Source of the DNA: Lachnospiraceae bacterium
GTDB lineage: Bacteria; Bacillota; Clostridia; Lachnospirales; Lachnospiraceae
Direction of reading: 5' to 3'
Assembly (NCBI GenBank): GCA_022800815.1
Contig: JAAWRC010000026.1
Span: forward strand, 1-46,971
DNA length: 46,971 nt
Part shown: in pieces, positions 1-46,971 of the stretch
Position numbering within the stretch: position 1 is the stretch's first letter
How the letters are laid out: the number at the start of each line of letters is the position of its first letter
Translations under genes and position numbers: made by a program
The notes under the pieces: generated by a model
Database searches by the model: none
Told to the model about the DNA's origin: nothing
What the model saw: the letters and a program-made list of their open reading frames with translations, nothing else

Positions 1-190
1 AACCATAACTGGAATAATATATTTGATTGTTTTCTTCAATCGGTGATAATATCCTTTTCTGTGTTTCATTTACTGTAATATCACCGAACTTCACCGAATC
101 GTATTCCTTTGCTTCCTTGCAGATACTTCTCAAACCATTACCCCAAGCCTCCTTTCCGCATCTGCGTGCAGTCCATCTGCATGTCTTCAT
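1..190 (-). CDS. Partial open frame running off the left edge, function unknown
   Basis: An open frame on the minus strand begins with ATG at 190-188 and stays open to base 1, so only the first 63 codons are visible. The later part reads like protein (residues such as KEYDSVKFGDITVNETQKR), but the first 25 residues are unusually rich in Cys, Trp and Arg, and a neighbouring frame (reading DYSEGIAYNEDMQMDC) looks equally natural. A frameshifted or decayed gene is therefore possible. I do not recognise the product. The bases are AT-rich compared with the rest of the window. Confidence 0.25.
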   Translation of the reverse strand, partial: MKTCRWTARRCGKEAWGNGLRSICKEAKEYDSVKFGDITVNETQKRILSPIEENNQIYYSSYG

Positions 191-220
191 TATACGCAAT
201 ACCCTCGGAATAATCAATAA

Positions 221-253
221 AAAGTGACACTTTGCGGAAAGTGTCATTTTTTT
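221..253 (+). terminator. Intrinsic terminator hairpin
   Basis: Perfect 9-bp stem TGACACTTT (225-233) / AAAGTGTCA (238-246) with a GCGG loop, followed by seven T (247-253). An A-run on the 5' side makes it usable on either strand. It separates the left-edge fragment from the radical SAM remnant. No intact plus-strand gene ends just before it within the window. Confidence 0.75.
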
Positions 254-340
254 GACGATAAAAGCCGGGGAGTGTATGTGGAAAGGGGAAGGTGAGAATT
301 TTATAATGGGGGCAGCAGGAGGTGAGGATACATCCCCTGG

Positions 341-806
341 CTGATCCTCATGGATCCAACCAGTGCCTGCAACCTGCACTGCACCGGCTGCTGGGCGGCT
401 GCATTGCCGGGGGGCGGAATTACTGCCACATCAATCCCAACGGCGACGTGGAGCCCTGCGTGTTCATCCACTATTCCGGCGCCAACATCCGGGAAGCCTC
501 CCTCCTGGATGCCCTGAAGCAGCCCCTGTTCCTGGCGTACCGGGACAACCAGCCCTTTAACCAGAATCATCTTAGACCCTCATGCTGGAAAATCCGGAGC
601 TCTTACAAAAAATGGTCCGAGAGACGGGGGCCCGTTCCACGGACCTGATGTCAGAGGAGAGCGCAGAGCACCTCTGCGGGAAATGCAGGCACTATGCGGA
701 GGAATGGGGGCCGGAGGCGGAGACCCTGTGGGAAAAGCACCATTTTGTCCCCAAGGGGTACTGTAACTATAAAAACCCGTCTGTATTGCTATTCGGTGGG
801 AAATAA
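341..806 (+). pseudogene. Decayed radical SAM/SPASM protein gene
   Basis: Three reading frames together spell pieces of one radical SAM protein. Frame A (341-400) reads LILMDPTSACNLHCTGCWA, the classic 4Fe-4S CxxxCxxC motif (Cys codons at 368, 380 and 389). Frame B (about 400-575) jumps directly to a SPASM-type C-terminal region (NYCHINPNGDVEPC and onward). Frame C (582-806) continues with a Cys-rich tail (EHLCGKCRHY) to the stop. The whole radical SAM barrel core between frames A and B is missing, and there is a second frameshift near 576-582. A stop codon (323-325) also lies in frame just upstream of A. Known of the family: such proteins install peptide or cofactor modifications using S-adenosylmethionine. 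Inferred: an internal deletion plus frameshifts have inactivated it. Confidence 0.75.
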
Positions 807-906
807 GTTATACTCTTTCTTGAGGAGGAGTCATAGGAATAGCAGACGACATAAATCTTTTCTTTATGGCGTCTGTTGCGCCGATTTTTGCTGCGTGTAA
901 GCGCAG

Positions 907-1101
907 ATGGACCGGCTTCTGGCGGACGGTATGTCGGAGGAGGCGGTGAAGCTCCTGTTCCTCTGCATGGAGCGGGACCGGGGCTTTTACTGGAAGGCGT
1001 TCGAGGTGACCGGGCAGAATTCCTTCGAGGTGATCCGGGGCTACTATATTCTGATGACTCACTCCATCTTTGATTTGATCGACAAGAAGGAGCAGACATG
1101 A
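907..1101 (+). CDS. Short ORF, probable C-terminal remnant of a TetR-family regulator
   Basis: A 64-residue ORF whose stop overlaps the start of the next gene (ATGA at 1098-1101). A stop codon (898-900) lies immediately upstream in frame and no ribosome binding site precedes the ATG, so it is probably not a complete gene. The residues (FLCMERDRGFYWKAFEVTGQ, then NSFEVIRGYY) resemble the helical ligand-binding C-terminal half of DhaS-like TetR regulators; no helix-turn-helix half is visible upstream. This is a resemblance by eye only. Translation of this stretch could still couple to the downstream glycosyltransferase gene. Confidence 0.4.
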   Translation: MDRLLADGMSEEAVKLLFLCMERDRGFYWKAFEVTGQNSFEVIRGYYILMTHSIFDLIDKKEQT

Positions 1102-2228
1102 AGGCATTGATTCTTTCCTGCAATACTGGGCAGGGACATAACGCCGCCGGAAAGGCGCTCAAGGAGGAATTTTTAAGACGGGGGGCAGAGTGTAAAATGC
1201 TGGACGCCCTCCGGTTTGCGAGGCCGAAGACGTCCGGGCGGGCTTCCGGCGTGTATGTAAAAACGGCGACCAACTTTCCGGACGTGTTCGGAGCCGCCTA
1301 CAAGGTGGCCGGGAAGATCAGTTCCAGCAGGAGGAAGTCGCCGGTCTACTATGCGAATACATTATATGGAAGAAAGCTGTACCGGTACATTGAGAAGGGC
1401 GGTTATGACTGCGTGGTCATGCCCCACCTTTTTCCGGCGGAGGCCATCACTTATATCAGGAAGCATTACCCCTTGAAGGCGGCTTGTTTTTTCGTGGCCA
1501 CCGACTACACCTGCATTCCCTTCACGGAGGAGACAGGGCTGGACGCTTACTTTATCCCAAGTGACGAACTTGTTGCGGAGTATGTGGAGCGGGGGATCCC
1601 GGAGGAACGGCTGGTGCCTCTGGGGATTCCCGTTTCCGACCGGTTTGGGGAGAAAAAGGATAAGCAGGAGACCAGGCTGGGCCTGGGGATCGGGACGGAC
1701 GGCCCGGTGGTCCTCGTCATGACGGGAAGCATGGGCTTCGGGAACGTGTGCGCCATGGCGTCGGTCATCGAGGCGGGGCTTCCGGAGGACGGGCGGGTGG
1801 TGATCCTGGGCGGAAACAACCAGAAGCTGAAAGAGAAACTACGGAAGGAATTTAGGGGGAACCGGAAGGTGATGGTGCTGGACTTTACCACCCAGGCGGA
1901 CCTCTACATGGATATCTGCGACGTGCTGGTGACGAAGCCGGGGGGCCTGACCAGCACGGAGGCGGCGGCCAAGGGCATTCCCATGGTCCATTCGGCCCCC
2001 ATTCCCGGCTGTGAGACCAGGAACGCCGCCTTCTTTTCCGGCCACGGCATGTCGGTGCTGGGGCAGGATGAGCGGGAGGCGGGAGCCAGGGCGCTGGAAC
2101 TTCTTAAGAATAAGGCGGCGGCCCGGAACATGACTGCAGCTCAAAAGCATTATGTCAATGCAGGGGCGGCGGTGGATATCTGCGACTACATTGAGGAATA
2201 CTGCGGCCGGATGGCAGCGGGGAGGTAA
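1098..2228 (+). CDS. MGDG synthase/UgtP-like glycolipid glycosyltransferase
   Basis: 376 residues, the usual size of the GT28-type diacylglycerol glycosyltransferases that transfer a sugar from a UDP-sugar to diacylglycerol at the cytoplasmic face of the membrane. The N-terminus has the family signature NTGQGHNAAGKAL (residues 9-21), where GHN contacts the acceptor side. The C-terminal nucleotide-sugar half carries VTKPGGLTSTEAAAKGIPMV (about residues 276-295), the typical MurG/UgtP loop. The start overlaps the preceding short ORF by 4 nt. The next gene is a PlsY-family acyltransferase 4 nt downstream, which fits membrane lipid synthesis. Exact sugar and number of transfers cannot be read from the sequence; a cell-envelope glycolipid role is the likely one. 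Confidence 0.85.
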   Translation: MKALILSCNTGQGHNAAGKALKEEFLRRGAECKMLDALRFARPKTSGRASGVYVKTATNFPDVFGAAYKVAGKISSSRRKSPVYYANTLYGRKLYRYIEKGGYDCVVMPHLFPAEAITYIRKHYPLKAACFFVATDYTCIPFTEETGLDAYFIPSDELVAEYVERGIPEERLVPLGIPVSDRFGEKKDKQETRLGLGIGTDGPVVLVMTGSMGFGNVCAMASVIEAGLPEDGRVVILGGNNQKLKEKLRKEFRGNRKVMVLDFTTQADLYMDICDVLVTKPGGLTSTEAAAKGIPMVHSAPIPGCETRNAAFFSGHGMSVLGQDEREAGARALELLKNKAAARNMTAAQKHYVNAGAAVDICDYIEEYCGRMAAGR

Positions 2229-2232
2229 GAAC

Positions 2233-2898
2233 ATGAGCCGTGAACTGTTGGAAGTGCTGTTTTTCATGGCGGCGGGGTATCTGGCGGGAAGCGTGCTGTT
2301 TGGACGTCTCCTGCCGAAGCATTTTAAAGGTATGGATATCGAGGCGGTCAGCGAGGACCACAATCCGGGGACGGCCAACGTGATGAAGTATGCCGGGATC
2401 CCTCTGGGGCTTCTCTGTCTGGTCCTTGATGTCGGGAAGGGATATCTTCCGGTTTTGTGGGCGGTCAGCGTGGTGCCCCCGGTGCGCCTCCTCTTTGCGG
2501 GGGTCATGATAGCGCCGATCCTCGGCCACGCCTGGCCCTTTTGGAAGGAGGGTCGGGGCGGCAAGGCCATTGCGGTCAGTTTCGGGGTGCTGCTGGGAGT
2601 GCTGCGCTACAGCAAAAGCGTCTGGCTTCTGGCGGCCATCTATCTCTTTTTCTCCCTGGTGTTTGTCATAAGACCCAACGAGCGGCGGAGCGTGTACACC
2701 TTCGGAATCTTCGGCGCCGTCTCGGCGGCATTTCTGTTTTTCGGGGGCTTGCCGGGGATCTGCGTGGGGAATATGCTGATCGCCGGAGTGGTTGTGAGAC
2801 GGAACTGGGCGGACGCCCGCCTGGGACAGAGGGCAGAAGACCGTTTGGGACAGAGGACAGAAGAAAACTGGGAACAGGAAAGGACAAAGGACGCATGA
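2233..2898 (+). CDS. PlsY-family glycerol-3-phosphate acyltransferase (divergent)
   Basis: 221 residues, strongly hydrophobic, with about five to six membrane segments, as in PlsY, which transfers an acyl group from acyl-phosphate to glycerol 3-phosphate. The GSVLFGRLLPK start, the NPGTANVMKYAG loop (PlsY: SGNxGATN), LDVGKG and the GRGGKAIA motif are all present, but the first loop reads SEDHNPGTAN instead of GSGN-GATN, so this may be a paralogue rather than the essential PlsY. The start chosen has GGAGG eight bases before the ATG. The C-terminus (residues about 194-221) is a charged tail with a short degenerate repeat (RLGQRAED, RLGQRTEE). The stop overlaps the next start (ATGA). Confidence 0.8.
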   Translation: MSRELLEVLFFMAAGYLAGSVLFGRLLPKHFKGMDIEAVSEDHNPGTANVMKYAGIPLGLLCLVLDVGKGYLPVLWAVSVVPPVRLLFAGVMIAPILGHAWPFWKEGRGGKAIAVSFGVLLGVLRYSKSVWLLAAIYLFFSLVFVIRPNERRSVYTFGIFGAVSAAFLFFGGLPGICVGNMLIAGVVVRRNWADARLGQRAEDRLGQRTEENWEQERTKDA

Positions 2899-3791
2899 TC
2901 TATGTGGGAAGCCATATTTCCTCCGCAAAGGGCTACGAGGCCATGGGGAGACAGATCCGGAAACTGGGCGGGGACACCTTCGCCTTTTTCACCAGAAGTC
3001 CCAGGGGCGGCCGGGCGAAGGAATTGAATCTGCCGGATATGGAACGGTTTTATTCCATGGCGAGGGAGACGGGGCTGGGCCCGGTGGCGGCCCATGCCTC
3101 CTACACCCTGAATCCCTGTGCGGCGAAAGAGGAACTTCGCAGCTTTACTAAGGAGACCATGTACGATGACCTTTCGAGGATGGAGCACATACCGGGGAAT
3201 TATTACAACCTCCATCCGGGCTGTCATGTGGGACAGGGGAAAGAGAGGGGAATCGAGCTGGTCGCCGACGTTCTCAATACGATCATCCGGCAGGGGCAGC
3301 ATACGACGGTGCTCTTGGAGACCATGGCCGGAAAGGGGAGCGAGATGGGCGGCTGCTTTGAGGAGCTGCGGGAAATCCTGGACCGGGTCCGCTTCCCGGA
3401 GAAGGCGGGGGTCTGCCTGGACACCTGTCACGTGTGGGATGCGGGCTACGACATCGTGGACAAGCTGGACGGGGTTCTGGCGGAGTTTGACCGGGTCATC
3501 GGCCTTGACCGGCTGAGGGTGGTTCACGTCAACGACAGCAAGGGAGAGCGGGGATGCAGGAAGGACCGCCACGCAAGGCTCGGCGAGGGGCACATCGGCC
3601 GGGAGGCATTCCGGCGGCTGGTGAACCATCCGGCCCTGCAGGGGCGCCCCTTTATCTTAGAGACGCCCAACGACGATGCGGGATGGGCGGAGGAGATCGC
3701 ATTCCTGAAGAGGAGCTGTGGGCTTTGGATGGAATCAAGCGTCAGAATCCGTTCTACAATTTCGAGTTCCGCAATCACCCGGGATATGTGA
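2895..3791 (+). CDS. nfo: Deoxyribonuclease IV (AP endonuclease)
   Basis: 298 residues, TIM-barrel endonuclease IV that cuts 5' to abasic sites in base excision repair using three Zn ions. All nine metal ligands known from E. coli Nfo can be placed: His67 (AHASY), His107 (LHPG), Glu142 (LETMAG), Asp176 and His179 (LDTCH), His211 (VHVND), Asp224 and His226 (DRH), and Glu256 (LETPN). The ATG overlaps the upstream stop (ATGA), so it is translationally coupled to the acyltransferase gene. The last 25 or so residues (after FLKRSCG) are Ser/Arg-rich and unlike the family end; the tail may have been extended by a small frameshift. The core enzyme looks intact. Confidence 0.92.
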   Translation: MIYVGSHISSAKGYEAMGRQIRKLGGDTFAFFTRSPRGGRAKELNLPDMERFYSMARETGLGPVAAHASYTLNPCAAKEELRSFTKETMYDDLSRMEHIPGNYYNLHPGCHVGQGKERGIELVADVLNTIIRQGQHTTVLLETMAGKGSEMGGCFEELREILDRVRFPEKAGVCLDTCHVWDAGYDIVDKLDGVLAEFDRVIGLDRLRVVHVNDSKGERGCRKDRHARLGEGHIGREAFRRLVNHPALQGRPFILETPNDDAGWAEEIAFLKRSCGLWMESSVRIRSTISSSAITRDM

Positions 3792-3809
3792 AGTTGAGAG
3801 GAGGAAGAT

Positions 3810-4439
3810 ATGGAAGGCAGAGAATCGAATTATGTGAAGGTGATGGAGAGATGGCGGCAGGACTTTCTGACCTGGGACCAGGAGGCGCTCTGCAGGAAGG
3901 TGGGGATCGACACCTATGACGGGGAAGCGATCCGTCTGGATTATTTTGGGATCCCCCATGAGATCGACCGGAGGACGGGGCGGATCTCCTGTCCGGGAAG
4001 ACCGGGGCATGAGCCGGGCTTTGACGAGACTTTGGCCATCTATAATTTCCTTTATTATGCGGAGGAGGCGGCGGCGAATTCCGGGGAGTGGGTGCACTTT
4101 CGGGACGTGAAGAGCGCCGGCGTCTTCGAGGGCGCTTTTGAGCGCCAGGTGCTGGGGCCCTTTGCGGCGTATTTTGCCGGGAGGCCGGAGGCGTTTCGGG
4201 AGGCGGGAGAGCGCCTGGGATATGCCCCCCTTAACTACGGGGACGGGGCTTTCCAGGTCCCGGCCTTTTTCTGTATCCCGCTGCGGGTCATTTTCTGGGA
4301 CGGGGACGAGGAGTTTCCGGCGAAGGTGAACATCCTGTTTGATAAAAACATTACTTTGTTTATTCACCCGGAAAGCGTGGTCATGCTGGGGTCGGAATGC
4401 ATGCGGTATTTTGAATCAGACTGGCGGGGGCGCAGGTAG
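3810..4439 (+). CDS. DUF3786-like protein of unknown function
   Basis: 209-residue soluble protein with no signal peptide or membrane segment. It begins 18 nt after the endonuclease IV stop, with AGAGGAGG before the ATG, and is the last gene of the operon. The layout resembles DUF3786 proteins of anaerobes: an N-terminal acidic helix region, a central FDETLAIYNFLYYAEEA segment (residues about 71-87) and a C-terminal VPAFFCIPLRVIFWDGDEEF stretch followed by NILFDKN. No catalytic motif can be named. The family match is from recall of sequence style, so it is less certain than the gene itself. Confidence 0.7.
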   Translation: MEGRESNYVKVMERWRQDFLTWDQEALCRKVGIDTYDGEAIRLDYFGIPHEIDRRTGRISCPGRPGHEPGFDETLAIYNFLYYAEEAAANSGEWVHFRDVKSAGVFEGAFERQVLGPFAAYFAGRPEAFREAGERLGYAPLNYGDGAFQVPAFFCIPLRVIFWDGDEEFPAKVNILFDKNITLFIHPESVVMLGSECMRYFESDWRGRR

Positions 4440-4502
4440 CCGTTTCCGGTTAATCTGATTACTTTTTTCGGTTTCTGGTGGGAAAAAATAAGGATTTCCT
4501 GT

Positions 4503-4517
4503 CATTTTTGGAAAACT
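4503..4517 (+). promoter_or_regulatory. Possible weak CodY box upstream of the liv operon
   Basis: CATTTTTGGAAAACT differs from the CodY consensus AATTTTCWGAAAATT at four of fifteen positions. It lies about 80 bp before the -35 element of the branched-chain amino acid transporter operon. CodY is encoded in this window and liv-type transporters are common CodY targets. Four mismatches is at or beyond the usual limit, so this is only a candidate. Confidence 0.2.
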
Positions 4518-4593
4518 CAGCGGAAAATCGGCTAAAATTAACAAAAACAGAAATGAAATAGCTGAAAAAAATGGGAAAATGACAAAATATGTG

Positions 4594-4622
4594 TTGACAA
4601 ACCATGCCAGTACTGATATGAT
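4594..4622 (+). promoter_or_regulatory. Strong sigma-A promoter of the liv operon
   Basis: TTGACA (4594-4599), exactly 17 nt, then TATGAT (4617-4622). It sits 58 bp before the livJ start, in an AT-rich stretch. It is the best promoter in the first half of the window and fits the high expression expected for a substrate-binding lipoprotein. Confidence 0.85.
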
Positions 4623-4680
4623 TACTTCTAAAGAAACCCGCTGCCCATGGGGCGGCATTTAAAAACAGGGAGGATTAGAT

Positions 4681-5952
4681 ATGAAGAAAAGAGTATTAGC
4701 ACTGACGCTGACTTTTGCGCTGGCGGCGTCCGTACTGGCAGGCTGCGGCGGCGACAAGGAGGAGGAAACAAAAGCACCCGAGACCCAGGCGGCCGGCGAG
4801 GAGGGAACCCAGGCAGCTGACGAGACCCAGGCGGCCGGAGACGATGCGACCCAGGCTCCTGCGGCGGACAGCGGAGAGAGCAAGGGCGTGATCAAGCTCG
4901 GCGGACTGGCTCCCCTGACCGGGCAGTACGCAGAGTACGGCACAGGCTTCGATATCGGTTTTCACAAAGCCATCGAAGAGATCAATGCGGCCGGCGGCGT
5001 GAACGGCTACACCTTTGAGATTGAAATCGAAGACACGCAGAGTGATCCGGTAAACTCCTCCACCATGGCGACGAAGTTCGCAGAGGATGACGAAGTCATG
5101 GCCCTCTTGGGCGACTTCTCCTCCAGTGCGGCCAAGTCCACGGTGCAGATCTGCGACAGCTACGGCATCCTGCAGTTGAGCCCCACCGCATCCGCATCCG
5201 ACTATGCCGCCATGAGCCCTAATTTCTTCGGCATCATGGGACGTCAGGACGTGGAGGCTCCCTTCCTTGCGAAGTACGTGCTGAAAGAGTATTTGGGCGT
5301 ACAGAAGATCGCCGTCATCCGCGTGGACAGCGACTGGGGAAAATCCTGCTATGACAACTTCATCGCCCAGGCCGACAAGGAAGGCCTGGAAGTGACGGTT
5401 GAGACCTATGCGACCGGCGAGAAGGACTTCAGCTCCCTGATCACCAAGATGCAGGCGGAAAATCCCGACGTTCTGGTCGTGATGGACCAGGGTGATCCCG
5501 TCGCCGACATCTTCAATCAGGCAGATGCGGCAGGCTGGGAGATCAAGCACGTGGCACTTGGGCCCGGAACCAGCGAGCAGGTGGTGAAAAGACTGAACGA
5601 CAAGGACAACCTGATCGTGACCTCTCCGTTCTTCTTTGATCCCGATGATGCGGAGCTTACCGCATGGGCGGAGTGGTTCCAGAGCGAGGCCGGGTTTGCT
5701 CCCACGATCCATCCCGCATGCGCATACGACTGCGTGTATCTGATTGCGGAGGCCGTGAAGACCATCGACGGCGAGGTGACCCGTGAGAATCTTCGGGACG
5801 CTCTGGCGAACCTGCCGGAGTACACCGGCGTGACCGGCGCCATCAAGTTCGAGGCGGACGGCGATATCAAGAGAAATTACATGATCTGCGGTATCGAAGG
5901 CGGCGAGTGGAAGGTTCTGGAAGGCTTTGAGTTCGGCGCAGCCGGATTCTAA
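4681..5952 (+). CDS. livJ: Branched-chain amino acid ABC transporter substrate-binding lipoprotein
   Basis: 423 residues. The N-terminus is a lipoprotein signal peptide ending in the lipobox LAGC (Cys22), then a low-complexity Glu/Thr/Gln/Ala linker (about residues 25-65) with repeated TQAA units that tethers the domain to the membrane. The rest is a type I periplasmic-binding fold: IKLGGLAPLTGQYAEYGTGF, ELDTQ-like EIEDTQSDP, and LGDFSSSAAKSTVQICDSY, typical of LivJ/LivK. Ligands of this family are Leu/Ile/Val, but related proteins bind other amino acids, amides or urea, so the substrate is inferred. RBS GGGAGG precedes the ATG. It is followed by two hairpins and the permease genes. Confidence 0.92.
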   Translation: MKKRVLALTLTFALAASVLAGCGGDKEEETKAPETQAAGEEGTQAADETQAAGDDATQAPAADSGESKGVIKLGGLAPLTGQYAEYGTGFDIGFHKAIEEINAAGGVNGYTFEIEIEDTQSDPVNSSTMATKFAEDDEVMALLGDFSSSAAKSTVQICDSYGILQLSPTASASDYAAMSPNFFGIMGRQDVEAPFLAKYVLKEYLGVQKIAVIRVDSDWGKSCYDNFIAQADKEGLEVTVETYATGEKDFSSLITKMQAENPDVLVVMDQGDPVADIFNQADAAGWEIKHVALGPGTSEQVVKRLNDKDNLIVTSPFFFDPDDAELTAWAEWFQSEAGFAPTIHPACAYDCVYLIAEAVKTIDGEVTRENLRDALANLPEYTGVTGAIKFEADGDIKRNYMICGIEGGEWKVLEGFEFGAAGF

Positions 5953-5984
5953 AGAATCATTGACAAATTGAAGAATGAGTAGGA

Positions 5985-6056
5985 GGCGGGGCAGCGTGAG
6001 TCTTTGTCGCTGCCCCGCCGTTCATGTACAGGGGCGAGGAAAGGAAGCTCCCCTGT
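5985..6056 (+). promoter_or_regulatory. Two intercistronic hairpins between livJ and livH
   Basis: Hairpin 1 is a perfect 12-bp stem, GGCGGGGCAGCG (5985-5996) / CGCTGCCCCGCC (6008-6019). Hairpin 2 is ACAGGGG (6028-6034) / CCCCTGT (6050-6056). Neither has a T-run, so they are not clean terminators. In binding-protein-dependent transporter operons such structures commonly protect the upstream mRNA and reduce expression of the permease genes; that role is inferred here. Confidence 0.6.
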
Positions 6057-6078
6057 CGGCTTAATTTGGAGGAAGGGT

Positions 6079-6966
6079 ATGGAATATATTCTCAATCAGC
6101 TCATTAACGGAATTTGTCAGGGTTCGATCTATGCCTTGATGGCAATCGGCTATTCCGTTATTGTGGGTGTAGTGGGTATGGTTACGTTTACATACGGCGA
6201 GATCATGATGATTGGGGCGTTTTCGTCGTATTACATTTTTACGGGACTGAGCAACAATCTCCCGCTGGCGATTCTGGGTGCCTTTGCAGGCTCCTTTATC
6301 ATCGGCAGTATTGTCTACAAGCTTTGTTATGAGCGTTTCTTCAACGCTCCCAGACACATTTCTCTTTTGTGTACCATCGGTATCAGCATGCTGATCAAGA
6401 ATCTGGCGCAGATCGTGTTCGGCCCTGATACGAAACCGGTTCTCAACGTTATCGACAATACGACATTCACTTTGAACCTTTTTGGTGCAAACTTAAATAT
6501 CAGGCTGCTGCAGATCGTGGTAATTGTTTTGGTGATCGTGTTTGCGGTCGCCCTGACCCTGTTTTTTAACAAGACAAAATGGGGCGTTATGCTGCGGGCG
6601 GTCAGCCAGAACAAGGATGCATCCTACCTGATGGGCATCAGCGTGAAGCGGACGGCCCTCCTCGGAAACTGCATCGGCTGCGGCTTCGGCGGCATCGCCG
6701 GCATCCTGCTGGCTCTCTACTACGGTTCCGTGTCGGCGACCATGGGTGCCTCCTACTCGACGAAGGCCTTTGCGGCGTCCGTGCTTGGCGGCCTGGTGGA
6801 TATCCGCTTCTCGGCCCTGGGCGGCCTTTGCATCGGCATCATCGAGAACATGGGCATCATCTTCACCTCGGCGACCTTCCGTGACGTGTTCGCCTTTGCC
6901 TTCCTGATTCTGATCCTTATTATCCGGCCTCAGGGCTTTGTCAGCAAGAAGGGGGCGAGAGTATGA
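6079..6966 (+). CDS. livH: Branched-chain amino acid ABC transporter permease LivH
   Basis: 295-residue inner-membrane permease with about eight hydrophobic segments. It has the LivH hallmark start (LNQLINGICQGSIYALMAIG), the conserved early Gly-rich turn, and the C-terminal FAASVLGGLVDIRFSALGG loop that couples to the ATPase. The ATG at 6079 has GGAGGAAGG six nt upstream. An in-frame start further up at 6004 lies inside the hairpin region without a ribosome binding site and is rejected. The stop overlaps the livM start (ATGATG region). Confidence 0.93.
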   Translation: MEYILNQLINGICQGSIYALMAIGYSVIVGVVGMVTFTYGEIMMIGAFSSYYIFTGLSNNLPLAILGAFAGSFIIGSIVYKLCYERFFNAPRHISLLCTIGISMLIKNLAQIVFGPDTKPVLNVIDNTTFTLNLFGANLNIRLLQIVVIVLVIVFAVALTLFFNKTKWGVMLRAVSQNKDASYLMGISVKRTALLGNCIGCGFGGIAGILLALYYGSVSATMGASYSTKAFAASVLGGLVDIRFSALGGLCIGIIENMGIIFTSATFRDVFAFAFLILILIIRPQGFVSKKGARV

Positions 6967-7964
6967 TGCAGCAGGCAAAAGCATTTTATGAGAAATACAA
7001 GGTGATCATTTTGATCGTTCTGGCGGCGGTGCTGGCCATTCTGCCCTTCGTCGTCAAGAAGACGCTGTATATCCGTTACCTGTGCAACATCATGATGTAT
7101 GCGACACTGGCGGGCTCCTTGAACGCCATCAACGGCTACAGCGGACAGTTCTGTCTGGGCCAGGCGGGTTTCTTCGCCATCGGCGCCTATACCGGTGCAG
7201 CCCTGGCCAAGAACTTCGGCATCAGCTTCTGGCCCCTTTTGATCGTGGGCGGCCTCATGGCCGCACTGGTGGGCTTTATCGTAAGCCTTCCGACCTTAAG
7301 GCTTTCCGGTATCTACCTGTCCATCGTCACCCTGGGCGCCTCGGAGATTATCCGCATCATCGCCCAGACCTGGGAGCCGGTGACGGGCGGCTCCATGGGA
7401 ATCAAGCAGATCCCCTATCCGGAGTTTTTCGGGGTGGATATGTTCAAGCCTCAGAATTATTACTATATTTTCCTGGGACTTTTGATTTTGTTCCTGTTCG
7501 TGACGAACCGGGTATTAAAATCCCGTGTGGGACGTGCCTGGATGTCCATCCGTGAGGATGAGATTGCATCCAAGTCCCTGGGCGTGGAGACCAGCCGTTA
7601 TAAGTCCACCAACTTCATGTACGGCGCCTTCTGGGCGGGTGTCATCGGCGTGGCCTACGCACCTTTCGTGAACTACATCGAGGCTTCCCAGTTCACGACG
7701 GACACCGGCTTCAACGTGCTGGCCATGGTGGTTCTCGGCGGCCAGGGTACTCTGGCGGGCCCGATCCTTGGTTCCGTGGTGGTCACGGTGCTGACGGAGG
7801 CCCTCCGTTTCCTGGAGAGCTGGAGATACGTGATCTATGCGCTGCTCATCATCTTCATGATGTGGGTACGGCCCCAGGGTCTCATGGGTGCATCCAACTC
7901 CATGCTGGCAGGCGGCAAGATCAAGGTGAAGGAAGAGAAGAAGAAAGGGGGAGAAGCGAAATGA
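6963..7964 (+). CDS. livM: Branched-chain amino acid ABC transporter permease LivM
   Basis: 333-residue permease partner of LivH, with an N-terminal membrane anchor then about eight further membrane segments. Family motifs: LNAINGYSGQFCLGQAGFFA (residues about 53-72), LRLSGIYLSIVTLGASEIIR and the coupling segment VLAMVVLGGQGTLAGPILGS. Two possible ATG codons (6963 and 6966) overlap the livH stop. The C-terminus is Lys/Glu-rich and cytoplasmic. The stop overlaps the next ATG (ATGA), so livH, livM and livG are translationally coupled. Confidence 0.93.
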   Translation: MMQQAKAFYEKYKVIILIVLAAVLAILPFVVKKTLYIRYLCNIMMYATLAGSLNAINGYSGQFCLGQAGFFAIGAYTGAALAKNFGISFWPLLIVGGLMAALVGFIVSLPTLRLSGIYLSIVTLGASEIIRIIAQTWEPVTGGSMGIKQIPYPEFFGVDMFKPQNYYYIFLGLLILFLFVTNRVLKSRVGRAWMSIREDEIASKSLGVETSRYKSTNFMYGAFWAGVIGVAYAPFVNYIEASQFTTDTGFNVLAMVVLGGQGTLAGPILGSVVVTVLTEALRFLESWRYVIYALLIIFMMWVRPQGLMGASNSMLAGGKIKVKEEKKKGGEAK

Positions 7965-8761
7965 GTGAAGTTCCCGTATTGGAAGCAAAAGGCATCTGCA
8001 AGTATTTCGGCGGTTTGAAGGCTGTGGAAGCCGTGGATATGCAGGTCCAGAAGGGCGACATTTTCGGCATCATCGGCCCCAACGGAGCCGGTAAGACCAC
8101 TTTCTTCAATATGTGTACCGGTGTGTATGCGCCCACCAAGGGCGAAATTTTCCTCCAGGGGGAGAATATCACGAAGATGGCTCCCGACAAGATTGCCAGG
8201 AAGAAGATGGCGAGGACCTTCCAGAACCTGCAGCTCTTCAAGTTCATGAGCGTTCTGGACAATGTAAAGATCGGCTGCCACACCAAGACCAAGACCAACA
8301 TGGCGGATGCGATTCTTCATACCAAGAGGTATAAAGAAGACGAGAAATATGCGGTGGAGAAGAGCCTGGAGATTTTGGAGTCCATCGGACTGGCGGATTT
8401 CAAAGACACCATGGCCGGAAACCTGGCCTACGGCATGCAGCGGAAGGTGGAAATCGCCCGCGCACTGGCCCTTGACCCGGTGATCCTCCTCCTCGACGAG
8501 CCGGCGGCCGGCATGAACCCCAACGAGACGGCGTCTCTGATGGAGTTTATCAAGATGCTCAACAGCAAGGGCTACACCATTGCGGTAATCGAGCATGATA
8601 TGAAATTCATTATGAATTCCTGCAACAGGATCCTGGTCTTAAACTTCGGCCAGAAGCTCTGCGAGGGAACTCCCGATGAGATCAAGTCCAACCAGGAAGT
8701 GCAGGAAGCCTACTTTGGCAAGGGCATCGTGGCAGGAGAGGCGGTGAAGGTAAATGGCTGA
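7961..8761 (+). CDS. livG: Branched-chain amino acid ABC transporter ATP-binding protein LivG
   Basis: 266-residue ABC ATPase. Walker A GPNGAGKTTFF, Q-loop ARTFQNLQLF, a LivG-type signature LAYGMQRKVEIARAL (instead of LSGGQ, normal for this subfamily) and Walker B ILLLDEPAAGMNP, with the H-loop VIEHDMKF. The ATG at 7961 overlaps the livM stop and has GGGGGAG upstream; the longer in-frame extension inside livM is rejected. It energises import together with LivF. Its stop overlaps the livF start by 8 nt. Confidence 0.94.
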   Translation: MSEVPVLEAKGICKYFGGLKAVEAVDMQVQKGDIFGIIGPNGAGKTTFFNMCTGVYAPTKGEIFLQGENITKMAPDKIARKKMARTFQNLQLFKFMSVLDNVKIGCHTKTKTNMADAILHTKRYKEDEKYAVEKSLEILESIGLADFKDTMAGNLAYGMQRKVEIARALALDPVILLLDEPAAGMNPNETASLMEFIKMLNSKGYTIAVIEHDMKFIMNSCNRILVLNFGQKLCEGTPDEIKSNQEVQEAYFGKGIVAGEAVKVNG

Positions 8762-9479
8762 GACGATTTTGAAGGTGGAAAACCTGGCTGTAAACTACGG
8801 ATACATTATCGCACTGAGCAACATCAACCTGGAGATCAATAAGGGAGAGATCGTGACCCTGATCGGTTCCAACGGAGCCGGCAAGACCACGACCCTGATG
8901 GCCATCTCCGGCCTGGTGGAGAAGCGCCCCGGAAGTCAGATTACGTTTAAGGGACAGGATATTACCAAGATGGCCCCCAATAAGATTGTACATATGGGGA
9001 TGTGCCATGTGCCGGAGGGCCGGAAGATTTTCCCTGCCTTGACCGTGTATGAGAATCTGCGGGCAGGCGCCCTGGGCAACAAGAGTATGACCAAGGCCCG
9101 TTTTGACGAACTGGTGGAGGAGCAGTACACCCTGTTCCCCAGGCTTAAGGAGCGTTACAAGCAGGCCGGCGGAAGCCTGTCCGGCGGCGAGCAGCAGATG
9201 CTTGCCATCGCCAGGGGCCTCATGATGGATCCGGACATCGTCATGCTCGACGAGCCCTCCCTGGGACTTGCCCCCATCGTCATTGAGGACATTTTCGAGC
9301 TGATTAAGAAGGTTCGGGACATGGGCAAGACGATTCTTCTGATCGAGCAGAATGCTTCGGTGGCCCTCTCCATTGCAGACCGCGGGTACGTGCTGGAGAC
9401 GGGGAACATTACCCTCCAGGGGACGGGCCAGGAGCTCCTGGTGAATCCTGAGGTGAAGAAAGCGTATCTTGGCGCATAG
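8754..9479 (+). CDS. livF: Branched-chain amino acid ABC transporter ATP-binding protein LivF
   Basis: 241-residue ABC ATPase and heterodimer partner of LivG. Walker A GSNGAGKTTTLMAISGL, signature LSGGEQQMLAIARGL, Walker B IVMLDEPSLGLAP and LLIEQNA, the normal LivF end of the H-loop region. It overlaps livG by 8 nt. It ends 58 nt before the cysteine desulfidase gene, with no terminator between, so that gene is probably on the same transcript. Confidence 0.94.
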   Translation: MAETILKVENLAVNYGYIIALSNINLEINKGEIVTLIGSNGAGKTTTLMAISGLVEKRPGSQITFKGQDITKMAPNKIVHMGMCHVPEGRKIFPALTVYENLRAGALGNKSMTKARFDELVEEQYTLFPRLKERYKQAGGSLSGGEQQMLAIARGLMMDPDIVMLDEPSLGLAPIVIEDIFELIKKVRDMGKTILLIEQNASVALSIADRGYVLETGNITLQGTGQELLVNPEVKKAYLGA

Positions 9480-9537
9480 CGTTTCAAGGATAGAAAAAAG
9501 CAAAAGGCAAATTAATCGCAGAACGAAGGGGTTAAGG

Positions 9538-10806
9538 ATGGAAAGGAAAATTTACGACAACTATCTGACGATTTTAAAGGCAGAACTGTTGCCGGCCATG
9601 GGTTGTACGGAGCCCATTGCAGTGGCGTTCGCAGCAGCTAAGGCAAGGGCGGTATTGGGAAAAATGCCGGAACGGATGGAGATGTACTGCAGCGGCAACA
9701 TCGTGAAGAACGTGAAGGGCGTGGTGGTGCCAAATTCCGGCGGTCAGCTGGGCATCGACGTGGCGGCTGTCCTCGGCGTGGTCGGCGGACGGGAAGATCT
9801 GGAGCTGGAAGTGCTGAACAGCGTGACCGAGGAACAGATCGAGAAGACCAGGGAGCTGGTGAAGTCCGGCATGTGCGACTGCCGTCTGGTGGAGGGAGAG
9901 GAAAACCTCTACATCCGGGCGGAGGTGTTCGCCGGGGAGGACAAGGCGCTTGTGGAGCTCAAGACGAAGCACAACCATATTTCCCGTATTGAAAAGAACG
10001 GGGAGATCCTGTTTGCCCAGGACGACATCGAGGCGGGCTCCCAGGGTGACAAGAGCCAGTTAAACCTGAAGGACATCTATGAGTTTGCAAATACGGTGGA
10101 CGTCGAGGATGTCAGAGGCGTTCTGGAGCGACAGATGAAATACAACAAGGCAATCTCGGAGGAGGGTCTCAGGAATCCCTGGGGCGCCCAGGTTGGCCGG
10201 ACGCTTCTTGAAGTCAACGGAGACTCCGACTGGAGAGTGAGGGCCAAGGCTGCGGCTGCGGCCGGATCCGACGCCCGCATGGGGGGCTGTGCTCTGCCTG
10301 TGGTCATCAATTCCGGCAGCGGCAACCAGGGGATGACGGTCAGTCTGCCCATCTTGGAGTATGCGAACGAGGTGAAATGCTCCGAGGAGAAGCTGCTGCG
10401 GGCCCTGACCCTGGCGAATCTTCTGTCTCTTCACCAGAAGCGCTACATTGGAAATCTTTCCGCTTACTGCGGTGCCGTCAGCGCAGGCTGCTCTTCTGCC
10501 TGCGGCATCGCCTACATCGACGGGGCATCCCTGGAGGTCATCGGGCACACCATCATCAACGCCATCTGCAACGTCGGCGGCATGGTGTGCGACGGGGCGA
10601 AATCCTCCTGTGCGGCGAAGATTGCAAGTTCGGTGGAGGCCGGACTTCTGGGCTATGAGATGGCGAAGAGAGGCCGTAACTTCAAGCCCGGCGAGGGCAT
10701 GGTGGTGGAGGATATGGAGCAGACGATCCGAAACATCGGAAGGATGGGCCGCATTGGAATGAAAGGGACCGACGTGGAGATCCTGAACATCATGCTGGGG
10801 AAATAG
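9538..10806 (+). CDS. cyuA: L-cysteine desulfidase family protein (CyuA/YhaM, UPF0597)
   Basis: 422 residues, the usual length of this family, which breaks down L-cysteine to pyruvate, ammonia and sulfide using an oxygen-labile 4Fe-4S cluster. The family start AELLPAMGCTEPIAVAFAAA (residues 16-35, Cys23) and the C-terminal clusters AYCGAVSAGCSSACGIAY and GMVCDGAKSSCAAKI supply candidate cluster cysteines. GSGNQGMT is also conserved. The ATG at 9538 follows GGGGTTAAG. It lies 58 nt after livF and is probably the last gene of the liv transcript, so the transporter may serve cysteine or another amino acid rather than only Leu/Ile/Val (inference). Confidence 0.88.
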   Translation: MERKIYDNYLTILKAELLPAMGCTEPIAVAFAAAKARAVLGKMPERMEMYCSGNIVKNVKGVVVPNSGGQLGIDVAAVLGVVGGREDLELEVLNSVTEEQIEKTRELVKSGMCDCRLVEGEENLYIRAEVFAGEDKALVELKTKHNHISRIEKNGEILFAQDDIEAGSQGDKSQLNLKDIYEFANTVDVEDVRGVLERQMKYNKAISEEGLRNPWGAQVGRTLLEVNGDSDWRVRAKAAAAAGSDARMGGCALPVVINSGSGNQGMTVSLPILEYANEVKCSEEKLLRALTLANLLSLHQKRYIGNLSAYCGAVSAGCSSACGIAYIDGASLEVIGHTIINAICNVGGMVCDGAKSSCAAKIASSVEAGLLGYEMAKRGRNFKPGEGMVVEDMEQTIRNIGRMGRIGMKGTDVEILNIMLGK

Positions 10807-10815
10807 AACATGTTT

Positions 10816-10843
10816 TGTAAGGGGATTGGGGAGTCGCCTTACA
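10816..10843 (+). terminator. Hairpin after cyuA, possible terminator
   Basis: TGTAAGG (10816-10822) pairs perfectly with CCTTACA (10837-10843). Only a short pyrimidine run follows (TACTCTTT), so termination efficiency is uncertain. It starts 10 nt after the cyuA stop. Confidence 0.45.
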
Positions 10844-10877
10844 TACTCTTTAGGGGAAGGTAATTAAAATAAGGGAA

Positions 10878-10950
10878 GGGGAGCTGCCTTTTGCGCATGG
10901 GGTGAAACGCCTGTGTGCACAGGCAGCTTCCCTGTGTTAGGCGGTTTTTG
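10878..10950 (+). promoter_or_regulatory. Leader with alternative hairpins before the PflX-type gene
   Basis: Three pairings compete. Stem 1: GGGGAGCTGCCT (10878-10889) with AGGCAGCTTCCC (10921-10932), 12 bp including one G-U. Stem 2: GCCTGTG (10909-10915) with CACAGGC (10918-10924), which uses the same 3' bases as stem 1. Stem 3: CGCCT (10908-10912) with AGGCG (10939-10943), followed by GTTTTTG. Stem 3 plus the T-run resembles a weak terminator and cannot form together with stem 2. This looks like an attenuator, but no known riboswitch core was recognised. Confidence 0.4.
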
Positions 10951-10973
10951 AGGGTAATACAGGGAGGATTCCA

Positions 10974-11870
10974 ATGGAAGTCTGCAGGCTTTGTCCGAGG
11001 GAATGCGGTGTGGACAGAAAAAGTGGGAAACCGGGTGCGTGCGGCGTGTCGGGGGAGGGGGTCATGGCGGCCAGGGCGGCTCTCCACATGTGGGAGGAGC
11101 CCTGCATTTCCGGGGAAACCGGCTCCGGGACGGTGTTTTTTACAGGCTGCCCGCTGCGCTGCGTCTATTGCCAAAATTATGAACTGGCCCGGGGGAGGGC
11201 TGGGAAGCGCATTACGACGGAACGGCTTTCGGAGGTTTTCCTGGAGCTTGAGACGGCCGGGGCGGCCAATGTCAATTTGGTGACGCCGACTCATTACACG
11301 CCGGAGATTGTCCGGGCGGTGAAGGCGGCCGGAAAGCGGGGGCTTTCTATTCCGGTTGTCTATAACTGCAGCGGCTATGAGAAGGTGGAGACCCTGGAGC
11401 TTCTGGAAGGAACTGTGGATATCTATCTGACAGATTTTAAATATATGGATTCTGACATGGCGGCTCGTTATTCAAAGGCCCCTGATTACCCGGAGGTGGC
11501 GAAGGCGGCTCTCGGGGAAATGGTCAGGCAGACGGGGGGAGAGACCGCTTTTAATAAGGACGGCATGATGACAAAAGGGGTGATTGTCCGCCATCTTTTG
11601 CTTCCGGGCCATTTGAAAAATGCGAAAGCCGTGGTAAAATACCTGTATGAGTCCTATGGAAATCAGGTGTACCTGAGTCTTATGAACCAGTATACGCCCC
11701 TTCCCCAGGTGCGGGAGACGTTTCCGGAGCTTTCCAGAGGGGTGACGAGGCGGGAATACGAGCGGCTTGTGGATTACGCCCTCTCCCTCGGGGTGGAGAA
11801 CGGCTTCATCCAGGAGGGGGAGACGGCGAAAGAGAGTTTTATTCCGACTTTTGACGGGGAAGGACTGTGA
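10974..11870 (+). CDS. PflX-type radical SAM protein (COG1313-like)
   Basis: 298 residues. An N-terminal Cys cluster (Cys4, Cys7, Cys11, Cys23) precedes the radical SAM 4Fe-4S motif TGCPLRCVYCQNYE (Cys59, Cys63, Cys66). This matches the PflX/COG1313 group related to pyruvate formate-lyase activating enzymes, whose substrates are mostly unknown. The SAM-binding and barrel segments (VNLVTPTHYTPEIV, PVVYNCSGYE, DIYLTDFKYMD) are all present and the length is normal, so it appears intact. AGGGAGG precedes the ATG. No glycyl radical enzyme gene is adjacent, so its partner cannot be inferred from context. Confidence 0.85.
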   Translation: MEVCRLCPRECGVDRKSGKPGACGVSGEGVMAARAALHMWEEPCISGETGSGTVFFTGCPLRCVYCQNYELARGRAGKRITTERLSEVFLELETAGAANVNLVTPTHYTPEIVRAVKAAGKRGLSIPVVYNCSGYEKVETLELLEGTVDIYLTDFKYMDSDMAARYSKAPDYPEVAKAALGEMVRQTGGETAFNKDGMMTKGVIVRHLLLPGHLKNAKAVVKYLYESYGNQVYLSLMNQYTPLPQVRETFPELSRGVTRREYERLVDYALSLGVENGFIQEGETAKESFIPTFDGEGL

Positions 11871-11999
11871 ATGTAGCGGGATTGCGAATGCAGAGCTTCG
11901 TGGCGGTTCGCCTGCGGGGCAGACGGTGCAGGCAGGACGGATCAGGCGGGCAGGAGCGGCAGTCGGACGAAAGAGAAGAGAATGCGGAGGGAATGAGAG

Positions 12000-13205
12000 A
12001 TGGGAAACGGGATCGTGACATTGAAGAGGGGCGGAGGACGTGCGGTGAAGGCGGGCGGTCCCTGGATCTATGACAACGAGGTGGAGAGCGTTGTCGGGAC
12101 TTTTTCCGATGGAGACATGGTGCTGGTCCATGATTTTGACGGCTATCCTCTGGGCCGGGGGTTTATCAATCGGAAATCGAAGCTGCTGGTGCGCATGATG
12201 ACGAGAAATGTGGCCCAGGAGGTGGACGAAGAATTCATCCGTATGCGGGTAAAACATGCCTGGGAATACCGGAAGAGGGTCATGGATGACGTGGGAAGCT
12301 GCCGGGTGATCTTCGGGGAGGCGGATTTCCTTCCGGGGATCGTGGTGGACAAGTTTTCCGACGTGCTGGTGGTCCAGTCGCTGGCGCTGGGAATCGAAAG
12401 GTTCAAGCTTCTGATCATCGAGACCTTGAAGGAGCTGATGGCGGAGGACGGGATCCGGATCTGTGGCGTCTACGAGAGAAGCGATGCGAAGGTGCGGGAG
12501 CAGGAGGGCATGGAGCGGACGAAAGGCTTTCTCGGCGAGCCATTTGAGACCAGGGTGGAGATTGTGGAAAACGGCGTCCGCTACCTGGTGGACGTGGCCC
12601 AGGGGCAGAAGACCGGCTTTTTCCTGGACCAGAAATACAATCGGAGGGCCATACGGAGACTGTGTCCCGGCGCCAGAGTCCTGGACTGTTTTACCCACAC
12701 GGGATCCTTCGCCCTGAATGCGGGGCTGGCCGGGGCCTCCCATGTGCTGGGCGTGGACGCTTCTGAGAGCGGCGTGGCGCTGGCCAGGGAGAATGCCGCC
12801 CTCAACCATCTGCAGGATCAGGTGGAATTTACCTGTGCCGACGTCTTCGAGTTCCTTCCGAAGCTTGAGAGGGAGGGAGAACAGTTTGACCTGGTGATTT
12901 TGGATCCGCCGGCCTTCACCAAGTCGAGAAATTCCATCAAAAATGCGGTCAAGGGCTACCGGGAGATCAATCTGCGGGCCATGAGGCTCGTAAGGGACGG
13001 CGGCTATCTGGCCACTTGCTCCTGCTCCCATTTCATGGACTACGAGCTGTTCACGAAGACCATCGGCCAGGCGGCCCAGAACGTCCATAAGCGTCTGCGC
13101 CAGGTGGAATACCGGACTCAGGCACCGGACCATCCGGTCCTGTGGGCCGCCGAGGAGTCCTATTATCTGAAATTTTATATTTTCCAGGTGTGCGAGGAGA
13201 AGTGA
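12000..13205 (+). CDS. rlmI: RlmI-type 23S rRNA (cytosine-C5) methyltransferase
   Basis: 401 residues with the RlmI layout: an N-terminal PUA RNA-binding domain (about 1-75, GNGIVTLKRGGGRAVKAGGP), a central EEHUD-like segment, and a C-terminal Rossmann methyltransferase. Methyltransferase motifs: QKTGFFLDQKYNR, VLDCFTHTGSFALNA (SAM-binding), DLVILDPPAFTKS, and ATCSCSHFM carrying the expected catalytic cysteines of m5C enzymes. RlmI methylates C1962 of 23S rRNA in E. coli; the same target here is inferred. The start has GAGGGAATGAGAG upstream. A 129-bp spacer separates it from the preceding radical SAM gene. Confidence 0.87.
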   Translation: MGNGIVTLKRGGGRAVKAGGPWIYDNEVESVVGTFSDGDMVLVHDFDGYPLGRGFINRKSKLLVRMMTRNVAQEVDEEFIRMRVKHAWEYRKRVMDDVGSCRVIFGEADFLPGIVVDKFSDVLVVQSLALGIERFKLLIIETLKELMAEDGIRICGVYERSDAKVREQEGMERTKGFLGEPFETRVEIVENGVRYLVDVAQGQKTGFFLDQKYNRRAIRRLCPGARVLDCFTHTGSFALNAGLAGASHVLGVDASESGVALARENAALNHLQDQVEFTCADVFEFLPKLEREGEQFDLVILDPPAFTKSRNSIKNAVKGYREINLRAMRLVRDGGYLATCSCSHFMDYELFTKTIGQAAQNVHKRLRQVEYRTQAPDHPVLWAAEESYYLKFYIFQVCEEK

Positions 13206-13268
13206 GACCGATAAATTTGATGCCTTGTATTTTCCCTGAGAGTGATTTAGAATTTAATCAGGAAGGAG

Positions 13269-13811
13269 ATGGACGCCGTGGAAGCATTGAGAAAAGAAGA
13301 AATTTACATCGTTGAAGATATTTATAAATTGCCGGAGGGAGAACGGGCGGAATTGATTGATGGGCAAATTTATTATATGGCGCCTCCGGGCAGAACCCAT
13401 CAGAAGCTCAGCATGGCTTTGTCAAATGAGATATCGGCTTATATCAGGGAAAATGGCGGAGACTGTGAAATTTATGCGGCGCCCTTTGCCGTATTTTTAA
13501 ATGAAGATGATTTTAATTATGTGGAACCGGATATTTCCGTGATCTGTGATGTCGAAAAGCTGGATGAAAAGGGATGTCATGGTGCTCCGGATTGGGTCAT
13601 TGAGATCGTCTCTCCGGCCAGCAGGAAGATGGATTACTATAAAAAACTGTTTCAGTATCCTATGGCGGGAGTCAGGGAGTATTGGGTGGTCGATCCTGAC
13701 AGACACATGGTAACGGTTTATAATTTTGAGCAGGATAACATGGAAGAGTATGCTTTTGATAAAGAAATTCCGGTGGGAGTTTATGAAGGTTTTTTTATCA
13801 AGCTGACCTAG
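13269..13811 (+). CDS. Uma2 family (DUF820) putative endonuclease
   Basis: 180 residues with the Uma2 fold of PD-(D/E)XK type: YKLPEGERAELIDGQIYYMAPPG near the start (Glu and Asp of the first motif), VEPDISVICD (residues about 80-89) and PDWVIEIVSPASRKMDYYKK, where Glu and the Lys pair complete the nuclease-like site. VREYWVVDP is the typical following strand. These proteins are common in cyanobacteria and scattered in Firmicutes and their cellular role is unclear; several are thought to be decayed or domesticated nucleases. RBS AGGAAGGAG precedes the ATG. Base composition is visibly lower in GC than its neighbours, suggesting transfer. Confidence 0.85.
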   Translation: MDAVEALRKEEIYIVEDIYKLPEGERAELIDGQIYYMAPPGRTHQKLSMALSNEISAYIRENGGDCEIYAAPFAVFLNEDDFNYVEPDISVICDVEKLDEKGCHGAPDWVIEIVSPASRKMDYYKKLFQYPMAGVREYWVVDPDRHMVTVYNFEQDNMEEYAFDKEIPVGVYEGFFIKLT

Positions 13812-13825
13812 ACAAGCTTTGAATA

Positions 13826-13936
13826 CAAAATAAACCACCATATCAGCATTGCAGATACCACCATGAATGAAAGCGGTTTATTTTGAATAAAAAAGAGTCG
13901 CTGTCCGTAGAAAATGGAGACAACGACTTCTTTTTT
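13826..13936. terminator. Convergent terminator region with two inverted repeats
   Basis: Between the converging Uma2 and carbamate kinase genes. The first repeat is CAAAATAAACC (13826-13836) / GGTTTATTTTG (13875-13885), perfect over 11 bp with a 38-nt loop. The second is AAAAAAGAGTCG (13889-13900) / CGACTTCTTTTTT (13923-13935) with one bulge, A-rich on one side and T-rich on the other, so it can end transcription in both directions. Confidence 0.7.
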
Positions 13937-14032
13937 ATTAGAAATTCAGAAAAAGCACAAAAATTTAAGAAACAATTTATTGACAAAACAAAACACCTTT
14001 GCTAGACTGAAACCACATTTCAAACCACATCC

Positions 14033-14968
14033 CTATTCTACTGTGATCAGTGTCCCTGTTTTCCCCGCCATAGCGTCTTTTGCCTTAGAGAGGTTTGCGA
14101 TGACGGCTTTCCGTCCCGGCTTGGAGGAGACAAATTCCACGGAGGCTTCGATTTTGGGAAGCATGGAGCCGGCCTCGAACTGGTTTTGCTCCATATAGGT
14201 ACGGGCCTCGGAGGCGGTGAGCCTGTCTAGGAGGGCCTCTCCGGGCTGTCCATAATGGAGGGCCACCTTCTCCGTACCGGTGAGAAAGAGAAGAGCGTCG
14301 GCATCCACCATGTCGGCCATGCGGGCGGCGGTTAAGTCTTTTTCGATCACAGCGCTGGCTCCTTTTAAGCGGGTGCCCTGCTGCAGAACCGGGATGCCGC
14401 CGCCACCGCCGGCGATCACCAACTGATTGGCATCTAGGAGCGTCCGGATGGCGTCGATCTCATAGATGTCGATGGGCTTCGGAGCCGCCACGATCCGGCG
14501 ATAGCCTTGTTCTTCCTTTATGACATAATTGCCTTTGGCGGTCTCCGCACGGGCCTCGTCCTCGCTCATATAACGGCCGATGACCTTGGTGGGCTCGCTG
14601 AAGGCCTCGTCGAAGGGGTCCACCCGTACCTGGGTGATGATGGTGGATACCGGTTTGAAAATACCGCGGTTCAAGAGCTCGGTCCGGATGGCGTTTTGCA
14701 GATCATAGCCGATATATCCCTGGCTCAAGGCACCGCAGACCGACATGGGGGCGACGGTGTATTCCGGGGAGAGACGGGCGAATTCCGTCATGGCCGTGTG
14801 GAGCATGCCGACCTGGGGGCCGTTGCTGAAAGTGATGGCGATCTGATACTTTTCTTCCACCAGGTCGGCGATGGCGCAGGCCGCCTTTGCCACGGCTTTT
14901 TTCTGATCTGGAAACAGGATGCCGAAGGCGTTTCTACCCAGGGCGACCACGATCCGTTTTTTATCCAT
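14033..14968 (-). CDS. arcC: Carbamate kinase
   Basis: 311 residues, normal length for carbamate kinase, which makes ATP from carbamoyl phosphate plus ADP (or the reverse) at the end of arginine, agmatine or purine-derived catabolism. Motifs: SNGPQVGMLHTAM (carbamate/phosphate site), LSQGYIGYDLQNAI, and the nucleotide loop VIAGGGGGIPV. The first phosphate loop reads ALGRNAFG where most relatives have ALGGNAL, so a Gly is replaced by Arg. The start at 14968 has GAGGGATTATC before it; an in-frame extension further upstream lies in the promoter and is rejected. No arcA/arcB neighbours are present, so the pathway it serves is unknown. Confidence 0.92.
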   Translation of the reverse strand: MDKKRIVVALGRNAFGILFPDQKKAVAKAACAIADLVEEKYQIAITFSNGPQVGMLHTAMTEFARLSPEYTVAPMSVCGALSQGYIGYDLQNAIRTELLNRGIFKPVSTIITQVRVDPFDEAFSEPTKVIGRYMSEDEARAETAKGNYVIKEEQGYRRIVAAPKPIDIYEIDAIRTLLDANQLVIAGGGGGIPVLQQGTRLKGASAVIEKDLTAARMADMVDADALLFLTGTEKVALHYGQPGEALLDRLTASEARTYMEQNQFEAGSMLPKIEASVEFVSSKPGRKAVIANLSKAKDAMAGKTGTLITVE

Positions 14969-14993
14969 GATAATCCCTCGTTTCTGTGCAATG

Positions 14994-15022
14994 ATTATAC
15001 CCAGTATATCATGGATTGTCCG
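14994..15022 (-). promoter_or_regulatory. Promoter of the carbamate kinase gene
   Basis: Read on the minus strand: CGGACA (-35, 15022-15017), 17 nt, then a perfect TATAAT (14999-14994), 25 bp before the arcC start. The -35 matches the consensus at four of six positions. Confidence 0.65.
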
Positions 15023-15035
15023 GGTTTTCCAGAGA

Positions 15036-16019
15036 CTATTTGGTGCAAAATCCGAATTCCACCCGTCCCTCTTCCCATTCTGCCTCCACCAGATAGACAT
15101 ATCCGGCTTCTGCGGTCATGATATAGCCCTCGTCCGTATCCCGGACCTCCACGGCCTCCCCGGGAAGTATCTCTGCTTCTGCGGAAGCGTCCTGGTGCCA
15201 GGCCTCCAGCGGGAAACGGGTGACGGCCACAGACTTGGGCTTATAAGAGCAGGTGAGCTTAAGCTCGAGGCCGTCCGGTATGGATTCGTCAATACGGATG
15301 TCATTGAGTTCCGGCCAGGCCAGAATGTGGGAGCTGTCGGCGAGCGTATGTTGAGTCTTGCCGTTTTCGTCGACGTAACTCCATCCGTAGCCGCCCCTGG
15401 TCAGGACCATCGAGACGACGGCCAGGTCGGTCCGGTACTCCGCATTCATGGAAGGCGGTTCGGAGGGATCTGCCGGCATGGAAATTTCGTCGACCAGATA
15501 CTGCCAGGGGGCGGAGTCCTCCGTAGTCCCCGCTTTGACCAGGACCATTTTGGAAGTGCCGGGATACTGTCCGGGGTAGCTCTCCAGCATCATGCCGTTT
15601 CCGTAGATGTCCACCACGCAGCCGGCCCTTATGTCGTCTGCCGTGAGCGGGTTTCCGTCGGAGTCTTCCAGATCCCCGGGGATGGGAGCGGTGAAGAAGG
15701 TTCCCATGTTGACGTCCACGTAGTAAAGGTTGCCCTGTGCGTCTGCCAGGGTCATGGCCCGGATGACGCCCTCCTCCGGCGTGCCGTAGTCAGGAGCTTC
15801 CCCGGGACCGAGCCGCATGGCGGCCGGAGCGGGACTGGCGGCGCCTGCGCCGTCGGAGGCGTCGGACTCTGCCGCCTGGGTTTCCGTCTGTGTTTGATTT
15901 TGTTTTGTCTCTTGGGTTTCCGGCACGCTCTCCGGGGCCGGCGTCTTGCCGCAGCCGCTTAAGAAGACAAAGGATGCCAGGAGAAAGGCGGTGGTTTTTG
16001 TGATTTTATGGTTTCTCAT
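15036..16019 (-). CDS. Lipoprotein of unknown function
   Basis: 327 residues. Signal peptide with lipobox FLSGC (Cys23), then a low-complexity Glu/Thr/Gln linker (about residues 26-65), so it is anchored to the outer face of the membrane. Past the linker there are only weak hints: a segment with GNLYYVDVNMGTFFTAPIPG, a beta-rich middle (GCVVDIYGNGMMLESYPGQYP) and a C-terminal half ending in YVYLVEAEWEEGRVEFGF. This layout is found in small exported proteins of Lachnospiraceae annotated as hypothetical. I do not recognise a domain. It stands alone, divergent from the hydrolase gene and upstream of arcC. Confidence 0.8.
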   Translation of the reverse strand: MRNHKITKTTAFLLASFVFLSGCGKTPAPESVPETQETKQNQTQTETQAAESDASDGAGAASPAPAAMRLGPGEAPDYGTPEEGVIRAMTLADAQGNLYYVDVNMGTFFTAPIPGDLEDSDGNPLTADDIRAGCVVDIYGNGMMLESYPGQYPGTSKMVLVKAGTTEDSAPWQYLVDEISMPADPSEPPSMNAEYRTDLAVVSMVLTRGGYGWSYVDENGKTQHTLADSSHILAWPELNDIRIDESIPDGLELKLTCSYKPKSVAVTRFPLEAWHQDASAEAEILPGEAVEVRDTDEGYIMTAEAGYVYLVEAEWEEGRVEFGFCTK

Positions 16020-16236
16020 ATTGATCCCTCCATATCAGGTGCCTGCGATCGTTTTCAGAGGCAGGGAAATAAAATGGATAAAAGTCTCGTATATATAGTG
16101 TACCGGAAATGAAAAAATGTTGCAAGAAAATCAAGGAGCGGCTTGCCAGAGTCTTGCTTCCATATTAAAATATAGGAAACAAGTAAGGCGGCGGGGGAGG
16201 ACGGAGCGGACATGCCGCCGGAATGGAGATGGGACA

Positions 16237-17196
16237 ATGAGGGAAGGAATCAAAAAGAAAGAATTTTATCTGGAATCGGACGAGCGGGGGCAGAGGCTTC
16301 ACTGCGTCTCCTGGGAGCCGGAGGACGTGCAGGTGAGGGCGGTGCTTCAGATTGTCCACGGCATGGTGGAGTACGTGGAGCGGTATGAGGAATTTGCCTG
16401 CTTTCTGGCGGGGCGGGGGTATGCCGTCATCGGCCACGACCACCTGGGACATGGGAAGACGGCGGCTTCCAGGGGGGACCTTGGATATTTTGCGGACGGG
16501 GACGGGGACAGGCACGTGATCGCCGACATGTACCGGCTCACCTGTGCGGGACGGGAGAGATGGCCGGGCGTGCCGCTTGTGATCATGGGCCACAGCATGG
16601 GCTCCTTCTTCACGAGAAAGTATCTGACCAGGTACAGCAGGAGGGTGGACGGGGCCATCATCATGGGAACCGGGTTCATGGGTCTTCCCCTGGTGGCCTT
16701 TGGGAAGTTCGTGGCCGGGATGATCTGTCGGCTGCGGGGGAGTCGTTATCGGAGCAGGCTTCTGTATCAGCTCACCCTTGGGGGAAACAACAAACGCATC
16801 AGGGAGCTTCGGACGGACAATGACTGGCTCAGCACCAATGAGGAGTCGGTGGATGCCTATAATAGAGATCCGTTTTGCACCTTCATTTTTACGGCCGGGG
16901 CTTACCGGGATTTCTTCACGATTCTGACCGACCTGGCGGCAAAGAAAAATTTTGAAACCATGAACCGGGAGCTTCCCGTGTTCTTCGTGGCGGGCGAGGA
17001 GGACCCGGTGGGAAATTATGGGAAGGGCGTGCGGGCCTGCCATAAACAGTTTGAGACGATGGGGTTTCAGGACCTGTCGTTGAAGCTTTACCCCGGAGAC
17101 CGGCATGAAATCCTCAACGAGCTTGACCGGCACCAGGTGTACGAGGATCTTGCCGCCTGGCTTGACCGGGTGACGGAGCGGCGGGGACGGCAGTAA
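16237..17196 (+). CDS. Alpha/beta hydrolase, monoacylglycerol lipase/lysophospholipase-like
   Basis: 319 residues of the Hydrolase_4 (PldB/monoacylglycerol lipase) type. The lid/oxyanion start VLQIVHGMVEYVERYEEFA, nucleophile elbow IMGHSMGSFF (Ser of GHSMG), acid AGEEDPVGNYGKG and base LYPGDRHEILNE give a complete Ser-Asp-His triad. Likely substrates are monoacylglycerols or lysophospholipids in the cytoplasm. The ATG at 16237 was preferred to an in-frame start 120 nt upstream because the family begins close to this Met and the upstream residues (Arg-rich) look non-coding; GGAGATGGG precedes it. Confidence 0.87.
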   Translation: MREGIKKKEFYLESDERGQRLHCVSWEPEDVQVRAVLQIVHGMVEYVERYEEFACFLAGRGYAVIGHDHLGHGKTAASRGDLGYFADGDGDRHVIADMYRLTCAGRERWPGVPLVIMGHSMGSFFTRKYLTRYSRRVDGAIIMGTGFMGLPLVAFGKFVAGMICRLRGSRYRSRLLYQLTLGGNNKRIRELRTDNDWLSTNEESVDAYNRDPFCTFIFTAGAYRDFFTILTDLAAKKNFETMNRELPVFFVAGEEDPVGNYGKGVRACHKQFETMGFQDLSLKLYPGDRHEILNELDRHQVYEDLAAWLDRVTERRGRQ

Positions 17197-17228
17197 AATC
17201 CTGCTCCGGCAGGTTTCTCCCCTGTGGC

Positions 17229-17256
17229 GGGCGGAATGGACAACGGCATTCCGCCC
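17229..17256 (+). terminator. Strong hairpin after the hydrolase gene
   Basis: GGGCGGAATG (17229-17238) pairs perfectly with CATTCCGCCC (17247-17256), loop of eight. A smaller hairpin lies just before (CCTGC / GCAGG, near 17200-17215). No clear T-run follows, so it may be a transcript-end stabiliser instead of an intrinsic terminator. Confidence 0.45.
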
Positions 17257-17372
17257 CGTCCCAGTGCGGCAAATCCAGTCCCTGCAGAGATTGGCACTTC
17301 ATTCAATATTCTAAAAGTCTGAAAAATTTCACGGAAAAATCCAAAAAAGAGTCGAGGAACAAAATATAGATT

Positions 17373-18914
17373 ATGAAGAAAGGGGATTTGCGATTGTACA
17401 GCAGAGTTTACAGCGCTGCCCTCCACGGGCTGGAGGGGCAGCTGGTCACGGTGGAGGCCGACATGGGGGACGGGCTGCCCAGCTTTGACATGGTGGGGGC
17501 GCTTTCCGGCGAGATCAAGGAGGCGGCCTCCAGGGTGCGGACGGCCCTCAAAAACATTGGATACCGGCTTCCGCCCAGGAGGGTCGTCATCAATCTGGCC
17601 CCGGCCAGCGTGAGGAAATACGGAACCGCTTTTGACCTTCCGGTGGCGGCGGCGGTCCTTGCGGCCATGGGGGTCGTTCCGGCGGAGAATCTTGGAGAGG
17701 TGCTTGTGGCGGGAGAACTGGGCCTTGGGGGCGAGGTGCGGCCGATACCGGGAGTCATGGCGCTGGCGGACTGCGCCGGGGAGGCGGGACTTTCCTGGCT
17801 GATGGTGCCGGAGAGGAACGCCGGGGAGGGGGCGGTCTGCGGAAGGGTCCGGGTCTGCGGCGTGGAAAATCTGGAGCAGGTGATCGCATATCTGCGGGAG
17901 CCGGAGACGATGCGGGAGACCAGAGTGGAGGCAGAGCGGCTCCTGGCGGAGGGCTGCGCCGCCGTGGACATGGAGGACATCAGAGGTCAGAGGAGCGCCA
18001 AGCGGGCCGTGGAGGTGGCGGCCGCCGGGATGCACAACATCCTGCTTTCCGGGCCGCCTGGGGCCGGAAAGACCATGCTGGCGAGCTGCATTCCGGGAAT
18101 TTTGCCGAAGCTTACCATGGAGGAGGGCAGGGAGATCAGCCGGGTTTACAGCATTTGCGGGAGGATGCCGGAAGGGAGGGCGCTGATTGGAACCAGGCCC
18201 TTCCGGGCGCCTCACCACACCGTCACGGCGGCGGCCCTGATCGGAGGGGGGAGACGGCCCGGGCCTGGGGAGGTGTCTCTGGCGGCCCACGGCGTCCTGT
18301 TTTTGGACGAACTGCCGGAAATGTCCCTCCACGCCCTTGAGGCCTTGAGGCAGCCCCTGGAGGAGGGGCGGGTGGTTCATTCCAGGCTGTACGGGTCTTA
18401 TGAATTTCCGGCCCGGTTCATGCTGGCGGCGGCCATGAATCCCTGTCCCTGCGGACATTACCCGGACAGGAACAAATGCAGGTGCAGCGAATGGCAGATT
18501 AAACGGTATCAGGAAAAGCTTTCCAGACCCCTCATGGACCGGATTGACATCCGGGTGCTGGTGGAGGCCGTCGGGATCGAGGCGCTGCAGGGGGATGGAG
18601 CGGAAGAGTCCTCGTCGACGGTCCGGGAACGGGTGGAACAGGCCAGGGCCCGGCAGAAAAAACGGTTCCGTGAAAGTGGGATTCGGAACAACTCCGTTAT
18701 ACCGGGAAGCGAAATCCGCAGGTACTGCCCGCTGGGGAGGGAGGAGGAGGCGTTTCTCCGGAAGGCGTTTCAGGTCATGGACATCAGCGCAAGAGCCTAT
18801 CACCGGATCCTGCGGGTGGCGAGAACCATCGCCGACCTGGAGGGGGAGGAGAGGATTAAAACGAGACATTTGCAGGAGGCGGTGGCCTACCGGATGGAAA
18901 ACATCTATTATTAA
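17373..18914 (+). CDS. comM: YifB/ComM family Mg chelatase-like AAA+ ATPase
   Basis: 513 residues with the ComM layout: N-terminal Lon-protease-like domain (SRVYSAALHGLEG onward), a central AAA+ ATPase with Walker A GPPGAGKT (residues 227-234), Walker B GVLFLDELPEM, a Cys cluster typical of this family (NPCPCGHYPDRNKCRC), and a C-terminal Mg_chelatase_C domain. ComM is a hexameric branch-migration helicase that aids recombination of transformed DNA. The family start (SRVYSAAL) fits a TTG at 17394, which has AAAGGGG eight bases upstream, better than the ATG given here. It is followed by dprA, the usual competence/recombination pairing. Confidence 0.9.
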   Translation: MKKGDLRLYSRVYSAALHGLEGQLVTVEADMGDGLPSFDMVGALSGEIKEAASRVRTALKNIGYRLPPRRVVINLAPASVRKYGTAFDLPVAAAVLAAMGVVPAENLGEVLVAGELGLGGEVRPIPGVMALADCAGEAGLSWLMVPERNAGEGAVCGRVRVCGVENLEQVIAYLREPETMRETRVEAERLLAEGCAAVDMEDIRGQRSAKRAVEVAAAGMHNILLSGPPGAGKTMLASCIPGILPKLTMEEGREISRVYSICGRMPEGRALIGTRPFRAPHHTVTAAALIGGGRRPGPGEVSLAAHGVLFLDELPEMSLHALEALRQPLEEGRVVHSRLYGSYEFPARFMLAAAMNPCPCGHYPDRNKCRCSEWQIKRYQEKLSRPLMDRIDIRVLVEAVGIEALQGDGAEESSSTVRERVEQARARQKKRFRESGIRNNSVIPGSEIRRYCPLGREEEAFLRKAFQVMDISARAYHRILRVARTIADLEGEERIKTRHLQEAVAYRMENIYY

Positions 18915-18950
18915 GGTTGCCCGGTCAGAGGAAGGAGGGAACGGAATCGC

Positions 18951-20147
18951 ATGCTGAGGGAGGAGGAATACTGGTTCTGGCATTGCAGCCTGATCCGGGT
19001 GGGCGTGGTCATACGGAACCGGCTGAAAGAGGGCCTTGGGAGCCCGGAGGGGATTTATCGGGCATCAAAGGAGGCGGTGGAAGGGATTCTTGGACCTTTT
19101 CACTCGGAGCGCACGGTGGAGCGGGTTTGGGAGGAGCTTGAGAGAAGCAGGAGGGAGGAGGCGGTCCACAGGGGACATGCCCATATGAAGGAGCTGGGTA
19201 TCCGTCTGGTCACGGCGGAGGAGGCAGAGTTTCCGAAGGGACTCCTGACGCTGCCGGACTGTCCGCCGGGCCTTTTTGTGAAGGGGAAGCTTCCGGTGTC
19301 CGGGGAGCCCGCCGCCGCCGTGGTGGGCTCCAGAGAATGCAGTTATTATGGAAGGAACACTGCAAAATCCATCGGGAGGACTCTGGCGGAGGCGGGCGTT
19401 CAGGTGATCAGCGGCCTGGCCAGGGGGATCGATGCGGCGGGCCATGCGGGGGCGCTGGAGGCGGGGGGAAAGACCTTCGGGATTCTGGGCTGCGGCCCGG
19501 ACATGGTGTACCCGAGAGAAAACGAGGGCCTTTACGGGATGGTGGAAAGGGCCGGAGGACTGATTTCGGAGTATCCTCCGGGAACCGGGCCGACCGCCTG
19601 GCATTTTCCGGCCAGAAACCGAATCATCAGCGGCCTGTCTGACTGCGTGGCCGTGGTGGAGGCGGGGGTGCGGAGTGGTTCACTGATCACGGCCTCCCTG
19701 GCGCTGGAGCAGGGGAAGGATATCTGGGCGGCACCGGGCCGGATGGGAGACTTCCTGAGCAGAGGGACCAACCGGCTGATCCGGGACGGGGCAATGCCCC
19801 TGACGGAGCCGGAGGATATTCTGGGCGGCTGGAATCTTGCGGACAAAATATTAAAAATTCATGAGAAAACCAGGTTATCTCTTGATAAAAATGCGGAAAA
19901 GGTGTATAGTTACTTGGATTCCGACCCAAAATCCGGGGAACAGATCCGGATTGAGAGCGGATTGGAAAGTGAAATCGTGGCCGCCGCCTTGGTGCGGCTG
20001 GAACTGGAAGGACTGGCGGTTCAGCCGTTTTGGCATTATTATGCGGTGAAAAGAGATAAAGGAGAGCAGCATGGCGAAACATCTGGTTATTGTGGAATCC
20101 CCCGCAAAGGTAAAGACCATCAAGAAGTTCCTGGGAGCGAATTATGA
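18951..20147 (+). CDS. dprA: DNA-processing protein DprA
   Basis: 398 residues. A helical N-terminal domain is followed by the DprA Rossmann fold (VVGSRECSYYGRNTAKSIG, SGLARGIDAAGHAGALEAGG, ILGCGPDMVYPREN, FPARNRIISGLSD, GSLITASLALEQGKDIWAAPG) and a C-terminal winged-helix region. DprA binds single-stranded DNA and loads RecA during transformation. The reading frame continues 77 nt into topA, ending in a tail (DKGEQHGETSGYCGIPRKGK and a few more) that is simply topA start sequence in another frame. A frame change near 20050 has probably removed the original stop. Confidence 0.9.
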   Translation: MLREEEYWFWHCSLIRVGVVIRNRLKEGLGSPEGIYRASKEAVEGILGPFHSERTVERVWEELERSRREEAVHRGHAHMKELGIRLVTAEEAEFPKGLLTLPDCPPGLFVKGKLPVSGEPAAAVVGSRECSYYGRNTAKSIGRTLAEAGVQVISGLARGIDAAGHAGALEAGGKTFGILGCGPDMVYPRENEGLYGMVERAGGLISEYPPGTGPTAWHFPARNRIISGLSDCVAVVEAGVRSGSLITASLALEQGKDIWAAPGRMGDFLSRGTNRLIRDGAMPLTEPEDILGGWNLADKILKIHEKTRLSLDKNAEKVYSYLDSDPKSGEQIRIESGLESEIVAAALVRLELEGLAVQPFWHYYAVKRDKGEQHGETSGYCGIPRKGKDHQEVPGSEL

Positions 20148-22155
20148 TGTGGAGGCGTCCAACGGACATGTGAGAGATATGCCCAAGAGTCAGATGGGCA
20201 TTGACATGGAACACGATTACGAGCCCAAATATATTACGATTCGGGGGAAGGGGGACATTCTTGCGAATCTCAGAAAAAAGGTGAAAAAGGCGGATAAGAT
20301 CTATCTGGCGACTGACCCGGACCGGGAGGGGGAGGCCATCTCCTGGCATCTGATGGCGGCCCTTAAGCTGGAGGACAAAAAGGTATATCGGATCAGTTTT
20401 AACGAGATTACGAAATCGGCGGTGAAAGCGTCCTTAAAGGCACCAAGGGAGCTGGACATGAATCTGGTGGACGCCCAGCAGGCCCGCCGGGTTCTGGACC
20501 GGATGGTGGGCTACAGCATCAGCCCCCTTTTATGGGTCAAGGTGAAGAGGGGGCTATCGGCGGGGCGCGTGCAGTCGGCAGCGCTGCGGATTATCTGTGA
20601 CAGAGAGGAGGAGATCGCCGCATTTATCCCGCAGGAATACTGGAGCCTGGAGGCGGACGTACTCTGTGAAGGCGAAAAGAAGCCCATGCGGATCAAATTT
20701 TACGGGGATCAGAAGCAGAAGCTTACCATTGAAAACAAGGAGATGCTGGATGAGATTGTCCGGCGGACGGAGCATGCGCCTTTTGCAATCTCCGACATCA
20801 GGACGGGGGAGAGGGTAAAAAAGCAGCCTCTTCCCTTTACCACCAGCACGCTCCAGCAGGAGGCGGCCAATACGCTGAACTTCTCCACCCAGAAGACCAT
20901 GCGGCTGGCTCAACAGCTCTATGAGGGCATCGACATCAAGGGAAATGGAACGGCGGGTATTATCACCTACCTGCGTACGGATTCCACCAGAATCTCCGAG
21001 GAGGCGAAGGGGGCGGCGGCGCAGTTTATCGCGACCCAGTACGGGGCTGAGTATGTCCTCTCGGACGAGCGTAGGGAAAAAAACGAGGGGCGGATTCAGG
21101 ATGCTCACGAGGCGATTCGCCCCACGGACATCAGTCTGACACCGACGAAGCTGAAGGAATCCCTGTCCAGGGACCAGTTCCGTCTGTACCAGCTGATCTG
21201 GCGCAGATTTACAGCCAGCAGGATGCGGGAGGCCGTCTATGAGACGACCAACGTGAAACTGGACGCCGGGGGTTATCGGTTCACGGCTTCGGCATCCAAA
21301 GTGAAGTTTCAGGGCTTTCTGACGGTGTACGGGGATTCGGAGGAGAAGAAGGAGCCGAACACCCTGGCGAAGAACCTGTCCATGGAAACGAAGGTTACGT
21401 TAAAGGAGTTTGACTGCAAACAGCATTTTACCCAGCCGCCGGCCCATTACACGGAGGCTTCGCTGGTGCGGGCCCTGGAGGAGGCGGGTATCGGCCGTCC
21501 CAGTACCTATGCGCCCACGATCACGACCATCATTGCGAGACGGTACGTGGCGAAGGAGAGTAAAAACCTGTACGTGACGGAACTGGGAGAGGTGGTCAAC
21601 CACATGATGAAGGAGGCCTTCCCCAGTCTGGTGGACGTGGCCTTCACGGCCAATATGGAGTCGCTGCTGGACGGAGTCGAGGAGGGCGCCGTCAAATGGA
21701 AGACCATCATCCGGAATTTTTATCCGGATCTGGAAGCGGCCGTGGCGGCAGCTCAGAAGGAGCTGGAGACTGTGAAAATCGAGGACGAGGTGACGGAGGA
21801 GGTTTGCGAGCACTGCGGCCGGAACATGGTCATCAAATATGGCCCCCACGGACGGTTCCTGGCCTGTCCCGGATTTCCGGAATGCAAGAACACAAAGCCC
21901 TATCTGGAAAAAATCGGCGTGACCTGCCCTTTGTGCGGCGGCGACGTGGTCCTGAAAAAGACGAAGAAGGGTCGGCGTTATTATGGCTGCAGCAATCATC
22001 CGGAATGTGAATTTATGTCCTGGCCGAAGCCGTCGGATCAGAGATGTCCTAAATGCGGCAGCTACATGGTAGAAAAAGGGAATAAGCTGATTTGTTCCGA
22101 GCAGGCCTGTGGTTATTTGACGGAAAAAACGGAACAGTCGGAAAATAACGAGTAA
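20071..22155 (+). CDS. topA: DNA topoisomerase I
   Basis: 694 residues, type IA topoisomerase that relaxes negative supercoils. Toprim domain at the N-terminus (Glu9 of VIVESPAK; the TDPDREGEAI acidic triad at about 81-90), catalytic Tyr300 in IITYLRTDSTRI, and the C-terminal part has three zinc-ribbon modules (CEHCGRN...CPGFPEC; CPLCGGD...CSNHPEC; CPKCGSY...CSEQAC, the last atypical). AAAGGAG precedes the ATG inside the end of dprA, so the two genes share mRNA. Length and motifs are normal. Confidence 0.96.
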   Translation: MAKHLVIVESPAKVKTIKKFLGANYDVEASNGHVRDMPKSQMGIDMEHDYEPKYITIRGKGDILANLRKKVKKADKIYLATDPDREGEAISWHLMAALKLEDKKVYRISFNEITKSAVKASLKAPRELDMNLVDAQQARRVLDRMVGYSISPLLWVKVKRGLSAGRVQSAALRIICDREEEIAAFIPQEYWSLEADVLCEGEKKPMRIKFYGDQKQKLTIENKEMLDEIVRRTEHAPFAISDIRTGERVKKQPLPFTTSTLQQEAANTLNFSTQKTMRLAQQLYEGIDIKGNGTAGIITYLRTDSTRISEEAKGAAAQFIATQYGAEYVLSDERREKNEGRIQDAHEAIRPTDISLTPTKLKESLSRDQFRLYQLIWRRFTASRMREAVYETTNVKLDAGGYRFTASASKVKFQGFLTVYGDSEEKKEPNTLAKNLSMETKVTLKEFDCKQHFTQPPAHYTEASLVRALEEAGIGRPSTYAPTITTIIARRYVAKESKNLYVTELGEVVNHMMKEAFPSLVDVAFTANMESLLDGVEEGAVKWKTIIRNFYPDLEAAVAAAQKELETVKIEDEVTEEVCEHCGRNMVIKYGPHGRFLACPGFPECKNTKPYLEKIGVTCPLCGGDVVLKKTKKGRRYYGCSNHPECEFMSWPKPSDQRCPKCGSYMVEKGNKLICSEQACGYLTEKTEQSENNE

Positions 22156-22211
22156 AGTTTCCTGCCCGATGAAGAAATTTTCAAAATAGGGATTAAAAAT
22201 TCCGAAAAGTA

Positions 22212-22240
22212 TTGCGGCCCTCTCGGAAATATGGTACGAT
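22212..22240 (+). promoter_or_regulatory. Promoter of codY
   Basis: TTGCGG (22212-22217), 17 nt, TACGAT (22235-22240), 46 bp before the codY start. An AT-rich stretch just upstream (AAATTTTCAAAAT near 22175-22187 and AAAATTCCGAAAA near 22195-22207) resembles CodY boxes imperfectly, which would fit autoregulation. Confidence 0.6.
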
Positions 22241-22285
22241 GATTTTGAATCGAACCAATTGCCCGAAAAAAATAGGAGGACTGCA

Positions 22286-23059
22286 ATGAGTGTACAATTA
22301 TTGGACAAAACTCGAAAAATCAACAAGCTGCTTCATAACAACAGCACCAGCAAAGTTGTCTTCAATGATATTTGTGCAGTACTGAGCGACATCCTCGACT
22401 CAAACATCCTGGTGATCAGCAAAAAGGGTAAGGTGCTGGGCGTGGGGCTCAGTGAAGGTGTAGAGGAGATCGAGGAGCTTATTGAAGACCAGGTCGGAGG
22501 ATTCGTTGACAAGCTGTTAAACGAGAGGCTGCTCAGCGTTCTTTCTACCAAGGAGAATGTAAACCTGGAAACTCTCGGATTCGCAGAAACGAATGTAAAG
22601 AAGTATCAGGCGATCATTACGCCCATTGACATTGCGGGGGAACGGCTGGGAACCCTGTTCATTTACAAATCTGCCGCTCAATATGGAATCGACGACATCA
22701 TTCTGAGTGAGTACGGTACAACGGTGGTAGGTTTGGAGATGATGCGTTCTGTCAATGAAGAAAATGCGGAGGAGACAAGAAAGGTCCAGATTGTCAAATC
22801 GGCGATCGGTACTCTGTCCTTTTCCGAACTGGAAGCGATTCAGCATATTTTCGAGGAGCTGGAGGGGAATGAGGGAATTCTGGTGGCCAGCAAGATTGCC
22901 GACAGGGTGGGCATTACCCGCTCGGTGATCGTCAACGCCCTTCGGAAATTTGAGAGTGCGGGAGTGATCGAATCCCGTTCTTCCGGAATGAAGGGAACCT
23001 ACATCAAGGTGCTGAACGACGTGGTATTTGAGGAGTTGAAAAAGCTGCAGGAAGAGTAG
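22286..23059 (+). CDS. codY: GTP-sensing global transcriptional repressor CodY
   Basis: 257 residues, normal size. The N-terminal GAF-like domain (LLDKTRKINKLLHNN start, SDILDSNILVISKKGKVLG) binds branched-chain amino acids and GTP; the C-terminal winged helix (GILVASKIADRVGITRSVIV, NALRKFESAGVIESRSSGMKG) binds the CodY box. It represses nutrient acquisition and adaptation genes when Ile/Leu/Val and GTP are high. AGGAGGAC precedes the ATG at 22286. topA-codY adjacency is common in Clostridia. The liv operon of this window is a plausible target. Confidence 0.96.
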   Translation: MSVQLLDKTRKINKLLHNNSTSKVVFNDICAVLSDILDSNILVISKKGKVLGVGLSEGVEEIEELIEDQVGGFVDKLLNERLLSVLSTKENVNLETLGFAETNVKKYQAIITPIDIAGERLGTLFIYKSAAQYGIDDIILSEYGTTVVGLEMMRSVNEENAEETRKVQIVKSAIGTLSFSELEAIQHIFEELEGNEGILVASKIADRVGITRSVIVNALRKFESAGVIESRSSGMKGTYIKVLNDVVFEELKKLQEE

Positions 23060-23116
23060 GCCGCCATGGTAGGCTGCCGAAAGTTTTAAAGCATGACGAG
23101 TGATTCGAGACATGGA

Positions 23117-23155
23117 AAATCCCGCTGCCCGCAACGAACGGACGGCGGGATTTCT
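23117..23155 (+). terminator. Terminator after codY
   Basis: AAATCCCGC (23117-23125) pairs with GCGGGATTT (23145-23153) around a GC-rich loop that can pair further; TTTCTT follows. It ends codY and may also stop read-through toward the minus-strand ATPase gene. Confidence 0.75.
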
Positions 23156-23183
23156 TATGATGCGCACGCCGGCGCACCGAAGT

Positions 23184-24869
23184 CTAAAACCGGCAGCGGT
23201 TGACGCAGGCGAAGACCTCCTGGAGCCTGGGAAGTGCCATGAAGGGCGGGCAGTCGGAGGAGGTGACGGACTCCAGGCCTTCCGTCTGCAGCTTTCGGTA
23301 GAGGGCGGTGAGCTGCCCGGCCATGGAGGCGTCTGACGGGTGGGCCATCAGGTACTGCAGAATGTAGCCCAAGGCCCGGGTCTGCTCCTCGTCGGCCAGT
23401 TGTTCCACGTAGCGCAGGTCGACGGTCTCCCGGTCGTAGACCAGGGTATCCCGGCCCTGCACCTTGATCTTCGGGGAGCGGTCCCCGTCTCTCCGCTTTA
23501 GGGAAAAACGCAGCTTCCTGGGAGCCGGGCCGCCGGAAAAGTTAAACTCCGGGCAGGAGACGGGGAAGCCGGCGGCCGCCTTTTTGGCGGCATCCGTGAT
23601 ATCCACTGCGCGGTAGCTGTCCATCTGGATGATCCGGTCGGCGGCGTGGAAAAAGGCACCGGAACTTCCCACGACCAGGATGGTGGAGATGCCAAGCTCC
23701 GAAAACAGGGAGCGGATGCGGCCGAGGAAGGGGGTGATGGGCTCCTTGTCCGGGGCGATGACCTGCTGCATCAATTCATCCCGCACCATGAAATTGGTGG
23801 CGCAGGTGTCCTCGTCGATGAGGAAAAGCCTTGTCCCCGCCTCGATCCCCTCCATGACACCGGCGGCCTGGGAGGTGCTCCCGCTGGCGTCCTCCGTGGA
23901 AAAGCAGCCGGTATCCTTGCCGTTGGGCAGATGGTTGATGAAGGGGGAGATATCCACCTTCTTCACGATGCGTCCCTCCTCGGCCCGAAGCTTTATGGCG
24001 GTGGAGTCGGTGATGACGAACTCCCTGCCGTCCCCGGCGATATGATTGTAAACGCCGGTCTCCAGAGCCTTTAGGAGGGTGGATTTTCCGTGATAGCCGC
24101 CGCCCACGATTAGGGTGATCCCCCGCCGGATTCCCATGCCGGAAATTTCTCCCCGGTGGGGAAGGGTGAGGGTGAGGCGTACCGAATCGGGGGAGCGGAA
24201 GGGAACGGCGTCCTTTAAAGGCGCATTGGAGACACCGGTCTTTCGGGGGAGGATGGCCCCGTCGGCCACGAAGGCCGCAAGCTCATGGTCCGAGAGCAGG
24301 TCCCGGAGGGCCTGCTGGTCCTCGTAGAGGTCGATGGCGGCCTGAAGGGCCTTCTTGCTGGTGTTTTTTTCATAGAGGCTGTCCGACACCACGGCGGGAA
24401 GATAGTCGAAAAGGATCTTCCGCAGTTCCCTGGCGTTGATGGTTCGCCCGTTGGCCGGAAAGCCCGCCTCAAACCGCACGAGGATGGTGTGCCCGTCCCG
24501 GTCGATGGTACAGGCCGTGCGCCGCAGGACCTCCTGTCCCGGCTGGGTGGTAAAGAGGGCACCGCTTTTTCCGGAGCCTTTGGCCTGGAACGAATAGTTC
24601 CGGACGGCTGCGGCAAACCGGCGCAGCAGAAAATCACAGAACGCCGTCTTCCGGTCGGGCGTACTCCAAAGGTCGGGAGAAAATCCGGAGGATTTGTCGG
24701 TGATATGGATAGTCAGTCTCGACGGCGCCGCAAAGGGGTCTCCCTGCACGTGGTCAATGGAGAGGGCGTAGGGCCCGAATCCGTAAATTCCCCGCAGAGA
24801 TTTATAGGCGGGGTAGCTTTTGTGGTCGATTTCCCGGAGCATGGCATCCAGGTTCGTGGATGTTTTCAT
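23184..24869 (-). CDS. ABC-class P-loop ATPase (pfam09818-like), function unknown
   Basis: 561 residues. This group has an N-terminal domain followed by an atypical ABC-type ATPase domain: Walker A in GGGYHGKSTLLKALE (middle of the protein), a downstream signature-like GSTSQAAGVMEGIEAG and Walker B RLFLIDEDTCATNFM. A C-terminal helical segment follows. It has no transmembrane segments and no transport partner nearby, so it is more like the SMC/UvrA side of the ABC class than a transporter. The cellular role of the family is not established. The start at 24869 has GAAAGGAAAC before it; upstream in-frame codons are rejected. Confidence 0.85.
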   Translation of the reverse strand: MKTSTNLDAMLREIDHKSYPAYKSLRGIYGFGPYALSIDHVQGDPFAAPSRLTIHITDKSSGFSPDLWSTPDRKTAFCDFLLRRFAAAVRNYSFQAKGSGKSGALFTTQPGQEVLRRTACTIDRDGHTILVRFEAGFPANGRTINARELRKILFDYLPAVVSDSLYEKNTSKKALQAAIDLYEDQQALRDLLSDHELAAFVADGAILPRKTGVSNAPLKDAVPFRSPDSVRLTLTLPHRGEISGMGIRRGITLIVGGGYHGKSTLLKALETGVYNHIAGDGREFVITDSTAIKLRAEEGRIVKKVDISPFINHLPNGKDTGCFSTEDASGSTSQAAGVMEGIEAGTRLFLIDEDTCATNFMVRDELMQQVIAPDKEPITPFLGRIRSLFSELGISTILVVGSSGAFFHAADRIIQMDSYRAVDITDAAKKAAAGFPVSCPEFNFSGGPAPRKLRFSLKRRDGDRSPKIKVQGRDTLVYDRETVDLRYVEQLADEEQTRALGYILQYLMAHPSDASMAGQLTALYRKLQTEGLESVTSSDCPPFMALPRLQEVFACVNRCRF

Positions 24870-25036
24870 AAAAATGTTTCCTTTCTGATCCTTCTGATGT
24901 ACCAGGAACATTATAGCACAGAATGCCCGGGAATGTTTCGGAATATTTCCGAAATCTTGCAATTTTCATGCTTTTCCGCTATAATCATAAGTTACACGGG
25001 GCGTCTGCCCGACAGAAATGGAGCGCTGTTCTCGAT

Positions 25037-26020
25037 ATGGAAAAGGTAACGGTCATCATCCCTAATTACAACGGAAAAAAATTCATGGAAGACTGCATGG
25101 AGGGGCTTCGGAACCAGAGGGGGCCGAGGTTCCGGCTGCTTTTCGTGGATAACGGCTCCACCGACGGGAGCGTGGAATTCGTGCGGGAGCATTACCCGGA
25201 GATCGAGATTCTAGCTCTGGGCAAAAACTACGGTTTCAGCCGGGCGGTCAACGAGGGGATCCGGGCGGCAACGACGCCCTACGTGATCCTTCTGAATAAT
25301 GACACGAAGCCCCGCCCTGGCTACGTGGCGGCGCTGGTACGCACGCTGGACGAACACCCGGAAGCCTTTTCCGTCAGCGCCAAGATGATCCAGATGTATC
25401 ATCCGGAGCTGATCGACGACGCCGGGGACCAGTACACGGTGCTGGGATGGGCTTTCCAGCGGGGAGTGGCCCACTCGACGAGGCGCTACGGGAAGCCCGC
25501 CAGGGTGTTTTCCGCCTGTGCCGGTGCGGCAGCCTACCGGCGGGAGGCCTTTGAGCAGGTCGGCTATTTTGACGAGAGGCATTTTGCCTACCTGGAGGAT
25601 CTGGACGTGGGCTGGCGGGCCAGGCTTTACGGCTGGCAGAATCTTTACGCCCCGGATGCGCAGGTCCTGCACGTGGGAAGCGGGACCAGCGGCTCAAAGT
25701 ACAATGAATTCAAGGTGCGGCTGGCCGCCAGGAACAGCATCTACCTCAACTATAAAAACATGCCTCTGTTTCAGCTTGCGCTCAATGCCCCGGCCCTCCT
25801 GGCCGGCTGTTGGGTGAAAAGCCGGTTTTTTAAGGGGATTGGCTTCGGTCAGGAATACAAAGCAGGCCTGAAAGAAGGCTGGAAAACACGGAAAATCTGC
25901 AAAAGAGTGCCTTTCTCCATGAGTCGGCTGTGGAATTACGTCTGCGTGGAGGGGCGGCTGGTCGGCGGGACCTTCTCCTATGTCTACGAGTTTTTGTATC
26001 GGAAGCTCAAGAGGGGGTGA
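25037..26020 (+). CDS. Family 2 glycosyltransferase
   Basis: 327 residues. GT-A fold: VIIPNYNGKKFMEDCMEGL start, LLFVDNGSTDGSVEFVREHYP (nucleotide binding), VILLNNDTKPRPGYVAALV (the DXD-like NNDTK loop) and CAGAAAYRREAFEQVGYFDE, HFAYLEDLDVGWRARLYGW (acceptor/catalytic base region, ED). This is the rhamnosyltransferase-like subgroup used in cell-wall polysaccharide synthesis. The C-terminus has a hydrophobic stretch near residues 240-260 that may attach to the membrane. The start is the first Met in the conserved fold; no convincing ribosome binding site is seen, so an upstream start is possible. Confidence 0.88.
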   Translation: MEKVTVIIPNYNGKKFMEDCMEGLRNQRGPRFRLLFVDNGSTDGSVEFVREHYPEIEILALGKNYGFSRAVNEGIRAATTPYVILLNNDTKPRPGYVAALVRTLDEHPEAFSVSAKMIQMYHPELIDDAGDQYTVLGWAFQRGVAHSTRRYGKPARVFSACAGAAAYRREAFEQVGYFDERHFAYLEDLDVGWRARLYGWQNLYAPDAQVLHVGSGTSGSKYNEFKVRLAARNSIYLNYKNMPLFQLALNAPALLAGCWVKSRFFKGIGFGQEYKAGLKEGWKTRKICKRVPFSMSRLWNYVCVEGRLVGGTFSYVYEFLYRKLKRG

Positions 26021-26066
26021 GGGCACCCGGCAAAACGGAGATTACCATGGCAGGAGGCGGGATGAA

Positions 26067-26459
26067 GTGAAGACCATATGCGTGGCGGCGGCGATCATAC
26101 GAAAGGACGGCAGGATCTTTGCGACCCAGCGGGGATACGGGGAATTTAAGGGCTTCTGGGAGTTTCCGGGGGGAAAGGTCGAGCCGGGGGAGACGCCCGA
26201 GGAGGCCCTTGTCCGGGAGATCAGAGAGGAGCTTGACACGGAGATTTCCGTGGGGGAGCGGGCGGCCCGGGTGGAATACGATTATCCAAAGTTCCATTTG
26301 TCCATGGAGTGCTTCTTTGCGGAGGTGGTCTCCGGCGGGCTGGTGTTGAAGGAGCACGAGGCGGCCCGTTGGCTTTCCCGGGAGGAACTCGACGGCGTGG
26401 AATGGCTCCCGGCGGATCTGGAGCTGATCGAAAGACTGAAAGGGCTGTCGGAGGGGTGA
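26067..26459 (+). CDS. NUDIX hydrolase (MutT-like)
   Basis: 130 residues, GTG start at 26067 with AGGAGGCGGG upstream. The NUDIX box is complete: GGKVEPGETPEEALVREIRE followed by EL, matching GX5EX7REUXEEXGU, with the catalytic Glu residues present. The length and the EFKGFWEFPGGK lead-in fit the small MutT/8-oxo-dGTP diphosphatase group, which cleanses the nucleotide pool; other nucleoside diphosphate derivatives are possible. It ends 5 nt before the response regulator start. Confidence 0.9.
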   Translation: MKTICVAAAIIRKDGRIFATQRGYGEFKGFWEFPGGKVEPGETPEEALVREIREELDTEISVGERAARVEYDYPKFHLSMECFFAEVVSGGLVLKEHEAARWLSREELDGVEWLPADLELIERLKGLSEG

Positions 26460-26464
26460 GCGTG

Positions 26465-27235
26465 ATGGAAAAACGGATTTTGGTGGTGGAGGACGAGGCA
26501 TCGGTCCGGGAAGGGCTTCTGGAGGCCCTGTCGGACGGCGGCTACGAGGTCCATGGCGTCGGAACCGGCGAGGAAGCCCTGGAACGGCTGAAGGCGGAGA
26601 AATGGAGTCTCTGCGTTCTGGACGTGAAGCTGCCGGGGCAGAGCGGTTTTTGGGTGTGCAGGAAGCTGCGGGAGGAATCGAGGACTCCCGTTTTGTTTTT
26701 GACGGCCTTTTCCGAGGAGGCCAACGTGGTACGGGGGCTGGAGCTTGGCGGCGACGACTATGTGACGAAGCCGTTTCGGTTAAAGGAATTTTTATCCAGG
26801 GTCCAGGCGCTTATCCGCCGTTCGGAGTTTTCCCAAGATGTAGCGCGGGCCGGAAGCGGCGGGGGGACGTCGGCCGGGACTGCCGGTGCGGGGAGCTCTG
26901 CGAACGGGGAACGGTACTGGGAAAGCGGCGCTTTTCGGTTGAACCTGAAAAACAGGAAGCTGGAGCAACACGGGGAGGAAGTGCTCCTCACGCCCAAGGA
27001 AAGCCAAATGGTGTACCTGTTTATGGGGGCGTGGCCGGAAGCGGTGGAGAGGGAGGAGTTGATCCGCACGGTATGGGACAGGGACGGGCAGTTCATTGAG
27101 GACAACACGGTGCGGGTCCATGTGAGCCGTCTGCGGGAAAAGCTGGGAAGTTTCGGCGGACGGTCCTGCCTGGAGACCGTACGGGGCGTAGGCTATCGGT
27201 GGAACCTGCCGGTGGAGCGGCAAGACGAAAGGTGA
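26465..27235 (+). CDS. OmpR/PhoB family response regulator
   Basis: 256 residues. Receiver domain with acidic pocket (Glu9, Asp10), phosphoacceptor Asp53, Thr80 and Lys102. Then a Gly/Ala/Ser-rich linker (about residues 125-155) that is longer than usual, and a C-terminal winged-helix domain (LTPKESQMVYLFMG, ending VETVRGVGYRWNLP). It is the first gene of a four-gene sensor/exporter unit with the histidine kinase and an ABC transporter, a layout typical of antimicrobial peptide or bacitracin sensing in Firmicutes. The ATG sits 3 nt after an in-frame GTG; either may be used. Confidence 0.92.
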   Translation: MEKRILVVEDEASVREGLLEALSDGGYEVHGVGTGEEALERLKAEKWSLCVLDVKLPGQSGFWVCRKLREESRTPVLFLTAFSEEANVVRGLELGGDDYVTKPFRLKEFLSRVQALIRRSEFSQDVARAGSGGGTSAGTAGAGSSANGERYWESGAFRLNLKNRKLEQHGEEVLLTPKESQMVYLFMGAWPEAVEREELIRTVWDRDGQFIEDNTVRVHVSRLREKLGSFGGRSCLETVRGVGYRWNLPVERQDER

Positions 27236-27317
27236 AAGGCGGTGGAAGCAGAGACGAAGGCGGCCGAAGCCGGTGGAACCTGTGGATGCGGAGTGCGGGG
27301 AAGGGGAATGCGGGAAC

Positions 27318-28499
27318 ATGGGCTGTTATGAAGACAAAGACATGAGAAAGCTGCGGACGGGATTTTTCCTGATGGCGTCGTCGGTCCTTGCCGGGGGTCT
27401 TTTTATCATCCTTGCCGAGAGGGCGGTCTGGCGGGCGAGGTTTTCGGGGGTGTTAAAAACCCTTTACGGAGAGCTTCAGGCGGCGGAAATCCTGGCCTTT
27501 GCGGGGGAGAGGGGTTACGGAAACGCCTGGCTGTTCGCCGGTCTGGCGACGGCTGTATTTGCCGTTTACTTTTTCTATATGACGGGAGCGCTGTCGAGGG
27601 TCTGCAGGGAAATTCAGCGGTTTTCCCTGTGCCTGGAACAGATGACGGCCGGCAGGGAGGTGAACCTGGCGGAGTGGAAGGAAGGGATCCTGGCGGCGCT
27701 TTCCAATCAGGCGGAACTTCTCTATCTGCGGAACCGGTACATGGTGGAGCTGGTACAGGGGGAGAAGGAGGCGGTCTGCCGGTTCACGGAGAACATGGTC
27801 CACCAGATGAAAACGCCCCTGACGGCCATGCAGCTGGATCTGGACCTGATGGAGATGCGGATTTCCGGATGGAGGGATGAGGAAGCGCTGCGGCAAACCG
27901 TGTCGTCCTTTTTGAGAAAGCTGGAGGATTGTCAGGCCCAGTGCGGCAGGCTCAGGGAGAACGTGGACGAGTTTTTGTCTGCCAGCCGTCTGGCCGCCGG
28001 ACGGATGAAGCTGATCCTGAAACCGGCCAGGGTGACGGACATTGCGGCGGGAGCCTTGAAGGAGCTGGCTTCCGTTCTGGAAAAAAGGGGAATCCGCACA
28101 AGGGTCTCCTCGGAATCGGAGCTGCCCCTTTACTGCGACTGTGGCTGGATGGAGGCGGCCCTTGCCAACATACTGAAAAATTCGGCGGAGTCCATGGCGG
28201 ACGGCGGGGTGATTGAGATTCGCCACTGGGACGAGGGGAAATGGAAATACCTGGAAGTTTCGGACGAGGGCGGAGGCATTTCCGAGGAGATGGAGCGTCA
28301 CCTGTTTGAACGGTTTTATACCGGCAGACAGGAAAAGGGAGGAACCGGGCTGGGACTTGCCATTGCGAGGGAGGTGGTGGAGGCCTGCCATGGGACTATC
28401 GAGGCGGCTTCCGTTCCCGGACGGGGGGAAAGAGGGGACGGGACCAGGTTCCTGATGAAATTTCGGATTCTTTCCGGGCCGGAGGCATATGGGGCCTGA
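27318..28499 (+). CDS. Sensor histidine kinase
   Basis: 393 residues. Two membrane segments (about 12-33 and 70-92) enclose a short extracellular loop of roughly 35 residues, as in small-loop sensor kinases that often rely on an ABC transporter partner for sensing. H-box FTENMVHQMKTPLTAMQLDL (His162), N-box ALANILKNSAESM, G1 DEGGGISEEM and G2 GGTGLGLAIAREV are all present, so it should be an active kinase for the adjacent response regulator. GGGGAAGGGGAATGC precedes the ATG at 27318; a GTG 45 nt upstream and the Met at codon 9 are alternatives. Confidence 0.9.
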   Translation: MGCYEDKDMRKLRTGFFLMASSVLAGGLFIILAERAVWRARFSGVLKTLYGELQAAEILAFAGERGYGNAWLFAGLATAVFAVYFFYMTGALSRVCREIQRFSLCLEQMTAGREVNLAEWKEGILAALSNQAELLYLRNRYMVELVQGEKEAVCRFTENMVHQMKTPLTAMQLDLDLMEMRISGWRDEEALRQTVSSFLRKLEDCQAQCGRLRENVDEFLSASRLAAGRMKLILKPARVTDIAAGALKELASVLEKRGIRTRVSSESELPLYCDCGWMEAALANILKNSAESMADGGVIEIRHWDEGKWKYLEVSDEGGGISEEMERHLFERFYTGRQEKGGTGLGLAIAREVVEACHGTIEAASVPGRGERGDGTRFLMKFRILSGPEAYGA

Positions 28500-28539
28500 G
28501 CGCAAAAACGGCAGACAGAAAAATGGATATGGGAAAAGC

Positions 28540-28560
28540 TTACGAAAACGTCACGTGTAA
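28540..28560. promoter_or_regulatory. Possible response-regulator site before the permease gene
   Basis: Inverted half-sites TTAC (28540-28543) and GTAA (28557-28560) flank two copies of ACGT (28548-28551 and 28553-28556) 49 bp before the permease start. Its position between the two-component genes and their transporter is where BceR-type sites are usually found. The half-sites are short, so this is only suggestive. Confidence 0.25.
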
Positions 28561-28608
28561 ACGCACTTTGTCTGTGTTACCATAAAAACAGAGAGGAGGT
28601 GTCCGCAC

Positions 28609-31581
28609 GTGGCGTTTTTTGGAAAGGGGAAAACGACGGGAAGGCTGGCAAGGCTTTCGGCAAGGGGGAGGATGCGGCAGAACGTGGCTCTGTTCACGGT
28701 ATTGTTTCTTCTGTTCCTGTTCGTGGGCGCAGTGATTTCCTGGATCGGTATTGCGAAGAAGACGGAGACGGAGCAGCGGTTTGACGCCTACGGGGAATGG
28801 AAGGCGGCGTTTTATGGCGGGGACGAGGAGCGGGTGAGGGCCTTCCTCGACAATCCTCTGACCACGAGGAGCGGCCTTGGCAGGATCGTGGGCGAGGCGG
28901 CGACCGAGGGCGCCGGGGAAAAGATCCGGGAGCTGAAAGAGATTTCAAAAGGCGACCCGGAGGGGGAGGAGTTCACCTTCCGGGACATGCTGGGCCGGTA
29001 CATGGGAATCGATGAATATGAGTATGACGGCTATTTCGGAATCTGCGGTTCCATAGGGACGATGGACGCCGGGTTCGTGGAGCTGGGACGGATTTCCATG
29101 GAAGAGGGGGAATTTCCAGAAAGGAAGGACGAGGTCGCCATGACCCGGTCCATGCTCCTTCGGATGGGATTTGGGGCGGAGCTGGGAGAAAGAGTGGATC
29201 TGGAGATCATTTCCGGGGAAGGGGAGGTTCTGAAGCAGTCCTACAGGCTTTGCGGGATTTTGGAGGATTACGGGGGAAACTGGCAGACCAAGGGATATCC
29301 GCTGGCGTCCGCCGTCCTGTCGGAGGAAGCGGCAGAAGCCGTTCCCTGGGAGACCTCCTGGAACATCCTTACGGACGTGGACGGGATCGTGGGGGATACC
29401 AGGTATATCTATAAAATAGCGGAAGAACCCATGGAGGTGGTAAAACGATTTGCCTTTAACAGCTATGCCTATGATTTCTGGGGGCGGACGGATGACGCCT
29501 ACGTCTGGATCGTGCTGCTGATCGTGGTTCTGACGGCGGTGGTGACGGTGTTTCAGATCACCGGCACGCAGATCCGGAAACGGAGCCGTCAGGTGGGACT
29601 ACTGAAAGCCATCGGGGCCACGAACGCCCAGGTGCGCAGGATCTTTTTAGGAGAAGTTACCGGAATCCTGTGGCGGGCTGCGGTTCCCGGAACCCTGTCC
29701 GGACTCTTTCTGGTGCCGGCGGTGCTCTGGGGGAGTGGCCTTGCGAAAAGACAGCGGCTCTATTACGGGCTTGACGTTTTTCTGCTTCTTGGCGCCGTGG
29801 CGGTCTGTTTTGTGACGACCTGGCTGGGAGCCCTGCTTCCCATCTGGAAAGGGAGCAGGATTCCCGTCCGCGGGGAGCTCCAGCCCAAAAACGTGAGATT
29901 TTGCCCCATGAAGGCGGAAAAGAAATATTCCGCCAGGAAGATCGTGTCCGGCCGTGGCGGCGGCCTTTTCCGCATGGCGGTGATCCTGCTCCTTGCGGCG
30001 TCGGCCTCCTCGGCGTTCCTTGCGGCCTATCAGGCGGGAAGGGAGATGGCTCCTTACAGGAACGGGGAACGGGCCCTGTATTACCGGCTGTATTTTAACG
30101 GCGGCTTGAGTCGGATCACCAAAGACTCCATGGATGGCGCCATTCTGGAACAGCTTGCGCAGATTCCCGGGGTGGAGGCGGTCTATACCCGGAAAAACGG
30201 GGTGAGCGGCCTGGAGAACTTCTATATTTCCTACGAGGGCGTGGAGGAATGCGAACTGGAACGCCTTCGAAAACAGTGGCATCTGCCGCCGTATTCCTAC
30301 CTGTTTGCAAAGCCGTCGGTAAAAAAGCGGGATCGGGCCCTGGCAGGCCTCATGGGAATCGACACCGGCTGGGAGCAGAATCTGGAAGGGATTGAGGAGA
30401 TGGTGACGGAAGGAGCCTTCGACCGGGAGGCGTTCTGTTCGGGCAGGGAGGTGCTTCTGTTCCTGCCGTCTTACCGGGAGAAGGAGGTGCATGAGGTGGA
30501 GGAGGGCACGACGAAGATTGCCGTCTGCACCGATGCGCGGTATCAGGATTTTTATGAGCGGGAGACCTGCATCAGGCCGGGGGACACCATTCGGCTGGTG
30601 GTGAGCGAGGAGGTCATCGATTTTAGCGAAGATATCGGAGAGGATAAAAAACAGGATCCAAAGCTGAAATACAAAGGGACCAGGGAGATTTCCGTGACGG
30701 TCGGGGGCATCATCCGCAGTCTCCCCCAGGACACGAGAAATCCGCTGTGGAATGCGAACTGCGAGAGGTTCTACGAGGAGGACGTGCTGCAGCCCTTCAC
30801 GGTCATTGCGGACGGAGAGCTGGTGAACGAGGTCAGGCTTCTACACCGGGAACTTCTGGCGGAGTGTGAGAGGAAGGAAAGGGAAGCGGCGGGGGAACCC
30901 TATGACGAGGCGGAGGCCATGTTTTATGGCAGATATATGACGAGTTGGGGAATCGACGTCCCTTACGACAACATCGAAGTCCTGTGCGATCCTTCCGTGT
31001 CGGAGACCACGGAGGGAAGCATCAAAAACCTGGCGGAACTCTACGGGATGCAGGCGGTAACCTTTGGAAGCGAGAGGGAGGACGTGGACTATGAAGCCTG
31101 GAAGGCAGGGTATAAAGAAGCGTTCAACCGGACCGCCCTCTGGCTCGTGGCTGCGGTGGCGGGGATGTTCGTCTTTACGAGCCTTCTGCTTCAGAACGTG
31201 AACGAGCGGCTGGCCGAGGACAGAAGGCGGCTGGGGATCTTTGAGGCACTGGGAGTCGGGAGACGGGAAATGGGAGGAGGATATCTTCTGAAAGGTTTTA
31301 AAAACGGGCTCCTGGCGCTGCTTCTTGCCCATGGCGCACTGCTGTTTTCGGCGGTCTGGCAGACGAGGGAGGCGGCATCCGCCCTTTCGTCCCGCAGGTT
31401 CGCAAGTGGCAGGGAGACCTTCCTGCATTGGTTTGACTTGTGGTTCGGCTCTTATGGCTGGGGCTGGCATGTGTTCATCTGCGCCGTGGTTCTCGCATTC
31501 TCCACGGCCTTATACCTCATGCCGCTCCGGGAGGTTTTAAAAAACAGCCCGGTAGAGAATATCAGAGAGTTGGGGGAATAG
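28609..31581 (+). CDS. ABC transporter permease with two FtsX domains
   Basis: 990 residues, about eight membrane segments: one near 24-46, three around 300-420, one near 450-475 and three between about 845 and 965. Two FtsX-type permease cores (KRSRQVGLLKAIGATNAQVR near 325 and EDRRRLGIFEALGVGRREMG near 870) each follow a large extracellular domain (about 50-290 and 480-835). This is a MacB/LolC-style mechanotransmission design with duplicated halves, not the shorter BceB form. GTG start at 28609 with GAGAGGAGG eleven nt upstream. It pairs with the ATPase 8 nt downstream and probably exports or resists a peptide-like toxin sensed by the adjacent kinase. Confidence 0.87.
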   Translation: MAFFGKGKTTGRLARLSARGRMRQNVALFTVLFLLFLFVGAVISWIGIAKKTETEQRFDAYGEWKAAFYGGDEERVRAFLDNPLTTRSGLGRIVGEAATEGAGEKIRELKEISKGDPEGEEFTFRDMLGRYMGIDEYEYDGYFGICGSIGTMDAGFVELGRISMEEGEFPERKDEVAMTRSMLLRMGFGAELGERVDLEIISGEGEVLKQSYRLCGILEDYGGNWQTKGYPLASAVLSEEAAEAVPWETSWNILTDVDGIVGDTRYIYKIAEEPMEVVKRFAFNSYAYDFWGRTDDAYVWIVLLIVVLTAVVTVFQITGTQIRKRSRQVGLLKAIGATNAQVRRIFLGEVTGILWRAAVPGTLSGLFLVPAVLWGSGLAKRQRLYYGLDVFLLLGAVAVCFVTTWLGALLPIWKGSRIPVRGELQPKNVRFCPMKAEKKYSARKIVSGRGGGLFRMAVILLLAASASSAFLAAYQAGREMAPYRNGERALYYRLYFNGGLSRITKDSMDGAILEQLAQIPGVEAVYTRKNGVSGLENFYISYEGVEECELERLRKQWHLPPYSYLFAKPSVKKRDRALAGLMGIDTGWEQNLEGIEEMVTEGAFDREAFCSGREVLLFLPSYREKEVHEVEEGTTKIAVCTDARYQDFYERETCIRPGDTIRLVVSEEVIDFSEDIGEDKKQDPKLKYKGTREISVTVGGIIRSLPQDTRNPLWNANCERFYEEDVLQPFTVIADGELVNEVRLLHRELLAECERKEREAAGEPYDEAEAMFYGRYMTSWGIDVPYDNIEVLCDPSVSETTEGSIKNLAELYGMQAVTFGSEREDVDYEAWKAGYKEAFNRTALWLVAAVAGMFVFTSLLLQNVNERLAEDRRRLGIFEALGVGRREMGGGYLLKGFKNGLLALLLAHGALLFSAVWQTREAASALSSRRFASGRETFLHWFDLWFGSYGWGWHVFICAVVLAFSTALYLMPLREVLKNSPVENIRELGE

Positions 31582-31589
31582 GAGGGAAT

Positions 31590-32261
31590 ATGGGCAGTTT
31601 ACTGGAAGCGAGACAATTGGAGAAGACCTATGGGGCGGGCGAACTGGCAGTGGAAGCCTTAAAGCCCCTGGACCTTTCCATAGAAGAGGGAAAATTTTAT
31701 GCCGTCATCGGGCGGAGCGGTTCCGGGAAGTCCACGCTGCTCCATCTTCTCGGGGGGCTGGATAGGCCCACCGGCGGCGACGTGGTGCTGGAGGGGAAAA
31801 GCCTGTATTCTTTCACGGACAAGGAGGCGGCCATTTTCAGACGCCGGAGGATCGGGTTTATTTTCCAGGCCTACAATCTCCTGCCGGAGTACACGGCCAT
31901 CGACAACGTCCGCATGCCCCTGTATCTGGACCAGAGGGAGATCGACGAGGAGTACGAGATCATGCTTCTCAAGAAGCTGCGGCTCATCGGAAAGGAGAAC
32001 AAGTATCCGGCAGAGCTCTCCGGCGGGGAGAATCAGAGGGTGGCCATCGCCAGGGCCCTCGTCACCAAGCCGGCCATCGTGCTGGCGGACGAGCCCACGG
32101 GAAATCTGGATGCAAAGAGTGCGGAGGAGGTGGTGGAGGTGCTGCAGGAGACCTGCCGAATCTTCCATCAGACCCTGCTCCTGGTGACCCACGATTTGCA
32201 GATCGCCAGAAAGGCGGACGTGGTGCTGACCCTGGAGGACGGAAGGCTGGTCCGGGAATGA
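31590..32261 (+). CDS. ABC transporter ATP-binding protein (LolD/MacB type)
   Basis: 223 residues. Walker A IGRSGSGKSTLLHLLGGLD, signature LSGGENQRVAIARALV, Walker B IVLADEPTGNLD and H-loop LLVTHDLQIA place it in the LolD/MacB/BceA subfamily that drives FtsX-type permeases. AGGAGGG lies just before the ATG at 31590. It is the last gene of the two-component/transporter unit and is followed by a terminator. Confidence 0.93.
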   Translation: MGSLLEARQLEKTYGAGELAVEALKPLDLSIEEGKFYAVIGRSGSGKSTLLHLLGGLDRPTGGDVVLEGKSLYSFTDKEAAIFRRRRIGFIFQAYNLLPEYTAIDNVRMPLYLDQREIDEEYEIMLLKKLRLIGKENKYPAELSGGENQRVAIARALVTKPAIVLADEPTGNLDAKSAEEVVEVLQETCRIFHQTLLLVTHDLQIARKADVVLTLEDGRLVRE

Positions 32262-32321
32262 GGCTTTGCGGACGGAAGGGACGTGGGACAGTCACGGGTC
32301 ACTTTTGAAACAAGACGGTTG

Positions 32322-32357
32322 CCGTCGTATGGGATCGCTCCCATGCGGCGGTTTTTT
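32322..32357 (+). terminator. Strong intrinsic terminator
   Basis: Thirteen-bp stem, CCGTCGTATGGGA (32322-32334) with TCCCATGCGGCGG (32339-32351) including G-U pairs, loop TCGC, then six T. It closes the sensor/exporter operon and isolates it from the TRAP operon. Confidence 0.9.
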
Positions 32358-32418
32358 GGTGATTTTAGACAAATTACCTGGCTATTTTTGGTGAAAGTGG
32401 TGAAAATCACTTTTCCAC

Positions 32419-32478
32419 TTGACTTTGCGCGGGATTGATTGTATATTATAGCTAGTTCATATGTCTGACAAATGACAA
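32419..32478 (+). promoter_or_regulatory. TRAP operon promoter with GntR-type operator
   Basis: TTGACT (32419-32424), 17 nt, TATATT (32442-32447). Fifteen bases downstream is ATGTCTGACAAATGACA (32461-32477), with the 9-bp palindrome TGTCTGACA (32462-32470). The same 17 bases occur, inverted and without mismatch, at the transketolase promoter (35992-36008). Placement just after the transcription start suggests repression. TGTCNGACA cores are typical of FadR-subfamily GntR regulators; the regulator gene is not in this window. Confidence 0.75.
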
Positions 32479-32513
32479 ATAGGACGATGAACGATAAATG
32501 GAGGTATTCGCTT

Positions 32514-33542
32514 ATGAAGCATGGCAGGGCAATCACATCCGTATTGCTTGGCGCAGCGCTGCTTGCCGGGGGCCTTTCCGGCTGCGGCGGCAGTAAGGAA
32601 ACCGGTGCGGACGGCAGCGCTTATGAAAAGGTAAATTTATCCATGGCCGTCAATGGGACCGACACGCAGATGGACTCGCTGGTAGCCAATCATTTCGCCG
32701 AACTGGTCATGGAGCGTTCCGGCGGGAACGTGGTCATCGACGTGTTTCCCAACGACACCCTGGCCGGGGGCAACAGCACCAAGGGGGTGGAGTACATCGC
32801 AGTGGGCGGCTCGGACCTGGGGGCTTACGCCACCAGCGTGCTGGCCAACCTGGAACCGAAAATTTCCGTGGCGACCCTTCCCTGGTCTTTTTCCTCCTAT
32901 CAGGAGGCCAGGCAGGTGATCGATTCCACCGGCGGGGAGTATTATGCGGAGCTTTTGAAGGACAAGGGCATCACTTATCTGGGCTCCTTTCACAATGGCT
33001 TCCGTCAGCTGACCAACAGCAAGCATCCGGTGACGAAGCCGGAGGATCTTAAGAATCTGAAGATCCGGGTTCCCGGCTCCGCCGTGTACATGAACGTGTT
33101 CCGGGCCCTGGGGGCCAGCCCCACGTCCATGAGCTGGAGCGAGGTGTTCACGGCCATCCAGCAGGGGACCATCGGCGGGCAGGAGAACGGCTGCTCCATC
33201 ACCAAGTCGGCCAAGATGGACGAGATCCAGGATTACATGACCATCTGGAACTACAGCTATGAGAATAATCTCTTTGTGGCCAACACGAAGATCTGGGAGA
33301 GCCTTCCTGAAAATACCAGGGAGCTTCTCTCGGAATGCGCCGTGGAAGCCTGCAACTGGGGGAGAGACCAGCTGGAGGCCGACGAGGACCGGCTGATCCA
33401 GGAGTTTAGGGACAGCGGCATGCAGGTGGAGGTCCTCACGGAAGAACAGCTTGCCCTCTTTAAGGAGGCGGTGGCGGACGTGACGGAGGAACTGAAGGAA
33501 GACTACGGCGAGGCGGCCTGTGCCGCATTCGGCATCGAATAG
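32514..33542 (+). CDS. dctP: TRAP transporter substrate-binding lipoprotein (DctP family)
   Basis: 342 residues. Signal peptide with lipobox LSGC (Cys23 or nearby), so a membrane-tethered binding protein, as usual in Firmicutes. DctP fold: MDSLVANHFAELVMERSGGN, then LKIRVPGSAVYMNVFRALGA, where the Arg binds the substrate carboxylate, and WSEVFTAIQQGTIGGQENG. Ligands of this family are C4-dicarboxylates, sugar acids, sulfonates and related organic acids. AATGGAGG lies nine nt before the ATG at 32514. The substrate is unknown; co-regulation with transketolase genes favours a sugar acid or similar compound. Confidence 0.9.
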   Translation: MKHGRAITSVLLGAALLAGGLSGCGGSKETGADGSAYEKVNLSMAVNGTDTQMDSLVANHFAELVMERSGGNVVIDVFPNDTLAGGNSTKGVEYIAVGGSDLGAYATSVLANLEPKISVATLPWSFSSYQEARQVIDSTGGEYYAELLKDKGITYLGSFHNGFRQLTNSKHPVTKPEDLKNLKIRVPGSAVYMNVFRALGASPTSMSWSEVFTAIQQGTIGGQENGCSITKSAKMDEIQDYMTIWNYSYENNLFVANTKIWESLPENTRELLSECAVEACNWGRDQLEADEDRLIQEFRDSGMQVEVLTEEQLALFKEAVADVTEELKEDYGEAACAAFGIE

Positions 33543-33554
33543 GAGGGGGCTGTT

Positions 33555-34046
33555 ATGTTAGAAAAAATTGAAAAGGTGGTAGCCTGTGCCTGTGTATCCG
33601 TGATGGCGGTGCTGGTCTTTGCCAACGTCATCGCCCGCTATGTGTTCAACAATTCCCTGGCATTCTCCGACGAGATGTCCACCTATCTGTTCGTGCTCAT
33701 GAGCTTTATGGGAACGGCCATTGCGGCCCGCCGTCAGGCCCACCTGGGGCTTTCCATTGTCACGGGCAAGGTAAGTCCCAAGACCCGTCTGATCATCAAT
33801 GTGACCACCTACGGGATTGCGGCCCTGTTCTGCCTGCTGATCGTGATCTTTGGCATCCAGATGGTCGTAAGCCAGTACCGGATGGGGCAGGAGACGGCCA
33901 CCATGCAGTGGCCGGAGTGGATCTACGGTTCCTTTGTCCCGGCGGGCGCCGCTTTTTCCATGGCGGCCTTCGTCGAGGGCATCATCGATATGGTCAAGGG
34001 ACATTCCGGGGAAGACGGCCCTGCGCCGCAGAAAGGAGAGGAATAA
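33555..34046 (+). CDS. dctQ: TRAP transporter small permease (DctQ)
   Basis: 163 residues with four membrane segments, as expected for DctQ. The conserved ARYVFNNSLAFSDEMSTYLFV segment and the AARRQAHLGL loop are present. It forms the membrane complex with DctM. It starts 12 nt after dctP with AGGAGGGGG upstream and its stop directly abuts the dctM start, so all three subunits are made together. Confidence 0.92.
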   Translation: MLEKIEKVVACACVSVMAVLVFANVIARYVFNNSLAFSDEMSTYLFVLMSFMGTAIAARRQAHLGLSIVTGKVSPKTRLIINVTTYGIAALFCLLIVIFGIQMVVSQYRMGQETATMQWPEWIYGSFVPAGAAFSMAAFVEGIIDMVKGHSGEDGPAPQKGEE

Positions 34047-35336
34047 ATGACCGGTATTGTGTTATTGGGACTTTTTGTGCTTCTGCTGGTGTTCGGCGCA
34101 CCCATCGCCGTCTGCCTGGGCATGTCCAGCGTGGCGGCGATCCTGGTCCAGGGGGCGGGCAAGCCCGTCGACGCCATCATGAGCGTGCTTCCCAGGCTCT
34201 GCTCCTCCGCCAGCAGTAAATTCGTCCTGCTTGCAATCCCCTTTTTCATCCTTTCCGGCAACGTCATGGAGAAGGCGGGGATTTCCGGGCGGCTCATCAA
34301 CCTGGCGGAGAAGTGCCTGGGCCATATCAAAGGGGGAATGGCGATTGTCTGCGTGGTGGTCTCCTGCTTCTTTGCGGCCATCTCCGGTTCCGGCCCCGCC
34401 ACGGTGGCGGCCCTGGGGCTGATCATGATTCCGGCTCTCGTGAAGGCCGGGTATCCGGCGGCCTTCTCCTGTGCGCTGATTGCGGCCGGGGGAGCCATCG
34501 GCGTCGTCATCCCGCCCTCCATCACCTTTGTGGTCTACGGCTCCATTGCGGATGCCTCCATCACGGACCTGTTCCTGTCCGGCCTGGTTCCGGGGCTCTG
34601 CATGGGCGTGGGGCTGATTATCACGGCTCTTCTGGTAGGGAGGCGGCTGGATTTAAAAGTCCTTCCCAGGGCGACGGGAAAAGAGCGCTGGCAGGCTTTT
34701 AAGGGAGCCTTCTGGGGGCTTCTGATGCCCGTCATCATCCTGGGCGGCATCTACGGCAGCATCTTTACGCCCACGGAGGCGGCGGCCGTGTCCGTGTTCT
34801 ACGGGCTGGCGGTGGGGGTCTTCGTCTATAAGGAGCTGAACGTGAAGAAGATTATCAGCATCCTGGTGGATTCCTGCAGCACCACGGCCACGGTCATGTT
34901 CATCACCATGGGCGCAACCCTCTTCGGCTATGTGCTGACCCGTGCCAGGCTGGATCTGGCCATCAAAGGCTTCATGCTGGCCATCACGGGAGGAAACTGG
35001 ATTATCTTCTTCCTCATCGTCAACGTGGTGCTCCTGATTGCCGGCTGCTTCCTGGATTCCACCTCGGCCCTCTACATCTTCACGCCGCTCTTTGCGCCGG
35101 TGGCCCTGGAGCTGGGAATCCATCCGATTCACCTGGGCGTGGTCATGATCGTCAACCTGGCCATCGGGCTCTTCACGCCGCCGGTGGGAGTGAACCTCTA
35201 CGTGGCCTGTGGCATCGGGGACATCAAGATCGAGGAGATCACGAAGGGCATCGTCCCCTGCCTGATCGCCGAGATGGTGATCCTCCTGCTGGTCACCTAC
35301 CTCCCCTTCATCTCCACGATGTTCGTGGGAGGATGA
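34047..35336 (+). CDS. dctM: TRAP transporter large permease (DctM)
   Basis: 429 residues, about twelve membrane segments, the ion-coupled transport subunit. Family motifs: IPFFILSGNVMEKAGISGRL, SGSGPATVAALGLIMIPALV and IPPSITFVVYGSIADASI, plus the C-terminal FTPPVGVNLYVACGI. It uses a sodium or proton gradient instead of ATP. AAGGAGAGG precedes the ATG. It ends the TRAP operon; a stem-loop and then a large structured region follow. Confidence 0.94.
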   Translation: MTGIVLLGLFVLLLVFGAPIAVCLGMSSVAAILVQGAGKPVDAIMSVLPRLCSSASSKFVLLAIPFFILSGNVMEKAGISGRLINLAEKCLGHIKGGMAIVCVVVSCFFAAISGSGPATVAALGLIMIPALVKAGYPAAFSCALIAAGGAIGVVIPPSITFVVYGSIADASITDLFLSGLVPGLCMGVGLIITALLVGRRLDLKVLPRATGKERWQAFKGAFWGLLMPVIILGGIYGSIFTPTEAAAVSVFYGLAVGVFVYKELNVKKIISILVDSCSTTATVMFITMGATLFGYVLTRARLDLAIKGFMLAITGGNWIIFFLIVNVVLLIAGCFLDSTSALYIFTPLFAPVALELGIHPIHLGVVMIVNLAIGLFTPPVGVNLYVACGIGDIKIEEITKGIVPCLIAEMVILLLVTYLPFISTMFVGG

Positions 35337-35338
35337 GC

Positions 35339-35360
35339 CGGGGACTGCCCTGAGTCCCCG
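35339..35360 (+). terminator. Hairpin directly after dctM
   Basis: CGGGGACT (35339-35346) pairs perfectly with AGTCCCCG (35353-35360), loop GCCCTG. No T-run, so it may protect the 3' end or be the first element of the structured block that follows. A second stem, ACAGGGA (35371-35377) / TCCCTGT (35425-35431), lies just beyond. Confidence 0.45.
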
Positions 35361-35438
35361 CTTTGGCGATACAGGGATACCCGGAGGGTGAACGAGCTTT
35401 CGAGGCGCCGAGCAGCACTATGAGTCCCTGTTTTGACA

Positions 35439-35879
35439 GGAAGCAAATCGGTTTTTTCTGTCATGAAACTTGTCAGCAAGTGCCCGGCAGTGTTCCTCGG
35501 CAGACGATAGGAGGTTTCGGGGATTTCACGAGCATCGTTATGAGCACTTAGCGCTCGTTTTTTGGGCGCTTACGTGCGATACATGCAAGGCTCTTGGCGA
35601 GGTATTTTCGAGCCTTAGAGCCTTGCATAGCGCAGGCAATTTCAGCCGACCCGGTTTGATGGAGGTGAAATTGCCTGCCAGTCAAATGCTGTAGAGCATT
35701 TGACCCACGGGCAGTTGCCAAATGGATATGCATACCCAAAGGGCACTTAGCATATCCGCTTGGCTCATTGTCTGCGCATGCATGGGCGGCGCAGTGAAAT
35801 CCCCGAAACCGAACGTGTCTGAAGAGGAACACTGCCGGGGGACTTGCCGAGACGATTATAAAGAACCGACTTTGCTTCC
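35439..35879. ncRNA. Candidate large structured RNA (nested inverted repeats, multi-hairpin)
   Basis: Part of an 812-bp stretch without a gene (35337-36148). Long outer arms pair in three blocks: GGAAGCAAATCGGTT (35439-35453) with AACCGACTTTGCTTCC (35864-35879, one bulge); CCCGGCAGTGTTCCTC (35483-35498) with 35824-35839, 16 bp perfect; GGTTTCGGGGATTTCAC (35513-35529) with 35794-35810, 17 bp perfect. Inside are hairpins: 35544-35577 (two-part, with G-U), ATGCAAGGCTCT (35583-35594)/35617-35628, 12 bp; GCAGGCAATTTCA (35632-35644)/35666-35678, 13 bp; GTCAAATGCT (35681-35690)/35695-35704, 10 bp, loop GTAG; GCCAA+GGATATGC (35717-35731)/35750-35764; TGCGC/GCGCA (35773-35793). No coding frame fits. 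A closed multi-branched fold like this suggests RNA; a non-autonomous mobile element is the alternative. Strand and family are unassigned. Confidence 0.55.
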
Positions 35880-35958
35880 GTGTTGCCGGAGCAAACCGTC
35901 ATTTTCCACAAAACCGCCCCCTCCATTTTGGTAAAAACGTAAAACATGCAAAAACCCC

Positions 35959-36008
35959 TTGACTTTGTCAGACATAGTGGTATAGTTAAAATGTCATTTG
36001 TCAGACAT
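35959..36008 (+). promoter_or_regulatory. Transketolase operon promoter with two GntR-type operators
   Basis: TTGACT (35959-35964), 16 nt, TATAGT (35981-35986). The palindrome TGTCAGACA occurs twice: 35966-35974, between -35 and -10, and 35999-36007, just past the start site; centres are 33 bp apart, about three helical turns. The second is inside the 17-base sequence shared with the TRAP promoter. This arrangement indicates repression by the same dimeric regulator. The 140 bp after it form an AT-rich untranslated leader with no further structure recognised. Confidence 0.78.
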
Positions 36009-36148
36009 ACTACATAAGACCAATAAGAGAAGCAAACAGAATCATCAAACACAGCAACCGACATCAAAGAGACTGCACGGCAACTACGAGACAGAGCAAC
36101 AAATGGTTTCACGCAACTATTAAAACGTTCAACAATGAGGTGATTTCT

Positions 36149-36985
36149 ATGAAAGACGTATCCATGAAAGATCTGAAGAATACGGCCACGAAGATGCGCA
36201 TGAAGGTGATCGACATGATCTACAAGGCGCAGTCCGGCCATCCCGGCGGCTCCCTCTCAGCGGCGGATTTTGTAACTGCCTGCTATTTTAGGTACATGAA
36301 CATTGACCCGAAAAATCTCCGATGGGAGGACCGGGACCGCATGGTGCTCTCCAAAGGCCATGTCTGCCCCATCCAGTACGCCTGCCTGGCGACGGTGGGA
36401 TTCTTCCCGGAGGAGGAGCTTGACACTCTGCGGAAGGAGGGCTCCAAGCTCCAGGGCCACCCTTCCATGAACAAATGCCCCGGCATCGACATTTCCACCG
36501 GTTCCCTGGGACAGGGGTTAGCCTGTGCGGCCGGGATGGCCATGGCGGCGAAGCTGGATAAAAAGGATTACAAAGTGTTCTGCGTGGTCGGCGACGGCGA
36601 GGCGCAGGAGGGCGAGATCTGGGAGGCTGCCAACACGGCCCACAAATACGGCCTCGACAACCTGGTTACCTTTGTGGACGTCAACAACCTGCAGCTTGAC
36701 GGCACCTGCGACGAGGTCATGCCCAACGGCGACCTGGGAGAGAAGTTCCGGGCCTTCGGCTGGGAGGTCATCGAGCTGGACGGCCACAGCATGGAGGAGA
36801 TCGTGGCGGCGCTGGATAAGTGTTATGTTTCCAAAAACGGAAAACCGAAATGCCTGTTCGCCCACACGGTCAAGGGCAAGGGGGTTTCCTTTATGGAGAA
36901 TCAGTGCGGCTGGCATGGAGTCGCTCCCAACGAAGAGCAGTATAAGCAGGCGATGGCAGAGCTGGAAGCCCAGCTCATCAAATAA
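36149..36985 (+). CDS. Transketolase, N-terminal (thiamine diphosphate-binding) subunit
   Basis: 278 residues, equal to the first part of a full transketolase. GHPGGSLSAADFVTACYFR (substrate and ThDP side), the KGHVCPIQYACL segment, GSLGQGLACAAGMAMAAKLD, and the ThDP/metal motif GDGEAQEGEIWEAANTAHKY followed by DVNNLQLDG (GDG...N). It needs the following gene for the pyrimidine-binding half. GAGG lies eight nt before the ATG at 36149. Split transketolases occur in carbohydrate and sulfosugar catabolic loci of Firmicutes, where they move two-carbon units between sugars. Confidence 0.92.
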   Translation: MKDVSMKDLKNTATKMRMKVIDMIYKAQSGHPGGSLSAADFVTACYFRYMNIDPKNLRWEDRDRMVLSKGHVCPIQYACLATVGFFPEEELDTLRKEGSKLQGHPSMNKCPGIDISTGSLGQGLACAAGMAMAAKLDKKDYKVFCVVGDGEAQEGEIWEAANTAHKYGLDNLVTFVDVNNLQLDGTCDEVMPNGDLGEKFRAFGWEVIELDGHSMEEIVAALDKCYVSKNGKPKCLFAHTVKGKGVSFMENQCGWHGVAPNEEQYKQAMAELEAQLIK

Positions 36986-36997
36986 GCGAGGAGGGCT

Positions 36998-37939
36998 ATG
37001 ACAATGAGTGAGAAGAAGATGATTCCGACCCGTGACGGCTTTGGCCGGGAAATCGTAGAGCTTGGCAAGAAGAATTCGGACATTCTGGTGGTGGACATTG
37101 ATATAGGAAAGAGCTGCAAGACCGGGGAATTCCGCAAGGAGCTGCCGGACCAGTACATAAACGTGGGCATTGCGGAGCAGAACGGTGCGGGCTTTGCCGC
37201 AGGGTTAGCCACCTGTGGAAAGATTCCCTTCGTGGTCACCTATGCGGTGTTCGGCTCCCTGCGCATGTGTGAGATGATCCGCCAGGAGATTTGCTATCCC
37301 AACCTGAACGTGAAGATCGCCTGCTCCCACGGCGGCGTGACTCCGGCCAATGACGGCGCTTCCCATCAGTCCATCGAGGACATGGGAGTCCTGAGGACCA
37401 TCCCCAATATGACGGTCATCATGCCCGCTGATTACAACGCCGCCAGGAAGCTTTGCCGGGAGGCGGCAGAGACTTACGGCCCCATGTACCTGCGCTTTAC
37501 CAGGGATGCGGTGCCCCAGATTTACGACGAGGACGTGGAGCTCACCATCGGCAAGGCCCACCAGATCCGGGACGGGAAGGACGTGGCCATCATTGCCAAC
37601 GGCGACACGGTCCGCCTGGCCATCGAGGCAGCCGAAAGCCTGGAGAAGGAGGGAATCTCGGCGAGGGTGCTGGATATGCACACCATCAAGCCTCTGGACG
37701 TGGAGGCGGTGACGGCGGCCGTAAGAGAAATCGGGAAGGTCATCACCGTGGAAGACCATAACATCTTGAACGGCCTGGGCTCCGCCGTCTGCGAGGTCGC
37801 CGCCGAGATGGGCAAGGGCCTTGTGAAGCGGGTAGGCATCCAGGACCAGTTCGGCCAGTCGGCGCCCTATGAGCGGCTTCTGGAAATCAACGGCATTACC
37901 GCCGGAAATATCGTAAAGCTTGCGAAAGAGATGCAGTAG
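36998..37939 (+). CDS. Transketolase, C-terminal (pyrimidine-binding) subunit
   Basis: 313 residues: pyrimidine-binding domain with the ThDP-activating Glu in NVGIAEQNGAGFAAGLA, the SHGGVTPANDGASHQSIED loop, and a C-terminal transketolase_C domain (VEDHNILNGLGSAVCEVAAE). It starts 12 nt after the N-terminal subunit with GCGAGGAGGG upstream. Together they form the heterotetrameric enzyme. It is followed by an intercistronic hairpin (37967-38003) and the dehydrogenase gene. Confidence 0.93.
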   Translation: MTMSEKKMIPTRDGFGREIVELGKKNSDILVVDIDIGKSCKTGEFRKELPDQYINVGIAEQNGAGFAAGLATCGKIPFVVTYAVFGSLRMCEMIRQEICYPNLNVKIACSHGGVTPANDGASHQSIEDMGVLRTIPNMTVIMPADYNAARKLCREAAETYGPMYLRFTRDAVPQIYDEDVELTIGKAHQIRDGKDVAIIANGDTVRLAIEAAESLEKEGISARVLDMHTIKPLDVEAVTAAVREIGKVITVEDHNILNGLGSAVCEVAAEMGKGLVKRVGIQDQFGQSAPYERLLEINGITAGNIVKLAKEMQ

Positions 37940-37966
37940 TTTCCAATCCCAACTGTTTTTATAAAA

Positions 37967-38003
37967 GGCCCGTCCCAAGGTCCGGGGACGGAGGGGGCGG
38001 GCC
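37967..38003 (+). promoter_or_regulatory. Intercistronic hairpin between transketolase and dehydrogenase genes
   Basis: GGCCCGTCCC (37967-37976) pairs with GGGGCGGGCC (37994-38003), ten bp with one G-U. No T-run follows. It probably stabilises the upstream mRNA or lowers read-through into the dehydrogenase gene. Confidence 0.45.
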
Positions 38004-38032
38004 GCCAATTTCTGAATGAGGAGGATATCGAG

Positions 38033-38791
38033 ATGTTTGATTTTAAAGACCAGGTTGTTTTAATTACAGGGGCCGGCTCTCCCAGGGGAATGGGCCGGGT
38101 GTTTGCACACTCCTTCGCCGGGCTGGGCGCAAAGGTCGTGCTCTGCGACATTAATAAGGAAGGCGTGGATGCCAACGTAAAAGAATTGAAGGAAGCCGGG
38201 TTTGAGGCGGCGGGCTTCGCCGGCAATCTCTGCGAGGAAGAGAATGTAACGTCATTGGCGGATTCGGTGGTGAAGCTCTACGGCCGCATCGACGTGCTGG
38301 TCAACAATGCCGGGATTTCCCAGAAGGTCACGGTGGCGGATATGACCCTCGGCGATATGCAGAGAATTTTCAGCGTCAACATGTTCGGCCTGTTCCTCTT
38401 AACCAAGGCGGTCTGCGAGGTCATGAAGAAGCAGAACTACGGCCGTATCGTCCACCTGTCTTCCGTTTCCGGAAAGCGGGGCGGCGGCGTCTTCGGCGGA
38501 GCCCATTATTCTGCCTCCAAGGCGGCGGTGCTCGGCTTCTCCAAGAACCTGGCCAGGGAAGTGTCCCAGTACGGAATCACCACCAACTGCGTCTGCCCCG
38601 GCCTGATCAACACGGACATCTGGAAGAGCATGTCCCCGGAGCAGGCCAAGCCGGTCATCGACGCCATCCCCATGGGACGCCCCGGAGAGCCGGAGGAGGT
38701 GGCCGCCGCCATCGTGTTCCTGGCTTCCAAAGAGGCTTCTTATATCACCGGTGAGGAGATTGACATCAACGGTGGGTCCCATATGGACTAA
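38033..38791 (+). CDS. Short-chain dehydrogenase/reductase (SDR)
   Basis: 252 residues, classical SDR. Cofactor loop TGAGSPRGMGRVFA, NNAG (VLVNNAGIS), catalytic Ser in HLSSVSGKRGG and YSASKAAVLG for Tyr-Lys, and the C-terminal EEVAAAIVFLASKEASYITGE. An Asp (DINKEG) at the end of the second strand suggests NAD rather than NADP. The closest-looking families oxidise sugar acids or polyols (gluconate 5-dehydrogenase and 2-deoxygluconate dehydrogenase types). It lies in the operator-controlled operon and is followed by a terminator, so it probably oxidises or reduces the imported substrate or its intermediate. Confidence 0.92.
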   Translation: MFDFKDQVVLITGAGSPRGMGRVFAHSFAGLGAKVVLCDINKEGVDANVKELKEAGFEAAGFAGNLCEEENVTSLADSVVKLYGRIDVLVNNAGISQKVTVADMTLGDMQRIFSVNMFGLFLLTKAVCEVMKKQNYGRIVHLSSVSGKRGGGVFGGAHYSASKAAVLGFSKNLAREVSQYGITTNCVCPGLINTDIWKSMSPEQAKPVIDAIPMGRPGEPEEVAAAIVFLASKEASYITGEEIDINGGSHMD

Positions 38792-38804
38792 ATAGGGTTG
38801 TGAC

Positions 38805-38840
38805 AAGCCTCCGGCGGGGAACACCGCCGGGGGCTTTTGG
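38805..38840 (+). terminator. Terminator of the transketolase-SDR operon
   Basis: AAGCCTCCGGCGG (38805-38817) pairs with CCGCCGGGGGCTT (38824-38836), thirteen positions with one mismatch, loop GGAACA. Only TTTT follows. It is the only clear terminator between the operon and the restriction island. Confidence 0.8.
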
Positions 38841-38896
38841 GTTGTGGCAGCCCATAAAATTCGCCGCAGCTTCTGGAAATCATTATTTAATAGCGG

Positions 38897-39136
38897 CTAT
38901 TGCTTTTTTCTAAATATATTTTTATGTTTTATGATACTTGCTGCGACAGATACAATCCCTGTCATTATCAATAGAATTCCACAAGGTTTATTTATTTTCT
39001 GATAAGTCAGCACGCCAGTATAAAAAATAAGCGTTACAACACTTAAGAATAATTTTTTGTGAATATATATTGGCAAGCCCAAAGCGATTATGATATACTT
39101 ATCCTGTATAGGTGGGGAGGAGGGATATCTATGCAA
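38897..39136 (-). CDS. Small two-helix membrane ORF, possibly a fragment
   Basis: A 79-codon minus-strand frame in the 339-bp gap before the restriction genes. The last 50 residues hold two hydrophobic stretches (LFLSVVTLIFYTGVLTY and CGILLIMTGIVSVAASII) with Lys-rich ends, as in small membrane proteins. Its start would lie inside the ribosome binding region of the divergent methylase gene and no Shine-Dalgarno sequence precedes any start, so it may be a remnant. Function unknown. Confidence 0.3.
   Translation of the reverse strand: MHRYPSSPPIQDKYIIIALGLPIYIHKKLFLSVVTLIFYTGVLTYQKINKPCGILLIMTGIVSVAASIIKHKNIFRKKQ
39070..39099 (+). promoter_or_regulatory. Promoter of the restriction-modification operon
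   Basis: TTGGCA (39070-39075), 18 nt, TATACT (39094-39099) with an extended -10 TGA (39091-39093), 31 bp before the ATG. Base composition is AT-rich, like the genes it drives. Confidence 0.65.
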
Positions 39137-41761
39137 TTAAATGAGGATGCCATCAAAGAATTGATTACAGCAATAGGATATACTCCCCAAGACGGGAAAA
39201 ACGGGATTTATTTTAAAAGCTATCCCAACCATGGAGGATATTGTGTTTTCTTGGATTTTAATAACCAGAAAATCATTTACGATTCTGATGAAAATCCATC
39301 TGGTATCGCTATAAAAGTATGGGAAAGAACAACAAGCAATTTCTCGCAGGCAGAAAACTTTGTTGTTTTAGAGTGTGTGGATAGTCTGTTAGAAAAGGGG
39401 TATGCTCCATTTTGTATTGAGTTGGAAAAAACCTATCCTTCAGGGCATGGGCGTTCAGGCAGGCTTGACGTTTTGGTCAAATCTGCGGAGGGTGCGCCTT
39501 TTTTGATGATTGAATGCAAAACCTGGGGGACGGAGTTTGATAAGGAACAGTCAAAAATGCTAAAAAACGGTGGTCAATTGTTTACATATTATGCGAATGA
39601 CAGGGCTGCTAAGTTTTTGTGTCTCTACACTTCCCAAATAAATAGTGCAAGGGAACGTAAAAATATAATCGTTGACGTTGATCCTGCATGGACGAGTTTA
39701 TCTGGCGTTAAAGAAATTTATGGTCATTGGAACAAAAATTTCAAAGATAACGGTATTTTTGACAGTTATGCCGTACCGTATGATGTTAAGCATAGAGCGC
39801 TTACGTATGGAAAATTGGAAATGCTGAAGGAAGAGCATAGTGGGAAAATTTACAACCAAATCATGGAGATATTGCGCCATAATGCCATTTCTGATAAACC
39901 CAATGCTTTTAATAAGTTGCTGAATCTTTTTGTCTGCAAAATAATTGATGAAGCAGATAAAAACCCGGAAGATGAACTGGAGTTCCAATGGTTAGAAAGC
40001 GACACGGACGAAAGTCTCCAACTACGCTTGAATGATTTATACAAAAGGGGAATGTGGCGTTTTCTTGAGATTGATGTAATTGACTACGAACAATGCGAAG
40101 TGTCTGAAAAATTAGCAAATATTGAAGATTCCATTACAAAACAGTGGATCATGAAAATGTATACGGACACTCGTTTGAAGAAAAGCCCTAATTTCGCATT
40201 TTTGGAGGTTCAGGATGACAGAACTTTTGATTTGAATGCGAAAGTTGTCCGTGAAATTGTTGAACTACTTCAAGCGTATAAGTTTCGTTATGAGCAAAAA
40301 CATGAATTTTTAGGGAACTTTTTTGAACTTTTGCTGAACACCAGTATGAAGCAGGAGGCAGGGCAATTTTTTACCCCTGTCCCAATTACTCGTTTTATTA
40401 TTTGCTCCCTACCGTTAGCTGAACTTGTCCAAAAACGTGTTAATGACAGGCAAGGAGAGCCTTTGCCGGCTGTAATTGATTATGCCTGTGGAAGTGGTCA
40501 CTTTTTAACTGAATATATGTCTCAAATGCAGGAAATTATTGACACTAATAAAATTGATATTTCCCGCACATCACCGAGGATTAAGAACCTTATTCGGTCA
40601 TGGCAAGGCTTTACGAAATTCCTTTGGGCGAAAGACTGTGTATATGGAATTGACTTAGATAATAGGTTGGTGAAGACCACAAAAGTCAGTGCGTTCTTTA
40701 ATGGTGACGGAGAAGCCAACATTGTTTGGGCTAATGGTTTGGACAGTTTTACAAAGTCAGAGGTATTCAGAGGTAAACTTATCGGGGGTGTCGGACAAGA
40801 TAATGGAAAATTTGATATATTGATTTCCAATCCCCCATATTCCGTTGACGCATTCAAAAGTACAATTAAATATGGGGAGGAGTCTTTTGATCTGTATTCG
40901 AGCCTTACTGACAACAGTTCGGAAATTGAATGCCTCTTTATAGAGCGCATGAAACAGCTTTTGAAAGTGGGAGGCTGGGCAGCAGTTATCCTGCCCAGTT
41001 CCATTTTGACAAACAGCGGTATCTATGCAAAAGCAAGGGCAATCCTCCTAAAATATTTCACTGTGAAGGCGATTGTTGAAGCGGGCTCCAATACTTTCAT
41101 GAAAACTAACACGAGTACGGTTATTTTGTTTTTGGAGCGCCGTAACAATGATGACCATATAAATATCAGCCGAGCCATTGACCGATTTTTTGCTTCATAT
41201 GATGACGTCACTGTTTCCGGTATTGAGAATGCTTTTTCTACCTATGTTTCAAATGTATATGACCGGTTAACTTTTAAGGATTATATCAGCTTGTTCAATG
41301 GAACGCCCAGTGAAGCGTCCAAAGCCCATGAACTCTATGAAGACTATATAAAAGCTTTCGGTGAAAATTTCCGTTCTAAAGCAGTTGAAGTTGAAAAGGA
41401 GAAACTATTATACTTTTTGCTGACTTACAATCAGACCATTGTTTTGGTCAAGACGGGAAAGGGGAGAGAAGAGAAGAAATTCCTCGGCTACGAATTTAGT
41501 GAGCGCCGTGGACACGAAGGTCTGCATCATCTGGCTGGTGGAACAAAATTGTATGATGAAACGGATCCCTTAAACCCCGGCAAAGTCAGTGGTTATATTT
41601 ACCGAGCGTTTCTAGGCGAGCGGATTAAGATTGCCCCTGAGCTGACAGAGAATATGCACTATGGTCAACTGTGTCAGTTTATTGAATATGGAACGGGCCA
41701 ATTTAGCAAAGCTATAAACTTGGGAAAACCCCCAGGAATATTTTTCGATATCCATTTGTGA
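39131..41761 (+). CDS. Restriction-modification protein: nuclease domain fused to N6-adenine methylase
   Basis: 876 residues. N-terminal PD-(D/E)XK nuclease domain of HsdR_N type: Asp113 in RSGRLDVLVK and Glu128/Lys130 in FLMIECK (D-x14-ExK). A helical middle (HEFLGNFFELLLN, QFFTP at about 412) leads to the methylase: motif I Asp450 DYACGSGHF and motif IV N567-PPY570 (LISNPPYSVD), which makes N6-methyladenine. There is no helicase/translocase part, so this is a BcgI-like or type IIG-like enzyme, not a classical type I set. GGGGAGGAGGG precedes the ATG at 39131. The last residues (GKPPGIFFDIHL) are unlike the family; see the slippery site. The gene is AT-rich compared with both flanks. Confidence 0.9.
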   Translation: MQLNEDAIKELITAIGYTPQDGKNGIYFKSYPNHGGYCVFLDFNNQKIIYDSDENPSGIAIKVWERTTSNFSQAENFVVLECVDSLLEKGYAPFCIELEKTYPSGHGRSGRLDVLVKSAEGAPFLMIECKTWGTEFDKEQSKMLKNGGQLFTYYANDRAAKFLCLYTSQINSARERKNIIVDVDPAWTSLSGVKEIYGHWNKNFKDNGIFDSYAVPYDVKHRALTYGKLEMLKEEHSGKIYNQIMEILRHNAISDKPNAFNKLLNLFVCKIIDEADKNPEDELEFQWLESDTDESLQLRLNDLYKRGMWRFLEIDVIDYEQCEVSEKLANIEDSITKQWIMKMYTDTRLKKSPNFAFLEVQDDRTFDLNAKVVREIVELLQAYKFRYEQKHEFLGNFFELLLNTSMKQEAGQFFTPVPITRFIICSLPLAELVQKRVNDRQGEPLPAVIDYACGSGHFLTEYMSQMQEIIDTNKIDISRTSPRIKNLIRSWQGFTKFLWAKDCVYGIDLDNRLVKTTKVSAFFNGDGEANIVWANGLDSFTKSEVFRGKLIGGVGQDNGKFDILISNPPYSVDAFKSTIKYGEESFDLYSSLTDNSSEIECLFIERMKQLLKVGGWAAVILPSSILTNSGIYAKARAILLKYFTVKAIVEAGSNTFMKTNTSTVILFLERRNNDDHINISRAIDRFFASYDDVTVSGIENAFSTYVSNVYDRLTFKDYISLFNGTPSEASKAHELYEDYIKAFGENFRSKAVEVEKEKLLYFLLTYNQTIVLVKTGKGREEKKFLGYEFSERRGHEGLHHLAGGTKLYDETDPLNPGKVSGYIYRAFLGERIKIAPELTENMHYGQLCQFIEYGTGQFSKAINLGKPPGIFFDIHL
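41722..41728 (+). other. G_GGA_AAA slippery heptamer at the methylase/specificity junction
   Basis: In the methylase frame the bases 41722-41728 read G GGA AAA, the X_XXY_YYZ pattern of -1 programmed frameshift sites. Slipping there turns the methylase reading (NLGKPPGIFFDIHL, stop) into NLGKTPRNIFRYPFVTLSSV, which runs without a break into the specificity subunit at 41758. A weak stem (GGAATAT / ATATCC, 41735-41753) follows seven nt downstream. It could equally mark an old single-base deletion in a once-fused gene. Confidence 0.5.
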
Positions 41762-42822
41762 CTCTATCCTCCGTTTCTGAGGTAATATATGCTGGCGGGG
41801 ATGTACCAAAGAATCATTTTTCGAAAGAAAAATCAGAAGATTATCCGATTCCTATCTATTCAAACGGAATCGAAGACGATGGCCTTTATGGATATACCAG
41901 CGAGGATTATATTCGAGGTGAAGCCGGTTGTATTACAATTTCTGCACGTGGGACCGTCGGGTTTTCCAAATTGCGGAAAGAACCGTTTTTACCTGTGATC
42001 CGTTTACTTGTAGTAAAACCCAAAGTTGAGTACATTTTACCAAAGTATTTAGAAGTAGCTATTGCATGGATAGGAATTGGCGCTTTTGGAAAGACAACGC
42101 CGCAGCTTACAGTGCCTCAAGCATCAAATTTGGAAATTCCCTTTCCCCCTCTGGATATTCAACGAAAAATTGTGGTTGAAATAGAGCAGGTCGAAAATAA
42201 AGAACAGGAATTTCGGACAGCGATGACAGGGATTCAGACGGAAATTTTCACAATCCTTGAACAATGTCAAAAGAGTGCTGTTGATTTTGTGAAATTACGC
42301 GAAGTAGTGATGTATTCCACGGAAAAGATTGATGCCCAATCCTTAGATAAAGACACCTACGTTGGCGTTGACAATCTTCTTCCTGATGTAGCCGGTAAAC
42401 GGATGTCTGAGTTTGTTCCGGTTTCAGGAAAAGTAACGGCATACCATCCCGAAAATATATTGCTATCAAATATCCGCCCATATTTGAAAAAGGCGTGGTT
42501 TGCGGATAATCACGGTGGAGCTTCTGGCGATGTGTTAGTCTTGGTGGTGAATAAAAAAATGGCCGTTCCTGGATATGTTTTTGGCTTTGTATCTGCCGAT
42601 CCATTTTTTGATTACGAGATGCAAAATATCGGAAGTAAGGTAAAAATGCCGAGAGCGGACAAGAAGAAAGTTCTGGACTTCCCAATCCCCATGCTACCCA
42701 TTCAAGAGCAACAACGAATTGCGGACGAGATTACCAGCAAGAAATCTGAAATATCCAAATTGCGCATCCAACTGAGTGCGATGAAAACAGAAAGGGATTT
42801 GGTTTTAAAGAAATATCTTTAA
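41758..42822 (+). CDS. Restriction-modification specificity subunit (HsdS-like)
   Basis: 354 residues. Two target-recognition domains (about 1-135 and 175-320) each followed by a helical spacer (EIEQVENKEQEFRTAM near 140-170; ADEITSKKSEISKLRIQLSAM at the end). Paired conserved ends of each domain: NLEIPFPPLDIQRKIVVEIE and VLDFPIPMLPIQEQQRIADEI. It reads two half-sites for the upstream enzyme. The start GTG overlaps the methylase stop (GTGA) and there is no Shine-Dalgarno sequence. The usual N-terminal strand lies upstream in this same frame, suggesting that the natural protein begins by read-in from the methylase frame. Confidence 0.88.
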   Translation: MTLSSVSEVIYAGGDVPKNHFSKEKSEDYPIPIYSNGIEDDGLYGYTSEDYIRGEAGCITISARGTVGFSKLRKEPFLPVIRLLVVKPKVEYILPKYLEVAIAWIGIGAFGKTTPQLTVPQASNLEIPFPPLDIQRKIVVEIEQVENKEQEFRTAMTGIQTEIFTILEQCQKSAVDFVKLREVVMYSTEKIDAQSLDKDTYVGVDNLLPDVAGKRMSEFVPVSGKVTAYHPENILLSNIRPYLKKAWFADNHGGASGDVLVLVVNKKMAVPGYVFGFVSADPFFDYEMQNIGSKVKMPRADKKKVLDFPIPMLPIQEQQRIADEITSKKSEISKLRIQLSAMKTERDLVLKKYL

Positions 42823-42828
42823 TGAGCA

Positions 42829-42859
42829 TGAGCGGCATTCTTATGTGGAGTGCCGCTCA
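42829..42859. terminator. Convergent hairpin after the specificity gene
   Basis: TGAGCGGCATTC (42829-42840) pairs with GAGTGCCGCTCA (42848-42859) with one G-U, loop TTATGTG. No T-run. It lies between the converging restriction operon and the chaperone operon. Confidence 0.6.
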
Positions 42860-42878
42860 CTTGCCATACGCCGTAATT

Positions 42879-43361
42879 CTATTGTGACGCCTCTGCGAGA
42901 AAAGCTTTTGCTTTTTTGTCAAGGACGTCCTTTTTTAACAGGGCGTAATCCTCCCCCATGAAACGCCGGACCATCTCCAGCGTCGTGTGCTCCTTTTCGG
43001 CCAGCTCTTCGGCGGCCTTTCGCAGCTCGGCTTCGGAAACCTGGAGCTGTTCCTCCCGGATGACGAGGCGCAGGATCTCCTCCACCTGGTGGTCCCGGAT
43101 GATTTCCTTCCGGAGTTTTTCCATCCATTCCTCCAGGCTGGTTTCTTCCAACTGGTGGTCTCCGCCCATGGCACGGTAGCGCATGGTCTGCATGAGGCCG
43201 GCCATTTCCATTTTCAGCTCATTTTCCACTTTTTCTTCTGAGAAGCCGACCCTGGACTCCCGGATGATCTGGTCCAGGAGAAGCTCTGCCTTTTCGTCGG
43301 CGGAAGAGTAAGGTTTTTTTAAGGTCAGCCCTTTATATTGGATCGCATTGTCAGGTAACAT
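42879..43361 (-). CDS. Stand-alone trigger-factor C-terminal-domain protein
   Basis: 160 residues, all matching the helical C-terminal substrate-binding domain of trigger factor (Trigger_C): the leading NAIQYKGLTLKKPYSSADEK, the ADEKAELLLDQIIRESRV helix, a VSEAELRKAAEELAEKEHTT segment (compare VTEEEIDAEVEKIA in full-length Tig), and a helical end. The N-terminal ribosome-binding domain and the middle FKBP-type prolyl isomerase domain are both absent, so it cannot dock on ribosomes in the normal way. It is the last gene of the operon, starting 3 nt after the GroEL paralogue stop with AAGGAACC inside that gene. Function as a holdase or partner of the paralogue is inferred. Confidence 0.78.
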   Translation of the reverse strand: MLPDNAIQYKGLTLKKPYSSADEKAELLLDQIIRESRVGFSEEKVENELKMEMAGLMQTMRYRAMGGDHQLEETSLEEWMEKLRKEIIRDHQVEEILRLVIREEQLQVSEAELRKAAEELAEKEHTTLEMVRRFMGEDYALLKKDVLDKKAKAFLAEASQ

Positions 43362-43364
43362 CGC

Positions 43365-44957
43365 TTATGGTTCCTTTGCTGTTTTTGGTATGGCCGTCAC
43401 CCCCGCCTCGGCAGTCATCAGGGCAGCGGCGGCCGATGCCGCGCATTGGAGGGCCAGCCGTGTCACCTTGGCGGGGTCCACGATGCCGGCCTTCATCATG
43501 TCGGTGTAAGTATCCCCCCGGACATCATACCCGCCTCCTCTTTTTAATGCCTTCACTTTGGCGGCCACGACGGAGGGCTCCAGGCCCGCATTCTCCGCAA
43601 TCTGGCGGAGGGGCATTTCCAGGGCTTTCAGGACGATGGAAGCCCCGGTCTTTTGGTCGCCGTCCAGGGAATCGGCGTAGGCGCGGACTGCCGGGACAAT
43701 ATCCAGATAGGTGGTTCCGCCCCCGGGGACGACGCCCTCCTGCAAAGCAGCCTTTGCCGCCTGCACGGCTTGTTCCATACGCCCTTTGAACTCCTTCATT
43801 TCCGTGTCCGTCGGCGCCCCGACCCGGATCACGGCGGTGCCTCCCGTGAACCTTGCCAGACGTTCCCGGAGCTTCTGGTTCTTAAAGTCGTAGCTCTCGG
43901 TCTGTATCATCCTTCGGAGCATGGCGAGATGCGCCTGTACGTCGGCAGGGTCTCCGCCCCCGTTTACAATGGCGGTATGGTTTTTGGAGACGGTCACCTT
44001 CTCTGCCGTGCCCAGCATGTCGAGGGTGGTTTCCCTTAAGGTAAGTCCAATCTGCCTGGAAATCCATGTGCCACCCGTGAAAATGCAGATGTCCTCCATC
44101 TGCTGCTGCCGCCCGTCCCCATATGCCGGGGGATGGACGGCGACGGCATTGACGACGCCCTTCTTTTTGTTCAGGATCAGTGCGGAGAGCGCACCGGCCG
44201 TGACGTTCTCTGCGATGACCAGGAGGGGACGGCCTTTCGCATGGATCTGCTCCAGAAGAGGAAGGATATCCTGCACATTGGAAATCTCGTAATCCGTCAC
44301 CAAAATGTAGGGATTCTTAAGCTCCTCCGACCGGGTTTTCTGGTCTTGGATCAGTTCCAGGTTCAGATACCCCTTTTCGTACTGCATTCCCTCCGTGATT
44401 TCCAGGCTCGTCTCCAGGTTCGGGCTCTCCTCGACGGTGATCACGCCCTCCGCCCCGATGCGGCCGAAGGCCTTGGCGGTTAGCTCCCCGGCAGATTCAC
44501 TTCCCGACGAGACGGCGGCAACCTTCCGGATGTCCTCCGGCCCCTGTACCGGCCGGGACAGCTTCCGGATGGCTGCGCAGGAGAGCTGGACGCTCCCCTG
44601 GATCCCCTTCCGGAGCTCGACGGCGTTGGCTCCCGCCGCAATGTTTTTGAGCGCTTTCTTCAAAATGCCCGCAGTAAAGAGCATTGCCGCCATCGTTCCG
44701 TCGCCTGCCTGTTCCCGGAGGGGGGCTGCCGCCTCCTTCATGATCCGGGCGCCGATTCTCTCATAACGGTCTTCCGGCTCGATGGCCTCTGCGACCTGGG
44801 TGCCGCTTCCAACCATGGATGGAAGGCCGGAGGCCTGTCCGATCAGCACGTTTCTTCCCTTTGGCCCGAAGGTCATTCGGACGGCGTCCGCCGTCTTCTC
44901 GATACCTGCCAGTATCCGTTCCCGTGACTCCTGTCCGTATAGAATCTGCCCGGCCAT
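43365..44957 (-). CDS. Divergent GroEL paralogue lacking two ATPase aspartates
   Basis: 530 residues, colinear with GroEL along its whole length. Conserved: GPKGRNVLIG, AGDGT (Asp86 = E. coli Asp87), EGVITVEES, PLLVIAENVTAGALSALILN (apical substrate/GroES groove), EEGVV-like QEGVVPGGG, and DPAKVTRLALQ. Changed: the ATPase residue Asp52 (TKDGVS) is Ser51 (VGSGTQ), Asp398 (RVEDAL) is Gln396 (RMEQAV), and GDGTTTA is GDGTMAA. The Gly/Met-rich C-terminal tail is missing (end PKTAKEP). In E. coli, loss of Asp52 and Asp398 nearly abolishes ATP hydrolysis but not binding. No groES is adjacent. GGAGG lies before the ATG. It is not the housekeeping chaperonin and probably has a specialised client. Confidence 0.9.
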   Translation of the reverse strand: MAGQILYGQESRERILAGIEKTADAVRMTFGPKGRNVLIGQASGLPSMVGSGTQVAEAIEPEDRYERIGARIMKEAAAPLREQAGDGTMAAMLFTAGILKKALKNIAAGANAVELRKGIQGSVQLSCAAIRKLSRPVQGPEDIRKVAAVSSGSESAGELTAKAFGRIGAEGVITVEESPNLETSLEITEGMQYEKGYLNLELIQDQKTRSEELKNPYILVTDYEISNVQDILPLLEQIHAKGRPLLVIAENVTAGALSALILNKKKGVVNAVAVHPPAYGDGRQQQMEDICIFTGGTWISRQIGLTLRETTLDMLGTAEKVTVSKNHTAIVNGGGDPADVQAHLAMLRRMIQTESYDFKNQKLRERLARFTGGTAVIRVGAPTDTEMKEFKGRMEQAVQAAKAALQEGVVPGGGTTYLDIVPAVRAYADSLDGDQKTGASIVLKALEMPLRQIAENAGLEPSVVAAKVKALKRGGGYDVRGDTYTDMMKAGIVDPAKVTRLALQCAASAAAALMTAEAGVTAIPKTAKEP

Positions 44958-44985
44958 AAAAACCTCCGCATTTATAGAATGTTTT

Positions 44986-45870
44986 CTACAGTTTATCCAG
45001 CTCTGTCAAGAAGGTGTCCAGTTCTTTTTCATCCATGTGATAGCCGTGTTTGTCCTCGGGGTATGCGCCTGTGCGGACGTCGTTCGCCCAGGTGGCATAG
45101 GCGGTCGCCGCCCACTCGAAGAAGTTTGCGTAGGCCTTTGCGTGGGAGGCGGGGTTGGGCATCATGCCAAAGGTATCAAAGTCCACCATCTCACAGCCGT
45201 CCGCAGCGCCGCCCGCCGCAATGGAGATCACCGGTACACGGAGCTTTTTGGCGATGGCGTTGGTAACCTCGATGGGAGTCAGCTCAATGCTCATTGCCAT
45301 CATGCCGTTCTCCTGGTATTCGTAAGCCATCCGCGCGACCTTCATGGCCTCCTCGGCCGTCTTTCCCATGCGCTTGTATCCGCCCTGCCTGTTGGTCTGC
45401 CATCCGGAGAGGGCTCCGACATGGCCGAACACCACCAGATAGTTGTCTGCCATGTATTTCAGGGTTTCATTGGTGATGCCCATGGGGAGGAGGGAGTCCG
45501 CCCCGCAGTTCATATAGTAGGAGCCATACTCCATCGCCTTTTCCTTGGAGGAATAGGTGGGTGTCTGCATATAGAAATTGATGTGGATGTTTTTGGCTGC
45601 CCGGCGTACCGTCTGGATCCACCAGGGCGCCATGTCGATCTGGAGCTGGGGGTCCTGGGCACCGTCGCCGGGAACCGTCAGACGGCAGATGTCACAGCCC
45701 GCAATCTCCGCCGCCTGTGTGAAAAACTGGTCTCTGCCGGCCGGGCACATCTGTACGATGGGCGTTCCCTCGTCCTTCAGCTTCTGAAGGTAATTGATGG
45801 ATTTGCGGCCCTTCACCACACGGGACGCAGTCACTTTTTTATCTTCTTTTGCAACAACAACTTCTGCCAT
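44986..45870 (-). CDS. Divergent PanB-family (ketopantoate hydroxymethyltransferase-like) TIM-barrel enzyme
   Basis: 294 residues aligning over the whole length with PanB. Matching segments: YLQKLKDEGTPIVQ, VFGHVGALSG then GGYKRMGKTAEEAM (PanB GHLGLTPQS...GGYKVQGR), PIEVTNAIAKKLRVPVISIAAG (PanB LAKRITEALAIPVIGIGAG), ADGCEMVDFDTFGM and AYPEDKHGYHM (PanB VYPGEEHSFH). Key PanB residues: Asp45 kept (PGDGAQ), Glu181 kept (SIELTP), but Asp84 and Glu114 appear replaced (FYMQTP, LLPMG), so metal binding and reaction must differ from ketopantoate formation. AAGGAGAAAGAGC precedes the ATG at 45870; the upstream in-frame Met is rejected. Related to the PEP mutase/isocitrate lyase fold. Confidence 0.8.
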   Translation of the reverse strand: MAEVVVAKEDKKVTASRVVKGRKSINYLQKLKDEGTPIVQMCPAGRDQFFTQAAEIAGCDICRLTVPGDGAQDPQLQIDMAPWWIQTVRRAAKNIHINFYMQTPTYSSKEKAMEYGSYYMNCGADSLLPMGITNETLKYMADNYLVVFGHVGALSGWQTNRQGGYKRMGKTAEEAMKVARMAYEYQENGMMAMSIELTPIEVTNAIAKKLRVPVISIAAGGAADGCEMVDFDTFGMMPNPASHAKAYANFFEWAATAYATWANDVRTGAYPEDKHGYHMDEKELDTFLTELDKL

Positions 45871-45949
45871 GCTCTTTCTCCTTTTCTTGTGGTCACATAA
45901 CAATGGGTTCCTAAAGCTTAAATTCGGACGGCAGATCTCTCCGTGGTCC

Positions 45950-46786
45950 TCATGCGCTGAGACAAACGCCCCCGTCGATGATGAGGGAAGCGCCGTTCAT
46001 GAAGCTGGATTCGTCGCTGCCCAGGTACACGGCCAGAGGGGTGATCTCGTGGGGGAAGCCGATGGCCGGCATTTTGGGGTCATCTCCCAGGGCAAAGCGG
46101 GAGGATTTCACCATCCACTCCTTCGCATGGGCATTGTACCCGGTCATCCGGTGTATGGCGGCTCCGCCCTCGTGGACAGTGCCCATGCTTTTGTTGATAT
46201 TGGTGAGGACAGGCCCCGGACAGATCGCATTGCAGCGGATCCCGTCACGGCCATATTCAAAGGCGATGGCCTTCATCAGGGCGTTGGCTCCGGCTTTTGA
46301 CGCACAGTAGGCCGGGCCGCCTGTCGCACTCTCGAAAGCGGCATTTGAGGTGATCATCACGATCGACGCACTCACTTCGTTGGCAAGAAAATACTGCAGC
46401 GCCGCGCGGGTGATCTTCATCGAGGCAGTCAGATTGACGGAGAGCATTCTCTCCCACAATTCGTCGGTCATCTCAGCCATCGGAGTAAAATTATCCGCCG
46501 CCCCGGCATTGTGGGACAGCACGTTGCAGGTACCGAAGGCATCCGCGCAGACCCGGACCGCATTCCCGCAGTCCTCAGATTTTGTTACATCGCAGGAAAC
46601 GATGCGGATGTTTTCTTCAAGGCCCAGCTCTTTTGCCTCTTTCGCAAGAGCCGAAAGCGCATCCATATTGCGGGCCGCCGCCACGACCCTGGCTCCCTCC
46701 TTCAGATATGCGAGGGCGATCGCCTTCCCCATACCAGAGCTGGCGCCGGTGACAACAGCCGCTTTTCCCGACATTCGTCCAGCCAT
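45950..46786 (-). CDS. Short-chain dehydrogenase/reductase (SDR)
   Basis: 278 residues. TGASSGMGKAIA cofactor loop, HNAG in place of the usual NNAG, catalytic Ser in MITSNAAFESATGG and YCASKAGANAL for Tyr-Lys, and the C-terminal SSFMNGASLIIDGGVCLSA. VAAARN at the second strand end suggests NADP preference. An insert of about 35 residues (TVHEGGAAIHRMTGYNAHAK region, about 200-235) is longer than in the other SDR of this window. GGAGTGGTTGAA precedes the ATG at 46786. It is the first gene of the minus-strand operon with the PanB-like enzyme and the two chaperone-like genes, 79 nt upstream of the PanB-like start. Confidence 0.9.
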   Translation of the reverse strand: MAGRMSGKAAVVTGASSGMGKAIALAYLKEGARVVAAARNMDALSALAKEAKELGLEENIRIVSCDVTKSEDCGNAVRVCADAFGTCNVLSHNAGAADNFTPMAEMTDELWERMLSVNLTASMKITRAALQYFLANEVSASIVMITSNAAFESATGGPAYCASKAGANALMKAIAFEYGRDGIRCNAICPGPVLTNINKSMGTVHEGGAAIHRMTGYNAHAKEWMVKSSRFALGDDPKMPAIGFPHEITPLAVYLGSDESSFMNGASLIIDGGVCLSA

Positions 46787-46873
46787 TTCAACCACTCCTT
46801 TCCCTTCCATGTGGCTTGTTCTGTGGTGACTTGTGCAAAACAACTAAAATACTTGAGAGCTCTTCTTTTATAC

Positions 46874-46887
46874 TGTCATTTCTCACA
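46874..46887 (-). promoter_or_regulatory. Degenerate copy of the shared operator
   Basis: TGTCATTTCTCACA agrees at 12 of 14 positions with TGTCATTTGTCAGACA-type operator sequence TGTCATTTGTCAGA (35992 onward) when read in the same orientation. It lies about 90 bp upstream of the minus-strand operon start. If real, the chaperone operon would join the TRAP/transketolase regulon. The palindromic core TGTCNGACA is damaged, so confidence is low. Confidence 0.25.
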
Positions 46888-46953
46888 ATTTTATTGTAGT
46901 TTGCCTTTGGAGCAATTACTATTCTTATCCATATGTAATAAAAAAAGGAATTT

Positions 46954-46971
46954 CTACATAATATTATGTAG
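46954..46971. promoter_or_regulatory. Perfect 18-bp palindrome at the right edge
   Basis: CTACATAATATTATGTAG is its own reverse complement over 18 bp, the size of a dimeric regulator site, about 170 bp upstream of the SDR start. It touches the window end, so what lies beyond it is unknown. Confidence 0.4.

Follow-up and report, generated by a model that had tools for sequence, protein, structure and literature searches.

Why should the gene of an enzyme resembling PanB (ketopantoate hydroxymethyltransferase, EC 2.1.2.11) lie beside those of a GroEL paralogue and a stand-alone trigger-factor domain, and what might these proteins do together? The combination occurs in a 46,971-nucleotide stretch of DNA from a Lachnospiraceae bacterium, which we call the window. 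Only a few operons are known to have an enzyme-specific chaperonin, and this locus offers a way to test whether a single pathway can have folding machinery of its own. The explanation we prefer, with a probability of roughly 0.4, is a joint one: an SDR would carry out an oxidation, the PanB-like enzyme would remove a hydroxymethyl group onto folate, and the chaperone pair would be dedicated to the cluster.

Operon layout

An earlier note, made from the sequence alone, had described four minus-strand genes in the order SDR, PanB-like, GroEL-like and Trigger_C. Open reading frames and Pfam matches confirm this arrangement across 42879-46843:

45950..46843, minus strand: SDR oxidoreductase, longest frame (Pfam adh_short, E 2.3e-52)
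44986..45870, minus strand: PanB-like TIM-barrel enzyme, 294 aa from the ATG at 45870 (Pfam Pantoate_transf, 6.4e-44)
43365..44957, minus strand: GroEL paralogue with no adjoining groES (Pfam Cpn60_TCP1, 3.4e-64)
42879..43361, minus strand: stand-alone trigger-factor C-terminal domain protein, 160 aa (Pfam Trigger_C, E 1.2e-7)

The gaps of 79 nt (SDR end at 45950, PanB-like ATG at 45870), 28 nt (44986 to 44957) and 3 nt (43365 to 43361) also hold. The SDR start given earlier, 46786, is an internal ATG, the longest frame starting at 46843, and a TTG at 45903 is a possible alternative start for the PanB-like gene. By eye, the motifs aaggag, ggagg and aaagga before the ATGs of the PanB-like, GroEL-like and Trigger_C genes look like ribosome-binding sites, and a simple scan of the minus strand picked up nothing resembling a promoter. 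Co-translation had been called almost certain for the last three genes; we find it plausible for the GroEL-like/Trigger_C pair, given the 3-nt gap, but near-certainty is borne out for no pair.

Upstream of the SDR, the next gene is truncated by the contig end in the window; in L004, a locus near-identical to the window, it belongs to a LuxR-type regulator group, another member of which matches Pfam GerE. A sequencing chimera is ruled out because the operon is also present in L004 and other genomes.

The PanB-like enzyme

The PanB TIM-barrel fold is present: the predicted model has a pLDDT of 87.8, and its best PDB matches are PanB structures (3vav and 1m3u). All 60 PanB-like sequences keep H136 and E181 (E. 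coli PanB numbering), the latter being what we take to be the catalytic base of PanB. The residues D45, D84, K112 and E114, presumably the Mg/2-oxoacid site of PanB, fared differently: D45 is kept in 58/60 sequences, but D84, K112 and E114 in 0/60, and the motifs SGWQT and YEYQENGM are new. Since most of the Mg/2-oxoacid site has been lost despite the PanB fold and general base, the enzyme is, judged from its residues, not an ordinary PanB. Its score against the NCBIfam panB equivalog is below the cut-off (93.1 vs 207.55 bits), and this score and the active-site residues together rule out ordinary pantothenate synthesis.

The two chaperone-like proteins

The window's GroEL paralogue barely reaches the GroEL family cut-off (TIGR02348, 583.3 vs 582.1). 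It carries the changes D52S, D398Q, T90M and T91A (E. coli numbering) and lacks a GGM tail. The three positions which we take to be the ATPase aspartates of GroEL, D52, D87 and D398, therefore read S, D and Q, and with two of them replaced, an ATP-driven folding cycle is doubtful in the window's protein. Among 27 PanB-linked GroELs, D52 is kept in 20, D398 in 19, both in 17 and neither in five; Y203 is kept in 3/27, and a GGM/GGG tail in 0/27, vs 19/24 housekeeping GroELs. The 17 with both aspartates are mostly coriobacterial, which suggests ATP use in that branch.

The cluster GroELs form one group separate from the housekeeping GroELs (support 94/100). No groES adjoins them in any of the 26 linked loci examined or in the window, where the PanB-like gene lies upstream, but groES does adjoin the other, housekeeping GroEL of the same genomes. 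A displaced housekeeping groEL is ruled out because the genome has its own groES-groEL.

These losses could mean that the GroEL paralogue no longer acts as a foldase and instead forms a passive ring, serving the enzyme as scaffold, holdase or storage cage, with the Trigger_C protein as adaptor. The residue and tail changes and the missing groES are what such a ring would have, but the linked GroELs with both aspartates fit it poorly, and the single housekeeping GroES of most carrier genomes could act as a lid. We consider it improbable, and prefer a GroEL paralogue which, with no groES of its own, would assist in the folding or assembly of the PanB-like enzyme or of its partner.

The small protein shares the C-terminal domain fold of trigger factor. 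Its family profile matches the C domain of Thermotoga maritima trigger factor (2nsa, E 2.4e-9), and 2nsa is also the best Foldseek match of its predicted model (TM 0.68, E 2.7e-3); another small protein, Mycoplasma MPN555, resembles it weakly in structure (TM 0.46, E 1.6). It differs from trigger factor in that the window's protein has no match to a ribosome-binding or PPIase domain: it scores 41.4 vs 180.2 bits against the trigger factor equivalog and aligns only with positions 271-409 of 410. A displaced tig is unlikely, as full-length tig is present in the sister genome G001. In our preferred reading, the protein would hold or deliver a chain.

Distribution and co-inheritance

According to the earlier note, a gene order confined to this strain would refute a dedicated chaperone module, but the locus is not so confined. 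Relatives of the PanB-like enzyme were found in Bacillota, Actinomycetota and Spirochaetota, and its association with GroEL and Trigger_C recurs in all three phyla. Gene order differs among taxa, so what recurs is co-presence. Of 53 PanB-like loci (PanB-like being common to all by search design only), 26 have the GroEL paralogue in their fetched flanks, and all 26 also have Trigger_C, 25 by neighbourhood gene calls and L018 by tblastn. The codon-scored ORF caller had overlooked Trigger_C in L018, L026 and L036, where tblastn finds it.

Genome draws gave the same picture. In the window's family (299 genomes, the window's included), PanB-like matches at E <= 1e-40 occur in seven genomes, and Trigger_C-profile matches at the same threshold, to short genes, fall in the same seven, the next match being at 7e-26; GroEL lies within 2 kb of PanB-like in 6/7. 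In a Coriobacteriia draw centred on a carrier genome, PanB-like occurs in 6/296 genomes, with GroEL and Trigger_C nearby in 5/6. Distances are correlated for PanB/GroEL (r 0.74, n=27), GroEL/Trigger_C (0.87, n=24) and PanB/Trigger_C (0.56, n=31); when housekeeping GroEL is controlled for, the partial r is 0.76 (n=15).

Could the chaperone genes instead be decaying hitch-hikers on a mobile island, with no special relevance to the enzyme? Between the window and L004, dN/dS is 0.26 for GroEL vs 0.01 for PanB-like; GroEL is a fragment in L053, has an in-frame stop and D87G in L028, and was not found beside L006 (PanB-like enzyme 93% identical), whose genome has Trigger_C and gave no second GroEL. 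However, dN/dS is well below 1 for all four genes in two locus pairs (0.01-0.26), and GroEL's value of 0.10 in L005/L007 is similar to those of the SDR and Trigger_C. A single GroEL lineage kept across three phyla and the shared seven genomes also count against such hitch-hiking, which we regard as very unlikely.

The association in three phyla and the distinct, co-inherited GroEL lineage support a dedicated chaperone module. What the earlier note added, that the module serves the PanB-like enzyme or its product pathway, is less secure: the PanB-like protein is only a candidate client and may not need them. Neither chaperone was seen in 18/53 loci (some on short contigs). Five genomes checked as a whole (Acetobacterium, Alkalibaculum and a related member of the Eubacteriaceae) have one GroEL and only full-length trigger factor, although their PanB-like enzymes share 69-77% identity with that of the window; evidently some carriers do without the chaperones.

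The pair might then be dedicated to another cluster member, such as an SDR, the GcvT/DesA-like protein or a flavoenzyme. Besides the chaperone-free relatives, this is favoured by coriobacterial clusters, where GroEL and Trigger_C are closer to the regulator and SDR3 than to PanB-like, and by the SDR group, which varies among clusters (SDR1, SDR3). The window's own SDR group adjoins PanB-like in L004-L007 and L026. In the window's branch, however, GroEL follows PanB-like directly (L004, L005 and L007) or after one small frame (L026), and the gene directly upstream of PanB-like is Trigger_C in 11/58 counted cases. We judge a different client rather unlikely. Natural clusters with both, one or no chaperone around related enzymes allow the need for each to be tested side by side.

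Comparison with known systems

The earlier note knew of no described system with this composition. The composition itself was indeed not found in the open-access literature (titles and abstract openings), but GroEL-like proteins linked to a single enzyme system are known. MmoG of soluble methane monooxygenase and MimG of mycobacterial-type binuclear iron monooxygenases are described, in the sections available, as needed for functional enzyme (PMC7994243, PMC9324122, PMC7176365). As in the window, their GroEL-like gene lies beside the enzyme genes with no standard groES there, and our cluster likewise ties a GroEL-like gene to one enzyme system. Their client differs from the window's cluster in being an oxygen-using di-iron enzyme, and those sections name no stand-alone trigger-factor domain. 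With one sMMO, E. coli GroES/EL was enough to stand in for the dedicated protein, and the same excerpt raises the question of how MmoG works without its own GroES (PMC9324122).

The gbu cluster of gut anaerobes, which converts gamma-butyrobetaine to trimethylamine, is also an anaerobic catabolic cluster with a groEL-like gene nearby, in three strains. The E. timonensis GroES/GroEL-like pair was required at 37 C, and E. coli chaperone plasmids were no substitute. This pair differs in including groES and lying away from the gbu genes, the chemistry is different, and the excerpt names no Trigger_C (PMC10653785).

Proposed pathway and neighbouring genes

In our proposal the cluster is catabolic and has spread horizontally among anaerobes; it is rare, occurs in distantly related carriers and may strip one-carbon units from plant-type molecules. 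The SDR would oxidise an alcohol to a ketone adjoining the CH2OH-bearing carbon. The PanB-like enzyme would then run PanB chemistry in reverse, its E181 glutamate (E. coli numbering) supporting retro-aldol cleavage of the CH2OH carbon, which would pass to tetrahydrofolate to give methylene-THF. This could enter the Wood-Ljungdahl pathway or yield formate and ATP via FolD, cyclodeaminase and formate-THF ligase. As substrates, we consider phenylpropanoid or lignin-type compounds bearing a gamma-CH2OH the likeliest.

One-carbon release linked to tetrahydrofolate is suggested by the folate genes that a minority of the relatives have as neighbours: FHS occurs in 10/54 records and FolD in 7/54, while none lies beside the window's operon. 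The names of FHS, FolD, cyclo-ligase, FolC, cyclodeaminase and three MFS groups were confirmed on the examples scanned (by Pfam for FHS and FolD).

PanB itself runs in the building direction, adding the hydroxymethyl group. The cluster could do likewise, taking up formate and converting it to methylene-THF, with the PanB-like enzyme hydroxymethylating a ketone and an SDR reducing the product; several clusters do contain a formate/nitrite channel and formate-THF ligase. The several SDRs, MFS/SSF transporters and O-demethylase-like genes in the neighbourhood of some loci suggest catabolism, and the accessory genes are patchily distributed; neither fixes the direction, but we find a biosynthetic role quite improbable and favour one-carbon removal.

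A DesA/LigM-like gene lies 1.1 kb from PanB-like in L135, and such genes are enriched with PanB-like in Coriobacteriia (3/6 carriers vs 3/290 others, p 9e-5). In the window's family the association is not significant (1/7, p 0.11), and the window's genome has no match at E <= 1e-20. A parallel that we draw is with aerobic lignin-dimer degraders, in which, according to the available part of PMC12997858, LdpA/PcfL deformylation accompanies LigM/DesA, LigH and MetF folate genes. There too a side-chain CH2OH is lost as a C1 unit, with folate-linked O-demethylation; LdpA and PcfL differ in being aerobic NTF2-family enzymes that release formaldehyde, and no PanB is named in that part.

How lignin is degraded anaerobically at the molecular level is not well understood, as the accessible part of a review states (PMC10795516). 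If our proposed chemistry is true, the cluster provides a genetic entry point to the way anaerobes attack plant compounds that carry a CH2OH group. At its boldest, and at long odds, the reading would be a partly ATPase-degenerate chaperonin with no lid gene of its own, its Trigger_C partner replacing GroES, which serves a single folate-linked retro-aldolase for oxygen-free side-chain carbon removal from lignin-type compounds.

Two further proteins, one of 71 aa and one of 425 aa (k17), match no family in Pfam or NCBIfam. The SDR family matches name no substrate; SDRc9 has coniferyl-alcohol dehydrogenase as its best match, at 172 bits vs a cut-off of 242.

Operon in the window and its borders

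An earlier note had described a four-gene operon (SDR, PanB-like, GroEL-like and Trigger_C genes, minus strand, 42879–46786), and a sequence check and Pfam searches agreed that the genes are real and as described. The best start of the PanB-like gene is the ATG at 45870. The window stops 128 nt past the longest SDR frame (which reaches 46843), so it does not show where the operon starts. At the near-identical locus L004, whose PanB-like protein is 98% identical to the window's, the gene upstream of the SDR gene belongs to the LuxR-type regulators.

Restriction-modification genes (39059–42822; N6_Mtase and a type I-like specificity subunit by Pfam) lie tail to tail with the Trigger_C gene, 56 nt away, in a region where the L004 gene map is unlike the window's. 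The plus strand at 32472–38791 carries a putative separate operon for uptake and cleavage: first a TRAP transporter (DctP, DctQ, DctM), then the two genes of a split transketolase and an SDR.

Linkage of the three genes

A PanB-like protein search of genome contigs gave 53 loci (L055 is a fragment only), a set that favours close relatives because the search needs exact peptide patterns. In flanks of up to 8 kb, GroEL was present at 26 loci and Trigger_C at 35 (34 by the main count, plus L018 from tblastn), including all 26 with GroEL. The genes are linked: the combination whose co-occurrence the earlier note proposed to follow across genomes recurs, with all three genes at 26 of 53 loci. Neither chaperone was found at 18 loci, several being short contigs; a fragment of GroEL is present at L053. 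At 18 of the 23 loci measured for both, GroEL and Trigger_C are same-strand neighbours separated by -14 to 76 nt; at the other five they lie 1.3–3.9 kb apart (on opposite strands in three). On the PanB tree, chaperone presence switches several times. At L025 (Blautia sp. An81), the PanB-like gene is divided between two frames (8001–8791).

Among 299 genomes of the window's family, the window's own included, seven carry a PanB-like gene at E <= 1e-40, and Trigger_C-profile matches at E <= 1e-40 occur only in those seven. Four carriers (the window and the genomes taken to hold L007, L025 and L044) gave rows to that profile, so part of their high scoring comes from how the profile was built; G176, G179 and G244 gave none. 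No other match listed, in a listing cut off at its weak end, is stronger than 7e-26, and these weaker matches lie in open frames >390 aa, as in full trigger factors, with two exceptions: G147 (248 aa) and G172 (234 aa), whose scores resemble those of full trigger factors. GroEL and PanB are <=2 kb apart in six of these carriers (the window; G057, taken as L007's genome; L129, L131, L132 and L133); L128 has no GroEL beside its PanB-like gene. G176 has a second PanB-like copy (L130) with neither chaperone.

A draw of 296 Coriobacteriia, centred on the carrier G025, held six PanB-like carriers, five with GroEL and Trigger_C nearby (L041, L045, L135, L136, L137); at the sixth, L138, neither was found within 12 kb. 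In the window's genus, 6/11 genomes match the PanB-like protein at E <= 0.001, four at 55–100% identity; the two at 26% look like true PanB.

Altered active sites

The active sites are altered. Across the 60 aligned PanB-like proteins of >=250 aa (two shorter rows excluded), E181 and H136 (E. coli numbering) are kept in 60/60 and D45 in 58/60, and D84, K112 and E114, which we take to serve Mg and the 2-oxoacid in PanB, each in 0/60. The AlphaFold model (pLDDT 87.8) has PanB structures as its top matches.

In the window's GroEL, D52 and D398 are replaced by S and Q, and D87 is kept. Of the 27 linked GroELs (those beside a PanB-like gene), 20 retain D52 and 19 retain D398; 17 have both aspartates and five (the window, L004, L009, L026, L028) have neither. 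The model of Trigger_C has a modest pLDDT of 73.7, and its best structural match is the trigger factor C domain (E 2.7e-3); the sequence-profile match to that domain is stronger (E 2.4e-9). The Trigger_C proteins of L027 (9090–9833) and L031 (9071–9835) are longer (247 and 254 aa) because of additional sequence at the N-terminus, and may represent a step between the stand-alone form and full trigger factor.

A separate GroEL lineage

GroELs were searched in 29 genomes, leaving out that of L035. G020 has two GroELs; every other genome with no GroEL in its fetched cluster has a single copy. No groES was found in the fetched loci of 26 linked GroELs, and groES lies beside 24 unlinked GroELs and beside the window genome's own copy. 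Four unlinked copies (L099, L100, L103, L109) had none in this locus test; a later GroES search finds one beside L099. The 25 genomes with a linked GroEL hold one GroES in 20 cases, two in 2, and none found in 3.

In the tree, L103 joins the 27 linked copies in a single group (94/100) that excludes the housekeeping GroELs. L103 is on the same contig as the L031 cluster, ~15 kb beyond the PanB genes there; formate-THF ligase (FHS) and FolD lie between. The closest outsiders, L063 and L066, both bear groES, in a weakly supported set (80/99). L109 (G010:C35), from an Oscillospiraceae genome, is that genome's third GroEL; it is highly divergent (30% identity) and sits on a long branch.

Co-variation and selection

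Distances correlate between PanB and linked GroEL (r 0.74, n=27), linked GroEL and Trigger_C (0.87, n=24), and PanB and Trigger_C (0.56, n=31), each matched by 0/2000 permutations. In 15 genomes, PanB correlates at 0.83 with linked versus 0.60 with housekeeping GroEL (the latter reached by 3/2000 permutations), with a partial r of 0.76 for linked given housekeeping GroEL; two housekeeping copies (L099, L100) carry that label by our assignment.

For the window/L004 and L005/L007 pairs, respectively, dN/dS is 0.01 and 0.02 (PanB), 0.11 and 0.11 (SDR), 0.13 and 0.11 (Trigger_C), and 0.26 and 0.10 (GroEL). Judged by these ratios, all four operon genes are constrained, GroEL being loosest in the window/L004 pair only.

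Pathway context and proposed working

Neighbour groups were counted in 54 records (the 53 loci and the window) and named from Pfam or NCBIfam matches of example members. A LuxR-type regulator is near the PanB-like gene in 42/54, and SDR groups and MFS transporters also occur. Folate genes comprise formate-THF ligase (10/54), FolD (7/54), cyclodeaminase (6/54), 5-formyl-THF cyclo-ligase (6/54), FolE (4/54) and FolC (4/54); none of the folate genes adjoins the window's operon. A formate/nitrite channel is found in 5/54 and a GcvT-like protein in 3/54.

In the working we propose, for which we infer direction, substrate and client, the SDR would oxidise the substrate and the PanB-like enzyme would remove CH2OH by retro-aldol cleavage. 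The removed carbon would pass to folate, a step suggested by PanB chemistry and the folate neighbours in a minority of loci. Since clusters occur with both, one or no chaperone, we argue that the chaperones probably help folding under some conditions, such as gut temperature, and are not part of catalysis. Going by the accounts consulted, the cluster would work like the MmoG and gbu cases, the gut-temperature need being taken from gbu, and differs from both in its stand-alone Trigger_C partner and its enzyme. An open-access literature search found no paper on the combination of PanB-like, GroEL-like and stand-alone Trigger_C proteins.

A conserved small protein (the 71-aa group; 70–74 aa, one called at 90 aa) is near the PanB-like gene in 17/54 records, including L045:7620–7835 and L014:7345–7560; the one member scanned has no Pfam or NCBIfam match. 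A 425-aa protein group occurs in 4/54; its cysteine-containing member at L031:9956–11233, adjoining a GcvT-like protein, has no family match.

At L135 (a 3.17-Mb coriobacterial contig), a DesA/LigM-like gene is located between FHS and PanB, and a LysR gene is also present. The best NCBIfam matches of the DesA/LigM-like gene, DesA (229 bits) and LigM (212 bits), are a long way short of the cut-offs (800 and 580). DesA/LigM-like genes occur in 6/296 Coriobacteriia, three of them among the six PanB-like carriers (p 9e-5), where they share a contig with the PanB-like gene and lie within 16 kb of it. In the window's family they occur in 5/299, overlapping PanB-like once, on another contig (p 0.11). 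At E <= 1e-20, 9/31 chosen genomes have one and the window's genome has no match. By the PanB-like cluster of L129 (10220–16784) lie a BaiCD-like flavoenzyme (430 bits, cut-off 825), a sodium symporter and acetate-kinase-family/phosphotransbutyrylase-like genes.
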